Source: Colwellia sp. (GTDB lineage: Bacteria; Pseudomonadota; Gammaproteobacteria; Enterobacterales; Alteromonadaceae). From it: DNA of 64,000 nt. Positions 1 through 64,000 of the stretch are shown piece by piece (positions within the stretch are counted from its first letter, which is position 1; every line of letters starts with the position of its first letter). The stretch lies in NCBI GenBank assembly GCA_013215295.1, contig JABSOZ010000003.1:434001-498000 (forward strand). Reading direction: 5' to 3'. The notes beneath the pieces were generated by a model. That model saw nothing but the letters and a program-made list of their open reading frames with translations. It searched no databases and was not told the DNA's origin. The position numbers and the translations under genes were made by a program.

Positions 1-159
1 CCGTTTATTCATGCTAAGTCATTTCTTTGAAATGCCCACGTTCCCCGTGAATTAACAACCTAGCAATAGCTTGCACATTATTTCCTTATTTTGTACACAT
101 TGTTTGCACTTTTTATTGTTACTTTCTTATATGAGAATCTAACTGTAGGAAGTATTGAT

Positions 160-1620
160 ATGTTTAAAAAAATGACCTTTAAAAAATCCATTACCCCAGT
201 ATTATTCAGTTTTATTTTATTGGGTATATCTGCTTGTGGTGATAGTGAACCTGAAGAAACAGTTACTGAAGAAGTTGCTCCTGTCGTCATAAATGTTGGT
301 GAGTCTACAAGTAATATGCCAGCCAATAATAGTCAGCCTACTGTTAGTGATACTAATGCAACGGTCAGAACCAATGGCACAGTAGACATTAGATTAATAG
401 CCAGTGATGCTGATAATAATATCCTCACTTATCAAATAGAAAACTCAGTTGATAATGGCTCACTAACACTTAACAATAATATTGCCACTTACATTCCAAA
501 TAATAATTTTTCAGGAAATGATCGTTTCACTTTTACCGTTAACGACGGCACCGTCGATTCTAATACAGCGACAGTGAATATTGATGTTTTATCACTTGAT
601 GAAGTAACAATATTGGTTGATGGTAGTGAAGTTGAAACGAGTATGCTGGTTAATCTTGGAAACCTCATTTATCATGATGCAGGTTTATCAGATCCAATCG
701 GGCAATCATGTGCCAGTTGTCATGATATTAACACGGGTTTTGATGACCCTAATGATTCAAACCCTACTTCGCTCGGGGCAGATGGCAGTAGTTTTGGTAC
801 ACGAAATTCACCTACAGCAAGTTATGCAGCTCATATCCCACCTCGTTCTAACAACGGTCAAGGAGGAAGGGCAGAGTTAATCGGCGGTTTATTTCTTGAT
901 GGACGAGCAAACTCATTAGAAGAACAAGCTAAAGGGCCATTTCTAAATGCTGTAGAAATGGGGAATGCTTCAGAACAAAGTGTTATTGAAAAAGTTGCAC
1001 AGAGTACCTATGCACTTGAATTTGAATCGTTATTTGGTGAAGGCATATTTGACGATAATGAACGTGCCTATAACTATGTTGCAGATGCTATTGCTGCTTT
1101 TGAACGAACACGTATTTTCTCTCCTTTCTCTTCGAAATTTGATCAAGTACAAACGGGAGCTGCAATATTTACTGCTGCGGAAGCTCGTGGTCAAAATATT
1201 TTTAATAACAAAGGCGATTGCCGACGTTGCCATCATACCAATCAAGGACCGGACATTTTTTCTGACTTTACCTATAAAAATATTGGTGTGCCGAGCAACC
1301 CCATTTTACCTGCATTCATTGCGGACCCTACTTTTGTTGACCTAGGTCTAGGTGGAGAAAGTGGTAATGGACGCAACAATGGTGAATTTAGAGTGGCAAC
1401 TTTGCGAAACATTGCCAATACTGCCCCTTACATGCACAACGGTGTTTTTACTACTTTAAGAGATGTGATTGATTTTTATAACACCAGAGATACCACCTTC
1501 AGTGTTGATGCGGAAGTTAATCAAAATATTGATCAAGGCGGCCGTATAGGTGAATTAAGATTAAGCAATAATGAAATAGAGGATTTAATTGTCTTTTTAG
1601 AAACCTTAACGGATGAATAA
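160..1620 (+). CDS. Lipoprotein di-heme cytochrome c peroxidase/MauG-family protein with an Ig-like domain
   Basis: About 486 residues. The start at 160 is preferred over an in-frame ATG at 91 because it has an AGGA ribosome site and opens directly into a lipoprotein signal (lipobox ISAC). Residues roughly 60-145 look like a bacterial Ig/cadherin-like repeat (SDADNN, GNDRFTFTVNDG). The rest matches the di-heme cytochrome c peroxidase/MauG family: heme-binding CASCH at 184-188, CRRCH at 354-358, and a likely distal Met in PYMHNG (Met425). Such proteins reduce peroxide or oxidise proteins in the periplasm; the lipid anchor would hold this one to a membrane. The exact substrate is unknown. It appears monocistronic. 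Family assignment is firm, function is not. Confidence 0.88.
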   Translation: MFKKMTFKKSITPVLFSFILLGISACGDSEPEETVTEEVAPVVINVGESTSNMPANNSQPTVSDTNATVRTNGTVDIRLIASDADNNILTYQIENSVDNGSLTLNNNIATYIPNNNFSGNDRFTFTVNDGTVDSNTATVNIDVLSLDEVTILVDGSEVETSMLVNLGNLIYHDAGLSDPIGQSCASCHDINTGFDDPNDSNPTSLGADGSSFGTRNSPTASYAAHIPPRSNNGQGGRAELIGGLFLDGRANSLEEQAKGPFLNAVEMGNASEQSVIEKVAQSTYALEFESLFGEGIFDDNERAYNYVADAIAAFERTRIFSPFSSKFDQVQTGAAIFTAAEARGQNIFNNKGDCRRCHHTNQGPDIFSDFTYKNIGVPSNPILPAFIADPTFVDLGLGGESGNGRNNGEFRVATLRNIANTAPYMHNGVFTTLRDVIDFYNTRDTTFSVDAEVNQNIDQGGRIGELRLSNNEIEDLIVFLETLTDE

Positions 1621-1652
1621 CTCGACAGTTTTCTATGTATTTAGCTGATGGG

Positions 1653-1689
1653 TAAGACATTTATATGAATAAAGCGTATAAATGTCTTA
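1653..1689. repeat. 13-bp perfect inverted repeat upstream of the sensor kinase
   Basis: TAAGACATTTATA at 1653-1665 is matched by its exact complement at 1677-1689, with an 11-base loop. It lies between the cytochrome peroxidase stop and the kinase gene. It could be a hairpin terminator, although the following T tract is poor, or an operator. It covers the upstream ATG at 1682, which favours the kinase start at 1724. Confidence 0.65.
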
Positions 1690-1723
1690 TAACAATTTTA
1701 TAAAACCTACTGTATATTTCGAA

Positions 1724-3343
1724 ATGAAAATATTTACTAAATTAATTTTAGCACTGCTGTTAACAAGCTTACTGATACTGACGATTATTTTTACAGTGGT
1801 TCAGTTAAGTTTTGATCGCGGAATGCTTGATTATGTTAATCAAAAACAGTTAGAAAATTTGCAATTACTCAGCGAAAATTTATCGCGATATTATCAGAAA
1901 AAAGGTAACTGGCAGTCTTTATTAACGGGTAATGATTTAAAGCAAGCAAGACCGCCACAGAAACCATTTTTTCGAACAGAGCAGCTACGAACAGAGCCGC
2001 CTCGTTCAGAGCCTCCTCGAAGTAGCAAACATTTTAAAACAAAACCGACTGATAGAAAAATTCCACCCAAGAATTCGCCATGGATGAAAATATTAAGATT
2101 GTCAGAGCAAGGAGAAAACCTCCCAGCTAATATCGATAATTATCTAAATAATAACGCGAGAGAATATTCATCAGGTCCTCCTAGGCCTCCTCGTGACAAT
2201 AGACGTGATTCTCGGCCGCCGCATCTGAAAGAAGGTAGAGGAAGAGATGGACCTCCACCAGAATTTGGTCGCGAAGCTGCAAAGCCGGCATTATTAGATG
2301 CTGATAAAGTATTAATTATTGGTCATTATCGTGAAAACTTTAGTTTGAAATCTATTGAGCTCGATAATAAAATTATTGGCTACCTTGCTTTACCTCCCGC
2401 GATACATTTAACGGATAAGTTTGATTTAGCTTTTGCAAAACAGATGCAAAAAAATATGTTGTACACCTTTTTTGGTTTTTTTGTATTGATTGTTCTGATC
2501 GCTTTGCCATTATCTCGTCACTTTGTTTTGCCGATTAAACGATTAGAACGCTCAATGCGATTACTTAATAAGGGCGACTTCAAAGTAAGTTTGAAAGTAA
2601 CAGGTAAAGATGAATTAGCCTCATTATCTCAAAATTTTAATGACTTGGCGCAAACACTTGAACAAAATGAAGACTCTAGAAATAGATGGTTAGCGAATAT
2701 TTCTCACGAGTTACGAACACCTATTGCTATCATAAAAAGTGAAATTGAAGCTATTGAAGACGGCATTAGGCCTTTTGATTTGCAAAGCTTGCATTCATTA
2801 TCGGAAGAGGTGCAGCATTTACAAAAGTTAGTCGCAGACTTAACGGAATTAACAAATGCTGAAATTGGTGCTTTAAGGTACCAAAAAGAACGCATTAATG
2901 TTTCAACGCTCCTTGAACAAAATATTGCTCGCCATCAGCATAAGGCGAATGAAATCGGTTTATCAATAAGTTGCAACATTGAAAACAAAAATTTATATGT
3001 TTGGGCGGATGAGACCAGAGTAAATCAACTATTTGATAATTTTTTAAATAACAGCATTAAATATACCCAAGCACCGGGAGCTATATTCGTTAAACTGACA
3101 AAAAATTCAGGAACGGCAATAATTACTATTGATGATACTTTACCTTGTGTGCCTCTCGAGTCGCTAGATAAATTATTTGAACATTTATATAGAGTCGAGA
3201 GTTCAAGAAATAGGAAAACAGGCGGTTCAGGGCTTGGCCTTTCTTTGTGTAAAAGTATAGTATTAGCGCATCAAGGCTCAATTACGGCCAGTGATTCACC
3301 AAAAGGTGGTTTACGTATTCACTGCACTTTACCGCTTGCTTAA
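1724..3343 (+). CDS. BaeS-like sensor histidine kinase
   Basis: Membrane histidine kinase of about 539 residues. An N-terminal membrane segment is followed by a periplasmic region of about 200 residues unusually rich in Pro and Arg (PPRPPRDNRR and similar), then a second membrane segment, HAMP, the H-box NISHELRTPIAI with phospho-acceptor His328, and an ATPase domain (N-box NNSIKYT, G-box GGSGLGLSLCKS). The H-box and layout resemble BaeS. The start at 1724 leads straight into the signal anchor; an in-frame ATG at 1682 lies inside an inverted repeat. The response regulator follows 33 bases downstream and an RND efflux operon after that, so it probably senses an envelope stress or toxic compound. 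The signal is unknown. Confidence 0.9.
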   Translation: MKIFTKLILALLLTSLLILTIIFTVVQLSFDRGMLDYVNQKQLENLQLLSENLSRYYQKKGNWQSLLTGNDLKQARPPQKPFFRTEQLRTEPPRSEPPRSSKHFKTKPTDRKIPPKNSPWMKILRLSEQGENLPANIDNYLNNNAREYSSGPPRPPRDNRRDSRPPHLKEGRGRDGPPPEFGREAAKPALLDADKVLIIGHYRENFSLKSIELDNKIIGYLALPPAIHLTDKFDLAFAKQMQKNMLYTFFGFFVLIVLIALPLSRHFVLPIKRLERSMRLLNKGDFKVSLKVTGKDELASLSQNFNDLAQTLEQNEDSRNRWLANISHELRTPIAIIKSEIEAIEDGIRPFDLQSLHSLSEEVQHLQKLVADLTELTNAEIGALRYQKERINVSTLLEQNIARHQHKANEIGLSISCNIENKNLYVWADETRVNQLFDNFLNNSIKYTQAPGAIFVKLTKNSGTAIITIDDTLPCVPLESLDKLFEHLYRVESSRNRKTGGSGLGLSLCKSIVLAHQGSITASDSPKGGLRIHCTLPLA

Positions 3344-3376
3344 TTAAACGTAAAAATCAGAGATTAAGGAATTAAT

Positions 3377-4045
3377 ATGGCGCATATTCTAATTGTTGAA
3401 GATGAAGAAAAGCTGGCTAATGTTTTGGCTGAGTATCTAGCTTTAGGTGATCATCAAACAACGATTTTATTAGACGGTCTTAACGTTATTGATACGGTTA
3501 AAGAACAAAAGATTGATTTAGTGCTGCTTGACTTAATGCTTCCGGGTAAAGACGGTTTAACACTTTGTCGTGAATTACGAGAGTTCAGTGATATAGCCAT
3601 TATAATGATGACAGCTAAAGTTGAAGAGATTGATCGATTATTAGGATTAGAGTTAGGGGCCGATGACTATATTTGTAAACCTTATTCACCCCGAGAAGTG
3701 GTGGCCCGTGTTAAAGCGCTTCTAAGACGTACTAACATTCAAGAAAAAACGCCTTCCAATGTATTAGAGTTAGACAGCGAAACATATCAGGTGAAAGTTT
3801 ATCAGCAAGTGGTTGAATTAACAGCGATTGAATTTAATTTACTGAATATACTGAATAAAAAACCTGGGAGAATATATTCTCGCTCGCAGTTAATTGACTT
3901 GATCTATCAAGATAACCGCATTGTCAGTGAACGTACTATAGATAGTCATATCAAGAAGCTACGAAAAAAGTTAAATGCTATATCATCAGAAAATGAGCTC
4001 GTACAATCTGTGTATAGTGTTGGTTATAAATTATCAATAATGTAG
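3377..4045 (+). CDS. OmpR/BaeR-like response regulator
   Basis: 222 residues: receiver domain with acidic pair Glu8-Asp9, phospho-acceptor Asp52 (LLDLMLPG), Thr in MMTAK and Lys in CKPYSPRE, then a winged-helix DNA-binding domain (RTIDSHIKKLRKKL). Length and architecture are normal for the OmpR/PhoB family. It should be phosphorylated by the kinase encoded just upstream, and probably controls the efflux operon that starts about 185 bases downstream. Identity as BaeR itself is an inference from the BaeS-like partner and the RND neighbour. Confidence 0.92.
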   Translation: MAHILIVEDEEKLANVLAEYLALGDHQTTILLDGLNVIDTVKEQKIDLVLLDLMLPGKDGLTLCRELREFSDIAIIMMTAKVEEIDRLLGLELGADDYICKPYSPREVVARVKALLRRTNIQEKTPSNVLELDSETYQVKVYQQVVELTAIEFNLLNILNKKPGRIYSRSQLIDLIYQDNRIVSERTIDSHIKKLRKKLNAISSENELVQSVYSVGYKLSIM

Positions 4046-4059
4046 ATGTTTTGTTGACC

Positions 4060-4126
4060 TTCATCGAAAATTTATTGCAATGTTTGTAAACCACCACCAT
4101 TCATCCTTACATGACTGCTATTCATC
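4060..4126 (+). promoter_or_regulatory. Phased TTCATC direct repeats, possible response-regulator sites
   Basis: TTCATC occurs at 4060-4065, 4100-4105 and 4121-4126. Spacings of 40 and 21 bases are close to four and two helical turns, as OmpR-family regulators often prefer. The repeats lie between the regulator gene and the efflux operon. No measured binding supports this, and six-base repeats can arise by chance in AT-rich DNA. Confidence 0.3.
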
Positions 4127-4230
4127 GCAATAGATTTAACGAAAGTAAACTTATGTAAAGTCATTACGTATATTCATAAATATTGATTACAATTAAGCTA
4201 TTAAAAATAGCAGTAGTGGTTTCATCTCTT

Positions 4231-5655
4231 ATGAACAGCCGTTTTCGAATGAATATCAAGCGTAGTTTTATCGTAGGTTTAGCAAGCAGTATTTTACTCG
4301 CTTGCGCTAGTATTTCAGAGCTTGATAAAGATATTAAAAATATCGACTTGCCTGCAACATGGCACGAGAGTAAAGAAAAACTCCAAGTTCAAAATGATTG
4401 GTTAAATCAGTTGGAAAATCCACAGGTTAAGCAATTAGTTAAATCAGCTCTAGCCTCCAATCATCAATTAAAGATTCAAGCGTATAATGTTGAAATACAA
4501 CGGCAGCAATTAATTGTGTCAGGCAGTACGTTATGGCCATCACTTGATTTGTCTTTGCGTTCCGGGCGAAGTAAAAATAATACAACCGATACCTACTCTA
4601 ACGTGAGTTCTATTGATTTGGATCTGAAGGTCGAACTCGATTTATGGGGAAAGCTTACAGCAGCTGATCAACAAGCGAATCTTACGTTTATGGCTGAACA
4701 GTCAAATTTTGAGCAAAGTAAGCAACAATTAGTGGTTGATGTTGTGACTACTTGGTTTGCGGTAGTTGAAGCAGAAAAGTTACTGTCGCTATACGAAAGT
4801 CGAGTAAAAAATTCTCAACAAAATTTGGATATTATTGAGTCAGGCTACAACAGTGGGCTAAGTGCAGCTTTAGATGTTTACCTTACTCGTAATGAACTAA
4901 ACAATGAATTAACGCGTGTTTCAGACCAACGCTCAACAAAAACCAAGCTAATTAGACAGCTTGAGCGACTAGTGGGTGAGTACCCAGAAGGAAAACTATT
5001 AGTCGACGCTGATTTACCCCTGTTAACTTCAGATATTCCGTTGGGACTTCCATCAGAGCTAATTAGTCGAAAACCTGAGCTAATGGCGAGTTGGTATCAG
5101 CTACTGGCTAAAGATGCGGGGGTTGCTTTTGCCCACAAGCAACGTTTTCCAAGTTTGAGTTTAACAGCATCTATGGGTGACAGCAGTAATGATATTGGTG
5201 ACTTACTGTCGGGTTCATCTTTAGCTTGGTCATTATTTGGTAATCTTTCCGCGCCATTGTTTAATGCTGGCCGTCTAGCTGCCAATGAAGAGAAAGCACG
5301 ATTGTCGCTGAAACAAGGTGAACAACTTTACCTTGATGATTTATACAATGCTTTTTCTAAAGTTGAAAATGCCATCACGCAAGAAAAGAACTTAAAAACT
5401 AGCTATCAAAGTATGTTGGCAGCACAAGAGAATGCCAAGATTGCAGCAACGCTGTCATTCGAACAATATCAAAGTGGTTTAGTTGAATATACAACAGTAC
5501 TTGATGCTCAGTCTCGCTCCTTTGATGCGCAAAGTACCTTGATACAAATTAAAAACCGCTTAATCGCAAATCGCATACAACTACATTTAGCACTCGGTGG
5601 CGACTTTTCTGTCTCTGATGAAAGTGCCACCACTTCAAAAGCAAAGGCTGAATAA
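4231..5655 (+). CDS. RND efflux outer-membrane factor lipoprotein (TolC/NodT family)
   Basis: Outer-membrane channel subunit of a tripartite efflux pump, about 474 residues. A lipoprotein signal ends at the lipobox LLAC, followed by two outer-membrane-efflux repeats with long alpha-helical stretches (for example ELDLWGKLTAADQQAN and the second-repeat SAPLFNAGRLAANEEKA), typical of NodT/OprM relatives. Start codons at 4231 and 4249 are both plausible; an upstream TTG at 4183 only extends the signal with poor sequence. The adaptor gene begins two bases after the stop, so the three efflux genes form one operon. Substrate cannot be read from sequence. Confidence 0.9.
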   Translation: MNSRFRMNIKRSFIVGLASSILLACASISELDKDIKNIDLPATWHESKEKLQVQNDWLNQLENPQVKQLVKSALASNHQLKIQAYNVEIQRQQLIVSGSTLWPSLDLSLRSGRSKNNTTDTYSNVSSIDLDLKVELDLWGKLTAADQQANLTFMAEQSNFEQSKQQLVVDVVTTWFAVVEAEKLLSLYESRVKNSQQNLDIIESGYNSGLSAALDVYLTRNELNNELTRVSDQRSTKTKLIRQLERLVGEYPEGKLLVDADLPLLTSDIPLGLPSELISRKPELMASWYQLLAKDAGVAFAHKQRFPSLSLTASMGDSSNDIGDLLSGSSLAWSLFGNLSAPLFNAGRLAANEEKARLSLKQGEQLYLDDLYNAFSKVENAITQEKNLKTSYQSMLAAQENAKIAATLSFEQYQSGLVEYTTVLDAQSRSFDAQSTLIQIKNRLIANRIQLHLALGGDFSVSDESATTSKAKAE

Positions 5656-5657
5656 TT

Positions 5658-6968
5658 ATGTCTCCACAATTTTCTTCAAGTACAGCAAAAAATCCAAAGA
5701 CGAGCCAAAAGAAAAAACTCACCATCCTAGCGGTAATTATTGGTGTAACCGCATTGTTGATGTTCCTCATTTCAAGTAATCCACCACAATCGAAACGCTC
5801 AAAACCTTCTAAAGCTCCTCAGATGACAGTGGAAACAAAAGTCTTAGTACCTGAAAGCTTCCAAGTGATGATAGAAAGCTTTGGTACGGTAAAACCTCGC
5901 ACTCAAAGCATACTGTTTGCACAAGTTTCAGGACAAATTACCAAAGTGAGTGAGCAATTTAGTGACGGAGGTTTTTTTGAAAAAGGCGATATTCTCGTTC
6001 AACTTGATGACAGAGATTACACCTCAGAGGTTAAAGTATCACAAGCAAGCTTATTGTCTGCTAATCAGGTCTTGCTCGAAGAAGAAGCAAGGGTTGCTCA
6101 GGCTGAGGCTGATTGGCAACGTTTAGGAAATGGTAAAAAAGCCAGTGCGCTAGTATTACGTAAACCTCAACTTGAAGCCGCAAAAGCACAGGTACTTTCA
6201 GCACAAGCAAAATTAGATAAAGCCGAGCTTTCGCTGGAGCGTACACAAGTTATTGCCCCTTATGCAGGACGTATTTTAAAGAAACAAGTGGATTTAGGGC
6301 AAGTCGTTTCAAGTAATAGTCAACTTGCGACCATTTTTGCTGTTGATTATGTAGAAATTCGCTTACCTATTAAAAATAAAGATTTAGCGTTAATTAACTT
6401 ACCTGAAGTGTATCGAGATATAGGCGAACAGGGGAGCAAAAACGACGTAGTGCTAACATCGGATTTAATGGGGATGCAATCTTGGAAAGGGAAAATAATT
6501 CGAACAGAAAGTGCGATTGATGAGCAATCACAACAGCTTTATGTTGTCGCCCAAATTAATCGCCCTTACGATGCTAAAACTTCATTGGGTTCGCCTATTA
6601 AAATAGGCCAGTACGTTACTGCTCAAATAAAAGGAAAAGCATTGAGTAATTCTTTGGTGATCCCTAGCAGTGCCATCTATCAAGGTAGTTATGTTTATAC
6701 CGTAGAAAATAGTTTATTAATGCGTAAAGAAGTTACTCTTAGTTGGCAAAATGGTACGCAGGCGATTATTAAGTCAGGACTGGCTGTTGGTGATGAGTTA
6801 GTACTTACTTCCTTGGGGCAGGTGAGTTCAGGTACGCCGGTTGCTATTGAAGGAAGAGTTAAAAATAAAAGGAATAAACAGAGAAAAGGGACTAACCAAG
6901 GGGCTAAAAAACGTGAAAAAATGGCTAAACGTAAAGCCGATAGAGAAGCAAAAGGTGAATCATTATGA
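5658..6968 (+). CDS. RND efflux periplasmic adaptor (membrane fusion protein)
   Basis: 436 residues. One N-terminal membrane anchor (about residues 16-35), then a biotinyl-lipoyl-like domain (GTVKPRTQSILFAQVSG), an alpha-helical hairpin rich in Ala/Gln/Glu, the second lipoyl half (VIAPYAGRILKK) and a beta-barrel. This is the HlyD/AcrA family order. The C-terminus carries a Lys/Arg-rich tail of about 35 residues that is not part of the usual fold. It bridges the inner-membrane pump and the outer-membrane factor encoded on either side. Its TGA stop overlaps the pump ATG by four bases, which suggests translational coupling. Confidence 0.92.
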   Translation: MSPQFSSSTAKNPKTSQKKKLTILAVIIGVTALLMFLISSNPPQSKRSKPSKAPQMTVETKVLVPESFQVMIESFGTVKPRTQSILFAQVSGQITKVSEQFSDGGFFEKGDILVQLDDRDYTSEVKVSQASLLSANQVLLEEEARVAQAEADWQRLGNGKKASALVLRKPQLEAAKAQVLSAQAKLDKAELSLERTQVIAPYAGRILKKQVDLGQVVSSNSQLATIFAVDYVEIRLPIKNKDLALINLPEVYRDIGEQGSKNDVVLTSDLMGMQSWKGKIIRTESAIDEQSQQLYVVAQINRPYDAKTSLGSPIKIGQYVTAQIKGKALSNSLVIPSSAIYQGSYVYTVENSLLMRKEVTLSWQNGTQAIIKSGLAVGDELVLTSLGQVSSGTPVAIEGRVKNKRNKQRKGTNQGAKKREKMAKRKADREAKGESL

Positions 6969-9900
6969 TCGCATGGTTTGCTAAAAATCACGTCGCGGCG
7001 AATCTTCTGCTAATTACCATTTTAATAGGAGGTTTATTTAGTTTATCGGTTCGCATCCCGCTAGAAGTTTTTCCATCATTTGCCACTGATCGTATTAACG
7101 TAAATGTGTCTTTACGTGGAGCAACACCGGAAGATGTTGAAAAAAGTTTGTCCATTAGAGTAGAAGAGGCAATTCAAGATTTAGAAGGGATTGAACAAAT
7201 TTCTAGCCGTTCTTCTGAAGGCTTTTCATCGGTGAGTATCGAAGTTGAAAGTGGTTACGATGCGCGAGAAGTGTTAGCTGATATAAAAAGCCGTGTCGAC
7301 GCGATAAATACTTTCCCTGCAGATGCCGAGAAACCCGTTGTTTCGTTGGCGACTCGTAAACGTGAAGTTATTTCTGTTACCGTGGCCAGTATTTATGGCG
7401 AGAAAGAAACACGTGAGTATGCAGAAAAAGTACGTGATGACTTGTTAAATATACCCGCCATTACTCAAGTCGACCTCAGTGGTGTGCGTGACTACGAAAT
7501 CTCTATTGAAATACCTCAAGACAAATTACAGCAATATAACTTAACTATTTCTCAGGTGTCAGCAGCAATAAGTAATTCAAGCACCGATGTTTCTGCAGGT
7601 AATTTAAGAACCCAAGGTGGTGACATATTATTGTTGTCAAAAGGGCAAGCCTATCGTAAAGATGAATTTTCTGAAATTGCGATAAAGACACACACAGATG
7701 GCTCTATTTTACATTTGTCTGATATTGCACTCATTACTGACGGATTTGAAGAAACACCGGTACGAACAAGATTTAATGGCAAACAAGCCGCCTTTATTGA
7801 TGTTTACCGTATTGGCCCACAAAGTGCCATTGATGTTGCTGACGCAGTGAAAAACTACATAGATGGCCAACAAGATAATGTACCTGAAGGCGTAGAATTA
7901 AGTTATTGGGATGATGATTCTCAAATCGTTAAAAATCGTATTTCAACGCTAACAACAAGTGCGATGCAAGGGGGGATTTTAGTGCTTGCATTATTGAGTT
8001 TGTTTTTACGTCCGTCGATTGCTTTTTGGGTGTTTATTGGCATTCCGATTTCATTTATGGGGGCCTTTATTGTCATGCCATTTTTTGGCGTAACACTCAA
8101 TATAATAAGCTTGTTCGGTTTTATTTTAGTTTTGGGTATTGTGGTGGATGACGCCATTGTCACGGGAGAAAATATATATACCCATTTGAAAACTTCAGAA
8201 TCAGGTGAGCAAGCAGCCATTCGTGGTACTCAAGAAGTAGCTACACCGGTTACTTTTGGCGTATTAACTACTGTAGCGGCCTTTTTACCTTTAGCTTTTA
8301 TTGAAGGTGCACGAGGGGCATTGTTTGCACAAATTCCTGTTATTGTGATCCCGGTATTATTATTTTCTTTAATCGAATCTAAGTTTGTTCTGCCGTCACA
8401 TTTAAAGCATTTAAAGTTACGTAGTGAAAAAACCAAAACATCAAAGTTTAGTCAATTTCAGCAACGTTTTGCTGATGGCTTTGAAAATACAATTTTACGT
8501 TACTATCAACCCTTATTGGAAAAAGCGATTAACTTTAAAGCCGTGACCTTTTTTGGCTTTGTTGCCGTATTCTTAATCATTATTACCTTGATTATGAGTG
8601 GTTGGACTAAATTTATTTTCTTTCCAAGAGTGCCTAGTGAAACGGTTAGGGCTTCATTAACCTTGCCAGCGGGATCTCCGTTTGAAGTGACAAATAAATA
8701 TATTTTGAAAATGACGGAGAAAGCGGAAGAGTTACGTGAAAAATATATTGATGAAGACACAAATGAAAGCATCATTATTAATGTTTTAGCAATCACTGGC
8801 GGTAGAGGTGGCACCACAAACAAAGGGAGTGTTCGATTTGAAATAACACCACCAGAATCCCGAAGTTTATCTATAGGATCTGCGCAATTAGTCAGAGAAT
8901 GGCGAGCGTTAATCGGGCCGATCCCTGGCGCTGAAAGTCTCACTTTTAGGGCGGAAATAGGGCGTTCATCAGATCCTATTAATGTACAGCTAAAAGGAAG
9001 TTCACTAGAAACACTTAAAGAAATCACCGATAAAGTGAAAGTTCATTTAGCGACTTACCCCACTGTTTTTGATATAGAAGATAGTTTGTCGGACGGAAAA
9101 GAAGAACTTCAAATTGAATTGACCGAACAAGGTAAAGCATTAGGGTTAACGAGAGTGAGTATATCGAAAGAGGTAAGGAATTCGTTTTTTGGCTCACAAG
9201 TTCAACGTATTCAGCGTGGCCGAGATGATGTTCGAGTGATGGTACGTTTACCATTAGATGAGCGCCGTACAATTGCTGATTTAGAGAATATTCTTGTCAG
9301 AACGCCAAGTGGTGGCTCGGTACCTTTGTCTCATGTAGCAAAATTAATACCAGGTAAAAGCCCCGCTACCATCTCTAGAATTGACCGCTTTAGAACCGCT
9401 AATGTGAGTGCAGATATTGAGAAAGAAAATACTAATATGACCATTTTACAAGCTGATTTAAAAGCGTTCTTAGATGAACTGATTGTGCAGTACCCAGGTG
9501 TAAGCCATTCTCTTGAAGGTGAGGCTAAAGAGCAACGTGAATCTTTTGGTTCGCTTGCTTGGGCATTATTGTTTGTTTTCTTTATTATATATGCATTACT
9601 AGCCATTCCCTTTAAGTCATATTTACAACCTATTATTGTCATGAGTGTAATACCTTTTGGTATGATAGGTGCGGTGATAGGTCACTGGATCATGGGCATG
9701 GAATTAACCATCATGAGTTTACTCGGTATGCTGGCGCTCATTGGTGTTGTGGTAAATGACTCATTGGTTTTAGTTGATTTTATTAATAAAAAACGAGCAG
9801 AAGGGATGAAACTTATTGATGCGGTATTAATTGCCGGTGCATCACGCTTTCGTCCGGTAATGCTAACAAGTTTAACCACCTTTATTGGTCTAATGCCGCT

Positions 9901-10078
9901 ATTGTTTGAGCAATCAACGCAAGCACAATTCCTTATTCCAATGGCCGTATCTCTTGGCTTTGGCATATTATTCGCTACCTTTATTACCTTGATACTTGTG
10001 CCGGTTAATTACCTCATTGTTGAACAATTAAAGGAATTAGTGGGGGGTAAACCTCAGGTATATGCTTTCGATACTTAG
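6965..10078 (+). CDS. RND-family efflux pump (AcrB/HAE1-like)
   Basis: 1037 residues, normal for the family. A first membrane helix is followed by a large periplasmic loop (porter domain motif FPADAEKPVV), a six-helix block with the proton-relay pair in GIVVDDAIVTGENI, a second periplasmic loop, and a second helix block (LALIGVVVNDSLVLVDFINK). It exports compounds from the inner membrane or periplasm in exchange for protons, working with the two upstream gene products. The linked BaeSR-like pair suggests induction by envelope-active compounds. The exact substrates are unknown. A strong hairpin terminator follows. Confidence 0.95.
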   Translation: MIAWFAKNHVAANLLLITILIGGLFSLSVRIPLEVFPSFATDRINVNVSLRGATPEDVEKSLSIRVEEAIQDLEGIEQISSRSSEGFSSVSIEVESGYDAREVLADIKSRVDAINTFPADAEKPVVSLATRKREVISVTVASIYGEKETREYAEKVRDDLLNIPAITQVDLSGVRDYEISIEIPQDKLQQYNLTISQVSAAISNSSTDVSAGNLRTQGGDILLLSKGQAYRKDEFSEIAIKTHTDGSILHLSDIALITDGFEETPVRTRFNGKQAAFIDVYRIGPQSAIDVADAVKNYIDGQQDNVPEGVELSYWDDDSQIVKNRISTLTTSAMQGGILVLALLSLFLRPSIAFWVFIGIPISFMGAFIVMPFFGVTLNIISLFGFILVLGIVVDDAIVTGENIYTHLKTSESGEQAAIRGTQEVATPVTFGVLTTVAAFLPLAFIEGARGALFAQIPVIVIPVLLFSLIESKFVLPSHLKHLKLRSEKTKTSKFSQFQQRFADGFENTILRYYQPLLEKAINFKAVTFFGFVAVFLIIITLIMSGWTKFIFFPRVPSETVRASLTLPAGSPFEVTNKYILKMTEKAEELREKYIDEDTNESIIINVLAITGGRGGTTNKGSVRFEITPPESRSLSIGSAQLVREWRALIGPIPGAESLTFRAEIGRSSDPINVQLKGSSLETLKEITDKVKVHLATYPTVFDIEDSLSDGKEELQIELTEQGKALGLTRVSISKEVRNSFFGSQVQRIQRGRDDVRVMVRLPLDERRTIADLENILVRTPSGGSVPLSHVAKLIPGKSPATISRIDRFRTANVSADIEKENTNMTILQADLKAFLDELIVQYPGVSHSLEGEAKEQRESFGSLAWALLFVFFIIYALLAIPFKSYLQPIIVMSVIPFGMIGAVIGHWIMGMELTIMSLLGMLALIGVVVNDSLVLVDFINKKRAEGMKLIDAVLIAGASRFRPVMLTSLTTFIGLMPLLFEQSTQAQFLIPMAVSLGFGILFATFITLILVPVNYLIVEQLKELVGGKPQVYAFDT

Positions 10079-10102
10079 TTAGATTGATAAATTATCGGCA
10101 AT

Positions 10103-10132
10103 AAAAAACCCAGTTTTTAACTGGGTTTTTTC
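10103..10132 (+). terminator. Rho-independent terminator of the efflux operon
   Basis: AAAACCCAGTT and AACTGGGTTTT form a stem around a short loop and end in a T run. It lies 25 bases after the pump stop codon. The A-rich left arm means it could also work for the convergent DUF3545 gene. Confidence 0.9.
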
Positions 10133-10146
10133 ATTTTGAAATAAAA

Positions 10147-10320
10147 CTAGAAATCTTCCAGCATAAACTCTAACGAGTCTTCATAAGCTTTTAGTTCTTT
10201 TTCTAGTTGAAATCTTTCTTTTATTTGTTCTATTTCACGCCATTTTCTTTTCTTATTAGTGCTTTCCGAGGACTTTGGTCTTTTACCAAATGAGCCCAAT
10301 ACATCTTGAAGTTTATCCAT
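10147..10320 (-). CDS. DUF3545 family small protein
   Basis: A 57-residue protein beginning MDKLQDVLGSFGKRP and ending in EFMLEDF, with the basic-acidic core KKRKWREIEQIKERF. This resembles the short DUF3545 family of marine gammaproteobacteria, whose function is unknown. A GGAG ribosome site lies six bases before the ATG. It is soluble and highly charged, probably helical. It stands alone between the efflux terminator and the transaldolase gene. Confidence 0.75.
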   Translation of the reverse strand: MDKLQDVLGSFGKRPKSSESTNKKRKWREIEQIKERFQLEKELKAYEDSLEFMLEDF

Positions 10321-10469
10321 AGAATGCTCCGTTTTTATTTAACAGCACCTTTTTAATAACACATTCAAGATGATAAGCAAATAATTAAAGCAATAAATAA
10401 CAGCATTAATTGAGTGTAAAGTAACTCATTTTAGTCGATTAATAGAACTAACCGTATGAAAAACAACTA

Positions 10470-11423
10470 TTAAAGAAGTTCGTTAAGTTGTTTTTCTAAT
10501 TTTATTTGGTCAATGGTGAAATTTCTAATTCCTTCAGCAAGTTTCTCTGTTGCCATAGCATCTTCGTTCATTGCCCAGCGATAGCTACTTTCAGATAATT
10601 TGGCTCCACTCGCAAGCTCAGATTGTTGACTAAATAGTTTTTGCTCAAGGGTTTCATTGCTCTTTTCTAATTCATCAAGCAATCCTGGGCTTATCGTTAA
10701 ACGATCACAACCCGCTAACTGACGAATTTCATCGATGTTTCGAAAGCTTGCCCCCATCACTACCGTTTTATAGCCCTTACTCTTATAAAAGTTATAAATG
10801 CTTGTTACTGAAACCACCCCCGGGTCTTCATCTGCAGCGTATTCGCTTTTGCCGCTATCTTTTTTAAACCAATCGAGAATTCGACCAACAAACGGTGATA
10901 TTAAGAAAACACCTGCTTCTGCACAAGCTTGTGCTTGAGCAAAACTAAATAATAAAGTCAGATTACAATTAATGCCTGATTTTTCTAACTGCTCTGCAGC
11001 TTTAATTCCTTCCCAAGTTGAAGCAAGTTTAATAAGAATGCGATCATTATTAATGCCTGCTTCTTTATACATCGCTATAAGTTTATGCGCTTTTGCGATT
11101 GAAGCTTCGGTATCAAAAGATAAACGAGAATCAACTTCTGTTGAAATACGGCCAGGAACCGTTTTTAATATTTCTAAACCAATGAGTACTGATAACTTAT
11201 CAGCAGCATCAATGACTTGTTGCTCTGCATTTGATGATTGTTCTTTTGCCCATGAAACAGCGCCTGTGAGCAAGTGCTGGTAGCTTTCAAGTGAAGCTGC
11301 TTTTAATAATAGCGATGGGTTAGTAGTAGCATCTTGAGGTTGAAATTTTGCGATTGCTTCAATATCGCCAGTGTCAGCGACTACAGTGGTCATCTTTTTC
11401 AATTGTGAAAGCTGATTAGTCAT
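10470..11423 (-). CDS. tal: Transaldolase
   Basis: 317 residues. Transfers a dihydroxyacetone unit between sedoheptulose 7-phosphate and glyceraldehyde 3-phosphate in the non-oxidative pentose phosphate pathway. The N-terminal motif TTVVADTGD and [11 protein letters not shown] are diagnostic, and the Schiff-base lysine is Lys132 in [11 protein letters not shown], the same number as in E. coli TalB. An AAAGGAA ribosome site supports the start at 11423 rather than the ATG ten codons upstream. It appears monocistronic. The pathway intermediate sedoheptulose 7-phosphate could also feed heptose synthesis, but no local link is shown. Confidence 0.97.
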
Positions 11424-11672
11424 TTCCTTTACCTTTTTAACTTGAAACTTCAAATTGGAGAATTATTACAACATAAATGGCTAAAAAAGCTATAAATCTT
11501 TGATGTAATGCATGATACAGCTGTATTTGTAACAAATTTTCAATATATAGCAAGCATGTTTGACATGTTTTTAGGCGTGTTTTGAGTAGGTTTATCATTT
11601 TTCTTCATGTTCAGCTGTTTTATTGTATTATATGGCGTATATATTTTGATACTGCCATTAAACGGATCCTTT

Positions 11673-12449
11673 ATGCTACTTGTTGTTTCTCCAGCTAAAA
11701 ATTTAGACTTTGAGTCGCCATTACCTACAGATAAATATTCTCAGCCTGAGCTTTTAGACCACAGTAAAGTATTGATCGGGCATTGCAAAAAATTAACCCC
11801 CGTTGATATCTCAACACTGATGGGAATTAGCGACAAGTTGGCAGGGTTAAATGCGGCTCGATTTGGTGAATGGTCAATGCCTTTTACTGTCGATAATGCT
11901 CGACCCGCTGTGTTAGCTTTTAATGGCGATGTTTATACTGGATTAGACGCAAAGACATTTAGTGATGAAGATTTTGAATTTGCGCAGAAACATATGCGAA
12001 TATTATCTGGCTTATATGGTTTACTAAAGCCGCTTGATTTAATGCAAGCTTATCGCTTAGAAATGGGGTCAAGATTAGTCAATGACCGTGGTACTAATTT
12101 ATACCAGTTTTGGGGTGATATTATTACCGATAATGTCAATGAAGCACTAGCCCAACAAGGTGATAAAACTTTAGTTAACCTTGCATCGAACGAATATTTT
12201 AAAGCAGTGAAGAAGAAAAACCTTAAAGGTGAAATCATCACACCAGCATTTAAAGATTGGAAAAATGGTCAATTTAAAATGATCAGTTTCTTTGCTAAAA
12301 AAGCACGAGGCTTAATGGCTCGTTATATTATTGACAATCGTTTAACCGATATTGAACAACTTAAATCGTTTGATATTGCTGGTTACCAGTACAGTGAAGA
12401 TTTGAGTCAAGGCAATGATTGGGTGTTTACTCGCAAGGAAACTGCATAG
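11673..12449 (+). CDS. yaaA: Peroxide stress protein YaaA (DUF328)
   Basis: 258 residues, the usual length. The N-terminus [16 protein letters not shown] and the motif [11 protein letters not shown] are characteristic of YaaA/UPF0246. In E. coli, YaaA lowers free iron and protects DNA during hydrogen peroxide stress. The start at 11673 matches the conserved N-terminus; an in-frame ATG at 11607 would add a non-conserved hydrophobic leader. It is divergent from the transaldolase gene, with about 250 bases between them that must hold both promoters. Confidence 0.95.
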
Positions 12450-12514
12450 TTTCATTATCCCGTTATTTACCGCTATAAATTAATAAAAATGAAAACAAAA
12501 GAAAAGGAAAAGAA

Positions 12515-13036
12515 ATGCTCTCATTATTCGCTAAACTGTTTCATGCATTGAACTCCGAAAGTTCAACAAGACAAATATCACTAGCCATTGCTTTAGGTTT
12601 TATCGTTGGACTATCACCATTATTAACGCTACATAATATTGCTTTTCTATTCGTTGTTTTATTTCTCCGAGTGAATATAGGTGGTTTTATATTAGCTTGG
12701 GGATTCTTTAAAGGGTTAAGTTATTTATTATCTTCCTTAATAATAATGGTTGGTGAGTCATTGTTGACAGCAGAACCTTTGCAGCCTTTATTCGATACCT
12801 TGTATCAATTTTCGTTGTTTAAATTAGCTCATCTACATCACACCTATACATTAGGTGCTCTAGTTCTTGGCTGTTTATTAGCTATTCCACTTTATTTTCT
12901 CTGTAATTTTTTAATTGAGAAATACCGCATACACATTAAGGCATTTTTTGATAAGTTTCGTATTGTTAAAGCATTGAAAGCATCAAAATTTTACAGTGTT
13001 TATTCTCAGATTTCTGGTCAAGGAGCGTTGTCATGA
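12515..13036 (+). CDS. TIGR03546 family membrane protein
   Basis: 173 residues with several hydrophobic segments (around residues 22-75 and 110-135) and the N-terminal pattern ALNSESSTRQISLAIALGF. This fits the TIGR03546 family, a DUF2062-like group almost always next to TIGR03545, as here. Function is unknown. The start has an AAGGA site 8 bases upstream. The ATGA overlap with the next gene indicates coupled translation. Confidence 0.8.
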   Translation: MLSLFAKLFHALNSESSTRQISLAIALGFIVGLSPLLTLHNIAFLFVVLFLRVNIGGFILAWGFFKGLSYLLSSLIIMVGESLLTAEPLQPLFDTLYQFSLFKLAHLHHTYTLGALVLGCLLAIPLYFLCNFLIEKYRIHIKAFFDKFRIVKALKASKFYSVYSQISGQGALS

Positions 13037-14832
13037 GTCGTTTTATTCGCTGGCAAGGACTCGCCAGTTTTTTCGTCGTTATCGCATTCATTATCACTTT
13101 TATTTATTTTTTTGCTGACTCTTTAGTCAAAAAAGGCATAGAGAGTTCGGGAGAATGGTATTTAGGTGCAGAGGTTAATGTCCGTGATGTTGAAATAACG
13201 TATGCGCCATTAACAATAAATATTGAAGGTTTTCAGGCAACAGATCCAGAAAAACCTACGCATAACTTAGTGAGCTTTTCAAAAGCGTCAGCAGGGGTTG
13301 ATGTTTGGCAATATCTATTTGGGAAAATATATATTAGCGAACTAAATATTATTGCGTTACGTATTGACCAGCCAAGAGCTACTGCAGGTGAGGTCTATAC
13401 TTCTAGTGATGATGGAATAGAAGAGGGTACTGTAGCGGCTGATGAGTCAGCATTACCAAAACTTGATATGAGCTTACCGAAAGTTGATGATTTACTGAAT
13501 AATAGTGATTTATTAACAATTAAACACGGTAAAGCTTTAGCGCAAAGTTATCAAACTGAAAAGAAAAAACTTAACGATATTTATGAAAAATTACCGAATA
13601 AAGACAGTTTGGCTAGCTATAACGAAAAAATAAAGGCACTAGGCAATACGAAAATTAAAACTTTAGCTGATATTGAAAAGCTTAATAAAGAGTTTAAAGC
13701 GCTGAAAAAACAATTTAAAGCCGATCAAGCCATTGTTAAGCGAGCTAAACAGCAGGTAACCGCTTCTAAAGAGTTATTATCAAAACGGACTAAAGCATTA
13801 AAAGATGCGCCTAATGCGGATTGGAAAAACATTGAGAGCAAGTATCAACTCGAAAAAGTAGACGGTGCTGACTTTGCTCATTTGTTATTTGGTGAGCAAG
13901 CCCGTGAATATTTTGGCTACGCTGATACTGTCTATCAGACAATAGCACCATTAGTTAAATCGTCTAAAGTAGATAAAGAAGCGAAAGCATCAATAGGTGG
14001 TGGGCGATTTATTCATTTTTACGATGAAGCACCTATACCCGATGTACTTATTGAACAAGCCAATTTTTCATTAATATTACCGCAAGGTGAATTTGCCATC
14101 AGTGGCAAAGAATTGACGCACCAACATTGGGTACGTGGCAATAAGAGCATCGTGGAAGTGAAAAGTAATAATGTACAGGGTTCTGGTGAGTTAACACTAG
14201 CGCTGAATTTTTCATTAGATCAGAACCATGTGCTGAAAAGTGATGGAAAATGGCAATTAGCTGAAGTTGCCCTAAAGGATGTGTCACTACAAGAATCTAG
14301 CGCTTTTAATTTAAAACTTAATAGTGGCTTATTATCGGGTAATGGTACTTTTTCATTACTTGATGATCAGCTTGATAGTGAAAACAAACTTAACCTTGAT
14401 AATACCAAATATACAGGGACGGGGACTTCTCATTTAAGTAAGTTATTTATTGATACGGTTCAGTCTTTGAAAACATTAGCATTAACGATTAAAGCTAAAG
14501 GTAAAATCACCGATCCAAGCTTATCCGTTTCATCACCTTTAGATAATCAGTTAAAGAAATCAATGATGAAACAAGTATCGAATAAATTAACCGGTTTTAA
14601 AACGGATGTGAAAAAAGGTTTGAACTCCAAGTTAACTGAAGCTTTAGGTTTAAGTAGTGAAGGAGAGCAGTCTTTTGTTGATGTAGAGTCCTTGATTAAT
14701 GATACGGATAAAGCACTAGATAACCTGATTAATTCGGATGTAATGAAAGCCAAAAAGAAAGAGTTTGAAGACAAACAAAAGAAAAAGCTTGAAGACGAAG
14801 TGAAGAAAAAACTAGGTAAGTTGTTTGGTTAG
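13033..14832 (+). CDS. TIGR03545 family protein
   Basis: 599 residues. One N-terminal membrane helix (about residues 10-28) is followed by a large extracytoplasmic region with an AsmA-like start (EVNVRDVEITYAPLTINIEGF), a Lys-rich coiled-coil segment (about 175-260), and a beta-rich second half. The C-terminus is very Lys-rich. It matches the TIGR03545 family, partner of the gene overlapping upstream. AsmA-like proteins are linked to lipid transport between membranes, so an envelope role is plausible but unproven. Confidence 0.8.
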   Translation: MSRFIRWQGLASFFVVIAFIITFIYFFADSLVKKGIESSGEWYLGAEVNVRDVEITYAPLTINIEGFQATDPEKPTHNLVSFSKASAGVDVWQYLFGKIYISELNIIALRIDQPRATAGEVYTSSDDGIEEGTVAADESALPKLDMSLPKVDDLLNNSDLLTIKHGKALAQSYQTEKKKLNDIYEKLPNKDSLASYNEKIKALGNTKIKTLADIEKLNKEFKALKKQFKADQAIVKRAKQQVTASKELLSKRTKALKDAPNADWKNIESKYQLEKVDGADFAHLLFGEQAREYFGYADTVYQTIAPLVKSSKVDKEAKASIGGGRFIHFYDEAPIPDVLIEQANFSLILPQGEFAISGKELTHQHWVRGNKSIVEVKSNNVQGSGELTLALNFSLDQNHVLKSDGKWQLAEVALKDVSLQESSAFNLKLNSGLLSGNGTFSLLDDQLDSENKLNLDNTKYTGTGTSHLSKLFIDTVQSLKTLALTIKAKGKITDPSLSVSSPLDNQLKKSMMKQVSNKLTGFKTDVKKGLNSKLTEALGLSSEGEQSFVDVESLINDTDKALDNLINSDVMKAKKKEFEDKQKKKLEDEVKKKLGKLFG

Positions 14833-14960
14833 ATGATATCTGGTCTTGCACCTTTATTAGATGCATTTTAAGACGTTAAGTCTGATAAGTTGATAAGTGA
14901 CTGACCAAGCTTGACTTAAGCCCCAGAATAGCTTCAATAAACCCTGTATTTCTTAATGAC

Positions 14961-14998
14961 AAAAAGCCTCAACTAAATTCAAAGTTGAGGCTTTTTAT
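14961..14998. terminator. Bidirectional rho-independent terminator
   Basis: AAAAAGCCTCAACT pairs with AGTTGAGGCTTTTT across an eight-base loop. It lies between the convergent TIGR03545 and flgN genes and can serve both, since it has A's on the left and T's on the right. Confidence 0.92.
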
Positions 14999-15073
14999 TT
15001 TCAGAATATATAATAGATTTAAGTGCCACGGTTGAAATGAGTGACAATATTTGCTTTTCCTACAAGTATATTA

Positions 15074-15505
15074 TTAAGCTTTAATACCTAAACTGCTGAG
15101 GCCACCGGTTTTTTTGCCCTTACTATTGTAAGTCATTGACGAACGGTTGTGATTTTCAAGTAAGGAGTTTTTCATACGTTCAGCAGCAAGTGATGATTGT
15201 TGTATGACTAGGCCATTGACATGATTTTTGTTTTTACAGCGAATTAAAATAGCTTCAATTTCGGCAATTTTTTTCTGATGAATACCCGAATCTATTTCAT
15301 TTTTAAACACAGGGTCTTGAGCGTTTTTCTCATCAAGTTGTTGTATAGTTTGAAGTAAATTACTTTTTTTCTCTGTTAAAGAAATTAAAGCTTCAGGGTC
15401 TTGATTCTGCAATACTTCTTTTTCTAAGACAAGCAGATTTTCAAGCTGTTGTAGGTTTTGTAATTGTTGAGCAATTGTTTGCTCTGCTGCTAACGCGGTC
15501 ATCAC
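15074..15505 (-). CDS. flgN: Flagellar export chaperone FlgN
   Basis: About 143 residues, almost entirely helical and rich in Gln, Leu and Glu (QNLQQLENLLVLEKEVLQ), as FlgN proteins are. FlgN keeps the hook-filament junction proteins FlgK and FlgL, both encoded in this window, ready for export. It sits just downstream of flgM, the usual order. The start may be GTG at 15505 (seven bases from AGGAG) or ATG at 15502. Confidence 0.88.
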   Translation of the reverse strand: MMTALAAEQTIAQQLQNLQQLENLLVLEKEVLQNQDPEALISLTEKKSNLLQTIQQLDEKNAQDPVFKNEIDSGIHQKKIAEIEAILIRCKNKNHVNGLVIQQSSLAAERMKNSLLENHNRSSMTYNSKGKKTGGLSSLGIKA

Positions 15506-15539
15506 GTATAAACTCCTGTGATTAGGTTAACAGTTACTA

Positions 15540-15854
15540 TTAACCTAGTTTAAATTCGAAATTTGCTATGCTTGCGGCAAGCTTTTCAGGGTCAACTTTA
15601 TATTCACCATTTGCAATTGCTTTCTTCAGTTGATCAATTTTTTTCTGATCGAGTGCTGGAGCGTCACTTGCTTTCTTTTGTAACTCATTTAGCTGCTTAG
15701 CTTGTGGTGTTAAAGAAACAGAATCTTTACCAGCCGATTTAACTTGTTCACTGCTAGCTGCATTTTGTGTGACTTGTTGTTTAACTTGTACTTGTTGATC
15801 AAGCTTTTGCTTTACCTGACTATTGTTTGACAAGTTATTGATATTTATAGCCAT
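15540..15854 (-). CDS. flgM: Anti-sigma-28 factor FlgM
   Basis: 104 residues: a disordered Gln-rich N-terminus starting MAININNL, the motif DSVSLTPQAKQL, and the sigma-28-binding C-terminal helices (KKIDQLKKAIANGEYKVDPE). FlgM binds FliA until the hook is complete and is then exported, which releases sigma-28 for late genes such as flagellins 2 and 3 here. It has its own sigma-28 promoter in the gap behind flgA, giving the known feedback. Confidence 0.95.
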   Translation of the reverse strand: MAININNLSNNSQVKQKLDQQVQVKQQVTQNAASSEQVKSAGKDSVSLTPQAKQLNELQKKASDAPALDQKKIDQLKKAIANGEYKVDPEKLAASIANFEFKLG

Positions 15855-15895
15855 AATACTATCCTATAGATAACGGGTTTATATTCACTATCTTG

Positions 15896-15922
15896 TTATC
15901 GGCAAGCAGCCTAATAACTTAA
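15896..15922 (-). promoter_or_regulatory. Sigma-28 promoter of flgM
   Basis: On the minus strand: TTAAGTTA, 11 bases, then GCCGATAA, an exact match to the E. coli FliA -10 element. It starts immediately after the flgA stop and about 40 bases before the flgM start. Confidence 0.85.
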
Positions 15923-15928
15923 CAATTA

Positions 15929-16621
15929 TTATAGATTAATTACGACTTTGTTGATAGCTGATACTCGGCCTATGACCGTTCTTCCACTACTTACATTTTT
16001 AACGCGTATTTGCTCGCCAATTCCACCATCTTTTAGTGCTATTCCTGCCGTTTTTATCATTAAAGAATCAGATTTTGCAATAATCGTTATGTGACTTCCT
16101 TTACAAACAAAGCAAATATTTTTTTTCGTTAAAATGGCACCTACTGACAACTTTCTTTTAGCTCTTGTACCTATGACTATTCTAGTGTCATCAAGCGTCT
16201 CACCGCGAATTCTACGAGTATCCCTGTATTCAATGATAACATTTGATTCGTCAACTCTACTGCCTTTACTAATGATGCTTTTTGCCACAACTACGGGAAC
16301 GACCATTTGAATTCTTGCAGGAATAAAAAGATACCATGGTGCTGGATCATTGCAAATTATTTTTACATTTACGTTTCTACCATTATGATTTTGAGGTATA
16401 TTTGCCACTAAAGAAGATAAACAAGGTTTAATGATAATTCTAGGATCTATTGAAGATACAGAAACCGTCATTTTACCTTGAGTTGGCAATGGAATATTAT
16501 TTTTTAAAAATTGTTCCACAAAATCTTGAAGTTGCTCTCTGTTCATTGTTTGGCCAAAAGCTAAATTTGGCAAAGACATTGAGATTACGGAAATAATGAT
16601 AAAAATCTTTAATTTAGTCAT
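15929..16621 (-). CDS. flgA: Flagellar P-ring assembly chaperone FlgA
   Basis: 230 residues with an N-terminal signal peptide ending near AFGQT, then the SAF-like domain and beta-clip typical of FlgA (VVVAKSIISKGSRVDESNV and the end motif GRVSAINKVVINL). In the periplasm it helps FlgI polymerise into the P ring around the rod. It is the first gene of a minus-strand flgA-flgM-flgN set and is divergent from cheV, with about 185 bases between them. Confidence 0.93.
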   Translation of the reverse strand: MTKLKIFIIISVISMSLPNLAFGQTMNREQLQDFVEQFLKNNIPLPTQGKMTVSVSSIDPRIIIKPCLSSLVANIPQNHNGRNVNVKIICNDPAPWYLFIPARIQMVVPVVVAKSIISKGSRVDESNVIIEYRDTRRIRGETLDDTRIVIGTRAKRKLSVGAILTKKNICFVCKGSHITIIAKSDSLMIKTAGIALKDGGIGEQIRVKNVSSGRTVIGRVSAINKVVINL

Positions 16622-16806
16622 AAATTTGTCAACTATTTGCTAGGGAAATTAAAATACTCGTCTATGCTTAATTAATGTATAAACTTAAAAATAAGTAAAT
16701 GCAGACGAATATGCATCAAACGTCAAAAAATTGAACGTTAAATATAATATTAGTAAGCACAATCAAGAAGTGTGCCTTTTTGTGAATTAAGTAATATGAG
16801 GTTTGT

Positions 16807-17754
16807 ATGGCAGGAATTTTAGACTCAGTAAATCAACGTACTCAGTTGGTAGGGCAGAATAGACTTGAATTATTATTATTTCGTTTAATCGGACCGCAAC
16901 TTTTTGGCATTAATGTTTTTAAAGTACGAGAAGTAATGCCTTGCCCACGCTTAACTACGTTACCTGGACAAGATGCTTATATTAAAGGTGTTGCACAAAT
17001 TCGTGGACAAACCATCTCAGTAATTGACCTGAGTAAATCGACGGGTGGCCCAGCAATAATCCCTGATGAGAACTCTTTTGTAATTATTGCTGAGTATAAT
17101 CGAAGTGTACAAGGATTTTTAGTGGGTGGCGTTGAACGAATTGTAACCTTGAGTTGGAAAAATGTTATGCCACCACCTGAAGGAGCCGGTAAGTCAAGTT
17201 ATCTAACGGCAGTCACTGAAATAGATAAGAAAATGGTATCTATATTAGATGTAGAAAAAATTCTCAATGAAATTAGTCCTATTTCAACTGAGTTAAGTGA
17301 AGATGTCGCAGACTCTACCATCGGTGATAGTATTGGAGAGCGCGTTATCATGATCGCTGATGACTCAACTGTTGCACGTAATCAAGTTAGACGAGCGTTA
17401 GAGCCTTTAGGTTTGAATATGTTATTAGCTAAGAACGGTCAAGACGCTTTAGACCAATTGCTTGCTTTAGCAGAAGACTGTAATTCATCGATTACTGAAA
17501 AAGTAGCTCTGCTTATCTCTGATATAGAAATGCCTGAAATGGACGGCTATACATTAACCGCTGAAATAAAAGGTAATGATTGCTTAAAAGCAATGCCGGT
17601 TATTTTGCATACTTCACTCAGTGGAGTTTTTAATAATGCAATGGTTGAAAAAGTTGGAGCAGAAGATTTTATTCCCAAATTTCACCCTGATGAATTAGCC
17701 ACAGCAGTTAAGAAATGGTTGAAGAAAGATGAAATGGGGAACGGTGCTAATTAA
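16807..17754 (+). CDS. cheV: Chemotaxis protein CheV
   Basis: 315 residues. The N-terminal CheW-like domain (FGINVFKVREVMPCPRLT) is followed by a receiver domain with the acidic residues of IADDSTVARNQ, phospho-acceptor Asp in LLISDIEMPEMDG and a conserved Lys near IPKFHPDE. CheV couples receptors to CheA and may act in adaptation. In Vibrio and Shewanella the cheV-cheR pair also sits next to flgA and flgB. Confidence 0.95.
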   Translation: MAGILDSVNQRTQLVGQNRLELLLFRLIGPQLFGINVFKVREVMPCPRLTTLPGQDAYIKGVAQIRGQTISVIDLSKSTGGPAIIPDENSFVIIAEYNRSVQGFLVGGVERIVTLSWKNVMPPPEGAGKSSYLTAVTEIDKKMVSILDVEKILNEISPISTELSEDVADSTIGDSIGERVIMIADDSTVARNQVRRALEPLGLNMLLAKNGQDALDQLLALAEDCNSSITEKVALLISDIEMPEMDGYTLTAEIKGNDCLKAMPVILHTSLSGVFNNAMVEKVGAEDFIPKFHPDELATAVKKWLKKDEMGNGAN

Positions 17755-17824
17755 ATACAATGTTGTTTAGCGTCTTTTATATCCATATAACAAGCACAAA
17801 AATAATTTAAGGTGGAATATCGAA

Positions 17825-18658
17825 GTGTCAGACCGACAGCTTGATGATAGCAGCTATCATCAGTTTAGAGTTTTTCTAGAGAAACAGTGTGGTATTGTTT
17901 TAGGTGATAACAAACAATACCTAGTGAAAAGTCGTTTAGCGCCTTTAATGGCGAAATTTGATGTTGCCACACTAGGTGATCTAGTCACTCGTACTCTCAG
18001 CCCTATGGAAAGACAATTACGCGCTTCGGTAATCGATGCGATGACTACCAATGAAACATTATGGTTTCGTGATGAATACCCGTTTGAGTTATTAAAAAAA
18101 CGCCTACTTCCTGAATTCAAAAATCAAAGAACGCCTTTAAAAATTTGGTCTGCGGCAAGCTCTTCCGGTCAAGAACCATATTCTATTGCAATGGCCGTGA
18201 CAGAATTTCAACAAAGTAATCCCGGTTCTTTTTCTGGTGGTGTTCAAATTATTGGCACTGATATCTCTAATACTATGCTAGAGCATTGCAAGTATGGACA
18301 TTATGACAGTTTAGCGTTGTCACGCGGTTTATCTGCTGAACGTAAAAGAATGTTTTTTGAAAATGGTGATAATGGTATGTCAAAAGTCAAAGACTCAGTT
18401 AAAAAGATGGTGAGTTTTAGACCACTGAATCTATTGAATAGTTATAGTTTAATGGGACGGTTTGATATCATTTTTTGCCGTAACGTATTGATTTACTTTG
18501 CTCCTGAAATTAAAAAACAAATAATATCTCAATTTGAAGGGGCATTAAATCCTAAAAAGTATCTATTTCTAGGGGCCTCTGAATCACTCTCTGGTTTAAA
18601 CCAAAATTTTAATATGGTTCGTTGTAATCCTGGTATTATTTACCAAAAAAAGAATTAA
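17825..18658 (+). CDS. cheR: Chemotaxis protein methyltransferase CheR
   Basis: 277 residues: an N-terminal helical domain, then the SAM-binding methyltransferase domain (IWSAASSSGQEPYSIAM, IIGTDIS, FDIIFCRNVLIYF). It methylates glutamates of chemoreceptors using S-adenosylmethionine. The start is GTG at 17825 behind AAGGTGG. It follows cheV by 70 bases and is probably co-transcribed with it. Confidence 0.95.
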   Translation: MSDRQLDDSSYHQFRVFLEKQCGIVLGDNKQYLVKSRLAPLMAKFDVATLGDLVTRTLSPMERQLRASVIDAMTTNETLWFRDEYPFELLKKRLLPEFKNQRTPLKIWSAASSSGQEPYSIAMAVTEFQQSNPGSFSGGVQIIGTDISNTMLEHCKYGHYDSLALSRGLSAERKRMFFENGDNGMSKVKDSVKKMVSFRPLNLLNSYSLMGRFDIIFCRNVLIYFAPEIKKQIISQFEGALNPKKYLFLGASESLSGLNQNFNMVRCNPGIIYQKKN

Positions 18659-18678
18659 TCTCCTCTATATCCCCCCAG

Positions 18679-18694
18679 TGGCATAAATATTGTA
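18679..18694 (+). promoter_or_regulatory. Sigma-54 promoter of the flgB operon
   Basis: TGGCATA-N4-TTGTA, with GG and the -12 element correctly spaced. The -12 GC is GT here. It lies 31 bases before the flgB ATG. FlrC or FlrA would be the expected activator. Confidence 0.75.
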
Positions 18695-18725
18695 TGGTTA
18701 CTTTCATTGATTTGGAGGTAACACT

Positions 18726-19121
18726 ATGGCTATCAATTTTGAACAAGCTCTAGGCATTCATCCGCAAACACTTGCGGTTCGCGCTAAACGCGCAGAAGTA
18801 ATTGCTAGTAATATCGCAAATGCAGATACACCTGGCTATAAAGCAAGGGATATGGACTTCAAGACAGCTTTAGTTCAAGCCTCCCAAAAACAACAATCAG
18901 GTATGACTCGCACACACGCTAAACATTTTGATGTTCGTAGTGAACTCAATAATGGCGTGCAGTTTAGAATGCCAAATCAACCAGATACAGGTGATGGAAA
19001 TACGGTAGATGCACAAGTGGAACGAAACTTGTATCTAGAAAACTCAATGCAGTATCAAGCGAGTCTACAATTTTTGACTGGCAGGATAAAAGGCTTGAAA
19101 AAAGCCATTACGGGACAATAA
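18726..19121 (+). CDS. flgB: Flagellar rod protein FlgB
   Basis: 131 residues, normal for FlgB. The N-terminus carries the conserved rod/hook motif ASNIANADTPGYKARDMDF. It forms part of the proximal rod that crosses the periplasm. It opens the flgBCDE set, with a GGAGG ribosome site and a sigma-54 promoter upstream; flgC begins two bases after its stop. Confidence 0.96.
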   Translation: MAINFEQALGIHPQTLAVRAKRAEVIASNIANADTPGYKARDMDFKTALVQASQKQQSGMTRTHAKHFDVRSELNNGVQFRMPNQPDTGDGNTVDAQVERNLYLENSMQYQASLQFLTGRIKGLKKAITGQ

Positions 19122-19123
19122 AT

Positions 19124-19543
19124 ATGAGCCTATTTAACGTATTTACTATATCTGGCACCGGTATGAGCGCTCAATCTGTTCGCTTAAATACTACTGCCAG
19201 CAATATTGCTAATGCCGATAGTGTTAGCAGTAGTATTGATAAAACATATCGTGCACGGCATCCTGTTTTTGCCGCAGCGATGCAAAAAGCTGCCGCAGGG
19301 CAAGAAGATTCTTCTGTAGGTGTAAGAGTTTTAGGTATTGTTGAAAGCAATAAACCATTAACTGTTGAGCACAACCCTGGGCATCCAATGGCAGATAAAG
19401 ATGGCTATATTTATAAACCAAACGTTAACGTGATTGAAGAAATGACTAATATGATTTCCGCTTCACGCTCTTATCAAACCAATGTTCAGTTAGCGGAGTC
19501 AGCAAAAAATATGTTGAACAAAACTCTGCAGCTAGGCAAATAA
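19124..19543 (+). CDS. flgC: Flagellar rod protein FlgC
   Basis: 139 residues with the N-terminal rod motif (TASNIANADS) and the C-terminal FlgC signature (VIEEMTNMISASRSYQTNV). It is a proximal rod subunit, translated close behind flgB. Confidence 0.96.
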   Translation: MSLFNVFTISGTGMSAQSVRLNTTASNIANADSVSSSIDKTYRARHPVFAAAMQKAAAGQEDSSVGVRVLGIVESNKPLTVEHNPGHPMADKDGYIYKPNVNVIEEMTNMISASRSYQTNVQLAESAKNMLNKTLQLGK

Positions 19544-19563
19544 CAACTAAAGGTGGAATGAAT

Positions 19564-20250
19564 ATGGAAACTGTAACTGGAACTAATCCTTTAGATGGCC
19601 TTCGCTGGCAAAAGGAAGTAACTAAAGAAGCTGCAGATGACAATGGTATGTTAACGCAAGCAGATTTTTTTGCGTTGTTAACCACACAGCTTTCTCATCA
19701 AGATCCGACTAAGCCTGTTGAAAACAATGAAATGATTTCTCAAATGACAGCGTTTTCAACAACTGATGGTGTGTCAAAGTTAAATGATCAATTTTCATTA
19801 TTTGCTTCATCAATGTCTTCTAGTCAAGCATTACAGGCCTCCTCGTTAGTTGGTCGTAGCGTATTAGTTGACGATAATGTTTTTGGTATGGCTGAAGGTG
19901 AAGATGTCAAAGGTAAGATGGTTACAGATAAACCGGCGAGTAATGTAAATATCTACGTTGAAAATACTGCTGGTGAACTAATTCAAACGGTACCTGTTGG
20001 CAGTGTTTCAGCAGGAGAGTTTACTTTTAACTGGGATGGCAATATGGCGAATGGAGAGCCGGCTCCTGAAGGTGCATACCGTTTTAGAATTGCCGGTTTA
20101 GTTGATGGTGAAGCGTCTGAGTTGCAAGCGATGACTTATCGTAAAGTAGAAAGTGTAACGATAGCAGGTGCAGGTGGAAATATTTTACTCAATCTTAATG
20201 GTGGCAGTTCCATGGCACTAGCAGATGTGGTGGAAGTATCAGAAGGTTAA
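19564..20250 (+). CDS. flgD: Hook cap / scaffold protein FlgD
   Basis: About 228 residues: N-terminal export region with the FlgD motif (FFALLTTQLSHQDPTKPVEN and EMISQMTAFST), then the Tudor-like and fibronectin-like C-terminal half (FNWDGNMANGEPAPEGAYRF). It caps the growing hook and guides FlgE assembly. The start at 19564 lies seven bases after AGGTGG; the ATG at 19558 is too close to it. Confidence 0.95.
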   Translation: METVTGTNPLDGLRWQKEVTKEAADDNGMLTQADFFALLTTQLSHQDPTKPVENNEMISQMTAFSTTDGVSKLNDQFSLFASSMSSSQALQASSLVGRSVLVDDNVFGMAEGEDVKGKMVTDKPASNVNIYVENTAGELIQTVPVGSVSAGEFTFNWDGNMANGEPAPEGAYRFRIAGLVDGEASELQAMTYRKVESVTIAGAGGNILLNLNGGSSMALADVVEVSEG

Positions 20251-20366
20251 ATTTAACCGTTCATTAGAACAAAGTTAAATTTATACCACTGTTATTCCAA
20301 TGAAACGTGAATACTCACAAAATTTAGAAATAATTAAGATAAACAGTTTTTATATGAGGTGCAATT

Positions 20367-21752
20367 ATGTCATTTAATATAGCGTTGAGCGGATTGAATG
20401 CTGCTCAAAAAGATTTGGATGTTACATCAAATAACATCGCAAACGTTAATACCACTGGTTTTAAAGAGTCACGTGCGGAATTTGTAGATGTGTATGCGTC
20501 TTCTTTGCTGGCTGCGGGTAAAACCAAAGTAGGTGACGGAGTTTTGACGGCAGATGTAGCCCAGCAATTCCAACAGGGTAGTATTCAATTTACTAACAAT
20601 GCTTTGGATTTAGCGATAACGGGTAATGGTTTTTTTGCGACAGTTCCAGAACTTGACTCTTTAGAAACTTCTTATACTCGAGCAGGTCAATTTAAATTAA
20701 ACGATAGCAACTTTGTTGTGAACTCGGGAGGGGGATATTTATTAGGCTTTCCCGTAAATTCAGATGGTTCATCATCATCGGTTAGTTTAAGTACCGCAGA
20801 GCCAGTACTTATTCCTACGTCGTCGGGTGCACCGACGCAAACCAGTGAAGTTGATATTCGCATGAATTTACCGGCGGGTGATTCATATATATCAGGCTCT
20901 CCAGGGAATTTTGATAACGAAGACGCTTTAACCTACAACCATTCTACCTCAGTGACAACTTTCGATTCACTCGGTGATAGTCATATTATGACGTATTATT
21001 TTGTTAAAGAAGACCCTACTGCAGCGGCTCCTTCAGGCAGTAACAAGTGGTTAATATTTGCGGCCGTTGATAGTACTATGATCGATTTAGCTGATCCTAA
21101 TGGTAATGCAGTAGCTGACCTACGTGTAGGTGGTGCTGTTTCTGGTCCGTCAACAGTCATTGGTGGCCGTTTGGAATTTGATTCGTCAGGTGATTTTATC
21201 GCGCAATATCCTGATGCAGCCTCTGGTGGTTTTAGGACAGTAGCACTGGGTAGTGCCATTTTATCAAATGGCGCAGATGATACTCAAACGATAGCAATTG
21301 ACTTTAATTTAGATGCTACTGGACCAAACTCAAATGAACCAACTCAGTTCGCTTCTAATTTTGAAGTGACTGCGTTAGAGCAAGATGGTTTAGCTGTTGG
21401 TCGACTAACGGGTATTGATATTGGTGCTGATGGTCTAATTCGAGCGACATACAGTAATGGTACATCAGAACCATTATCACGTATTGCCTTGGTTAACTTT
21501 GCCAATGAACAGGGTTTAACGCAAATAGGAAATAGTGCTTGGAAGGAGAGTATTAGTTCAGGTGAAGCGCTTGCGGGTGAAGGTGGCTCAGGGACTTTCG
21601 GAACAATTAATTCATCGGCATTAGAGCAATCAAATGTAAATTTGACCGCCGAACTCATTGATTTAATTTCAGCACAACGAAACTTCCAAGCTAACTCCCG
21701 TGCTTTAGAAGTAGATAATCAATTGAACCAAACTATTCTTCAAATTCGATAA
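20367..21752 (+). CDS. flgE: Flagellar hook protein FlgE
   Basis: 461 residues. N-terminal rod/hook motif (TSNNIANVNTTGFKESRAEF), a long variable middle forming the exposed hook surface, and the C-terminal motif (LIDLISAQRNFQANSRALE). It polymerises into the flexible hook. It follows flgD by about 115 bases and is closed by a strong terminator. Confidence 0.96.
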   Translation: MSFNIALSGLNAAQKDLDVTSNNIANVNTTGFKESRAEFVDVYASSLLAAGKTKVGDGVLTADVAQQFQQGSIQFTNNALDLAITGNGFFATVPELDSLETSYTRAGQFKLNDSNFVVNSGGGYLLGFPVNSDGSSSSVSLSTAEPVLIPTSSGAPTQTSEVDIRMNLPAGDSYISGSPGNFDNEDALTYNHSTSVTTFDSLGDSHIMTYYFVKEDPTAAAPSGSNKWLIFAAVDSTMIDLADPNGNAVADLRVGGAVSGPSTVIGGRLEFDSSGDFIAQYPDAASGGFRTVALGSAILSNGADDTQTIAIDFNLDATGPNSNEPTQFASNFEVTALEQDGLAVGRLTGIDIGADGLIRATYSNGTSEPLSRIALVNFANEQGLTQIGNSAWKESISSGEALAGEGGSGTFGTINSSALEQSNVNLTAELIDLISAQRNFQANSRALEVDNQLNQTILQIR

Positions 21753-21807
21753 TTAAAGCCTTAGCATAATTATGTATTAAACTTTATTAGTATTTATTAA
21801 AGTTAAA

Positions 21808-21847
21808 GAAAAGAGATAAAACATGTTGAATGTTTTATCTCTTTTTT
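21808..21847 (+). terminator. Rho-independent terminator after flgE
   Basis: AAAGAGATAAAACAT pairs with ATGTTTTATCTCTTT around a five-base loop, followed by T's. It ends the flgBCDE transcript, consistent with the separate sigma-54 promoter before flgF. Confidence 0.9.
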
Positions 21848-22020
21848 ATGTTCAGGATGAACGGTATGTCGTGATGCCATGGCAGCTCCTAGGCATCCAT
21901 GCCTTCGCTGCATTAGTACTTCCATGCACGTCGAAGGCAAGGAACGACGATGTTCAGGATGGCCTTTCTCAGACATCCTGTCTTTCAAGTCATTAGTGCA
22001 TCCTTGCACCTCAGCGACCA
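21848..22020. repeat. Structured, GC-richer intergenic element between flgE and flgF
   Basis: About 170 bases with base use unlike the AT-rich surroundings and several hairpins: GCCTTCG...CGAAGGC with an inner TGCAT/ATGCA pair (about 21900-21941), CAGGATG...CATCCTG (about 21955-21981), and GTGCA/TGCAC near 21997-22010. GTTCAGGATG occurs near both ends of the first half, at about 21850 and 21952. It looks like a dispersed palindromic element of the REP/BIME or MITE kind. No credible protein is encoded. Other copies cannot be checked within this window. Confidence 0.55.
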
Positions 22021-22058
22021 TGTTTCTTATTTTCATTTCCTCCTTGAAATATTTCTTC

Positions 22059-22074
22059 TGGCACTGTTATTGCA
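22059..22074 (+). promoter_or_regulatory. Sigma-54 promoter of the flgF operon
   Basis: TGGCACT-N4-TTGCA, essentially the full -24/-12 consensus, 36 bases before the flgF ATG. It should drive flgFGHIJ. Confidence 0.88.
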
Positions 22075-22109
22075 TTTCTCTTTGTAAGATACAATTTTAG
22101 AGAACTGTT

Positions 22110-22853
22110 ATGGACAAAATGCTTTATATCGCCATGAGCGGTGCGAAACAAAATATGCGTGCGCTATCAGTCAACGCTAACAACCTTGCCAATGCTAAAA
22201 CTATTGGCTTCAAGGCTGACATGGCACAAGCTCGTTCAATGCAAGCTTTTGGTGAAGGGATGCCTTCTCGCGTATTTGCGATGCTAGAAAAGTCTAGCCA
22301 AAACTTTGACAGTGGCTCTTTAATGCAAACATCTCGTGATTTAGATTTAGCTATACAAGGACCAGGTTGGTTTGTTGTTCAAGCGGAAGATGGCACTGAA
22401 GGTTATACACGTAATGGCCAATTTAGAATGAATGCAGAAGGTGCTTTAGAAACTTCTGAAGGTGAACTGGTGATGGGAGAAGGAGGACCAGTATTTATAC
22501 CTCTCCCGGTAAATAATATCCATATCAGTAAAGATGGAACCATTATGGTTCAACCTGTAGGTGCACCTAGCTCTGTACAAGAAGAAGTAGGGAGAATCAA
22601 AATGGTTAACCCCAGAGTACAAGAATTAGCCAAAGGTGCGGATGGTCTTTTTCGTCGTAAAGATGGACTAAATGAAGCAGCAGACATCAATGTAAAAGTA
22701 GAAAACGGCATGCTTGAATCGAGTAACGTAAGCCCTATCGGTGAAATGACTGCGATGATTTCTTTGCAACGTCAGTTTGAAATGCAATTAAAACTGATGA
22801 AAACAGCTGAAGAAATAGATGCAAGTGCCGCATCTTTATTACGTGCTTTCTAA
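22110..22853 (+). CDS. flgF: Flagellar proximal rod protein FlgF
   Basis: 247 residues with the rod/hook N-terminus (VNANNLANAKTIGFKADM) and C-terminal motif (GEMTAMISLQRQFEMQLKLM). Part of the proximal rod. The ribosome site is weak (AGAGAAC). It heads the flgFGHIJ operon behind its own sigma-54 promoter. Confidence 0.96.
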   Translation: MDKMLYIAMSGAKQNMRALSVNANNLANAKTIGFKADMAQARSMQAFGEGMPSRVFAMLEKSSQNFDSGSLMQTSRDLDLAIQGPGWFVVQAEDGTEGYTRNGQFRMNAEGALETSEGELVMGEGGPVFIPLPVNNIHISKDGTIMVQPVGAPSSVQEEVGRIKMVNPRVQELAKGADGLFRRKDGLNEAADINVKVENGMLESSNVSPIGEMTAMISLQRQFEMQLKLMKTAEEIDASAASLLRAF

Positions 22854-22881
22854 TTTAAATAAATAATTTTTGAGGTGATTT

Positions 22882-23670
22882 ATGAACCCAGCATTATGGA
22901 TAAGTAAAACAGGATTAGATGCGCAAAGTAAAGATATTGCGGTAATTTCTAATAACTTGGCTAACGCTAGTACCATCGGCTATAAGAAAAGTCGTGCGGT
23001 ATTTGAAGATTTGCTCTATCAAACGATTAATCAACCCGGTGGACGTTCAGCGCAAGATACAGAAATGCCATCGGGGTTAATGCTTGGTGCAGGAACAAAA
23101 GTGGTTGCTACGCAAAAAATTCATACCCAAGGTGATATGCAAACCACCGATAACGCTTTAGATTTAATGATACAAGGTGAAGGTTTTTTTGAAGTACAAC
23201 TACCTGACGGTACATCGTCTTATTCACGAAATGGTCAATTTACCATGGATGAAGAAGGCAACATAGTTACACCCGGTGCGGGCTATTTAATTCAGCCACA
23301 AATAACCATTCCACAAGATGCATTAAGTATTATTGTTTCTCAAGACGGTGAAGTCTCAGTGACCCTTCAAGGGCAGCCAGACCCTGCTGTAGTTGGTCAA
23401 ATCAATACGATAAATTTTGTAAACCCGACAGGTCTACAACCTATCGGGCAAAACTTATATATTGAGACCGCTGTTAGTGGCGCACCACAAGAAGGTGTTC
23501 CAGGGTTAGAAGGTTTTGGCATGATCGTGCAGGGTGCACTTGAAACGTCCAACGTAAATACGACAGAAGAATTAGTCAACTTGATTGAAAGCCAACGTAT
23601 CTATGAAATGAATTCAAAAGTTATTTCGGCAGTTGATCAAATGCTTAGTTATATTAATCAACAGTTATAA
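22882..23670 (+). CDS. flgG: Flagellar distal rod protein FlgG
   Basis: 262 residues, the usual length. N-terminal motif ISNNLANASTIGYKKSRAVF, the FlgG-specific YQTINQPGG region, and C-terminal LVNLIESQRIYEMNSKVIS. It builds the distal rod through the P and L rings. A TGAGGTG ribosome site precedes it. Confidence 0.97.
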   Translation: MNPALWISKTGLDAQSKDIAVISNNLANASTIGYKKSRAVFEDLLYQTINQPGGRSAQDTEMPSGLMLGAGTKVVATQKIHTQGDMQTTDNALDLMIQGEGFFEVQLPDGTSSYSRNGQFTMDEEGNIVTPGAGYLIQPQITIPQDALSIIVSQDGEVSVTLQGQPDPAVVGQINTINFVNPTGLQPIGQNLYIETAVSGAPQEGVPGLEGFGMIVQGALETSNVNTTEELVNLIESQRIYEMNSKVISAVDQMLSYINQQL

Positions 23671-23687
23671 CCATTAAGGATCTACTT

Positions 23688-24371
23688 ATGAAAACGGCCT
23701 TAGTATTAATTATTACTTTTTTAGCAATAAGCGGATGTGCCAGTATTGAGCAGGCTAAGACTTTACCTGACGATCCAGACTTTGCACCTATTTTACCAGA
23801 AATGGAAGAAACATCGATCATTCCAACGGGTTCACTATTTAAAGTGAATTACGTGAATAATATTTACTCAGATTCGAAAGCACATCGAGTGGGTGACATT
23901 ATTTCAGTTATTTTGAGTGAAAGTACTCAAGCGCAAAAAAATGCTAAAACTGAGCTGAAAAAAGAAAACAGCGCAACATTAGACCCGATTATTGGTTTTG
24001 GCGGAACAGCAGTTAACTTTAAAGGTAATCCGGTTCAATTTGGCTTCAATCAAGCATCAGATTTTAGTGGTGATTCTAAGACTAACCAAGGTAATAGCTT
24101 AAGCGGTCATATATCAGTTCATGTATTACGTGTTTTACCTAATGGAAATTTGATGATCCGTGGTGAAAAATGGATGAGTTTAAATAACGGTGATGAGTAT
24201 ATACGTTTAACCGGTGTTATCCGCGCCCAAGATATCAGTTCAGGCAATACAATAATTTCCAGTAAAATTGCTAATGCTCGCATTCAATATGCAGGTACAG
24301 GAACTTTCGCTGACATACAAGAACAGGGGTGGTTGTCTAGTTTCTTTACTAGTTCTTGGTGGCCACTTTAG
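23688..24371 (+). CDS. flgH: Flagellar L-ring protein FlgH
   Basis: 227 residues. Lipoprotein signal with lipobox ISGC, then the conserved FlgH body ([40 protein letters not shown]). It forms the outer-membrane L ring around the rod. It follows flgG by 17 bases. Confidence 0.96.
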
Positions 24372-24373
24372 TC

Positions 24374-24413
24374 TTTATTCACTTTTGCATTTATTCACTT
24401 TTGCATTTATTCA
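24374..24413 (+). repeat. 16-bp tandem repeat between flgH and flgI
   Basis: TTTATTCACTTTTGCA occurs twice in a row, then its first eight bases again. It begins two bases after the flgH stop codon and ends 25 bases before flgI. Probably a slippage product. Confidence 0.85.
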
Positions 24414-24438
24414 ATACAGGTTTTCAATAGGTATTATT

Positions 24439-25563
24439 ATGAATACTTTTTTCACAAACATAAAAGCGTCGATATTTGTTCTTACGTTTTTGATGAGTTC
24501 TACGAGCTATGCTCAACGTATTAAAGACTTAGCGGATGTTGCTGGCGTACGTAGTAATCAGCTAATAGGGTATGGCTTAGTGGTTGGTTTACCTGGAACC
24601 GGTGAGCAAAGTCCATTTACTGAACAAAGCTTTAAAACCATGTTAAGTAATTTTGGTATTACTATGCCAGCTAATTTAAAACCAAAGATTAAAAATGTAG
24701 CTGCAGTTGCCGTTCACGCAGAATTGCCTGCTTTTGCAAAACCAGGACAGAGAATAGATATTACTGTTTCTTCAATGGGCAGTGCGCAAAGTTTACGTGG
24801 CGGTACCTTAATACAAACCATTCTTATGGGGATTGACGGTAATGCTTATGCCGTAGGTCAAGGAAGTCTGGTTGTAAGTGGTTTAGGTGCAGATGGTTTA
24901 GATGGTTCAAAGGTTATTGTAAACACCCCAACTGTTGGTCGTATTGCAAATGGTGCAACGGTTGAACGTGAAGTCATTTCCCCTTTTTCAAGCGGTGATT
25001 ATATTACGTTTAATTTGCGAGATTCTGACTTTAGTAGCGCGAGAAGTTTGGAACGGGTGATCAATAGTGAGTTTGCCAATATCAATGATCCCGCAACTTT
25101 TATTGCTCGAGCGATTGATGCCACATCTATACAGGTGAATGCACCAAGAGACGCTAGCCAGCGTGTCAGTTTTCTTGCCGCATTAGAAAATTTAGAATTC
25201 GAACCATCACGACCTTCTGCAAAAATTATCGTTAACTCACGAACGGGTACTATTGTTATTGGCTCTGATGTACGTTTGTTACCCGCGGCAATCACACATG
25301 GTGGTATAACTGTTACGATTAACGAAACCCAAGATGTATCACAACCTAATGCTTTTTCAGACGGTGATACAGTTACAACAAACCAATCGATAGTGAATGT
25401 GAACAAAGACGATAATCGGATGTTTGTTTTTAATCCTGGCGTAAGTTTGGATACACTTGTTCGAGCTATTAATGAAATTGGTGCTGGCCCTGGTGATGTA
25501 ATGGCAATATTAGAAGCATTGTCGCAAGCCGGAGCATTACGCGGAGAATTGATCATTATTTAA
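24439..25563 (+). CDS. flgI: Flagellar P-ring protein FlgI
   Basis: About 374 residues from the ATG at 24439, which begins a signal peptide cleaved near SYAQ. The mature start [19 protein letters not shown] and [12 protein letters not shown] are diagnostic. It forms the periplasmic P ring with help from FlgA. Upstream in-frame starts would run back into flgH and are rejected. Confidence 0.96.
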
Positions 25564-25578
25564 TGATCAATAACGCTT

Positions 25579-26694
25579 ATGACTTCTCCGACTAATTCTT
25601 CATTATCTTCATTTGCATCGCATGCATCTGTGACAGCTAACTCTCAAAATTTTTTAGACATCAATGGCTTGAATTCTATTCGTCAACAGTCTAAAGCAAC
25701 AGATAAAGAGTCAAAAGCTGCTGCTTTGGATACTGCTGCAAAGCAATTCGAAGCAATTTTTATGCAAATGCTGTTGAAAAGCATGCGTAAAGCACAAGAC
25801 GTTTTAGAGTCAGATAGTCCTTTTAATTCCGAAAGTACTAAATTCTATCGTGATATGCATGACCAACAAATGTCATTAGAATTATCTAATAATGGCTCAT
25901 TAGGATTATCGGAATTAATTGTTCGACAATTAGGTGGGGATACAGATAGTTTTACACCACAGTCATTCTTACGCAGTGATACTAGATTCAGTAAAAATAA
26001 TGGCTTGCTGAACGAAGAGATGAACAAAGGTAAGTCAATCGTACAAGAAGGGATCCTAATTTCAACAGAAGATCGTCAAACTAATGACTCGAGTGATCAT
26101 TCAACAAATAATCAAAATACATTATTTAGTATGCCTCAAAGAGCGCCTTCTTCGTCAAAAATCGAACACGCGCAAAATGAAAAATTATCAGTTTATGAAA
26201 CGCTTGCCATGCCAGAACCTCAGTATAAAGCCCCTAAAGATTTTGTTACAGCATTAACGGCAGATGCGAAACGCGTAGAAGAAAAATTAAATATTCCATT
26301 CGAAGTTGTTATTGCACAGGCTGCGTTAGAAACAGGCTGGGGACAAAAAATCATCAAAACCGAAAGTGGACAAAGCTCAAATAATTTGTTCAACATCAAA
26401 GCTGACAAGCGTTGGAATGGTGACAAAACGAATAAAGAAACCCTTGAGTTTGAGCAAGGCGCTATGGTTAAAAAGCGCGAGCCATTTAGGGTTTATGAAA
26501 GTATTGGCGAGAGCGTCAATGATTACATGAATTTCCTGACGAATAGTGAACGTTATAAAAACGCACTAGATAAAGCTGACGATGTGGAACACTTCCTGCA
26601 TAACCTACAAGGTGCTGGTTATGCGACGGACCCCAAATACGCAGAAAAAATTAAAGGGACACTAAAAACCGTAACCAGCCTACTGAATAAATAA
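25579..26694 (+). CDS. flgJ: Flagellar rod cap / peptidoglycan hydrolase FlgJ
   Basis: 371 residues in two parts. The N-terminal rod-cap domain (about 45-110) has AAKQFEAIFMQMLLKSMRKA; the C-terminal glucosaminidase domain (about 215-365) has the catalytic Glu in AQAALETGWGQKI and the motif NLFNIKADKRW. It caps the rod and opens a hole in peptidoglycan. This dual-domain form is typical of gammaproteobacteria. Its stop codon is the first TAA of an eight-base tandem repeat. Confidence 0.95.
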   Translation: MTSPTNSSLSSFASHASVTANSQNFLDINGLNSIRQQSKATDKESKAAALDTAAKQFEAIFMQMLLKSMRKAQDVLESDSPFNSESTKFYRDMHDQQMSLELSNNGSLGLSELIVRQLGGDTDSFTPQSFLRSDTRFSKNNGLLNEEMNKGKSIVQEGILISTEDRQTNDSSDHSTNNQNTLFSMPQRAPSSSKIEHAQNEKLSVYETLAMPEPQYKAPKDFVTALTADAKRVEEKLNIPFEVVIAQAALETGWGQKIIKTESGQSSNNLFNIKADKRWNGDKTNKETLEFEQGAMVKKREPFRVYESIGESVNDYMNFLTNSERYKNALDKADDVEHFLHNLQGAGYATDPKYAEKIKGTLKTVTSLLNK

Positions 26695-26747
26695 TTAAGT
26701 AATTAAGTAATTAAGTAATTAAGTAATTAAGTAATTAAATAATTAAG
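26692..26747 (+). repeat. 8-bp tandem repeat TAATTAAG, seven copies
   Basis: TAATTAAG is repeated six times exactly, plus one TAATTAAA (sixth unit). The first unit supplies the flgJ stop codon. The array lies 57 bases before flgK. Length change would not alter flgJ coding, since each unit contains stops, but could change spacing upstream of flgK. Confidence 0.95.
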
Positions 26748-26804
26748 TAAATAGGCAACTCAGCATTATATGTTATGAGTTTTGGTTAGGTTAGGAGTGA
26801 AGTC

Positions 26805-28835
26805 ATGTCGGTTAGCTTATATAACACAGGCGTTAGTGGATTACTTGCCGCACAGCAGCAGTTGGCGACAACAAGTAACAATATCGCTAATGTAAATACT
26901 GAAGGTTATAACCGACAACGCGCCGAGCAAAATGCATCAGTTGGACTATTCAGTGGTGGCAACTTTGTTGGTTCAGGTACTTATGTTCAAGACATTTCTC
27001 GCATCTATAATCAATTCACTTATAAAGAACAACTCAATAATCAAAGCAATTTAGGCAATGCCGACACTTTACATAAAGATTTAGATCAACTTAACCAAAT
27101 TATGTCTTTTTCAGGTCAAGCGATTAATAGCTCTATCGACAAGTTTTATCAAACAATGAATAGTATCGCTGATAATCCAAGTGATTTAGGTCTTAGAAGT
27201 ATTGCGTTAAATCAAGCTGGGGTTTTAGCCAGCGATTTTAATACTTTGAATGATAATATCGATCAATTAGAAAAGTCGGCTAATGGCGAAATAGTGCAGA
27301 TGGCGAGTATGATATCGCAAATATCTGTTGAACTGGCAAACATAAATGATCAAATTTTACAAAGCCAAGATTTAACCTTACATGGCCAACCTAATGGTTT
27401 ACTTGATAAGCGAGATCAGCTTGTTAGTGAACTTGGCGAGTATACATCAGTTAATACTATTGTCGATTCCAATGGTGTCATGACAGTAATGATAGGCAGT
27501 GGTGCGACTTTAGTTGCTGGCATAACCCCATTATCTGTAAACGTTATTGCAGGTGACCCTGATCCTAATGTTACAGAACTTAGAATTGTGGGAGCCAATA
27601 GCTCGGTGGCTCTTAATGGTGCCGTGCTCGGTGGTTCACTGGCGGCAAAGTTTGAGTTCAGAGATGAGCATTTATCGCAATTAAGACGAGAAGTTGACCG
27701 TATGGCAATGGCCGTTTCAGAGACATTAAACCAGTCACAATCTGAAGGCTTAGATTTAAATGCTCAGCAAGGGTTAGATATATTTACTGATATAAATACA
27801 GCGGCATTGCAACAAGGCCGTGTTCTTTCCCCTTCTTCTAATGCAGGAAACTTAGCAGCTAGTATAAATATCACAGATATTTCTAAAGTCCCAACCGATG
27901 AATTCGAAATAAGGTTTGATGGTACAGATTACATTATGACCAATATGAATGACGGCAGCTCACAAAACCTTGGAGCACCAGGCTCAGGTACTTATACCCC
28001 GTCAAGCCCGGATTATGGATTTGAATTTACTGAATTGTCAGGAACACCCACTAGTAATGACAGCTTTCTTATAAAACCGACTAAAAATAGTGCATCATTA
28101 ATGGCTGTTACATTAACCGACGGTAAAGGCATCGCGGCGAGTACTGCGATAGGTGTTGATGTTTCGAGTCATAATGTCAGTGATGGCAAGGTTAATATTA
28201 CCAATGTTACTGATCCAGAAGCTGCAAGGACATACGCTGATACAACCAATTCAGGTTTATTAGTGGATGTTTATGAAAGCTCTACAGGCGTTTTTTCTTA
28301 TCGTGTGTATGATGCAGATCCATCAACGCCACCACCAACACCACCATCTGTTGTTGGTGCACTTGCTTCAGGTACCTTTTTATCAGGTAACAGTGCATTG
28401 ATTGATATGCCGCCTTCTCCTTCAACAGCCGCTTTTCAAATTGAAATAACAGGTCAACCGAAAGGTCAAGGGGCATTAGCACCTGAGGAGTTTACTATTG
28501 GCGATGCTTTTGGTTTAGGTAATGGAGGAAATGCCACCTTTATGGCATTGACTCAGGAAAAAGGCGTCATAAATGATGGAGGCGAAACCTTCAGTCAAAG
28601 TTTGGCTATTTCAACATCCGATGTCGGGGCAAAAGCTAGTTCTGCTGAATTAGTCGCTGACACTGCCGAAGCATTACATACTCAAGCCTATAACAGAAAC
28701 CAAGCAATTTCGGGTGTCAATCTTGATGAAGAAGCCGCAAATCTGATGAGATTTCAACAAGCTTATCAAGCATCATCACGAATTATATCAATTGCCAATA
28801 CCATTTTCGAAACCTTGCTACAAGCGTCTCGTTAG
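26805..28835 (+). CDS. flgK: Hook-filament junction protein FlgK (HAP1)
   Basis: 676 residues. N-terminal motif TTSNNIANVNTEGYNRQRAE, helical D0/D1 regions, a long variable middle, and C-terminal GVNLDEEAANLMRFQQAYQAS, all standard for FlgK. It joins hook to filament and is exported with FlgN. A GGAG-type ribosome site precedes the ATG. No clear sigma-54 or sigma-28 element was found in the upstream gap, which is mostly the eight-base repeat. Confidence 0.96.
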   Translation: MSVSLYNTGVSGLLAAQQQLATTSNNIANVNTEGYNRQRAEQNASVGLFSGGNFVGSGTYVQDISRIYNQFTYKEQLNNQSNLGNADTLHKDLDQLNQIMSFSGQAINSSIDKFYQTMNSIADNPSDLGLRSIALNQAGVLASDFNTLNDNIDQLEKSANGEIVQMASMISQISVELANINDQILQSQDLTLHGQPNGLLDKRDQLVSELGEYTSVNTIVDSNGVMTVMIGSGATLVAGITPLSVNVIAGDPDPNVTELRIVGANSSVALNGAVLGGSLAAKFEFRDEHLSQLRREVDRMAMAVSETLNQSQSEGLDLNAQQGLDIFTDINTAALQQGRVLSPSSNAGNLAASINITDISKVPTDEFEIRFDGTDYIMTNMNDGSSQNLGAPGSGTYTPSSPDYGFEFTELSGTPTSNDSFLIKPTKNSASLMAVTLTDGKGIAASTAIGVDVSSHNVSDGKVNITNVTDPEAARTYADTTNSGLLVDVYESSTGVFSYRVYDADPSTPPPTPPSVVGALASGTFLSGNSALIDMPPSPSTAAFQIEITGQPKGQGALAPEEFTIGDAFGLGNGGNATFMALTQEKGVINDGGETFSQSLAISTSDVGAKASSAELVADTAEALHTQAYNRNQAISGVNLDEEAANLMRFQQAYQASSRIISIANTIFETLLQASR

Positions 28836-28844
28836 GAGTTTTAT

Positions 28845-30050
28845 ATGCGTGTATCTACAGCTCAGTTTTATTTTCAAAGTAGTCAGCAAATCACTAATAA
28901 ATCGTCTGATGTTAATGATCAAATAGGGTATATTTCAAGCGGAAAGCGTATATTAACCGCAAAAGATGATGCTGTAGCTTATGGTACATTGGCAGGCTAT
29001 AAAGAGAGTCTACAGAATATTGAAAAGTACGAACGCAATATCACCCAAGCGGAAAGTCGAAATAGCTTACAAGAAGTTTCGTTTTCAAATGCGGAAGACA
29101 TTCTACAGGAGTTAAAGCAACTATTTGTTCAAGCGAATAACGGCAGTTTGTCGAGTGAAGATTTATACTCTTTATCTGAGTTGGTAGGCAACAGCCAGCA
29201 AGAATTACTTAACATCGCCAACAGTAAAGATGAAACCGGTGGTTATATTTTTTCAGGTTTTCAGATTGATAAAGAACCCTTTACTTTAGCAACCGATAAT
29301 TCAGTTGATTATCAAGGTGACTCGGGTATTAGAGAGCTCCAAATAGCTAAAAATGTGATGGTTGAATTAAATCAACCAGGCGATGCAGCTTTTCAAAATG
29401 TTAATAATGCTATTGGGGATTTTATACCATCCTATATAACAAATACTTCAGGAATTAATGTTGCGAGTGCGGTTATTGCCGATCCAAGTAATTACGATAG
29501 TCTTAGTTTCCCCCCTGAATATACTTTTAGTTTTACGGCACCAAGTGATTTAACCGTTACAGATAGTAATGGTGCTACCGTTTATCCAACGACTACGTAT
29601 ACTGCTGGGCAAACAATTGCCTTTAATGGTGTAGAAGTACAAATAAGCGGCAACCCTTTGCCCGGCGATCAACTGACATTAGGACAAGAAGAAAATATCA
29701 GTGTTTTTGACACCATCAAATCAGCAATTGATTGGATGAATGTGGGGACGACGTCAGCAACGCCTGAGCAACATCAAGTTGATCATGAGGAAATTCTAAA
29801 TCAGCTGAGTAACGCGCTTAGCCATATGACCATCCGTCAAACTGATGCCGGCGTACGCGGCAATCTTATTGATCACCAGAAGACTAGCCACTTAGACACT
29901 GAATTAGTTATGTCCAAAGGGCAGTCAAATCTTGAAGATTTAGATTATGCCAAAGCAATTTCAAAATTTGAACAGTCACAAGTCGCGCTACAAGCGGCTC
30001 AACAAGTTTTTGTGAAAATAAAAGACTTATCTTTATTTAATTATATTTAA
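28845..30050 (+). CDS. flgL: Hook-filament junction protein FlgL (HAP3)
   Basis: 401 residues with the flagellin-like N-terminus (MRVSTAQFYFQSSQQ, ISSGKRILTAKDD) and C-terminus (DYAKAISKFEQSQVALQAAQ). It forms the second junction zone between hook and filament. It begins nine bases after flgK, so the two are co-transcribed. Confidence 0.95.
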   Translation: MRVSTAQFYFQSSQQITNKSSDVNDQIGYISSGKRILTAKDDAVAYGTLAGYKESLQNIEKYERNITQAESRNSLQEVSFSNAEDILQELKQLFVQANNGSLSSEDLYSLSELVGNSQQELLNIANSKDETGGYIFSGFQIDKEPFTLATDNSVDYQGDSGIRELQIAKNVMVELNQPGDAAFQNVNNAIGDFIPSYITNTSGINVASAVIADPSNYDSLSFPPEYTFSFTAPSDLTVTDSNGATVYPTTTYTAGQTIAFNGVEVQISGNPLPGDQLTLGQEENISVFDTIKSAIDWMNVGTTSATPEQHQVDHEEILNQLSNALSHMTIRQTDAGVRGNLIDHQKTSHLDTELVMSKGQSNLEDLDYAKAISKFEQSQVALQAAQQVFVKIKDLSLFNYI

Positions 30051-30060
30051 AAATAACATT

Positions 30061-30076
30061 TGGCACGCAATATGCT
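30061..30076 (+). promoter_or_regulatory. Sigma-54 promoter of the first flagellin
   Basis: TGGCACG-N4-ATGCT, with the -24 half exact and GG to GC spacing correct, about 95 bases before the flagellin start. No sigma-28 element was seen here, unlike the next two flagellin genes. Confidence 0.85.
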
Positions 30077-30169
30077 TTTATATTCATGTGTCAAAAATTA
30101 TACACCGTGGTTCCATAGATATGTTGTTATCAGCAAAGAACCACTACCTAACATTAGGAGATGATAGCA

Positions 30170-30988
30170 ATGGCTTTAGTCGTAAATAGTAATATAGCAT
30201 CGCTGAATTCACAGCGTGCATTGAGTAACTCTACAAATGCTCTGGCAACTAACTTTGAGCGTTTATCTTCAGGTAAACGAATCAACAGTGCCAAAGATGA
30301 TGCAGCAGGTTTACAAATATCTAATCGTTTAACCGCGCAGATTAACGGTTTAAACCAAGCAACACGTAATGCAAATGACGGCATATCTTTATCGCAAACT
30401 GCTGAAGGTGCATTAGACGAGTTTACTAACGCATTACAGCGTATGAGAACACTGTCTGTACAAGCCGCGAATGGTTCAAATAGTGCTGAAGATAGATTAG
30501 CGCTAGATTCTGAGTTTCAAGAGCTTGCAAATGAGTTAACAAGAATTTCAGACCAAGCGAGTTTTGCAGGTGAGAATTTGCTAAACGGTGCATATGTAGG
30601 GAAAGATTTTCAAATTGGCGCTGATGGCGGACAAACGATTCGTTTATCTATCCCACAAGATTTTGCCGCTTCGGCTATTATCAGTTCACCTACTGTGTCT
30701 ACCGCCGCTCAAGCATCAACAGCCATTGGCTTAATTGATACCGCATTAGGTACTGTTAACAGTACACGTGCAGATCTTGGTGCAAAACAAAATCGCTTTA
30801 GTTCCGTAATACGGAGTAATGATAATACTGCGCAAAACCTATCAGCGTCACGTTCACGTGTCATGGATACAGATTATGCCGCAGAAAGTGCTGAATTAGC
30901 AAAAAGTTCAGTATTGCAGCAAGCATCCAGTTCAATGTTAGCGCAAGCGAATCAGCAGCCTCAGATTGCACTGTCGTTATTACAATAA
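30170..30988 (+). CDS. Flagellin 1 (sigma-54 type)
   Basis: 272 residues: conserved D0/D1 start ([40 protein letters not shown]) and C-terminus ([19 protein letters not shown]). The middle is very short, with no D2/D3 outer domains. The start at 30170 is chosen because AGGAG lies nine bases upstream and the protein then begins MALVVNS as in its paralogues; the ATG at 30161 lacks room. It differs from flagellins 2 and 3 at many positions. By analogy with Vibrio FlaA, it may be the filament-founding flagellin. Confidence 0.95.
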   Translation: MALVVNSNIASLNSQRALSNSTNALATNFERLSSGKRINSAKDDAAGLQISNRLTAQINGLNQATRNANDGISLSQTAEGALDEFTNALQRMRTLSVQAANGSNSAEDRLALDSEFQELANELTRISDQASFAGENLLNGAYVGKDFQIGADGGQTIRLSIPQDFAASAIISSPTVSTAAQASTAIGLIDTALGTVNSTRADLGAKQNRFSSVIRSNDNTAQNLSASRSRVMDTDYAAESAELAKSSVLQQASSSMLAQANQQPQIALSLLQ

Positions 30989-31012
30989 CGCTAAAAACTT
31001 ATATAAACGTAC

Positions 31013-31038
31013 AAAAGCCCTAACAGGGCTTTTTTTTT
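31013..31038 (+). terminator. Rho-independent terminator after flagellin 1
   Basis: AAAAGCCC, five-base loop, GGGCTTTT with a run of eight T's; 25 bases after the stop codon. Confidence 0.93.
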
Positions 31039-31226
31039 GGCTGTTAGAAAATTACTTACGGTGAGGTCCTGCCAATTATAGGCAAAACTCTTTGTGTAAT
31101 TCTCATCTTTTTAATAAAAATTTATTAATAAAAAATAATCACTTTGGGAAAGTGTGTAAAAAATACTTCTAATTCAATTGGTTACTTTGTTTTTATGTGG
31201 TTTTGCAATTATATTGTAAAAAAATT
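31039..31226. other. Spacer between flagellins 1 and 2
   Basis: The whole gene-free gap is 30989-31336. It holds the terminator at its start and the sigma-28 promoter near its end. The part between is AT-rich; apart from a small GCC...GGC hairpin near 31070 I see no gene or clear signal in it. Confidence 0.6.
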
Positions 31227-31253
31227 TAAAGTTATTTTAAATGTGTCCGATAA
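31227..31253 (+). promoter_or_regulatory. Sigma-28 promoter of flagellin 2
   Basis: TAAAGTTA, exactly 11 bases, then TCCGATAA. This is one or two bases off the FliA consensus in each half. It lies 84 bases before the start codon. Confidence 0.88.
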
Positions 31254-31336
31254 AGTTTGTAGGAAGCATTGACCAACACGATTAATTGCTTCGTCTTATA
31301 ATCTTTTTGTAGGGTGTCATACCCAGGAGTATTAAA

Positions 31337-32158
31337 ATGGCTTTAGTAGTTAATAGTAATGTTCAATCTTTGAACTCACAACGTCAGTTGTCTAATGCAA
31401 CAAATGATTTAGCGGGTAATTTCGAGCGTTTATCTTCAGGTAAAAGAATCAATAGCGCTAAAGATGATGCTGCTGGCTTACAAATTTCAAGTCGTTTAAC
31501 GTCGCAAATTAATGGTTTGAATCAAGCCTCACGAAATGCAAACGATGGTATATCTCTAGCACAAACTGCAGAAGGGGCATTAGATGAATATACGAATAAC
31601 CTTCAACGTATGAGAACACTAGCGGTTCAATCAGCTAACGGCTCAAACAGTGACGCCGATAGAACAGCACTAAATGCTGAATTCAGTGAATTAGAAACCG
31701 AATTAACGCGTATCTCAGACCAAACAACCTTTGCGGGTGAAAACCTTCTTGATGCTACGTTTACCGGAAAAGATTTTCAAATCGGTGCTAATGGCGGTCA
31801 AACAATTACTTTGTCAATCAGTCAAGATTTTGCTGCTAGTTCGATGTTAGGTTCTACAAATATAACCATTTCTTCTAATACAGGAGCGTCTGCAGCCATA
31901 GCTCAAGTAGATGCAGCTTTAGTTTTAGTGAACACGACTCGTGCTGATTTAGGTGCAAAACAAAATCGTTTTTCATCGGTTATTCGAAGTAATGATAATA
32001 CCGCGCAAAACTTATCAGCTTCACGTTCACGTGTACTTGATACAGACTATGCTGCAGAAAGTGCCGCATTAGCAAAAAGTTCTGTATTACAACAGGCGTC
32101 AAGTTCAATGCTTGCACAAGCAAATCAGCAGCCGCAAATAGCATTATCGTTATTATAA
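31337..32158 (+). CDS. Flagellin 2 (sigma-28 type)
   Basis: 273 residues, with the standard flagellin D0/D1 ends and a short middle. It is nearly identical to flagellin 3; differences cluster at about residues 170-205 plus single changes at residue 9, near 115 and near 122. It ends LSLL, one residue shorter than flagellin 1. A CAGGAG ribosome site precedes the ATG. It should be a main filament subunit made after FlgM export. Confidence 0.95.
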   Translation: MALVVNSNVQSLNSQRQLSNATNDLAGNFERLSSGKRINSAKDDAAGLQISSRLTSQINGLNQASRNANDGISLAQTAEGALDEYTNNLQRMRTLAVQSANGSNSDADRTALNAEFSELETELTRISDQTTFAGENLLDATFTGKDFQIGANGGQTITLSISQDFAASSMLGSTNITISSNTGASAAIAQVDAALVLVNTTRADLGAKQNRFSSVIRSNDNTAQNLSASRSRVLDTDYAAESAALAKSSVLQQASSSMLAQANQQPQIALSLL

Positions 32159-32170
32159 TTTCTGATTACA

Positions 32171-32195
32171 GGCTTTATTCATAGATGAATAAAGC
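32171..32195 (+). terminator. Hairpin after flagellin 2
   Basis: GCTTTATTCA and TGAATAAAGC form a ten-base stem with a four-base loop just after the flagellin 2 stop. It lacks a T run, so it may only slow transcription or protect the mRNA 3' end. Confidence 0.5.
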
Positions 32196-32223
32196 TCATC
32201 GGAAAAATAATTATTAAAATAGC

Positions 32224-32250
32224 TAAAGTAATTATTTTTTCTTCCGATAC
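32224..32250 (+). promoter_or_regulatory. Sigma-28 promoter of flagellin 3
   Basis: TAAAGTAA, 11 bases, TCCGATAC. Same layout as the flagellin 2 promoter, about 60 bases before the start codon. Confidence 0.83.
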
Positions 32251-32310
32251 GGTATTCAAGAGCAATAAATTTATATATTAATAGGGTAATATTTACCCGG
32301 GAGTTTTAAA

Positions 32311-33129
32311 ATGGCTTTAGTAGTTAATAGTAATATTCAATCTTTGAATTCACAACGTCAGTTGTCAAATGCAACTAATGATTTAGCAGGAAATTTCGAG
32401 CGTTTATCTTCAGGTAAAAGAATCAATAGTGCTAAAGATGATGCTGCTGGCTTACAAATATCAAGTCGTTTAACGTCGCAAATTAATGGTTTGAATCAAG
32501 CTTCACGAAATGCAAACGATGGTATTTCATTAGCGCAAACTGCAGAAGGGGCATTAGATGAGTATACTAATAACCTTCAACGCATGAGAACGCTAGCGGT
32601 TCAATCAGCTAACGGCTCAAACAGTGACGCCGACAGAACAGCACTTGATGCAGAGTTTAGTGAATTAGAACTTGAATTAACACGTATCTCAGACCAAACA
32701 ACTTTTGCGGGTGAAAATCTTCTTGATGCTACGTTTACTGGTAAAGATTTTCAAATCGGTGCAAATGGTGGTCAAACGATCACTGTTTCGATTGGACAAG
32801 ACTTTAACGCTTCCGCGATGTTAAGTGGAGCCGCAACAATCTCTTCAAATACCGGAGCATCAACAGCCATCGCTCAAGTAGATGCAGCTTTAGTTTTAGT
32901 GAACACGACTCGTGCTGATTTAGGTGCAAAACAAAATCGTTTTTCATCGGTAATCCGTAGTAATGATAATACTGCACAAAACCTAAGCGCTTCACGTTCA
33001 CGTGTACTTGATACAGATTATGCAGCAGAAAGTGCCGCATTAGCAAAAAGCTCGGTATTACAACAAGCATCGAGTTCAATGCTTGCACAAGCAAACCAGC
33101 AGCCTCAAATAGCATTGTCATTATTATAG
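32311..33129 (+). CDS. Flagellin 3 (sigma-28 type)
   Basis: 272 residues, a tandem duplicate of flagellin 2 with long stretches of identical protein and much identical DNA. The variable block is again the middle (ISQDFAASSMLGSTN in copy 2 versus [15 protein letters not shown] here). It has its own ribosome site (GGGAG) and sigma-28 promoter and is closed by a strong terminator. Confidence 0.95.
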
Positions 33130-33153
33130 ATGTTGATTTTGTAGCGACAAAAT

Positions 33154-33184
33154 AATGACACTCAAGGTTTGAGTGTCATTTTGG
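33154..33184 (+). terminator. Rho-independent terminator after flagellin 3
   Basis: AATGACACTCAA pairs perfectly with TTGAGTGTCATT around a three-base loop and is followed by TT. The T run is short, but the stem is twelve pairs long. Confidence 0.85.
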
Positions 33185-33215
33185 TTTTAAGTATTAGATG
33201 TTTGGGGGGTGTACG

Positions 33216-33698
33216 ATGTCAATAAATGCTTTTAAAAACAATCAGGTAGTTTCTCTAGATGATTTAACTTCATCAGGTAATGCTTCTAAGCAACAAACAA
33301 ATGCTATTGATAAAGATTTAACAAAAGCGATTGCGTTAGAAAAGATTACTGCAGTTGAAGTCAAAAAATCTGAAGAGTTATCAAAGAAATTAGAAATAAA
33401 TCAAGAGCAATTAAATAAAGATAAATTAGCGCAAGAAGCTGAGTCTTTAGATCAATCGGTTAATGTTTCTGATGCTATGAAAACAATTTCTGAGTTTATT
33501 AACATGCCTGTTCGCACGGTAAACTTTACTCAAGACGATGGTTCTGAAAGAACAGTGATCAAAATTTTTGATTCTGAAAGCAAAGAGTTGATTAAACAGT
33601 TCCCGTCAGAAGAAATACTCTCTATTGCGCAACGTATAATTGATTTGCAACAGGATATAAGTCAAAAAACTGGTATACTTCTTGATGAAAATATCTAA
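33216..33698 (+). CDS. flaG: Flagellar protein FlaG
   Basis: About 160 residues. The C-terminal half carries the FlaG domain (SEFINMPVRTVNFTQDDGSE, KIFDSESKELIKQFPSEEIL). The N-terminal half is low-complexity and helical. FlaG limits filament length in several polar-flagellated bacteria. The start at 33216 follows a G-rich ribosome site; the in-frame ATG at 33198 lies upstream of it. Standard position between flagellin and fliD. Confidence 0.9.
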   Translation: MSINAFKNNQVVSLDDLTSSGNASKQQTNAIDKDLTKAIALEKITAVEVKKSEELSKKLEINQEQLNKDKLAQEAESLDQSVNVSDAMKTISEFINMPVRTVNFTQDDGSERTVIKIFDSESKELIKQFPSEEILSIAQRIIDLQQDISQKTGILLDENI

Positions 33699-33746
33699 TT
33701 AAACCTCTATTTATTTAGAGGTAAATGTATTTGAAGAGGAATAGTT

Positions 33747-35099
33747 ATGAATGTTACACAAGCAGGTATAGGCTCAGGCTTAGACTTAGAATCACTAATT
33801 GAAGCTTTTGTAACAGCAGAATCTGTTCCACAAGAAATACGCTTACAACAAAAAGAAGACCGTATTAATACTGAACTGTCTGGTATTGGTAGCTTTAAGT
33901 CTGCATTATCTACTTTTCAAACTGCAGCCGAAAAGCTTGCATCAGCAGATGACTTCTATGAGCAAACAGTCGATGTAAGTAATGACGATATTTCAGTTAC
34001 CACAAACGGCTTTGCTACTAACGGTTCGTTTTCCATTGAAGTTATTCAACTTGCTGAAGCGACTCGACTCCAAACTGCAGATTTTACTGACTCAGAAACT
34101 GTGGTTGGTGCAGGCTCTTTAACTTTTACTTCAGCAAATGGCGATACTTTTGATGTTGCTATTGATGCTACAGACGACCTTTCAGCTATCCGCGATAAAA
34201 TCAATGAAGAATCTACGAATTTCGGTGTTAATGTCACCTTGGTTAACCATGACGGAGGTACTTTCTTAAGTTATAGTACAAGCGAGACGGGCACAGATAA
34301 TGCGTTAACCGTTACTACAGCTGATACGGATTTGGATACTCTAGCAACAACAACAGAAACTAATGCAGCTCAAAATGGCATCATTGAGATTGACGGTAAT
34401 GTAGTTACTAGTTCATCTAATGAATTTAAAAATAACATTGAAGATGTCACTATTGTTGCTAACCAGGTTACAGCCTCAGGTGCTGCAACCTTAGATATTG
34501 CACAAGATACAAGTGTTGCGTCTACCTTAATCAATGAATTTGTCGCTGGTTATAATGCTATGATCGAAAACCTCATTGGTTTAGGGGCTCCTGTACAAGG
34601 GCGTTTAGCCTTTGATGCTGACGTTAGATCAATGAAAAATCAATTAAGTAATATTGTTACCGACACTGTTTCTTCAATTACAGGAGACTTTAATTCTCTG
34701 GGTAGTATCGGGGTTTTAGTGAATGCAGAGGGAAAATTAGAAATATCTACAGTCGGTATTGGCACCATAGATTCAGGCGCAGATCAACTAAGTGATGCCA
34801 TTACAAATAATCTAGATGAAGTTGGAGCGATTTTTGCTACTAGTGATGGGGTAATCAGTCAAATTACCGAATTAATCGATAGTTATAACGATTCTGACGG
34901 TTCTTTGACACAAAGACAAACGTCACTAAATTTAGATTTGACGGGTATAAGTGAAGACTATGAGACACTAGAAGCAAGATTAAGGGATTACGAAGCAACA
35001 TTACGTAGTCGGTTTTCTTTTCTTGATTCTACGGTAGCAGGGTTTAATGCAACTTCTACTTTTTTAACGTCCGCATTAGCCCCAATAAAGAAAGATTAG
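33747..35099 (+). CDS. fliD: Flagellar filament cap protein FliD (HAP2)
   Basis: 450 residues. N-terminal motif GIGSGLDLESLIEAFVTAES and C-terminal coiled-coil (ISEDYETLEARLRDYEATLRS) match FliD. It caps the filament and helps exported flagellin fold. It follows flaG by 48 bases, with a small hairpin between, and leads into fliS. Confidence 0.95.
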   Translation: MNVTQAGIGSGLDLESLIEAFVTAESVPQEIRLQQKEDRINTELSGIGSFKSALSTFQTAAEKLASADDFYEQTVDVSNDDISVTTNGFATNGSFSIEVIQLAEATRLQTADFTDSETVVGAGSLTFTSANGDTFDVAIDATDDLSAIRDKINEESTNFGVNVTLVNHDGGTFLSYSTSETGTDNALTVTTADTDLDTLATTTETNAAQNGIIEIDGNVVTSSSNEFKNNIEDVTIVANQVTASGAATLDIAQDTSVASTLINEFVAGYNAMIENLIGLGAPVQGRLAFDADVRSMKNQLSNIVTDTVSSITGDFNSLGSIGVLVNAEGKLEISTVGIGTIDSGADQLSDAITNNLDEVGAIFATSDGVISQITELIDSYNDSDGSLTQRQTSLNLDLTGISEDYETLEARLRDYEATLRSRFSFLDSTVAGFNATSTFLTSALAPIKKD

Positions 35100-35134
35100 T
35101 GACTAGCTCTACTTTAAGAACGTAGGAGAAATTT

Positions 35135-35569
35135 ATGAGACAGAATTTAAAAGCATATAAGAAAGTAAATATCGAAAGTACTATATTGAGCTCGGAACCG
35201 CATCAAATTATTCTAATGATGTTTGATGGCGCATTACAGAGTTTAGCGATTGGAAAAGGGGCTATCGAACGCAAAGACTTTGAACTTAAGTCTCAAACGA
35301 TATCTAAATTTATGAATATTGTATCTGCATTAAGAAATTCATTAGATTTTGATGCAGAGCCTGTTGTATCTAAACGTTTTGACGATTTATACATTTATTG
35401 TATTGATGTAATAAATGAAGTGAGTCTTTCAATGGATGCTAGTCGTATAGACGAAATTATTGAGTTACTTAAGCCATTAAGAAATGCATGGTTTGAAATG
35501 CCTGAAGCTTCAAAGCAAGAAGGGCATGATTTACTGAGAGAAAAAAACAAATTAGCTGAAGGTGCTTAA
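35135..35569 (+). CDS. fliS: Flagellin export chaperone FliS
   Basis: 144 residues with the FliS pattern at the N-terminus (LKAYKKVNIESTILSSEPHQ, ILMMFDGALQSLAIGKGAIE). It binds the flagellin C-terminus and prevents early polymerisation. It would serve all three flagellins upstream. AGGAG ribosome site. Confidence 0.94.
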   Translation: MRQNLKAYKKVNIESTILSSEPHQIILMMFDGALQSLAIGKGAIERKDFELKSQTISKFMNIVSALRNSLDFDAEPVVSKRFDDLYIYCIDVINEVSLSMDASRIDEIIELLKPLRNAWFEMPEASKQEGHDLLREKNKLAEGA

Positions 35570-35571
35570 CG

Positions 35572-35904
35572 TTGACAGTTGAGCAGTTATTTAGAACAAT
35601 TAATGAGCTTTCAATTCAGGTTGAAGAATTACTTAAAAGCGAAAATGAAGCCGAGTGTGCGTCGCTGTTGGCTCAGCGTCATGCATTGCTTGAGCAGTTA
35701 GCTGAAAGCGTTGCTAAGTTATCAGAAACTTCCCCTTCTACAGATTTATCATCTCAATACCGTGATTTTTTAAAAAGTATTCAAAAAAGAGATGCTGTGT
35801 CCATTAAATTTGCCCTAAAACAAAGGGACGAAATTTTCGACAAGCGAAAAAAACAAGAAAAAGGCAAAAAAGCAATTAAAGCTTATCAAAAGTCGCTGCT
35901 GTAA
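35572..35904 (+). CDS. FliT-like small helical protein
   Basis: 110 residues, almost wholly helical and charged, with a Lys-rich C-terminus. It starts with TTG two bases after fliS. Its position after fliD-fliS and its size match FliT or Vibrio FlaI, a possible FliD chaperone, but sequence similarity to FliT is too weak to be sure. Confidence 0.65.
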   Translation: MTVEQLFRTINELSIQVEELLKSENEAECASLLAQRHALLEQLAESVAKLSETSPSTDLSSQYRDFLKSIQKRDAVSIKFALKQRDEIFDKRKKQEKGKKAIKAYQKSLL

Positions 35905-35971
35905 ATCCTATTTTCGTTTAAACTCCTAATTGTATTTGAATGTCTAAGAAAATAATAAATAGAAGGTCATA

Positions 35972-36958
35972 ATGCACAATAATAAGGTACTTGTTACGGG
36001 GGCCGATGGTTTTATTGGCTCTCACTTAGTCGAATTACTTGTGGCTAAAGGGTATAAGGTAAAAGCTTTAGCCCAATATAATTCGTTTAATCATTGGGGC
36101 TGGCTCGAAGACATCAGTTGCAAAGAGCAAGTAGAGATTATTTGTGGTGATATCCGAGATCCTCACTTTTGCCGTCATATAACACAAAATGTTGATATCA
36201 TTTTTCATTTGGCCGCACTTATTGCTATTCCTTATTCATATATCGCACCAGAATCTTACGTTTCGACAAATGTAACGGGCACGCTAAATATATGCCAAGC
36301 TGCACTGGATAATAACGTGAGTCGAATTATTCACACGTCAACAAGTGAGGTATATGGCACAGCACAGTACGTGCCTATTGATGAGAAGCACCCATTGCAA
36401 GCTCAATCACCTTACAGCGCCTCTAAAATTGGAGCTGATTCAATGGCAATGAGTTATTTTAATGCCTTTGATTTACCTTTGACTATAGCGCGACCTTTTA
36501 ATACTTATGGTCCGCGGCAGTCAGCTCGAGCAGTCATTCCTACGATAATTAGTCAGATTGCGAACGGTGAAAAGCAGATAAAACTGGGTGATGTTAGCCC
36601 CACTCGCGATTTTAATTATGTAGAAGATACATGTCGCGGGTTTCTTGCTTTAGCAGAACATGAATCATGTGTTGGAGAAACTATAAATATAGGCTCAAAC
36701 TATGAAATAAGTGTCGGTGATACTTTACGGTTAATTAAAGAAATTATGGGAAGTGATGTCGAGTTTATTCTAGATGAACAAAGAATACGCCCTGAAAAGT
36801 CTGAAGTGAATCGTTTATGGTGTGACAATGCTAAAATGAATAAATTAACTAACTTTACCCCTCAACATGATTTGAAAACCGGATTAATTAAAACGATTGA
36901 GTGGTTTGTTAATCCTGAACATTTGAAAAAATATAAACACGATATTTATAACGTATAA
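35972..36958 (+). CDS. legB: NAD-dependent sugar 4,6-dehydratase (LegB-type)
   Basis: 328 residues of the short-chain dehydrogenase fold: nucleotide-binding GADGFIGSHLVE, catalytic YSASK, and the segment YNSFNHWGWLED that marks the LegB group. LegB removes water from a nucleotide-linked GlcNAc to give the 4-keto-6-deoxy sugar, the first step to legionaminic acid. It opens a plus-strand block with neuC, neuB, ptmE and neuA, just after the flagellar filament genes. Confidence 0.88.
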   Translation: MHNNKVLVTGADGFIGSHLVELLVAKGYKVKALAQYNSFNHWGWLEDISCKEQVEIICGDIRDPHFCRHITQNVDIIFHLAALIAIPYSYIAPESYVSTNVTGTLNICQAALDNNVSRIIHTSTSEVYGTAQYVPIDEKHPLQAQSPYSASKIGADSMAMSYFNAFDLPLTIARPFNTYGPRQSARAVIPTIISQIANGEKQIKLGDVSPTRDFNYVEDTCRGFLALAEHESCVGETINIGSNYEISVGDTLRLIKEIMGSDVEFILDEQRIRPEKSEVNRLWCDNAKMNKLTNFTPQHDLKTGLIKTIEWFVNPEHLKKYKHDIYNV

Positions 36959-36981
36959 TCCGGTTCATTATCAAGGGTAGA

Positions 36982-38145
36982 ATGATGAAAAAAATTGCAG
37001 TATTTACCGGCACACGTGCAGAATATGGTTTGCTTTATTGGATATTGAAAGGGCTTCATGAAGCCAATAGTATCGATTTGCAATTGCTTGTTGGTGGCAG
37101 TCATTTAGCTCATGAATTCGGACACACCATAGATAATATTGAAAAAGACGGTTTTCTAGTTACTGAGCGCTTAGATTTTTTACTTTCATCAGACTCACCA
37201 CAAGCCATCAGTAAATCTTTAGCATTAGCGGTAATTGCGGGTGCGGATTGTTTCGCAAGATTAAAGCCTGATTTATTGGTTTTATTAGGAGACAGGTATG
37301 AATGTTTAGCACTTGCACAATGTGCCATGTTAGCCAACATTCCTATCGCTCATATTCATGGTGGAGAAAGGACTGAAGGTGCCGTCGATGATGTTATCAG
37401 ACATGCGATCAGCAAAATGTCTCACCTTCATTTCACAGCAACGAAGACATATCAAGATAGAGTCATTCAATTAGGTGAACACCCCAGTAGAGTATTTGAT
37501 TATGGGGCACCGGGTTTAGATAACATAGATAAGCTCCCATTACTGTCAAAAAAACAATTAGCAGATGCCATTGAATTTCCTCAATTAACACAATTTTTTT
37601 TGGTTACATATCACCCAGTCACATTATCTTCGAATGATGCAAAAATCGCATTAGACAATCTGTTAACCGTTTTAGCTGAACAGACAAAATTTCAAATACT
37701 CATCACATTTCCAAATGCAGATGCTCAAGGGCGTAAACTGATTGATGTGTTGAAAAATTTTGTATCTCAATATTCAGATCGCGTTAAACTATTTGAATCT
37801 ATGGGACAACTCAATTATTTATCTGCAATGAAGCATGCTTCGTTAGTTATTGGTAATTCTTCAAGTGGAATAATTGAAGCACCATCGTTTCAAGTGCCTA
37901 CGATTAACATTGGTGATCGACAAAAAGGACGTGTATCTGCTGATTCAGTCTTTCATTGTGGAGAGTCAATTGAAGATATTGCTAAGTCAATAACAATAGC
38001 GCTTGAACGTAAACTTAAACATGTTGTAAATCCGTATGGAAAAGGAGGAGCTTCAGAAAAAATTATTGAAAAGTTACTTACTGTCAAAATTGATTCATTG
38101 CTTGCAAAATCTTTCTACGACATTGATATTAATGTAAACGACTAA
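36982..38145 (+). CDS. neuC: Hydrolysing nucleotide-sugar 2-epimerase (NeuC/LegG)
   Basis: 387 residues. The N-terminus IAVFTGTRAEYGLLYWIL, the HIHGGERTEGAVDD loop and GNSSSGIIEAP are typical of NeuC/LegG. The enzyme inverts C2 and releases the nucleotide, giving a free ManNAc-type sugar for NeuB. Starts at 36982 and 36985 are both possible; the second is better spaced from AAGGG. Confidence 0.93.
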   Translation: MMKKIAVFTGTRAEYGLLYWILKGLHEANSIDLQLLVGGSHLAHEFGHTIDNIEKDGFLVTERLDFLLSSDSPQAISKSLALAVIAGADCFARLKPDLLVLLGDRYECLALAQCAMLANIPIAHIHGGERTEGAVDDVIRHAISKMSHLHFTATKTYQDRVIQLGEHPSRVFDYGAPGLDNIDKLPLLSKKQLADAIEFPQLTQFFLVTYHPVTLSSNDAKIALDNLLTVLAEQTKFQILITFPNADAQGRKLIDVLKNFVSQYSDRVKLFESMGQLNYLSAMKHASLVIGNSSSGIIEAPSFQVPTINIGDRQKGRVSADSVFHCGESIEDIAKSITIALERKLKHVVNPYGKGGASEKIIEKLLTVKIDSLLAKSFYDIDINVND

Positions 38146-38191
38146 AATCCATTGTAATCAAAATTAATAATAAATTGTGGTAAGGACATAT

Positions 38192-39277
38192 ATGATTTCA
38201 ACGCTAATTATAGCTGAAGCAGGTGTAAACCATAATGGTAGTGAAGAACTTGCATTTAAGTTAGTTGACGCTGCGATTGATGCCGGCGTAGATATTATTA
38301 AATTTCAAACATTCAAAGCGGATGAGCTTGTTACCTCTGAAGCTAAGCAAGCTGATTACCAAATTAAAAATACCGAAAAAGCACAATCACAATGGTCTAT
38401 GCTAAAAGAATTAGAGCTTAGTTATGACAGCCATATGTCGATAAAGTCATACTGTGACAGTAAAAATATTGAGTACTTATCAACGGCATTTGATTCGTTA
38501 AGCTTAAAATTTCTCACCGAAACCATGTGCTTAACTCGACTCAAAATTCCGTCGGGTGAAATCAACAATGCACCTTTTGTTCTTGAACATGCACTAACAG
38601 GTTGTGAAATAATTTTATCTACGGGGATGTCGACACTTCCCGAGATTGAGTTTGCACTTGCCGTTCTCGCTTATGGATTTACCCATAAAACGGAAGAATT
38701 AGCCCCAAGTCATAATGCCTTTGTTCAGGCATATCACTCGAAGGAGGGACAAGCGCAACTTAAGAAAAAAGTAACTTTATTGCATTGTACAACCGAATAT
38801 CCAGCCCCTTTTAGCCAAGTGAATTTAAAAGCTATGGATCTTATGGCTGACACTTTTGAATTACCCATAGGTTATTCAGACCACACTTCAGGTATATCGG
38901 TTTCGTTAGCTGCAGTAGCACGTGAAGCCTGTGTTATTGAAAAGCACTTTACCTTAGACAGAAATATGCAAGGGCCAGATCACAAAGCTTCAATAGAACC
39001 TGATGAGTTAAAAGCATTGGTTACTGGCATCAGAGAAATAGAAGTCTCTTTAGGTCAAGCAGTCAAAGTCGCTAGTATTTGTGAAGAAAAAAATAAAGCC
39101 ATAGCACGTAAAAGTATCATTGCCAAAAAAGAGATATGTAAAGGCGAAATGTTAACGGAAAAAAACTTGATGATCAAAAGACCAGGAACCGGTATATCTC
39201 CAAATCAATATTATGAAATACTAGGCAGTAAAGCCGTAGATAACTTTAAACCCGAACAGCTTATTCGTATAGATTAG
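38192..39277 (+). CDS. neuB: Nonulosonic acid synthase (NeuB/LegI)
   Basis: 361 residues. NeuB domain with AEAGVNHNGS, IKFQTFKADEL, KIPSGEINNAPF and GYSDHTSG, followed by a C-terminal antifreeze-like SAF domain (about 295-355). It condenses phosphoenolpyruvate with a six-carbon sugar to form sialic, legionaminic or related acid. The ATG at 38192 follows AAGGA; an upstream GTG is less likely. Confidence 0.94.
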   Translation: MISTLIIAEAGVNHNGSEELAFKLVDAAIDAGVDIIKFQTFKADELVTSEAKQADYQIKNTEKAQSQWSMLKELELSYDSHMSIKSYCDSKNIEYLSTAFDSLSLKFLTETMCLTRLKIPSGEINNAPFVLEHALTGCEIILSTGMSTLPEIEFALAVLAYGFTHKTEELAPSHNAFVQAYHSKEGQAQLKKKVTLLHCTTEYPAPFSQVNLKAMDLMADTFELPIGYSDHTSGISVSLAAVAREACVIEKHFTLDRNMQGPDHKASIEPDELKALVTGIREIEVSLGQAVKVASICEEKNKAIARKSIIAKKEICKGEMLTEKNLMIKRPGTGISPNQYYEILGSKAVDNFKPEQLIRID

Positions 39278-39353
39278 GCGTAAAGTGGTTTAATTATTGC
39301 AACGATCAGTTTAACTCTTATATATTAGTATTCTACTACTTGGAAGATAAGTT

Positions 39354-40403
39354 ATGTGTCAAAATTGGGAAAGTATATTAATACAACCATCAGCAACCAT
39401 GGTTGAAACCATTGAAGTTATTGATAAAGGTGCACTTCAGCTTGCTTTAGTTGTAGATACTAACAATAAGCTTTTAGGTATAGTTACTGATGGCGATGTT
39501 AGACGAGCATTGATACGTCATCAAAGTATGGATTGCTCGATCTCTGATGTTATGCACAAAACGCCATTAACCGCAGAGTTTGGAACTTCTCGCAGTAAAT
39601 TATTAAACTTAATGAATAAAAATGCATTGTTAGCGATCCCAATTGTTAAGAAAGGTATTTTAGTTGGTTTAGAAACTTTACAGAAAATTGTAAGACGCTC
39701 GCATCACGATAACCCTGTATTTCTTATGGCAGGAGGTTTTGGTACTCGATTAAAGCCATTAACCGATAATTGTCCTAAGCCATTATTAAAACTCGGTGGC
39801 AAGCCTATTCTAGAAAATATTTTGGAAAATTTTATAGCAGCAGGTTTTCATAATTTTTATATTTCTACTCATTACATGCCTGAAAAAATTCAGGATTATT
39901 TTGGTGATGGCTCTCAGTGGGGAGTCGATATTCAATATATTTATGAAGAACAACCATTGGGCACTGGCGGTGCTCTGGGTTTGTTACCGGATGATATGCC
40001 AGATTTACCTGTTATTATGATGAATGGAGATTTATTGACCAAGGTTGATTTAGAATATTTATTGGCATACCACAATGAAAAAAAGGGTATTGCCACTATG
40101 TGTGTAACTGAATATGAATATCAAGTACCTTATGGCGTTGTACAAACTAACGGTCATGAGTTAGTTAGCATGGTTGAAAAACCAACTAATAAGTTTTTTG
40201 TTAATGCGGGTATTTATGTGATCACTCCCTCTTTAATTAATCGAGTAGCTAAGAACCAAGTAATTGACATGCCTACATTGATCAGTGCTCAAATTGAAAA
40301 AGGTGATAAAGTTTCTGTATTTCCAATACATGAATACTGGCGCGATATAGGTAAATGGAATGATTATAATCAAGCTCAAATAGACGTGGAAAACGACTTT
40401 TGA
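39354..40403 (+). CDS. ptmE: CBS-domain nucleotidyltransferase (PtmE-like)
   Basis: 349 residues: a pair of CBS domains (about 10-115; GIVTDGDVRRAL), then a sugar nucleotidyltransferase domain (MAGGFGTRLKPLTDNCPKPL). This fusion is the hallmark of PtmE, which in Campylobacter makes GDP-glucosamine from glucosamine 1-phosphate for the GDP route to legionaminic acid. It lies in the expected place between neuB and neuA. Confidence 0.85.
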   Translation: MCQNWESILIQPSATMVETIEVIDKGALQLALVVDTNNKLLGIVTDGDVRRALIRHQSMDCSISDVMHKTPLTAEFGTSRSKLLNLMNKNALLAIPIVKKGILVGLETLQKIVRRSHHDNPVFLMAGGFGTRLKPLTDNCPKPLLKLGGKPILENILENFIAAGFHNFYISTHYMPEKIQDYFGDGSQWGVDIQYIYEEQPLGTGGALGLLPDDMPDLPVIMMNGDLLTKVDLEYLLAYHNEKKGIATMCVTEYEYQVPYGVVQTNGHELVSMVEKPTNKFFVNAGIYVITPSLINRVAKNQVIDMPTLISAQIEKGDKVSVFPIHEYWRDIGKWNDYNQAQIDVENDF

Positions 40404-41107
40404 TGAGAGGAAATAATAAAGTCCTCGCTTTTATTGGCGCAAGAAGTGGTTCTAAAGGGCTTAAAGATAAAAACATAAAGCAACTTAATGGTAAACCATT
40501 GATGGCTTGGACTATAGAAGCTGCTCTTGCAAGCGATTTTATTGACTCAGTGGTTGTATCAACTGATTCTGAAGAATATGCTGAAATAGCTAGCCGTTTT
40601 GGTGCGCAGGTGGTTTTACGTCCTGAGGAATTAGCAGGGGATGACGCATCTTTAATGGCCGCACTACAGCATGGATATCAACAAGTTCAAGAAAAACTTG
40701 GTGACTTTGAGACGCTGATTAATTTACAGCCGACTTCACCACTTCGCACATCTGAGCATATTGATGAAGCATTGACACTTTATTCTCAATATAAGGTGGA
40801 AAATAATGTAAGAGTTTTTTCTTGTCTTTCGGTACCTGCAAAATATGCGTGGATTATGAATTGCGACCAACAGGGGTATGCGCAATTTGTTGACAAAGAA
40901 GAGCAGAAAAAAACCGTTCATGCACGTCAAAATAATAAAGGTATCATGCTACCTAATGGGGCTATTTTTATCTTACCTGCGAGGGACTTAACACAATTTT
41001 ATAATGGTAAATGTATACCTTATATAATGAATGAACCAGACTCGATAGATATTGATACCTTAGATGATTTTGAAAAAGCAGCTAAAATTATGCTTGAAGT
41101 AAACTAA
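40403..41107 (+). CDS. neuA: CMP-nonulosonic acid cytidylyltransferase (NeuA/LegF)
   Basis: About 234 residues. N-terminal AFIGARSGSKGLKDKNIKQL is the CTP-binding motif of the NeuA/LegF/PseF group; NLQPTSPLRTSEHIDEAL is also conserved. It activates the nonulosonic acid as its CMP form, the donor for transfer to flagellin. The ATG at 40403 overlaps the ptmE stop (TGATG). The exact sugar isomer is not certain. Confidence 0.92.
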   Translation: MRGNNKVLAFIGARSGSKGLKDKNIKQLNGKPLMAWTIEAALASDFIDSVVVSTDSEEYAEIASRFGAQVVLRPEELAGDDASLMAALQHGYQQVQEKLGDFETLINLQPTSPLRTSEHIDEALTLYSQYKVENNVRVFSCLSVPAKYAWIMNCDQQGYAQFVDKEEQKKTVHARQNNKGIMLPNGAIFILPARDLTQFYNGKCIPYIMNEPDSIDIDTLDDFEKAAKIMLEVN

Positions 41108-41265
41108 GCACTATTTCTTTACCCTATATCAGAGGGGAAGTAAGCTTATATTAATTGAAAAAATCCTCATGTTATTTGAAAAATAGGTACCCAGACAAAA
41201 AATTCACACACTCTAAATAGTTATAAAAGTACTTTCGCAAAATATCTAATTATTCTCTAAGTTAA

Positions 41266-43758
41266 TTAAAATTTATTTAAGTATGCTAGTGCTATATGAT
41301 TATTTGGTTCATGTGCTAAAACATGTTCAAAAGCTATCTTGGCAGAATCATCTGCATTTATCCCATCATAGAGGTTTCCTAAAGATATCCATGCTTGAAT
41401 ATCTTCAGCGTTTTCAGCTAAATAGTCGGTATAACAATTAATCGATTGTTCAATTTTCCCTAATAACTTTAATATTTTTGCATACTGGGAAGTGTAAATA
41501 CTAGCTAGGTCTGATAAGCGTTTAAAAGCCCACTCGGCTCTATCGTATTCTTTAAGCTTAAGCGAGAGAGATGCTATTTGTTGTAGCTCATCTTCTTTTA
41601 TTTTATCTTGATCTAATAGTTCAAAATATTGCATTGCTTTAACTTCTTGTCCTTTGATGACAAAGTAATATGCGTGTGCAAGGATGCATAACTCTTCAGC
41701 TAGTTTTTTCTTCTCTTCAATGTCTGGGTAGGTAGACAGACTATTTGCGAGGACATTTAAACCATCCATGTTATTTTGATGAAATAATACAATTATCTTT
41801 CTTCTTACACCTGCTAAAGATGCTTCTTTTTTAGTCCTTGCTAGGTGTGGCGAGTCGTCATCGTTAAGCACTTTTTCAAATTTTGTAGCATGTTCATCAA
41901 ATTTAGCCGTCAATTCGTCATTAAGTTGTACTGATTGGTGGCGACTGTTCTTCAACCAATATTGAGCGCGACCAAAGTGTTTATCTTTTTGCCATTGCTT
42001 AAAGATCATATCAAAATTTGGTGACTCTTTTTCTTCTTCTATCCTACTCTTAATGCGTTCTATACAACCTTGAAGAAGTTTTACTAAGGTATTACTTGAA
42101 TCAATATATGCTTGATAGTATAAACGTCCCGTTTCTTGTATTTTATCATCAGACCAATCATCATGAGAAGTTTGAGCAGATTTTATAAAATTATTTAAAC
42201 CAAAGTTTTTAACAAAAGCTTCGGTTTTTTTATAACTTGTTGTCAGTTTTTTCTCAATTTTATCCATTCGTAATTTGTATTTGAAGTTTTCACTCTCTTT
42301 ACCCTTTACTGAAAATAGCTTTATGTTGCACTGCAACGCTTCTTCGGCAAGAATTTTTATTTTTTGAATATTTTTCAATACTTTGATAACTTTATTTAAT
42401 ATCAAATTGTTATCTTTTCGGATGGCGGATTGCCTAATTTCAGGCAAAGCGGCATGTATCTTTTGCCAGATATCATCTTCTTTTTCGTCAAATGACAACT
42501 GGGATGTTGGAATGTGCTCAATATGTTCGGTTCGTGCTGCATTTTTTGACAAATTGTAAATGCAAACGCCTTTATCTTTCACATTTTTTGCTTGCCCAGA
42601 TAATGATAATACAGCATTGTCAAATGAAATTGATGTTTCTGCTTTATCGCCTGCATACGTTTCAACCCAAACCCCAGGTTGACCTAAAATAGGCCCAACT
42701 TTTGCTTCGTTACTGCCTGAAGCATGACTCACTCCTGTTTGTGAATAACACAAATCGACACCGGAGAGGAGAATGTTGCTGAAGCCCATTTCTATCGCAG
42801 CTTTCAACGCGGTATTAGTCACGGTAGGGCCGGTCATAATACTGCTATTTTTATCAGCTTCATCTTCCCATGGAAATCTCTTACCAATGCAAATACTTCT
42901 CCCATGCCATTGTGATAATAAGTCTGGAGTGACACAGTTTGCGTGTAAAAACAGAACCTGAGGAGGTAATTGCAATAATTCTTTACTCACATCAAAGCTA
43001 ACATTGTAGGGATCAACGGAAACGATAATATGGGGTATCAATTCATGTTTAAGCAGTAACTTTGCAATTCGAGAAACAGCGATAATCACAATGTTTTTTT
43101 GGTTATCTTTTAGCCACTGAATATCGTCATCGAGTGATGGGCCACCACCTAATATGACACAGGTTTTTCCAGAGAATAAATCATCAAGTAAAGCAGATGA
43201 ATACCGATTTTCAGATATATTCATTAATTGGCGTGTCATAAAAGGGTATACGCCAACGATAGCGCGAGTGAAGAAGGATAATATTTCTAATGCACGAATA
43301 ATATCTTGGTTTGTTGAATGGTATTCAACCCAATAAGCGTTTACCACAGCAAGCGATTTAATATAACGAATACTGTCTTTGTATATATATAAACTTATTT
43401 CAAATGCTTCAGCGTCTTCTTTCCATTTATCTGGTGTGGTAAAAGCAAATATATCTTTGTCGTAATCAGTAGGAATAACTTGTTTTATCTGCTCAATAAC
43501 ATGAGGAAGTTCGATAAAAAGGAAACGAGAATTTTTGGCCGTGTCTTGTTCGAATATAAACTTCGTTAATAAGCCAGAGTCAGTACCAAAAATAAGGTAC
43601 AGGCTATCTTCTTTTTCAAATTGTTTGGCGAAGTGGCGTTTATAAACACTACTAGAGCTTTCTTTATTAAAAACATGGCGATTAATCGAATATAGGTATT
43701 TTTCACCGTAAGGATTAGTTTTAAAGACTTCATTTTTTTCGTTTGATAACTTCGTCAT
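41266..43758 (-). CDS. maf: Maf-type flagellin glycosyltransferase with TPR tail
   Basis: 830 residues. The middle contains the Maf/DUF115 (MptE-like) core CVILGGGPSLDDDIQWL and IIVSVDPYN; the last 170 residues look like TPR repeats. Maf proteins transfer nonulosonic acids onto Ser/Thr of flagellin and are required for motility where they occur. It faces the leg/neu operon, whose product is its likely donor. An 830-residue form with a TPR tail is long for this family. Confidence 0.88.
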   Translation of the reverse strand: MTKLSNEKNEVFKTNPYGEKYLYSINRHVFNKESSSSVYKRHFAKQFEKEDSLYLIFGTDSGLLTKFIFEQDTAKNSRFLFIELPHVIEQIKQVIPTDYDKDIFAFTTPDKWKEDAEAFEISLYIYKDSIRYIKSLAVVNAYWVEYHSTNQDIIRALEILSFFTRAIVGVYPFMTRQLMNISENRYSSALLDDLFSGKTCVILGGGPSLDDDIQWLKDNQKNIVIIAVSRIAKLLLKHELIPHIIVSVDPYNVSFDVSKELLQLPPQVLFLHANCVTPDLLSQWHGRSICIGKRFPWEDEADKNSSIMTGPTVTNTALKAAIEMGFSNILLSGVDLCYSQTGVSHASGSNEAKVGPILGQPGVWVETYAGDKAETSISFDNAVLSLSGQAKNVKDKGVCIYNLSKNAARTEHIEHIPTSQLSFDEKEDDIWQKIHAALPEIRQSAIRKDNNLILNKVIKVLKNIQKIKILAEEALQCNIKLFSVKGKESENFKYKLRMDKIEKKLTTSYKKTEAFVKNFGLNNFIKSAQTSHDDWSDDKIQETGRLYYQAYIDSSNTLVKLLQGCIERIKSRIEEEKESPNFDMIFKQWQKDKHFGRAQYWLKNSRHQSVQLNDELTAKFDEHATKFEKVLNDDDSPHLARTKKEASLAGVRRKIIVLFHQNNMDGLNVLANSLSTYPDIEEKKKLAEELCILAHAYYFVIKGQEVKAMQYFELLDQDKIKEDELQQIASLSLKLKEYDRAEWAFKRLSDLASIYTSQYAKILKLLGKIEQSINCYTDYLAENAEDIQAWISLGNLYDGINADDSAKIAFEHVLAHEPNNHIALAYLNKF

Positions 43759-44206
43759 TATTTTTCCGTTACAAATGTTTTTGTTATTATTTATTGAATA
43801 AAGAACCTTGTTCGTAACAAGTTAATTATGAGGTAATTAGTCAAAATGTTAACGTTTTACTACTTCTAACTTTAGAGCAAGAATAATACCGAAAATAAGC
43901 ACATTATTTATTATTTTAAATAACTCACTGTTGGCATAGTATTAGCTTAATATTTACCTGTTATCTATCTTGCGCTACAAGTCTGTTTCGATAACTCTAC
44001 AATTTGATGGGAGTCTTTACAGAAATATCTAGCTAATCATGTGAAATATATTAACATCAATGAAAGGTTTTTCCATGTTGCTATTGAAAAAAAGTATTTG
44101 ACATCAATGATTAAAAATAAAAAATCAATGATAAATTACATCTTTCTATATTAGTAAAAGTAATGATGAGTCTCTTAATAGCATGAGCTTTATTTAAAAA
44201 GGAAAT
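43759..44206. other. Divergent intergenic region between maf and the glycosyltransferase gene
   Basis: About 450 bases, very AT-rich, no convincing gene. It must hold promoters for both directions. Visible items are a small palindrome CTTGTT-cgt-AACAAG at 43807-43821 and a possible sigma-54 element at 43932. Confidence 0.7.
43932..43947 (+). promoter_or_regulatory. Possible sigma-54 promoter for the sugar cassette
   Basis: TGGCATA-N4-TAGCT has GG and GC at the right distance. The -12 half is imperfect and it lies about 260 bases before the next start, so a long leader would be needed. Confidence 0.4.
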
Positions 44207-45778
44207 ATGGGGTCTAGTATGCAAACGAAATTAAAAGTAAGTGAATTACTTGAGCAAGTAAAAGAATTTGATCAGGCGGGAAGTTTTCTTCAACTGTTAG
44301 ATGCAGTAAATATATTACTGTTAAAAGATCCAAATAATAGCGAATATGTACTATACAAATTAAAAGCACTGGACGGGCTTGGGAAAGTTAATTCTGATAT
44401 GAAATTATTAGAACATTATGTCAACATTCGCAGCACTGATTCCACAGGTTTTATACTTTTATATCAAGCATGTTTAGAGAATAAAGATACTGCGGGTGCG
44501 CTTATCGCATTAGCATATGCGTTAAGTGTTAATCCTGACGATGAACAGTGTATGGTTTTACTTTTAGACCTACTTAATAAAGTTGATCCGAAGTATAAAC
44601 GCGTAAAAATAAATATTTTGACGGTTGTGCGAATTGGTCATTTATCGAGTGAAATTGAACCTTTAATGAGAAAAGTCAAAGGTCAAGATGAGCAAGATTG
44701 CTTATACCTTTTTGTTAGTAATACGCCGACATCTTGTAATTCTTACCTGCTTTCATTGTTGAAAAATATCTCTCATATAGTAGTCTCGCCTTTTTGGTAT
44801 CAGTTTTATGTGTCGCGTCCGACATTACTTGATGACTTTTTCTTTGCTGATTTTCCTTATGATGTTAATGGTTCTTTAAGAGGAAAAAGTAACACAGATA
44901 TAAACACTCAAGGATTCAGAAACTTAGTTAATATTTATGAAAATTACCCGAAGTGCACTGAAATACCTCCTAGCGATGAAAATAAAGCTTGGCAAATTCT
45001 TTCCGCATTAGGAATAAAAAAACTTGATAAAATTGTATGTTTTCATGTAAGGGACAGCGCCTATTTATCAAGCGTTAATTCAAGTCTTAATTTTTCCTAC
45101 CATGATTTTAGAGATGCTAAAATTGAGAGTTATAAAAAAGCTATTGAACATCTTATTTCTCAAGGATATAAAGTTGTCCGCATTGGCGTAAACTCCAATC
45201 AAAAGCTTGAAATCAATGATCCTAATTATTTCGACTTTTGTTTGCAAAGGGACAAAGTTCATGGTGATTTAATAGAAGTTTTCATTCTCAACGTTTGTCA
45301 ATTTTTTATTGCTAATTTTGGTGGACCTTATGGTATGGCTGCTATGTTAGACACACCGACCTTAGTGGTTAATGGTGTTCCAATTCAGCAACCTTATATG
45401 AAATACGGTCGTTTTATTCCAAAACGATTGTTTAAAGGCGATAGTGAAGTTAATTTACTTGACGTTTGTGCGGGTAAACCATTATCCGAAAATAATAAGA
45501 CTCCTATTTATTTAAGTTTTAACAGTACTGAATTTGAAAAGTATGGATATCGTTATGTCGATAATACAGATGACGAAATTTATCAAGCCGTTGCTGAGTT
45601 TGAAAAATTGGTTGAAAATCGTATTCTAAATATGACATTGACAGAAAAACAAATGGCATATTTTAATGCTTTACCGGATGCTTTTTGCCATAAAAACAAA
45701 TGTGTAATCACAGACAGTTTTTTGACGGCGCATGAACATACATTTAAATTGGCGACTAGATTGGTTGAGCAAATATAA
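44207..45778 (+). CDS. TIGR04372-type glycosyltransferase with TPR-like N-terminus
   Basis: 523 residues. About 150 helical, TPR-like N-terminal residues precede a region resembling the TIGR04372 glycosyltransferase group (CFHVRDSAYLSS, GYKVVRIGVNSNQ, FFIANFGGPYGMAAMLDTPT). Such proteins occur in polysaccharide and protein glycosylation loci. No membrane segment is seen, so it would act in the cytoplasm. The likely role is to attach the sugar made by the following genes. An AAGGA site supports the first ATG. Confidence 0.75.
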   Translation: MGSSMQTKLKVSELLEQVKEFDQAGSFLQLLDAVNILLLKDPNNSEYVLYKLKALDGLGKVNSDMKLLEHYVNIRSTDSTGFILLYQACLENKDTAGALIALAYALSVNPDDEQCMVLLLDLLNKVDPKYKRVKINILTVVRIGHLSSEIEPLMRKVKGQDEQDCLYLFVSNTPTSCNSYLLSLLKNISHIVVSPFWYQFYVSRPTLLDDFFFADFPYDVNGSLRGKSNTDINTQGFRNLVNIYENYPKCTEIPPSDENKAWQILSALGIKKLDKIVCFHVRDSAYLSSVNSSLNFSYHDFRDAKIESYKKAIEHLISQGYKVVRIGVNSNQKLEINDPNYFDFCLQRDKVHGDLIEVFILNVCQFFIANFGGPYGMAAMLDTPTLVVNGVPIQQPYMKYGRFIPKRLFKGDSEVNLLDVCAGKPLSENNKTPIYLSFNSTEFEKYGYRYVDNTDDEIYQAVAEFEKLVENRILNMTLTEKQMAYFNALPDAFCHKNKCVITDSFLTAHEHTFKLATRLVEQI

Positions 45779-45817
45779 GAGAAGTCGTTTTATCAAAAAA
45801 TGATTAAAGAGGTAAAA

Positions 45818-46918
45818 ATGAAAGTAGGCTATTCCTATCTAGCAAAACAATTTGCAGATCCTGACGCTATTTTGGCTGATATTAAAGCGCTGGTTATATC
45901 GGGTGACTTTACTTTAGGCAAAGCTACGGTTGAGTTTGAAGATAAATTCGCAAAATTAATTGGCTGTAATTATGCTATAGGCGTAAATTCTGGTACTGAT
46001 GCATTATTTCTTTCCTTAAAAGCTTTAGGTATTGGCGTAGGTGATGAAGTTATAACAACAGCCAATACTTTTGTTGCTACTGTTGGGGCAATTGAAACAT
46101 CGGGTGCTCGTACAGTCTTTGTCGATTGTAATGATAAATATGTGATGGATACCTCGCAACTTGAATCAGCAATCACTGACAAAACAAAAGCTATTATGCC
46201 TGTTCATTATGCAGGCCAGCCAGTTAACATGAAAGAAGTGATGGCGGTTGCAAAAAAATATGACTTAGAGGTTATAGAGGATGCATGCTGTGCAATTGGC
46301 GCTTCTTTTGATAACCAAAATTGTGGCACTATCGGAACTACAGCGGCATTTAGTCTTCATCCCTTGAAAAATTTAAATGTTTGGGGAGACGGTGGTGTGA
46401 TCACCACTAACTCGAAAGAGATTAAAGACAAATTACATTTGCTGAGAAACCATGGCATGGTCGACAGAGACCATTATGCTGAGTATGCATATAATAGTCG
46501 TCTTGATAGTTTACAAGCAATTGTCGGTAATCATTTGATATCTGATGTTGAGTGGATAACTCAGCAGCGTATAAAGCATGCACAAACATTAGATCTTGCA
46601 TTTAAGGGGTTAAGTCAGGTAATTACAATTCCTCCTAAGGCTGTGAATGAAAAATGCGTATATCACATGTATATGCTCTTGGTTGAAAACCGCGATGCAC
46701 TAAATGAATACCTTAAATCTAAGGGAATAAGTTCGAAAATACATTACCCTATTCCACTTCATTTACAACAAGCCAGTCAGCACTTAGGTTATAAGTTAGG
46801 AGATTTTCCCGTAGCTGAATCTCAGGCTAAAAATATAATAACTTTACCTATTCATCAACATTTAACTGCTGATGAAATTGATTATATGATTAAAACTGTT
46901 AACGAATTTTACTTATAG
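45818..46918 (+). CDS. DegT/DnrJ/EryC1-type sugar aminotransferase 1
   Basis: 366 residues, PLP-dependent. Schiff-base lysine Lys184 in SLHPLKNLNVWGDGG; also GVNSGTDALFLSLKALG and the Asp of EDACCAIGA. It converts a keto sugar nucleotide to an amino sugar. The N-terminus (GYSYLAKQFADPD) is unlike LegC, so it is probably not the missing legionaminic aminotransferase. The start at 45818 follows AAAGAGG. A paralogue begins four bases after its stop. Confidence 0.9.
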   Translation: MKVGYSYLAKQFADPDAILADIKALVISGDFTLGKATVEFEDKFAKLIGCNYAIGVNSGTDALFLSLKALGIGVGDEVITTANTFVATVGAIETSGARTVFVDCNDKYVMDTSQLESAITDKTKAIMPVHYAGQPVNMKEVMAVAKKYDLEVIEDACCAIGASFDNQNCGTIGTTAAFSLHPLKNLNVWGDGGVITTNSKEIKDKLHLLRNHGMVDRDHYAEYAYNSRLDSLQAIVGNHLISDVEWITQQRIKHAQTLDLAFKGLSQVITIPPKAVNEKCVYHMYMLLVENRDALNEYLKSKGISSKIHYPIPLHLQQASQHLGYKLGDFPVAESQAKNIITLPIHQHLTADEIDYMIKTVNEFYL

Positions 46919-46922
46919 GTGC

Positions 46923-48032
46923 ATGATGAAAGTTCCATACGTAGATATTGCTGAACAATTTTTTGAGATAGAAGACCAGGTGATGTTAGCTATTCAAAAA
47001 GTTTTATCTTCAGGCAAATATATTCTGAGTGAACAGGTTTCACTTTTTGAAAAAAACTTTCGAGAGTTTTGTCAATGCAAGTATTCTTTTGGCGTTGCCA
47101 ATGGCACAGACGCTTTAATCATTGCGATGAAAGCTTTAGGGATTCAAGAGGGAGATGAAGTTATAACGCCTGCAAACTCATGGGTTTCTTCAACATCTTC
47201 TATAGCAATCTGTGGTGCTACTCCTGTTTTTGCTGATATAGGTAGTGATTTGCAAATTTCAGTGCAGGACATTGAAAAAAAGATAACGTCAAAAACTAAA
47301 GCTATTATGCCTGTTCACCTTGCTGGTAAAATGGCAAATATGAAAGCCATAATGGCTCTTGCAGCAAAGCATCATTTGTTTGTCATTGAAGATGCAGCAC
47401 AAGCTGTAGGTGCTAGTTATGAAGGACAGGCAGCGGGTACTATCGGGGATATTGGTTGTTTTAGTCTACATCCGCTTAAAAACTTGAATGCTGCTGGCGA
47501 TGCAGGTGTTATCACTACCAATAATAAAGCTTTAGCACAGAAAATAGCTTTATTACGCCAGCATGGTTTAGCGTCGCGAAATGATATTCAGCAATGGGGA
47601 TATAATTCTCGTTTAGATGAAATTCAAGCCGCTATTTTAAATTGTAAGTTTGTAGGTTTACCTGCGGTATTAGAAAAGCGTCATGCTAATGCTGAACTTT
47701 ATCGTTCGTTGTTATGTTCTGAAGTTGTTCTGCCAGATAAGTCAATTGTTGGGCATGATGCTAACCACCTTTTTGTTATCCAGTGTAAATATAGAGATGA
47801 ATTAAAGGAATACTTAAAGACATATGATATTTCTAGTGCCATACATTACGAAGTCCCTATTCATTTGCAGCCTGCGGCGCACTATTTAGGTTACAAGTCT
47901 GGAGATTTGCCAGAAACAGAGTTGAGCGCATTGCGTATTTTGTCGTTACCAATACATCAACACTTAACAAAAGCGCAAATTTTATTTGTGGCTGAAAAAG
48001 TTAATGAATTCTTTAAAATGAAAGGTCTGTGA
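46923..48032 (+). CDS. DegT/DnrJ/EryC1-type sugar aminotransferase 2
   Basis: 369 residues, a paralogue of the upstream gene. Lys186 in SLHPLKNLNAAGDAG is the PLP lysine; GVANGTDALIIAMKALG and EDAAQAVGASY match the family. Differences near the active site (AAGDAG versus VWGDGG) suggest a different substrate or step. Two aminotransferases in a row hint at a diamino sugar. Confidence 0.9.
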   Translation: MMKVPYVDIAEQFFEIEDQVMLAIQKVLSSGKYILSEQVSLFEKNFREFCQCKYSFGVANGTDALIIAMKALGIQEGDEVITPANSWVSSTSSIAICGATPVFADIGSDLQISVQDIEKKITSKTKAIMPVHLAGKMANMKAIMALAAKHHLFVIEDAAQAVGASYEGQAAGTIGDIGCFSLHPLKNLNAAGDAGVITTNNKALAQKIALLRQHGLASRNDIQQWGYNSRLDEIQAAILNCKFVGLPAVLEKRHANAELYRSLLCSEVVLPDKSIVGHDANHLFVIQCKYRDELKEYLKTYDISSAIHYEVPIHLQPAAHYLGYKSGDLPETELSALRILSLPIHQHLTKAQILFVAEKVNEFFKMKGL

Positions 48033-48036
48033 TTCT

Positions 48037-49695
48037 GTGAGAATAGGTATTGATTTTGATAATACAATTATTAATTATCATCATGTTTTTCACTCTTTAG
48101 CTTGCGAATTCAGTTACATTTCCGTAGATACACCTAAAGACAAAGAACAAGTGAAGCAAGCAATCATTGCCCATTATGGCAATGATCTACACTGGCAAGA
48201 ACTTCAATCTATTGCTTATGGGAAAGCTATTTTTCAGGCCGAAGCATTTGAAGGTGTTTTAGTTGCGCTTGAATCATTGAAAACAAAAGGCCATGAGTTA
48301 TTTATTGTTAGTCATAAAAGTGTTGCATCGCACTATGATCCAACGGTTCAATTAAGAGAATATGCACTCGATTGGTTGACCAAAAACTTCATTGTCAATG
48401 AAGCGCTAATTCATGACTCATCGTTATTTTTTCTTGAAAACCTAGAAGATAAAATATCAACTATAACAAGTCTAGATCTTGATATATTTATAGATGATTT
48501 AGATTTAGTTATTTTGCATCCAAACTTCCCCAAGAAAACTATCGCCATAGGTTTTGGCGAGAATAAATTGTCAACAGTTGAACGTTGCCATGATTGGCAA
48601 CAGTGTTTACAAACGTGTCTTGTCATTAGCAGTTTAGGCATAAATGAAACACAGTCTTGGTTTTCATTTGAAAAAGGTTTTCCACTGACAGCGAATGCAT
48701 TAACAAGGCATGGTAATAACCAGATTGTTGAAGTGGTTTCTCAAAGGAGTAAAAAGTACATATTAAAACGTTATTTTTCTTCTGAATTTGACAGCCGAAA
48801 TCGTGGGGAAACTGAATTCGAAGCACTAAAGCTTTTTTGTGAACATGAAATAAATAACACTCCTTATCCATATGTTTTTGACAATATAAATCAATACGCT
48901 TTTTATCAATATATAGAAGGTAGTAACCAAGTATCGGTTGAACACAGTGTAGAAAGTGCAAAAGCAATAACGCAATTTATTACTCAATTAAAGAATATTC
49001 ATCAAACAGCCGATACCCTAGTAATGGACCAAGCGTCTGATGCTAGAAATACGCTTGCAGATTATTTTGACAAGATAGAGTCAAGATTAAAATTAATAGA
49101 GATAGGTTGTGATCAAAACCTAGCTTTAACAGATGTAGAAATATTTATTAAAGAGGATTTTTGTTTATTTAAACAACAGGTTTTTACTCATGTACGCCAG
49201 AAAATCAAACAATTTTCTTTATCTGATAAGCAGGGTTTTTCATCGCATAGTAAAACGTTGAGTCCATCTGATTTAGGGCCACATAATATGCTTAAATCTG
49301 GTGATGATGATTTCAGTTTTATCGACTTTGAATATTTTGGTTTAGACGATGCATGCAAAATGATAGCTGATTTATTTCATCATGCGCAAAGAAGATTATC
49401 AGAAAAGTCTAAGTGGACTATATATCATGAATATTTAGCCCATATCGGAGGTAATGATGAATTTGTAAAGCGATTTGATATTGTTATCGACTTAATAGGT
49501 TTGGAGTGGATATTGATCGTATTAAATATTGCGGCCCCTGGAACAATTGAGCGGAGAGTTTTTGCCAACAATCATTTGGATGTTGGGCAACTTATTACCG
49601 AACGACTGGCTTTAGCAACCAATATGTTACAAGGTTTTAATGATATTGCTGATAAATCAGGACAATATTTAACGATAAATTGTGAGTCAGAATGA
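48037..49695 (+). CDS. HAD-like / aminoglycoside-phosphotransferase-like fusion
   Basis: 552 residues. The N-terminal 190 residues look like a HAD hydrolase: GIDFDNTI with nucleophile Asp6 and Asp8, a SHKS segment, and FIDDLDLVI. From about residue 220 on, the protein resembles the APH/choline-kinase fold, with SPSDLGPHNML (Asp412, Asn417) and FIDFEYF (Asp430) as catalytic and metal motifs. A phosphatase and a small-molecule kinase in one chain suggests paired steps on a sugar. GTG start, four bases after the aminotransferase. The substrate is unknown. Confidence 0.75.
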   Translation: MRIGIDFDNTIINYHHVFHSLACEFSYISVDTPKDKEQVKQAIIAHYGNDLHWQELQSIAYGKAIFQAEAFEGVLVALESLKTKGHELFIVSHKSVASHYDPTVQLREYALDWLTKNFIVNEALIHDSSLFFLENLEDKISTITSLDLDIFIDDLDLVILHPNFPKKTIAIGFGENKLSTVERCHDWQQCLQTCLVISSLGINETQSWFSFEKGFPLTANALTRHGNNQIVEVVSQRSKKYILKRYFSSEFDSRNRGETEFEALKLFCEHEINNTPYPYVFDNINQYAFYQYIEGSNQVSVEHSVESAKAITQFITQLKNIHQTADTLVMDQASDARNTLADYFDKIESRLKLIEIGCDQNLALTDVEIFIKEDFCLFKQQVFTHVRQKIKQFSLSDKQGFSSHSKTLSPSDLGPHNMLKSGDDDFSFIDFEYFGLDDACKMIADLFHHAQRRLSEKSKWTIYHEYLAHIGGNDEFVKRFDIVIDLIGLEWILIVLNIAAPGTIERRVFANNHLDVGQLITERLALATNMLQGFNDIADKSGQYLTINCESE

Positions 49696-49855
49696 TTTTT
49701 AGCGTTATTGATGAATTTATCTACAAACAAGCTATTTAAATACTTATTTTGAAGGTCTTGGTGCATATATTGCTTGAGTGATCATTAATAAAAATAACGT
49801 CAAAGACTATGATAAGCTTTTGGTAAAATGTGTTTTTTTAGAAAAGGTGGGTTAA

Positions 49856-50986
49856 GTGAAAGTTATACAATATGACGAAACATTACAGGAATACAATAGT
49901 GCTTTACTTAATACATTAAGAGGCTTCACGCCTAAGTACGAATTTATTGCAATTTGGGTACCCGATGCTGACTTATTAAGAAGTGTCATTTCATTAGTTG
50001 AAGCTGCTTTTTCTGAAGATGAATTTCAATTTACACTTAATTTTTCCAAAGAAACTATGCTGCCAATAAACAGAAAAGAGTTTGACCTTCGTTTAGCTGA
50101 TATCGCTATTTTTACTTCTGAAGAAACTGTAACAGGTGTCAACTATCACTTTAGTGATATGAAATCGAAAGACAGAAAGTTATCATTCCAAAAGAATCAA
50201 ATATTCAATCCAAACAGTAATGATAATAAAACAACGACACAACAGCAAAGTGAATTGAATGGCGATGAAATATATTTGAGTCAAATTAATTATTTCTGTG
50301 CGCATGCAAAGCACAACACCATGCTTGAAGAGGTTGACGTTTTAACGTTAATGACACTTTCAGAACAGAAAATAACGCTACAAGTTCAGATTGATCAGGA
50401 AAATGTTATACGTCACTTAGCTTATCATGGAGAATTGCCTTTAATACAAAAAGGTATATTTGAAGCTGCATGCCAGTTGCTTGTTAATTTACCGATAGAT
50501 GATATTCGTGATAATGGCCTTACCTTAATTGAATACCATTTAAGAAAAAATAGTAAACAAAGAAAAATGGCCGGTATTCAAGTGCATTTCAATTTTTCTG
50601 AAATTTTTTCTCCCTTAAAAGCGTTGTTATCAGTGTTGGTAAAACAATTAGAGAGCAAAAAAGTTAATTTTTTTGATATTCGAAACCAATTAACATGGGG
50701 TACTTCTCAAAGAGATGACATTAAGAAACAATTAAATGAGTCTATTAATCAGTATTTATCTGATGAAAATAAATCAGTCGGCATTGAAATTGATAATATT
50801 GATGAAAAAGCCAGAGTAACAATCATGCTTGGTGATGAAATATCAGCTAATGAAAAAGGGCAATTGCTCATGGACTTAGAAATTATAGTACGTAAGGAAG
50901 TACACCCAGCAATTCAACTTTATTCTACGCTTTATGTCGATAGAAATACAAAACGAAAAGGCCATCAGTGGGCGATTAACCTTTAG
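49856..50986 (+). CDS. Uncharacterised 376-residue protein
   Basis: I do not recognise this family. It is soluble, without signal or membrane segments. A Gln/Asn/Thr-rich linker lies near residues 115-135; around 185-225 is a helical stretch (GIFEAACQLLVNLPIDDIRDNG), and the C-terminus (VRKEVHPAIQLYSTLYVDRN) is distinctive. GTG start behind AAGGTGGG. It sits 160 bases after the fusion gene and 30 bases before the radical SAM gene, so it may be a partner or assembly factor for that enzyme. Confidence 0.75.
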   Translation: MKVIQYDETLQEYNSALLNTLRGFTPKYEFIAIWVPDADLLRSVISLVEAAFSEDEFQFTLNFSKETMLPINRKEFDLRLADIAIFTSEETVTGVNYHFSDMKSKDRKLSFQKNQIFNPNSNDNKTTTQQQSELNGDEIYLSQINYFCAHAKHNTMLEEVDVLTLMTLSEQKITLQVQIDQENVIRHLAYHGELPLIQKGIFEAACQLLVNLPIDDIRDNGLTLIEYHLRKNSKQRKMAGIQVHFNFSEIFSPLKALLSVLVKQLESKKVNFFDIRNQLTWGTSQRDDIKKQLNESINQYLSDENKSVGIEIDNIDEKARVTIMLGDEISANEKGQLLMDLEIIVRKEVHPAIQLYSTLYVDRNTKRKGHQWAINL

Positions 50987-51016
50987 CATTTTCGACCACA
51001 CATTTTGGAGAGAACA

Positions 51017-52129
51017 ATGGAAGACTTTACTGAAAAATTGATACTAGATGACACCAAAATAGGTTGGCATTTAGACCGTGTTGAAAAGTGGAAGCGTGGC
51101 GAAAAATTTGCACCTATCACAATTGATATGGCACTTACGCGTGCATGTAATTATTCGTGTGGTTATTGTTATGCCATGCTACAAGAAAATGATAGACATA
51201 ATATTGATCAGAAAGTGATTTACGACTTTCTTGAAGATTGTGCAGACATTGGTGTTAAAGGCATTAGTTTTGTTTCTGATGGTGAAAATACAATATCACC
51301 TGTTTTTGTTGATGCCGTTATTCGAGGTAAAGAATTAGGTTTGTCGATGGCTGTTGGTACTAATGGTTACGCATTGACTACTTCAAAGCTTGAAATGATT
51401 TTACCCCACTTAGATTACATTCGTATTAATATCTCAGCAGGCGAACCGAAACGATATGCAGAAATTATGGGGACTAGAGAAAAGGCCTTTGATCGTGTTT
51501 GTAAAAATATCCGTGAAATGGTACGTATTAAAAAAGAGAATAATCTGAAGGTTACGATTGGCATGCAAATGGTCTTAATGCCACAAGATAAAGATCAAAT
51601 TATGCCACTTGCAGAATTAGGCAAAGAACTAAGGCCAGATTACCTGGTGATAAAACACTGTAGTGATGATGAGGATGGTTCGCTCGGCATCGATTATGAT
51701 AAATATGAAGACTTGTATGATACCTTGCATGAAGCTGAAGCTTTGTCTGATGACGAATATAGTGTAGTAGTGAAGTGGTCGAAGATTCGTGCGAATGGTA
51801 AACGTTCATATCAAAAATGTTATGGCGCACCATTTATGTTGCAAATGTCGGGATCTGGCTTAGTTGCCCCATGTGGTATGTTATTTAATGAAAAATATAA
51901 AAAATTTCACATAGGTAATATCGTGGAAACACGCTTTAAAGATATTTATAACTCTGATCGTTATTGGGATGTTATGAACTACTTATCTTCTCCTGAATTT
52001 AATGCTCAAAAAATGTGTGGATCTTTATGTTTGCAGCATAAAGTTAATGAACAATTAGATGCTCATGTTAAAGGGAGTCCTTTACTACAGCCCGAAGGCA
52101 ATAAACCAATACACATTAACTTCATTTAA
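51017..52129 (+). CDS. Radical SAM enzyme with SPASM-like C-terminus
   Basis: 370 residues. Cys44, Cys48 and Cys51 (ACNYSCGYCYAM) form the radical SAM iron-sulfur motif CX3CX2C. A Cys-rich C-terminal region (KCYGAPFML, APCGMLF, MCGSLCLQH) probably binds a second cluster, as in SPASM proteins. Located among sugar genes, it could epimerise, deaminate or rearrange a sugar, or modify the partner protein. The ATG at 51017 follows GGAGAGA. The substrate is unknown. Confidence 0.88.
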   Translation: MEDFTEKLILDDTKIGWHLDRVEKWKRGEKFAPITIDMALTRACNYSCGYCYAMLQENDRHNIDQKVIYDFLEDCADIGVKGISFVSDGENTISPVFVDAVIRGKELGLSMAVGTNGYALTTSKLEMILPHLDYIRINISAGEPKRYAEIMGTREKAFDRVCKNIREMVRIKKENNLKVTIGMQMVLMPQDKDQIMPLAELGKELRPDYLVIKHCSDDEDGSLGIDYDKYEDLYDTLHEAEALSDDEYSVVVKWSKIRANGKRSYQKCYGAPFMLQMSGSGLVAPCGMLFNEKYKKFHIGNIVETRFKDIYNSDRYWDVMNYLSSPEFNAQKMCGSLCLQHKVNEQLDAHVKGSPLLQPEGNKPIHINFI

Positions 52130-52141
52130 AAAGTAGGCTTT

Positions 52142-53122
52142 ATGGAAACAATACTTATTACAGGTGGCGCGGGTTACGTTGGTGCAGTGCTTACACCAAA
52201 ATTACTTGATTTAGGTTATCGAGTTAAAGTCATAGATTTAATGATTTATGGTGAAAACGTTATTGCTGAGCATGTAAACTTAGAAATGACCAAAGGTGAT
52301 ATTAGAGATCAATCCTTGTTGAGTAAATTATTGGTTGGTGTTGATTATGTCATCCATCTCGCTTGTATCTCCAATGACCCTAGTTTTGATCTTAATCCTG
52401 AGCTTGGTCGAAGTATCAATTTAGATGCCTTTGAGCCCCTAGTAAAACTCTCTCAGAAGGAGGGCGTAAAACGTTTTGTTTATGCTTCATCTTCAAGTGT
52501 TTACGGGGTTAAAGATGTCGAGAATGTGAGTGAAGATATGGTCTTAGAGCCGTTGACTGACTATTCAGTGTTTAAGGCTGATTGTGAAAAAATACTCGCT
52601 AACTATACAAGTGATGATTTTGTAACAGTGACTATTCGCCCGGCAACTGTTTGCGGTTATTCACCAAGACAGCGTTTAGATGTTGTGGTAAATATATTAA
52701 CTAATTTTGCCTATCATAAAGGTAGTATTAAGGTTTTTGGTGGAGAACAATTAAGGCCAAATATCCACATTCAGGATATGACCAATTTATATGCCGAGTT
52801 ATTGACAATGCCAGCAGATAAAATTAATGGTGAGATTTTTAATGCGGGTTACGAAAATCAAAAAGTAATTACGTTGGCTCATACTGTTCAAGAAGTTTTG
52901 GGAGATGACATTACTATTGAGGTTGAGCCCACGGACGATAACCGTTCTTATCATATCTCTTCGCAAAAAATAAAAGATTGTTTAGGATTTACTCCACAAT
53001 TTACGATTAAAGATGCGGTAATTGAATTGAAGGATGCCTTTGATCAAGGTTTATTACCCAATGCATTAGATGATAAGCGTTATTTCAATATTAAAACCAT
53101 GCTTGATCTACATTTGGAATAA
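52142..53122 (+). CDS. NAD-dependent nucleotide-sugar epimerase/dehydratase
   Basis: 326 residues of the extended short-chain dehydrogenase family: GGAGYVGAVLTPKL for NAD binding, a YASSSSVYG strand, and catalytic YSVFK (Tyr and Lys). Substrate class (epimerase, dehydratase or reductase) cannot be fixed. It follows the radical SAM gene by 12 bases, and the transketolase gene starts one base after its stop, so these three are in one operon. Confidence 0.88.
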   Translation: METILITGGAGYVGAVLTPKLLDLGYRVKVIDLMIYGENVIAEHVNLEMTKGDIRDQSLLSKLLVGVDYVIHLACISNDPSFDLNPELGRSINLDAFEPLVKLSQKEGVKRFVYASSSSVYGVKDVENVSEDMVLEPLTDYSVFKADCEKILANYTSDDFVTVTIRPATVCGYSPRQRLDVVVNILTNFAYHKGSIKVFGGEQLRPNIHIQDMTNLYAELLTMPADKINGEIFNAGYENQKVITLAHTVQEVLGDDITIEVEPTDDNRSYHISSQKIKDCLGFTPQFTIKDAVIELKDAFDQGLLPNALDDKRYFNIKTMLDLHLE

Positions 53123-53123
53123 T

Positions 53124-53963
53124 ATGAAACTGCTAAAAAGGTTATCACTAGAACAACTGAAAATTATCCCTAAAAGAATAAATCAAGATATGCTTGATGT
53201 CTGTATTCCCGCAAGAGCAGGGCATATTGCACCATCGCTTTCTTGCACTGAAATTCTTGTCGCTCTTTATTATCATGTGATGAATATTGCTGAAGATCCT
53301 CACTGGGAGGGTCGTGACCGTATGATCTTTTCAAAAGCTCACGGTTGTTATTCTCTCTACGCTATTCTTGCAGATCTTGGTTACATACCTCAAAAACAAT
53401 GGCGTAACTTTTATCGAGACTCTGAATTATCAGGTTGTTCTGAACAAAATATAGATTTTGGGATTGAAGCGTCGTGTGGTTCTTTGGGGCACGGGTTACC
53501 TATGGCTGTAGGCCAAGCGTTTGCGGCTAAATTACAAAAGAAAGATATTAACGTTTATTGCATTATCGGCGATGGTGAAATGCAAGAAGGTACCAATTGG
53601 GAAGCTTTGCAATTTGCAAGTAAGTTTAAATTGGATAATCTCATCATTATTATTGATGCAAATAAACTTCAAGCAATGGACTTTGTTGATAACGTACTAA
53701 CAGACCAAGATATAATCTCAGATTTAACGGTGAAAATGCAGGCTTTTGGTTGTCATGTAGAGACATGCAATGGCCATTCGTTATCAGACTTACTCGATAC
53801 ATTTTCATCGTTAACATCCCGAGAACATGATAGTGGACCAAAAGCGTTGATAGCAGATACTATAAAAGGTCATGGCTTGAACTGTATGGAAGGTGTGGCT
53901 AAATTTCATTTTAGATTACCTAAAGAAGAAGATTTAGCGCAAGGGGGCTTGTATGAAAAGTAG
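53124..53963 (+). CDS. Transketolase N-terminal (TPP-binding) subunit
   Basis: 279 residues, matching the thiamine-diphosphate domain of transketolase: SKAHGCYSLYAIL, GSLGHGLPMAVGQAF, and the Mg-TPP motif GDG (149-151) to Asn180. It is a separate protein from the pyrimidine-binding half encoded by the next gene, with an 11-base overlap. Together they may move a two-carbon unit, perhaps to build a branched or longer sugar. Any role in central metabolism is less likely given the sugar-locus setting. Confidence 0.9.
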   Translation: MKLLKRLSLEQLKIIPKRINQDMLDVCIPARAGHIAPSLSCTEILVALYYHVMNIAEDPHWEGRDRMIFSKAHGCYSLYAILADLGYIPQKQWRNFYRDSELSGCSEQNIDFGIEASCGSLGHGLPMAVGQAFAAKLQKKDINVYCIIGDGEMQEGTNWEALQFASKFKLDNLIIIIDANKLQAMDFVDNVLTDQDIISDLTVKMQAFGCHVETCNGHSLSDLLDTFSSLTSREHDSGPKALIADTIKGHGLNCMEGVAKFHFRLPKEEDLAQGGLYEK

Positions 53964-54462
53964 TGCAGACAATCCTTATTATCGCAAAAATATTATTAAT
54001 AAGCTGACTAAATATATGGCAAGCAATGAAAAGTATGTGTTGTTCGTTTGTGATAGTGGTTTTGGTGTTATTGATGATCTAAAGACGCGTTTTCCTGAAC
54101 GAGTTCATAATGTTGGTATTATGGAGCAAGGTACTATTGGCATTGCTGCTGGTATGGCGCAAATGGGCATGATTCCGATAGTATATAGTATCGTTAACTT
54201 CCTCGCTTTTCGTTCTGTTGAGCAAATTAGAAATGATATTGTTCTTCAGCAAGTGAATGTGAAATTAATTGCTACCGGGGTTAATAATTACTTTAAATTT
54301 TTAGGTCAGTCTCATTGTTGTGATGAACAAGATAAAACCATTATGAATATGATTGGAATGCCAGTTTTTGATCCTTATGAAACTATGCCTAATGAAAATG
54401 AATATGATGAACTTGTAGATGAATGGCTCACATCACCCAACGCTGGATATATGAGAGTCTAA
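53953..54462 (+). CDS. Transketolase pyrimidine-binding subunit lacking the C-terminal domain
   Basis: 169 residues. It matches only the middle domain of transketolase, with the cofactor-activating Glu58 in GIMEQGTIGIAAGMAQMG, and stops at GYMRV, where the domain normally ends. Usual C-terminal subunits are about 300 residues. No coding continuation follows in another frame before the convergent gene, so this is not a simple frameshift. The third domain is not part of the active site in known transketolases, so the pair may still work. Confidence 0.85.
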   Translation: MKSSADNPYYRKNIINKLTKYMASNEKYVLFVCDSGFGVIDDLKTRFPERVHNVGIMEQGTIGIAAGMAQMGMIPIVYSIVNFLAFRSVEQIRNDIVLQQVNVKLIATGVNNYFKFLGQSHCCDEQDKTIMNMIGMPVFDPYETMPNENEYDELVDEWLTSPNAGYMRV

Positions 54463-54470
54463 ACAGATAT

Positions 54471-54512
54471 CACAGCAAGAGCTCCTAACCTATGACTTGA
54501 ACTCTTGCTGTT
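54471..54512. terminator. Hairpin between convergent genes
   Basis: ACAGCAAGAG pairs with CTCTTGCTGT across a loop of about 20 bases. It is placed between the convergent transketolase and epimerase genes; there is no good T run, so terminator activity is uncertain. Confidence 0.5.
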
Positions 54513-54531
54513 GTGTCTTATAATTTCAGTT

Positions 54532-55527
54532 TTATTTTTCTGATAAAGCGTCAAACCACTCTTTAGTCTCTACTGCGATTGATTCTTCATTCCAAACAGG
54601 GGCATTTTTCCAATAATCAATATGAGAAAGCATTTTGTTGACACCTTGTTCAAATGACACTTGAGGAAGCCAATTGGTTAGCTGTTTTATTTTTGATATA
54701 TCAGCAAATGTGCAATCTGGTTCACCTGGCCGTTTAGGAATGTAGCTTACTTCACCGCCGAGTAATGAGACTAACTTATTAATAGAATAAGTACCGCCAC
54801 TGCCAATGTTCATTATTTCATTACATTGCTTAACTTGAGCAACAGCCCAGATACCAGAAACTATATCTGAAATATACGTGAAGTCTCTAGTTTGCTCTCC
54901 ATCTCCCACAACTGTGTATGCTTTTCCTGCCAACTTTTGCGCTAAAAACACACCAAAAACTGCACCATACGTTCCTGATGTTCTCGAACGAGGACCATAG
55001 GCATTAAAGAATCGAGTTGAATTTACGGGTAGATCGTAAACTTTCCCCCAATGTAACACCATTTCTTCTGCTAACCTTTTAGTTAAAGCATAAGGGTACT
55101 CTACACGTATCTCGGCCTCTTCTTTAGTTGGAAATTCATCAGGAACCCCATAACAAGAAGCAGATGCAGCATAGACAAGTTTTTTCAGTGATGGAGCGCA
55201 TCTAGCCGCTTGGATAACATTCATAGTACCAATGACGTTGGACTTGAAGTATGCATCAGGGTCTTTTATTGAAGGTACAATATCAGCGAGAGCAGCTAAA
55301 TGAAAAACATAATCAGCATCTGTAAAATACTGTTTCATGCAAACATCGCTTTCTGAAATATCTAGTTCAACGATAGTAAGATTTTCATTGTGACTTTGAT
55401 GTGCTAAATTTTCAGGACGTCCTGAGGAAAAATTATCTAACACTAATGTTGAAATATTCATGTCTAATAATAAATCGACTAAGTGACTGCCAATAAAGCC
55501 ACATCCACCGGTAACAATTGCTTTCAT
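54532..55527 (-). CDS. NAD-dependent epimerase/dehydratase (UDP-sugar 4-epimerase-like)
   Basis: 331 residues: GGCGFIGSHLVDLL for NAD binding, YAASASCYG, and catalytic YALTK. It is close to the GalE/WbpP-type epimerases of surface polysaccharide loci. The start at 55527 follows AGGATG; the longer form adds a non-conserved leader. It is the only minus-strand gene in the cassette and has its own promoter region. Confidence 0.87.
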   Translation of the reverse strand: MKAIVTGGCGFIGSHLVDLLLDMNISTLVLDNFSSGRPENLAHQSHNENLTIVELDISESDVCMKQYFTDADYVFHLAALADIVPSIKDPDAYFKSNVIGTMNVIQAARCAPSLKKLVYAASASCYGVPDEFPTKEEAEIRVEYPYALTKRLAEEMVLHWGKVYDLPVNSTRFFNAYGPRSRTSGTYGAVFGVFLAQKLAGKAYTVVGDGEQTRDFTYISDIVSGIWAVAQVKQCNEIMNIGSGGTYSINKLVSLLGGEVSYIPKRPGEPDCTFADISKIKQLTNWLPQVSFEQGVNKMLSHIDYWKNAPVWNEESIAVETKEWFDALSEK

Positions 55528-55631
55528 TTTACATCCTATGTTTTTTTGGTCTGAAGGTTGCATCTGTTTTTAGATTACGTTGACAATAATTAAAGAAAGA
55601 TATCTAATTACTTAATTCTAAGGAGAATTAC

Positions 55632-56240
55632 GTGAATAAGCTAGACCAAATGTTTGAAAAGTCTTCTACCCCAGCTGATTACGCAAAAGATTATAATCAA
55701 TATCTTGTAAAAATATTATCAGCAATTGAAGGTGACGCATTTAATAATTACATTCAATTATTACTAGACGTCGCAAAATCAGGGAAAACAATATATATCA
55801 TAGGTAATGGTGGCAGTGCAGCGACAGCATCACATTATGCTAATGATATTAGCTTTGGTGTTAAAAGTGTATCCTGCGGTTTAAAAGCTATTTCGTTAAC
55901 TGATAATAATGCCGTTTTAACCGCGCTAGGTAACGATTATGGCTATGAGTATATTTTTTCTAAACAGTTAGAAAAAATTATGGTTGAGGGCGATATATTG
56001 ATTGCTATCTCGGCTTCTGGAAATTCTGAAAACATTGTTAAAGCTGTGGATTTTGTAAGGAATATAGGTAACAGAACTGTTGGTATATCTGGTTTTGATG
56101 GTGGTTACTTAGCCGAGCATAGCGATGTATCTCTTTTAGTGAGTTCTAATAAAGGAGAATACGGCCCTGTTGAAGATGTACACAGCATTATTGGCCATAT
56201 CACTGGTACTTATTTAGCTCGTCATTTTACTTGTGAATAA
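55632..56240 (+). CDS. SIS-domain sugar isomerase (GmhA-like)
   Basis: 202 residues. The phosphosugar-binding motif IIGNGGSAATASHYANDI and ISASGNSENIVKAV fit the GmhA/DiaA branch of SIS proteins. GmhA turns sedoheptulose 7-phosphate into heptose 7-phosphate. The next genes encode an HldE-like kinase/cytidylyltransferase and a nucleotidyltransferase, which supports a heptose-like role. GTG start with TAAGGAG upstream. Confidence 0.85.
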   Translation: MNKLDQMFEKSSTPADYAKDYNQYLVKILSAIEGDAFNNYIQLLLDVAKSGKTIYIIGNGGSAATASHYANDISFGVKSVSCGLKAISLTDNNAVLTALGNDYGYEYIFSKQLEKIMVEGDILIAISASGNSENIVKAVDFVRNIGNRTVGISGFDGGYLAEHSDVSLLVSSNKGEYGPVEDVHSIIGHITGTYLARHFTCE

Positions 56241-56299
56241 TGATAAGCCTTTGACTTTTAATATTAACTCAGATTATGAAAAACTAGGTGATTATTTCA

Positions 56300-57784
56300 A
56301 TGATTTCATTGCTCAATGACATTATACATAGCAAAAAAAGTCTAGGGAGAATTGTTCTAGTCACCGGTGATTTTAATATTTTACACCCAGGACACATTCG
56401 TTTATTACGTTTCGCGAAAGAGTGCGGAGATACCTTAGTGGTTGCTGTTAATAGTGATGATATTTTACAAAACGCTCAATATAACAATCAAGAAGACCGA
56501 TCTGATGTCATATCGTCCCTTAGCTTTGTCGATTACTGCTTTGTTAACGCATTACCTAGTGCTGAATTAATTGAAAAACTTCAGCCGAAAGCCGTGGTAA
56601 AAGGCCGAGAATATGAAGGGAAGTTTAACGCTGAGAAATTAGCTTTAGATAAATTAGGTGGAAAACTTATATTTAGTTCAGGATATACTTTTCAAAAGTC
56701 ATCATCTGTTTTCCAGCACGAAGGTAATCAACCTTTATTAAATGCGACTAAAGTATCAAGCTATATTAAGCGTCATAAAATAACGCGTGATGCGGTTACC
56801 CAAGTAATCGAAAACTTTAGTCAACTCAATGTACTTGTCATTGGCGACACTATTATTGATGAATATATGCAATGTAATGCGGTTGGTATGTCGCAAGAAG
56901 ACCCTACGATTGTTGTTACGCCCGATGAAAAAAAACTATTTCTTGGCGGAGCAGGTATAACCTCAGCGCATGCAAAGTCTTTAGGGGCTAAAAACGTCTC
57001 TTTTTATACCGTATTAGGTGATGATGAAGCAGGTGAATATGCTCAAGAGAAAATTTCAGAGTACCAATTAAATGCTAATACCTTTCAAGATGATACTCGC
57101 CCTACCACACAAAAACGTCGTTATCGTGTCGGTAATAAAACGCTATTAAGAGTGAATGATTTTCGTGATCACGATATCGGTGTTGATATTCAAGAAGCAA
57201 TATTAACAAAACTAGTGGCAGAAATTGACAATATTGATTTAGTCATTTTTTCAGATTTTAATTACGGCGTATTACCGCAATCTTTAGTGGATGCGATTGT
57301 CGAGCTTTGTAATGATAAAAAAGTAATGATCGCAGCAGACAGCCAAACGTCATCACAAGTGGGTGATATTTCTCGCTTTAGGAATGTCGATTTAATAACG
57401 CCTACTGAGCGTGAAGTCCGTGTTGCTTTGAATAATACGCGAGACGGTTTAATTATTTTGACAGAAAAACTCCATCAAAAAATGCAGTGTCATAATATTA
57501 TTGTCACACTTGCCGATGAAGGTGCGTTATTGCATGTTACCGATAGCGGTAAAATTAGAAGTTGGACAAACGACAAAATACCCGCGCTAGCGGCTAATGT
57601 AGTTGACCCTGCAGGGGCTGGCGACTGTATGCTTGCTTCAACGGCCATGGCTTTAGCTAGCGGCGGCGATTTATGGTTATCATCATTAATTGGCTCTGTA
57701 GCGGCTGCTTGCCAAGTATCTAAAGTAGGTAATCAACCACTTTCCTTCCAAGAACTGCAACAAGCGTTTGACCAATTACTATGA
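56300..57784 (+). CDS. Nucleotidyltransferase-PfkB kinase fusion, HldE-like with reversed domain order
   Basis: About 494 residues. The N-terminal 150 residues are a cytidylyltransferase-like domain with VTGDFNILHPGHIRLL (HxGH motif). From about residue 175 is a PfkB sugar kinase (VIGDTIIDEY, GGAGITSAHAKSLGA, DPAGAGDCML). Standard HldE has the kinase first and the nucleotidyltransferase second. It probably phosphorylates and activates a heptose-like sugar. An AGGTG site favours ATG 56300 over GTG 56288. Confidence 0.85.
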   Translation: MISLLNDIIHSKKSLGRIVLVTGDFNILHPGHIRLLRFAKECGDTLVVAVNSDDILQNAQYNNQEDRSDVISSLSFVDYCFVNALPSAELIEKLQPKAVVKGREYEGKFNAEKLALDKLGGKLIFSSGYTFQKSSSVFQHEGNQPLLNATKVSSYIKRHKITRDAVTQVIENFSQLNVLVIGDTIIDEYMQCNAVGMSQEDPTIVVTPDEKKLFLGGAGITSAHAKSLGAKNVSFYTVLGDDEAGEYAQEKISEYQLNANTFQDDTRPTTQKRRYRVGNKTLLRVNDFRDHDIGVDIQEAILTKLVAEIDNIDLVIFSDFNYGVLPQSLVDAIVELCNDKKVMIAADSQTSSQVGDISRFRNVDLITPTEREVRVALNNTRDGLIILTEKLHQKMQCHNIIVTLADEGALLHVTDSGKIRSWTNDKIPALAANVVDPAGAGDCMLASTAMALASGGDLWLSSLIGSVAAACQVSKVGNQPLSFQELQQAFDQLL

Positions 57785-58503
57785 CGCAAGTTAAAAAAGC
57801 TATATTACTTTCTGCCGGTTTTGGTACTCGGTTACGTCCGCTAACCAATACTTTGCCTAAGTGTCTTGTGCCAATCAACGGGAAACCCTTACTTCAAATT
57901 TGGTTAGAGCAACTGACTGAAAACGGCATTGAGGAGTTTTTAATCAACAGCCATTATTTATCAGAGCAGGTGCGTGAGTTTATTGAAAATTCAGTGTTTA
58001 AAAGTCATGTAACGATATTCCATGAACCTGAACTTCTCGGTACTTTAGGCACGTTAAAATCAACACTCGACTTTTGGAAAGATGAAAGTGTACTCGTTGC
58101 TCATGCAGACAACTTATGTCTGTGCTCATGGTCTAAATTTCAACAGCAATTTTTTAGCAAAAAGGATGATGTACTCGGTACTATGATGGTATTCAATACG
58201 GATACACCGAAAAGCTGTGGAATTATTGAATATAACGATTCAGGACGAGTGACTGCTTTTCATGAAAAAGTTGAAAATCCACCTTCTAATTTAGCCAATG
58301 CCGCAATATATATATTTGATCCGCGCGTCCGTCAGTTGATTGCACAATCAACGTTAAAAGAATCTGATATTAGCCTTCATTTGATCCCTCAATTATTAGG
58401 CAAGCTTAACTTTTGGCAAACTGATGGCTATTGTCGAGATATTGGTAGCATGGAAAGTTTGGCTAAAGCTGAATATGATATAAGCAAAATGAATCTTTAT
58501 TAA
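57781..58503 (+). CDS. Sugar-1-phosphate nucleotidyltransferase (HddC-like)
   Basis: 240 residues. N-terminal LLSAGFGTRLRPLTNTLPKC is the nucleotide-binding motif; VAHADNLC provides the metal-binding Asp. Similar to HddC, which makes GDP-heptose, and to other mannose-1-phosphate guanylyltransferases. Four-base ATGA overlap with the fused kinase gene indicates coupling. It ends the cassette. Confidence 0.87.
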   Translation: MTQVKKAILLSAGFGTRLRPLTNTLPKCLVPINGKPLLQIWLEQLTENGIEEFLINSHYLSEQVREFIENSVFKSHVTIFHEPELLGTLGTLKSTLDFWKDESVLVAHADNLCLCSWSKFQQQFFSKKDDVLGTMMVFNTDTPKSCGIIEYNDSGRVTAFHEKVENPPSNLANAAIYIFDPRVRQLIAQSTLKESDISLHLIPQLLGKLNFWQTDGYCRDIGSMESLAKAEYDISKMNLY

Positions 58504-58675
58504 GCCAAAATTAGCTTTTTATAAAGGTGATAACTCATCATTGAATAATTAACTTTTTAACGTGCCGTAATTTGTCAAATTAATGACCTTATACCGTCAA
58601 TTTTTTGTTGCTTATTTAGTGGATTTCGCTAAAATCAAAGTTATAGTTATCATAAATAGTGGTTTATTCATACAT

Positions 58676-60142
58676 ATGCAGGGTCAAAAACATGTTCTTG
58701 TCGTTGATAACGACATTGCAAGGCGCGATCAAATAGCTACCGTATTATCATTTGTTGGTGAACATTTTCATGCATGTTCTGATGAAGATGTTGATGAATA
58801 TTTTAACGATTCCGATAATATTCTAACTGTTATATTATGCGGTAAGGTCAGTGATTTACTCGTTAATTTTGTCAAACACCACCCTGAGACCCCTTTTATA
58901 CTACATGATGTTCTTGATGCAACACTGCTTAAGGAAGCTGTAAATGTATTAGGCAGTTTAGCTGTGCCATTAAATTATGCCCAACTTACCGAACAAGTAC
59001 ACCACTGTCATCAATACCATAACCAATTACCCTCAAAAAGAAGCTATGCTGGCCCTAGTTCGCTATTTCGTTCATTAATTGGCACGAGTGAACCTATGCT
59101 ACAAGTTCGATTTTTAATTGAACAAGTCGCGTGTACACAAGCGAGTGTGCTCATTCTAGGTGAATCAGGTACAGGTAAAGAAGTCGTGGCCCGTAATATT
59201 CACAACTTGTCTGACCGTAGTAAAGGACCTTTTGTACCAATTAACTGTGGCGCTATACCGGGCGAATTGCTCGAAAGTGAATTGTTCGGGCATGAAAAAG
59301 GCGCGTTTACCGGCGCTATATCTACCCGTAAAGGACGTTTTGAAATGGCGGAAGGCGGTACTTTATTTCTTGATGAAATTGGTGATATGCCTCAACCCAT
59401 GCAAGTAAAATTATTACGTGTTCTGCAAGAACGTACTTTTGAACGAGTGGGTGGGGCAAAGAGTATTAAAACTAACGTCCGTATCATTGCTGCGACACAT
59501 CAAGATTTAGAAGATATGATCACCGCAGGAACATTCCGTGAAGATCTCTTTTATCGTTTGAATGTTTTTCCTATTGAAACACCTTCGTTGCGTGAACGAA
59601 AAGAAGATATTCCCTTACTCATTAAAGAACTTATTTCTCGCTTTGAAGTTGAACAAGGGCAAAGTGTACGTTTCACTGAGCAAGCTATTGAATCTTTGAA
59701 GCTACATGCTTGGGCAGGTAATGTTCGTGAGTTATCTAACTTAATTGAACGTATGATAATTATGTTTGCTGAACAAGTCGTCAATGTGAGTGAACTGCCG
59801 AAAAAATACCGTCATATTGATGTAGAAGAATATCAACCTGAATACCCTGATGAGTTGCAGGAACGTGATGCAATAAATGAGCTATTCTCCGGTTTTGACT
59901 ATGACGACGAAGACAAAACAAGTTTTGATCACGAAATAGAAAGTTCATCTATGGTTGATGTATTGCCAAACGATGGATTGAATTTAAAAGAATACTTAGC
60001 AGACCTTGAAGTCTCAATGATAAACCAAGCACTTGATAAAAATGATTGGGTTGTGGCTCGTTCGGCTGAATTATTAGGCATGCGCAGAACAACACTTGTT
60101 GAAAAAATGCGCAAGTATAGTTTGCAAAAGCAGAGTAATTAA
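58676..60142 (+). CDS. flrA: Sigma-54-dependent flagellar master regulator FlrA
   Basis: 488 residues. An N-terminal receiver-like domain lacks the phospho-acceptor Asp (ILCG where LxxD is expected), as in FleQ/FlrA. The central AAA+ domain has Walker A GESGTGKE and the sigma-54 contact loop GAFTGA at 209-214; the C-terminus has a Fis-type helix-turn-helix. It activates class II flagellar genes. The start at 58676 matches the family; upstream in-frame codons are not conserved. No sigma-54 element precedes it. Confidence 0.95.
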
Positions 60143-60302
60143 TCGAATAGGTTACTTATTGCCTATTTGTAATCATAATGATAAGCATCGTCTAATAAAT
60201 GCGATGTTATTCGGCATCAAATCCGTAAAGCCAAATCTTTGACAGTGGTTTTTTATTCGTAAAACCATCTCTAACTTGATGAAAACAAATGTAAAATAGT
60301 TC

Positions 60303-60318
60303 TGGCATAATTAATGCT
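60303..60318 (+). promoter_or_regulatory. Sigma-54 promoter of flrBC
   Basis: TGGCATA-N4-ATGCT, correct spacing, 36 bases before the flrB ATG. As in Vibrio, FlrA would activate flrBC from it. Confidence 0.85.
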
Positions 60319-60353
60319 TTATTTGGTTGTTATTTTTAAACTGAGTAAAACAT

Positions 60354-61538
60354 ATGGCCGTTGCAGTTTCACATTCATCAGCATCTTCAACAATGTCTTC
60401 ATCACTTCATCGTGTGAAAGACAGTTTGTTTCATCAAGCTAAGTCTGCTTTTACTCACCAGCCTTTTTCTTCTAGCAATACTTTAGAAAGTGAATCCTAT
60501 GGTGGTGAGCTTTCTTTACTCCGTCAGCAATCTAACCAACTAGAACAAATTATTGATGTCATGCCAACAGGCATGATCATGCTTGATGGTGATGGTATTG
60601 TCATAAAAACCAATAAAATTGCTAGCTTATTACTTGATGAGCCTATTCTTGGTCAAGCTTGGTTTGATGTGATCAAACGATCTTTTCAACCTCGTGCAGA
60701 CGATTGGCATGAGGTGTCATTGAAAGATGGCCGTCGAGTTAAGTTAGAAATTACGGCTTTAGGTGATCAGCCCGGTCAATTAATCATGATCACCGATCTT
60801 ACAGAAACTCGCTTACTACAAGACAAGCTAGGCAATATGCAACGCTTATCGTCGTTAGGTCGTTTAGTGTCAAAGCTTGCTCATCAAATTCGTACACCAC
60901 TTTCTGCTGCGATGTTATACGGCGCGAATTTAAAAAATAAAAAACTTTCTACAAACGATCGCAGTAATTTTCAAGACAAACTAATGTCGCGTTTGCAGGA
61001 CTTAGAACAACAAGTAAATGACATGTTGTTGTTTTCGAAAAGTGGCAAACAGCAAGTTGTCGAACCGTTATCAATTAACGAACTTATAACAGACTCTGTT
61101 AACGGTGTGGAAGCACTTGTGACACAAGCCAATGCCAAAATAACCCTTTCACTTTGTAATGATGATTGTGAAATTTTAGGTAATAAACGTGCATTAAATG
61201 GTGCTATTGAAAACTTAATTCACAACAGCTTACAAGTTATCAGGCAAGGTGCTGAAATTACGATTACGACTTATTGTCAAAATGAATATGCCTATATCTG
61301 CGTACAAGACAATGGCCAAGGTATTGAGAAAGATCTTGCCAGTAAAATTTTTGAACCTTTTTATACATCAAGAGCGCAAGGTACAGGGTTAGGTTTAGCT
61401 GTTGTTAAGTCAGTAGCGAATGCTCACCAAGGTGATGTGCGTTTAGTGAGCAAGCCGGGAGAGGGTGCTCACTTTTGTATCCATTTACCTATTTTAGAAA
61501 CCAATCATGTTAATAGGGAGAACACTAATGAGTCATAG
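60354..61538 (+). CDS. flrB: Flagellar sensor kinase FlrB
   Basis: 394 residues, no membrane segment. PAS-like domain (about 60-150; DVMPTGMIMLDGDG), H-box KLAHQIRTPLSAAM with His177, and ATPase domain (DNGQGIEKD, GTGLGLAVVKS). A cytoplasmic kinase that phosphorylates FlrC. Its end overlaps flrC by 11 bases. Confidence 0.94.
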   Translation: MAVAVSHSSASSTMSSSLHRVKDSLFHQAKSAFTHQPFSSSNTLESESYGGELSLLRQQSNQLEQIIDVMPTGMIMLDGDGIVIKTNKIASLLLDEPILGQAWFDVIKRSFQPRADDWHEVSLKDGRRVKLEITALGDQPGQLIMITDLTETRLLQDKLGNMQRLSSLGRLVSKLAHQIRTPLSAAMLYGANLKNKKLSTNDRSNFQDKLMSRLQDLEQQVNDMLLFSKSGKQQVVEPLSINELITDSVNGVEALVTQANAKITLSLCNDDCEILGNKRALNGAIENLIHNSLQVIRQGAEITITTYCQNEYAYICVQDNGQGIEKDLASKIFEPFYTSRAQGTGLGLAVVKSVANAHQGDVRLVSKPGEGAHFCIHLPILETNHVNRENTNES

Positions 61539-62868
61539 TAAAATATTAGTGGTTGAAGATGATGCAGGATTACGAGAAGCATTAATTGATACATTAAAAT
61601 TATCAGGCTATCAATGTGTTGAAGCAGAATCAGGTGAAGATGCTTTACTGACACTTAAAGAACAAAGTGTAGATCTTGTTGTTAGTGATGTGCAAATGGG
61701 GGGCATGTCAGGTTTAACGTTACTTAATAGTATCAAAAGAAGTTGGCCGAAATTACCTGTGCTTATTATGACAGCGTACGGTACGATTGAAGATGCTGTG
61801 CAGGCAATGCGTGATGGTGCGTGTAATTATATGGCAAAACCCTTTGCACCTGAAGTTTTGCTCAATATGGTTAATCAATATGTGCCCTTAAAAGTAGCTC
61901 AACGACATGAGCCAATAGTTGCAGATGCACAAAGCATTGAACTATTAGCACTTGCTAAAAAAGTCGCCACTACAGATGCCTCTGTTATGGTGCTTGGACC
62001 CAGTGGTTCAGGTAAAGAAGTATTAGCGCAGTATGTTCATTACAACTCTAACCGAAGTGATAAACCATTTGTTGCTATAAATTGTGCAGCTATTCCAGAA
62101 AACATGCTTGAAGCTACTTTGTTTGGTTATGAAAAAGGTTCATTCACCGGCGCTATCCAGGCTTGTCCAGGGAAATTTGAACAAGCGCAAGGTGGCACCA
62201 TTTTATTAGATGAAATAACCGAAATGGATCTAAGTCTACAAGCAAAAATTTTACGTGTATTGCAAGAACGAGAAGTTGAACGTTTAGGTGGCCGTAAAAC
62301 CATCAAGCTTGATGTTCGTGTTATTGCAACCAGTAATAGAGATTTAAAAACTGCAGTATCTGATGGTATATTTCGTGAAGATTTATATTACCGTTTGAAT
62401 GTGTTTCCATTAACCTGGTTACCTTTGAGCAAACGCAGAGATGATATTTTACCGCTAGCTAAACATTTAATTGCACAAGTTTGTAAATTAAATGGTCAAG
62501 CTATTCCCGAACTAACTGCCGCGGGTCGAAATAAAATAACGAGCTATGACTGGCCAGGTAATGTTCGAGAATTAGATAATGTCATTCAAAGAGCTATTAT
62601 TTTGCACAGTGATAATATTATTGATGCAGGCGATTTGTTAATTGAAAATTTTGACAGCCAAATTGTTACAGATATGCCAATAGAAAATAATACAGAAGAC
62701 AAGTTAGGCAATGAACTCAAAATTCAAGAACACCAAATTATTCTTGATACGCTCACTGCGTGTCGAGGTAGCCGTAAAGATGTTGCTGAGAAATTAGGGA
62801 TCAGCCCAAGAACTTTACGCTATAAAATAGCGAAGATGCGAGATTCAGGTATTCAAATACCCGCTTAA
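61528..62868 (+). CDS. flrC: Sigma-54-dependent flagellar response regulator FlrC
   Basis: 446 residues. Receiver domain with Asp54 (VVSDVQMGGMSG) and Lys in MAKPFAPE, AAA+ domain with GPSGSGKE, and a Fis-type C-terminal helix-turn-helix (RKDVAEKLGISPRTLRYK). The sigma-54 loop reads GSFTGA at 204-209 instead of the usual GAFTGA. It activates class III genes such as hook, basal-body and first flagellin. ATG 61528 lies behind GGGAG. Confidence 0.94.
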   Translation: MSHSKILVVEDDAGLREALIDTLKLSGYQCVEAESGEDALLTLKEQSVDLVVSDVQMGGMSGLTLLNSIKRSWPKLPVLIMTAYGTIEDAVQAMRDGACNYMAKPFAPEVLLNMVNQYVPLKVAQRHEPIVADAQSIELLALAKKVATTDASVMVLGPSGSGKEVLAQYVHYNSNRSDKPFVAINCAAIPENMLEATLFGYEKGSFTGAIQACPGKFEQAQGGTILLDEITEMDLSLQAKILRVLQEREVERLGGRKTIKLDVRVIATSNRDLKTAVSDGIFREDLYYRLNVFPLTWLPLSKRRDDILPLAKHLIAQVCKLNGQAIPELTAAGRNKITSYDWPGNVRELDNVIQRAIILHSDNIIDAGDLLIENFDSQIVTDMPIENNTEDKLGNELKIQEHQIILDTLTACRGSRKDVAEKLGISPRTLRYKIAKMRDSGIQIPA

Positions 62869-62930
62869 AGTACTGTTAATAATCAATATCTGTATGATCG
62901 TGATTTTACGAAAAAAAGGTAATCACAATT

Positions 62931-62966
62931 AACCCAATGTTTTTTCCATTAAAATATTGGGTTTTT
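62931..62966 (+). terminator. Rho-independent terminator after flrC
   Basis: AACCCAAT and ATTGGGTT pair across a 17-base loop, with T's following. It separates flrABC from the fliE operon. Confidence 0.85.
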
Positions 62967-63011
62967 GTTATTTAAAGCCTGACCAACACACTCCTTCGAT
63001 TAGTTTCACAC

Positions 63012-63027
63012 TGGCATCATGCTTGCA
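63012..63027 (+). promoter_or_regulatory. Sigma-54 promoter of the fliE operon
   Basis: TGGCATC-N4-TTGCA, near-perfect, 75 bases before fliE. Expected to drive fliEFG and onward. Confidence 0.88.
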
Positions 63028-63101
63028 ATATCGTGTTATACCGTTTACTAATCCGTTATTTAGGGGCTTAGTAGCAAAAAATTGACACAAGTGAGTAGCC
63101 C

Positions 63102-63467
63102 ATGGATATCAACACAAATTCTTTATACGCACAAATGCAAAGTATGTCGCTTGGAAATTCATCAGCGCAAAGTGCCTCGTTTGAAAAAATGGGCAATAAC
63201 TTGGCAATGGGAGATAACGCTACTCCCGCAGTGAATAAGTCATCAGCTAATTTTGGCGATATGCTTAGAGATGCAGTAAATAATGTGAATGATATTCAAA
63301 AAGATGCTGGCGCAAAAAAGATAGCTTTTGAAATGGGCGATCGCAGCGTTACGCTTGCAGATACCATGGTTGCTTCTGCTAAGGCAGGCATTGCATTTGA
63401 TGCTACCGTACAAATACGTAATAAATTTGTTGAAGCCTACAAAGAAATAATGAGTATGCCTGTTTAA
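63102..63467 (+). CDS. fliE: Flagellar hook-basal body protein FliE
   Basis: 121 residues. C-terminal FliE motif (ASAKAGIAFDATVQIRNKFV, AYKEIMSMPV) and SANFGDMLRDAVNNVN. It links the MS ring to the rod. First gene of the fliEF operon, behind a sigma-54 promoter. Confidence 0.95.
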   Translation: MDINTNSLYAQMQSMSLGNSSAQSASFEKMGNNLAMGDNATPAVNKSSANFGDMLRDAVNNVNDIQKDAGAKKIAFEMGDRSVTLADTMVASAKAGIAFDATVQIRNKFVEAYKEIMSMPV

Positions 63468-63538
63468 TAAATACATTTAAATAAATAATAAACAGATAGC
63501 TCTCGTAATAAAAATCAAGTGGTAGTGGAGAAAAATAA

Positions 63539-64000
63539 GTGGCTGATACCGATAATAACTCAATGGTTGCTGCAGATGGTGGCACAAGTCTAATGGCAAG
63601 TGACGGCACTGAAAATGTAGCAGAAGAACAAAAGTCAGGCTTTGCTTCTGCTATGGGTAATGTGGATTTATTACGACAACTCACCCTTATTATGGCATTA
63701 GCAATATGTTTAGCCATTGCTGTATTTGTAATTATGTGGGCAAACCAAGCTGAATATAGACTTCTTGCAAAACAACCTACCGAACAGTTAATAAAAACAA
63801 TGGATTTTCTAGACGCCAGTGGTTACAACGGTGTTTACCGTCAAGAAAATAACACCATCTCAGTGCCGAGTGATATATATCAAGATATTAAAATTTTATT
63901 AGCGCGCGAAGGCTTATCGGAAAGTCCATCAGAAGGTAGTGAAATTATTATGCAAGATATGGGCTTCGGTGTAAGCCAACGTCTTGAAACGGAACGTCTT
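63539..64000 (+). CDS. fliF: Flagellar MS-ring protein FliF (N-terminal part, cut by window edge)
   Basis: The first 154 residues from GTG 63539, behind GGAG. A leader of about 45 residues, a membrane helix (LTLIMALAICLAIAVFVIMW), then the conserved ring-building start (GYNGVYRQENNTISVPSD, LLAREGLSESPSEGSEI). FliF forms the inner-membrane MS ring. The frame is open to the window end, so the rest lies beyond it. Confidence 0.93.
   Translation, partial: MADTDNNSMVAADGGTSLMASDGTENVAEEQKSGFASAMGNVDLLRQLTLIMALAICLAIAVFVIMWANQAEYRLLAKQPTEQLIKTMDFLDASGYNGVYRQENNTISVPSDIYQDIKILLAREGLSESPSEGSEIIMQDMGFGVSQRLETERL

What the first reader, a model, noticed from the sequence alone, without database searches (positions are those of the whole stretch)
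44207..58503. Unusual sugar-biosynthesis cassette inside the flagellar cluster
Seen: glycosyltransferase, two aminotransferases, HAD-kinase fusion, unknown protein, radical SAM enzyme, two NAD-dependent sugar enzymes, two-gene transketolase, GmhA-like isomerase, HldE-like fusion and nucleotidyltransferase, with no Wzx/Wzy-type gene. Known: GmhA, HldE and HddC make nucleotide heptoses, and transketolases move two-carbon units. Inference: the set makes a long-chain or branched amino sugar that is put on flagellin in the cytoplasm. I know of no described pathway with this mix.
Basis: partly seen in the sequence, partly recalled or inferred. Interest (0 to 1): 0.8.

Follow-up and report, generated by a model that had tools for sequence, protein, structure and literature searches.

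The report
Mobile branched-sugar cassette for flagellin
A set of genes beside the flagellin genes looks like an undescribed, widely shared assembly line for a branched, heptose-based sugar, probably used to decorate flagella here, and relatives of the same assembly line turn up in many unrelated bacteria and next to head genes in phages.

Summary
In detail: 13 intact ORFs at 44207-58503, between a nonulosonate operon plus Maf-like gene and flrA. The cassette is not a one-off. Its radical SAM enzyme is 64-78% identical in 51 loci from many phyla. Of the 31 loci of at least 17 kb, 31 carry a ThDP carboligase from one of three classes: E1-alpha/beta, split transketolase, or acetolactate-synthase-like. 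A 2025 review names the same three classes as makers of branched sugars. Best reading: an NDP-heptose is oxidised, branched by a two-carbon ThDP transfer and aminated, with a DesII-like radical SAM step; substrates, order and product are inferred. Flagellin as target is supported by position: the same fliS-flrA interval in a second genus, the flagellin/Maf region in Sulfuricurvum, and no such genes at that site in two same-genus genomes with long flagellins. But 12 of 33 carrier genomes show no flagellin, so the cassette is general. The 376-residue protein has an IscU/NifU-like domain without the cysteine ligands. Unexpectedly, 27 viral contigs carry the radical SAM gene, 21 with a carboligase match and 12 with head or packaging genes nearby.

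The parts
44207..45778 (+). TIGR04372-family glycosyltransferase, candidate transferase for the product
   Evidence: TIGR04372 138 bits over cut-off 45; relatives in 12 of 31 long carrier loci, only 24-29% identical
45800..46918 (+). AT1, DegT/DnrJ/EryC1 sugar aminotransferase
   Evidence: PF01041; best PDB 3uwc, 7b0d, QdtB; up to 63% to cassette AT1 elsewhere
46923..48032 (+). AT2, second DegT-family sugar aminotransferase
   Evidence: PF01041; best PDB 7b0d, 3uwc, 7n63, 2oga, QdtB
48037..49695 (+). HAD-like domain followed by a kinase-like half (APH-like, by eye); accessory, a GmhB-like phosphatase role is possible
   Evidence: HAD_2 E 0.004, below cut-off; relative found only in L045 among the carriers
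49856..50986 (+). U376: probable partner of the radical SAM enzyme; N-terminal domain, IscU/SufU-fold domain about 135-270 without Cys ligands, C-terminal domain about 283-362 resembling the NFU fold among others
51005..52129 (+). radical SAM/SPASM enzyme, sugar-type (DesII/BlsE-like fold)
52142..53122 (+). SDR1, NAD-dependent nucleotide-sugar dehydrogenase, Cj1427-like; no dehydratase Glu
   Evidence: best PDB 6vo6/6vo8 135 bits; YxxxK kept, SSSSVYG
53070..53963 (+). TKN, ThDP-binding half of a split transketolase-like carboligase; likely true start ATG 53124, just after the SDR1 stop
   Evidence: PF00456; GDG..N motif, alignment with housekeeping transketolases; start seen
53953..54462 (+). 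TKC, PYR half of the carboligase without Transketolase_C domain
   Evidence: PF02779; same short form in other phyla
54532..55563 (-). SDR2, GalE/UXS-like nucleotide-sugar epimerase or oxidoreductase
   Evidence: PF16363/PF01370; PDB 6dnt, 4zrm, 2b69; 59-60% to SDR2 in other carriers
55632..56240 (+). GmhA-like SIS isomerase (sedoheptulose-7-P type)
   Evidence: TIGR00441 123.6 bits, below its cut-off 209
56288..57784 (+). HldE-like fusion in reversed order: cytidylyl/adenylyltransferase then PfkB kinase
   Evidence: PF01467 + PF00294; HxGH and GAGD motifs conserved in the family at 90% or more
57781..58503 (+). NTP-transferase (HddC/RmlA-like sugar-1-P nucleotidyltransferase)
   Evidence: PF00483; HddC model 70 bits, below cut-off 300
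41266..43758 (-). Maf/PseD-like flagellin glycosyltransferase, only MptE-like match in the genome
   Evidence: PF01973 153 bits; NF050051 74 bits, below its cut-off 670
35972..41107 (+). nonulosonate operon: LegB, NeuC, NeuB, CBS+NTP transferase (PtmE-like), CMP transferase-like
   Evidence: LegB, NeuC and NeuB over curated cut-offs, the last two genes below
28845..35569 (+). FlgL-like protein (label mine), three short flagellins, FliD, FliS (left border of the island)
   Evidence: Pfam
58583..60142 (+). FlrA/FleQ-type regulator (right border of the island)
   Evidence: PF06490 and PF00158

Best explanation
The cassette makes a nucleotide-activated branched-chain amino sugar built on a heptose, and in this organism the sugar is most likely added to flagellin in the cytoplasm, perhaps on top of the nonulosonate placed by Maf. 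Proposed steps (all inferred from family, none measured): the GmhA-like isomerase and the HldE-like kinase/nucleotidyltransferase (with the separate NTase and possibly the HAD phosphatase) give an NDP-heptose; SDR2 epimerises it and SDR1 oxidises C4; AT1 and the DesII-like radical SAM enzyme with its partner U376 produce an aminated and/or deoxygenated keto sugar; the split transketolase adds a two-carbon hydroxyacetyl branch to the ketone; AT2 aminates the remaining ketone; the TIGR04372 glycosyltransferase transfers the sugar. Shown here: gene content, conservation as a unit, interchange of the ThDP enzyme, changes in the transketolase active site, predicted folds of U376 and the radical SAM enzyme, genomic position. 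Inferred: substrates, order of steps, product, acceptor. How likely: that it makes a ThDP-branched sugar about 0.75; that flagellin carries it here about 0.7; the exact order of steps no more than about 0.15.
Against: No enzyme activity or product is known. The GmhA, HldE, HddC and DesII models are matched below their curated cut-offs. Campylobacterota loci and G064 lack the cassette-type SDR1, AT1 and AT2 and have a second radical SAM enzyme instead, so the order of steps cannot be the same everywhere. 12 of 33 carriers show no flagellin. Carboligase class is clustered on the tree (9 changes against a shuffled mean of 18.8), so exchange is not free. The carrier set was chosen by one gene, the family HMMs and bit thresholds were made from the same loci, and the 30-kb limit was set after seeing the distances. 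The 7 of 13 are not independent (L049/L052 and L044/L056 are near copies). No LegC over cut-off exists in the genome, so AT1 or AT2 might serve the nonulosonate route instead. Two of 10 phage radical SAM relatives lack the four extra Cys.
Confidence: 0.68

Rival explanations
1. The split transketolase works upstream: it makes a longer or modified ketose phosphate that the GmhA-like isomerase and HldE fusion turn into an unbranched long-chain NDP-sugar.
For: GmhA follows a transketolase product in the known heptose route (recalled); TKN, TKC, GmhA, HldE and NTase stand together here and in Campylobacterota. An Arg aligned with the transketolase SRQ motif is kept at the end of TKC.
Against: Most carriers have E1-alpha/beta or acetolactate-synthase-like enzymes in its place and still keep HldE (29 of 31) and often GmhA (21 of 31), which fits a step after them. 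The genome has three ordinary transketolases.
Confidence: 0.17
2. The cassette makes a surface polysaccharide or LPS sugar and lies beside the flagellar genes only by insertion at a tolerant site.
For: 12 of 33 carrier genomes show no flagellin; PglK-like ABC transporter genes lie in 5 of 31 long loci; glycosyltransferase genes lie in several loci.
Against: Same interval in a second genus, a Maf/flagellin setting in Sulfuricurvum, no Wzx/Wzy among the Pfam hits of the 13 proteins, and no such genes at the site in two same-genus genomes with long flagellins.
Confidence: 0.2
3. The aminotransferases belong to the neighbouring nonulosonate operon (replacing LegC), and the cassette is two unrelated pathways side by side.
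For: No LegC over cut-off in the genome; AT1 and AT2 are two of four weaker hits.
Against: AT1 and AT2 relatives sit beside U and the radical SAM gene in loci where no nonulosonate gene was found within the stretch, such as L007, L019, L033 and the Azospirillum plasmid.
Confidence: 0.12

Closest known systems
ThDP-dependent branched-sugar pathways (YerE/yersiniose, E1-type in kibdelomycin and aldgamycin, split transketolase proposed for miharamycin/amipurimycin; PMC12247030)
   Same: A ThDP carboligase of one of the same three classes, beside enzymes that look like makers of keto and amino nucleotide sugars.
   Different: The review treats each class in its own pathways and reports the 13 candidate split transketolases all from Streptomycetes. 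Here one conserved core (radical SAM + U + heptose-type enzymes) goes with all three classes, in Gram-negative flagellar and other loci and in phage contigs.
Campylobacter jejuni GDP-heptose modification (Cj1423-Cj1427; PMC10680097, passages)
   Same: GmhA, kinase, nucleotidyltransferase and a Cj1427-like dehydrogenase.
   Different: PfkB-type HldE fusion where C. jejuni uses HddA; ThDP, radical SAM and aminotransferase genes in addition; I identified no C3/C5-epimerase or C4-reductase set, without a dedicated search.
Desosamine pathway DesI-DesII-DesV (recalled)
   Same: Two aminotransferases with a radical SAM enzyme whose best structural match is DesII.
   Different: DesII model matched at 38 bits against a cut-off of 450; no 4,6-dehydratase motif in the SDRs; carriers without the aminotransferases exist.
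Maf-dependent flagellin glycosylation islands (Aeromonas, Campylobacter; recalled and titles)
   Same: Maf-like gene, nonulosonate genes and flagellins together.
   Different: A second, non-nonulosonate sugar cassette with radical SAM and transketolase genes.
NifU/IscU/SufU scaffold proteins
   Different: No conserved cysteine ligands; no cysteine desulfurase among the cassette proteins.

Membership tests
ThDP-dependent branched-chain sugar pathway | ThDP carboligase with intact cofactor motif and catalytic Glu | tested here: met
   GDG..N and PYR-domain Glu conserved in TKN/TKC
ThDP-dependent branched-chain sugar pathway | acts on a ketone of a nucleotide sugar to give a tertiary alcohol | not testable with these tools
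   needs enzyme assay or NMR
ThDP-dependent branched-chain sugar pathway | keto-sugar-forming enzyme encoded beside it | tested here: inconclusive
   SDR1 resembles 6vo6/6vo8 but is absent in Campylobacterota carriers
Ordinary transketolase | three domains including Transketolase_C, and the sugar-phosphate motifs of housekeeping enzymes | tested here: not met
   no Transketolase_C hit; motifs differ; below NCBIfam cut-offs
DesII ammonia-lyase (TIGR04426) | score over the curated cut-off | tested here: not met
GmhA (TIGR00441) / HldE (TIGR02198, NF008454) | score over the curated cut-off | tested here: not met
   123.6 vs 209.45; 200.3 vs 345; 185.6 vs 521
Cj1427-type GDP-heptose C4-dehydrogenase | oxidation of C4 of GDP-heptose | not testable with these tools
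   only the nearest solved relative is known
Flagellin glycosylation island | sugar genes and Maf between flagellin/fliS and the flagellar regulator, variable between relatives | tested here: met
Flagellin glycosylation island | flagellin carries the sugar | not testable with these tools
   needs mass spectrometry
IscU/NifU/SufU | fold of the scaffold domain | tested here: met
IscU/NifU/SufU | conserved Cys ligands for Fe-S or Zn | tested here: not met
   only one column has Cys in 25% or more of the rows (27 of 34), and it does not align with a SufU Cys

The most novel reading that the evidence does not exclude
One mobile radical-SAM-dependent pathway for a branched heptose, with a swappable ThDP carboligase, is used by bacteria and phages to sugar-coat self-assembling protein shells in the cytoplasm: flagellin filaments in this bacterium, and head proteins in phages that carry the cassette between portal and capsid genes.
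Probability: 0.3. Interest if true: 0.9.

Novelty: new variant of a known kind. Interest (0 to 1): 0.72.

Why it matters
It would give a genetic handle on a widespread but unnamed branched sugar, put split transketolases that may act on ketones (candidates reported only from Streptomycetes in the review read) into Gram-negative surface and flagellar loci, and give a natural series in which three carboligase classes go with one conserved core. It also makes a conserved pair, a radical SAM enzyme and a degenerate IscU-fold protein, testable, and points to phage-encoded decoration of heads.

Tried and rejected
Transketolase as a broken gene: rejected, since the short PYR-only form recurs in other phyla. 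U376 as a unique orphan: rejected; as an Fe-S scaffold: not supported, ligand Cys missing. Membership of the desosamine pathway: rejected on score and on carriers without aminotransferases; kept as a mechanism hint. SDR2 or SDR1 as 4,6-dehydratase: not supported, Ser stands where LegB of the window has Glu (motif recalled). NFU-like C-terminal domain of U376: unsure, other folds score within 1 Z. A search for a Rhodopseudomonas tricyclic-sugar paper that I recalled found nothing of use. The Arcobacter genome paper and the pelagimyophage paper (passages only) do not describe the cassette there; the latter mentions radical SAM and rfaE genes in SAR11 phages. Annotated phage records gave 6 matches, all of 21-30% identity. 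Promoter and terminator scans found fewer sites than shuffles. The viral fold library gave no clear full-length match for U376. Print searches for this gene set, open-access library only, titles and abstract starts seen: 0 papers; 15 of 547 listed; 15 of 42, none with the word transketolase; 2 of 2; 15 of 16; 12 of 12; 15 of 43; I saw no description of it.

Rows dropped or unequal treatment: counts of long loci use 31 of 51 loci (20 shorter than 17 kb left out). Of four same-genus genomes with flrA I fetched three; G101 has flrA near a contig end. L041, L044 and L056 are near copies. The tree is a quick search with SH-aLRT only. In the viral contigs ThDP matches were counted at E 1e-6; with the bit thresholds used for bacteria 16 of 27 pass instead of 21. 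The cofactor motif there is GD followed by Asn rather than strict GDG in most E1-alpha rows; the same holds in bacteria, where 9 of 19 E1-alpha rows contain GDG.
Full report
What is there. The window holds a flagellar cluster (FlgE/F/G-type, rod-binding/glucosaminidase and FlgK-type proteins, a FlgL-like protein, three flagellins, FliD, FliS), then a nonulosonate operon (LegB, NeuC and NeuB over curated cut-offs, a CBS+NTP-transferase gene and a CMP-transferase-like gene), a Maf/PseD-like gene on the minus strand (PF01973; the only such match in the genome), the 13-gene cassette (44207-58503) and the FleQ/FlrA-type regulator. Spacings inside the cassette range from small overlaps to 69 bp, with one gap of 160 bp before U376; SDR2 alone is on the minus strand. 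All ORFs are intact.

The cassette is shared, rare among relatives and widespread elsewhere. The radical SAM protein is found in 2 of 147 genomes of the family at E 1e-30, the window's own included, yet a scan of GTDB contigs found 51 loci with 64-78% identity in Pelagibacteraceae, SAR116, Rhodospirillales, Myxococcales, Elusimicrobia, Omnitrophota, Verrucomicrobia, Campylobacterota and others. With HMMs made from these loci and thresholds that I set, U376 relatives are in 44 of 51 and HldE-like fusions in 36 of 51. Among the 31 loci of at least 17 kb: U 30, HldE 29, GmhA 21, SDR2 21, SDR1 20, AT2 16, AT1 15. One complete copy on an Azospirillum oryzae plasmid is annotated only in generic terms: SDR, PfkB, SIS, SDR, E1 alpha, transketolase C-terminal, two DegT aminotransferases, hypothetical, radical SAM. 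The window looks like a mosaic: GmhA, HldE and NTase are nearest to the Campylobacterota-like carriers, TKN and TKC to a Lambdaproteobacteria locus (L023), AT1, AT2 and SDR1 clearly to the remaining carriers; for SDR2 and rSAM the differences are small.

The carboligase. Each of the 31 long loci has a ThDP enzyme: E1-alpha/beta in 17, split transketolase in 10, acetolactate-synthase-like in 6, two loci with both E1 and transketolase (Pfam on representatives). As a base rate, the whole carrier genomes hold 1-6 E1_dh matches each (transketolase-like ones included) in 0.8-10 Mb, so a hit within about 20 kb of a given gene is not expected by chance. On a quick tree of 53 radical SAM proteins the fewest changes of class among 40 single-class rows are 7; starred branches alone force at least 2 for each class; the class is nevertheless clustered (all groups 9 changes, shuffled mean 18.8), and the window's branch is not firmly placed. 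A 2025 review (PMC12247030; abstract, passages and sections 7 and 9 read) describes the same three classes as the ThDP enzymes that add branches to keto sugars, with split transketolases only proposed. The window's split transketolase keeps the cofactor motif and the catalytic Glu, but differs from the genome's three ordinary transketolases at PGHPE, GGSAD, YTHDS and GEDGPTH, with the last His kept (roles of these motifs are recalled). This fits an unusual acceptor such as a ketone but does not prove it.

Flagellin. In G064, another genus of the family, a related cassette lies in the same interval, with Maf, FliS, FliD and flagellins on one side and FlrA on the other. In Sulfuricurvum STA_16 it lies about 10 kb from two flagellin genes and a Maf gene; an ORF that reads like FliD by eye is on its far side. 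In three of four same-genus genomes I read the interval between fliS and flrA: two hold only small ORFs and a flagellin-like ORF there and have flagellin-like ORFs of 488-588 aa in all, one has a different set of genes, some of sugar type, with short flagellins. Carriers with the separate NTase lie within 30 kb of flagellin in 7 of 13, others in 0 of 23 (Fisher p 2e-4); among genomes with flagellin 7 of 12 against 0 of 11 (p 5e-3); not corrected, near copies included, limit set afterwards. Against: 12 of 33 carriers show no flagellin, so elsewhere the sugar serves another molecule.

Phages. A scan of viral contigs with the radical SAM profile gave 10, all with a ThDP-enzyme match within 8 kb. 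Two more scans brought the set to 27 distinct contigs, of which 21 have a ThDP match at E 1e-6 (E1-alpha 16, E1-beta alone 1, acetolactate-synthase-like 3, split transketolase 1); 16 of 27 pass the thresholds used for bacteria. GD...N is kept in 16 of 16 aligned E1-alpha ORFs. HldE is in 19, GmhA 16, U 11, AT1 9, SDR1 8, SDR2 4 of 27. The six without a ThDP match are L105, L106, L111, L123, L126 and L130, several of them short or cut close to the gene. In 12 of 27 head or packaging genes lie in the fetched stretch: portal-cassette-capsid in L104, L107 and L112; portal beside it in L122 and L128; a head-gene relative about 5 kb away in L120; portal and capsid beside it in L110 and L126; terminase in L105, L106, L111 and L114, with a head-tail connector in L111 and L114. 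Phage genes were not sought with a general library in the other 15. This supports the cassette as a functional unit and suggests, no more, that phage head proteins are a target there.

Verdict. The gene list is right, the pathway is most likely for a branched heptose-derived sugar, and flagellin is its likely target in this organism. The system is a new variant of known branched-sugar and flagellin-glycosylation systems; the core shared by bacteria and phages is the surprising part. Substrates, order and product are unproven.

Noticed in passing
L104, L107, L112, L110, L105, L106, L111, L114, L120, L122, L126, L128 (IMG/VR contigs): Phage contigs carry relatives of the cassette (radical SAM, often E1-alpha/beta, HldE, GmhA, SDR1, AT1) near portal, capsid or terminase genes; possible phage-encoded decoration of heads.
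   Followed up: partly
window 35972-41107: The nonulosonate operon has LegB, NeuC and NeuB but no LegC; no LegC over cut-off exists in the genome, so its aminotransferase is unaccounted for.
   Followed up: partly
window 30161-33129 against G130, G069 (L086-L089) and G025 (L090, L091): Two same-genus genomes without the sugar island have flagellin-like ORFs of 488-588 aa; the window and G025, with islands, have about 270 aa: glycan in place of an outer domain?
   Followed up: partly
L048, L049, L051, L052, L035, L039, L023, L054, L005: A second radical SAM/SPASM protein (rSAMB, about 360 aa; 29% identical to the first in G064) accompanies the cassette where SDR1 and the aminotransferases of the cassette are missing.
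   Followed up: no
L103 (Solidesulfovibrio carbinolicus plasmid pDCAR1): A plasmid locus with several radical SAM proteins, a TIGR04372 glycosyltransferase and a MptE-like (Maf-type) protein together; its radical SAM is only 40% identical to the window's.
   Followed up: no
window 53070-53124: The longest start of TKN overlaps SDR1; an ATG at 53124 right after the SDR1 stop is the more likely start.
   Followed up: yes
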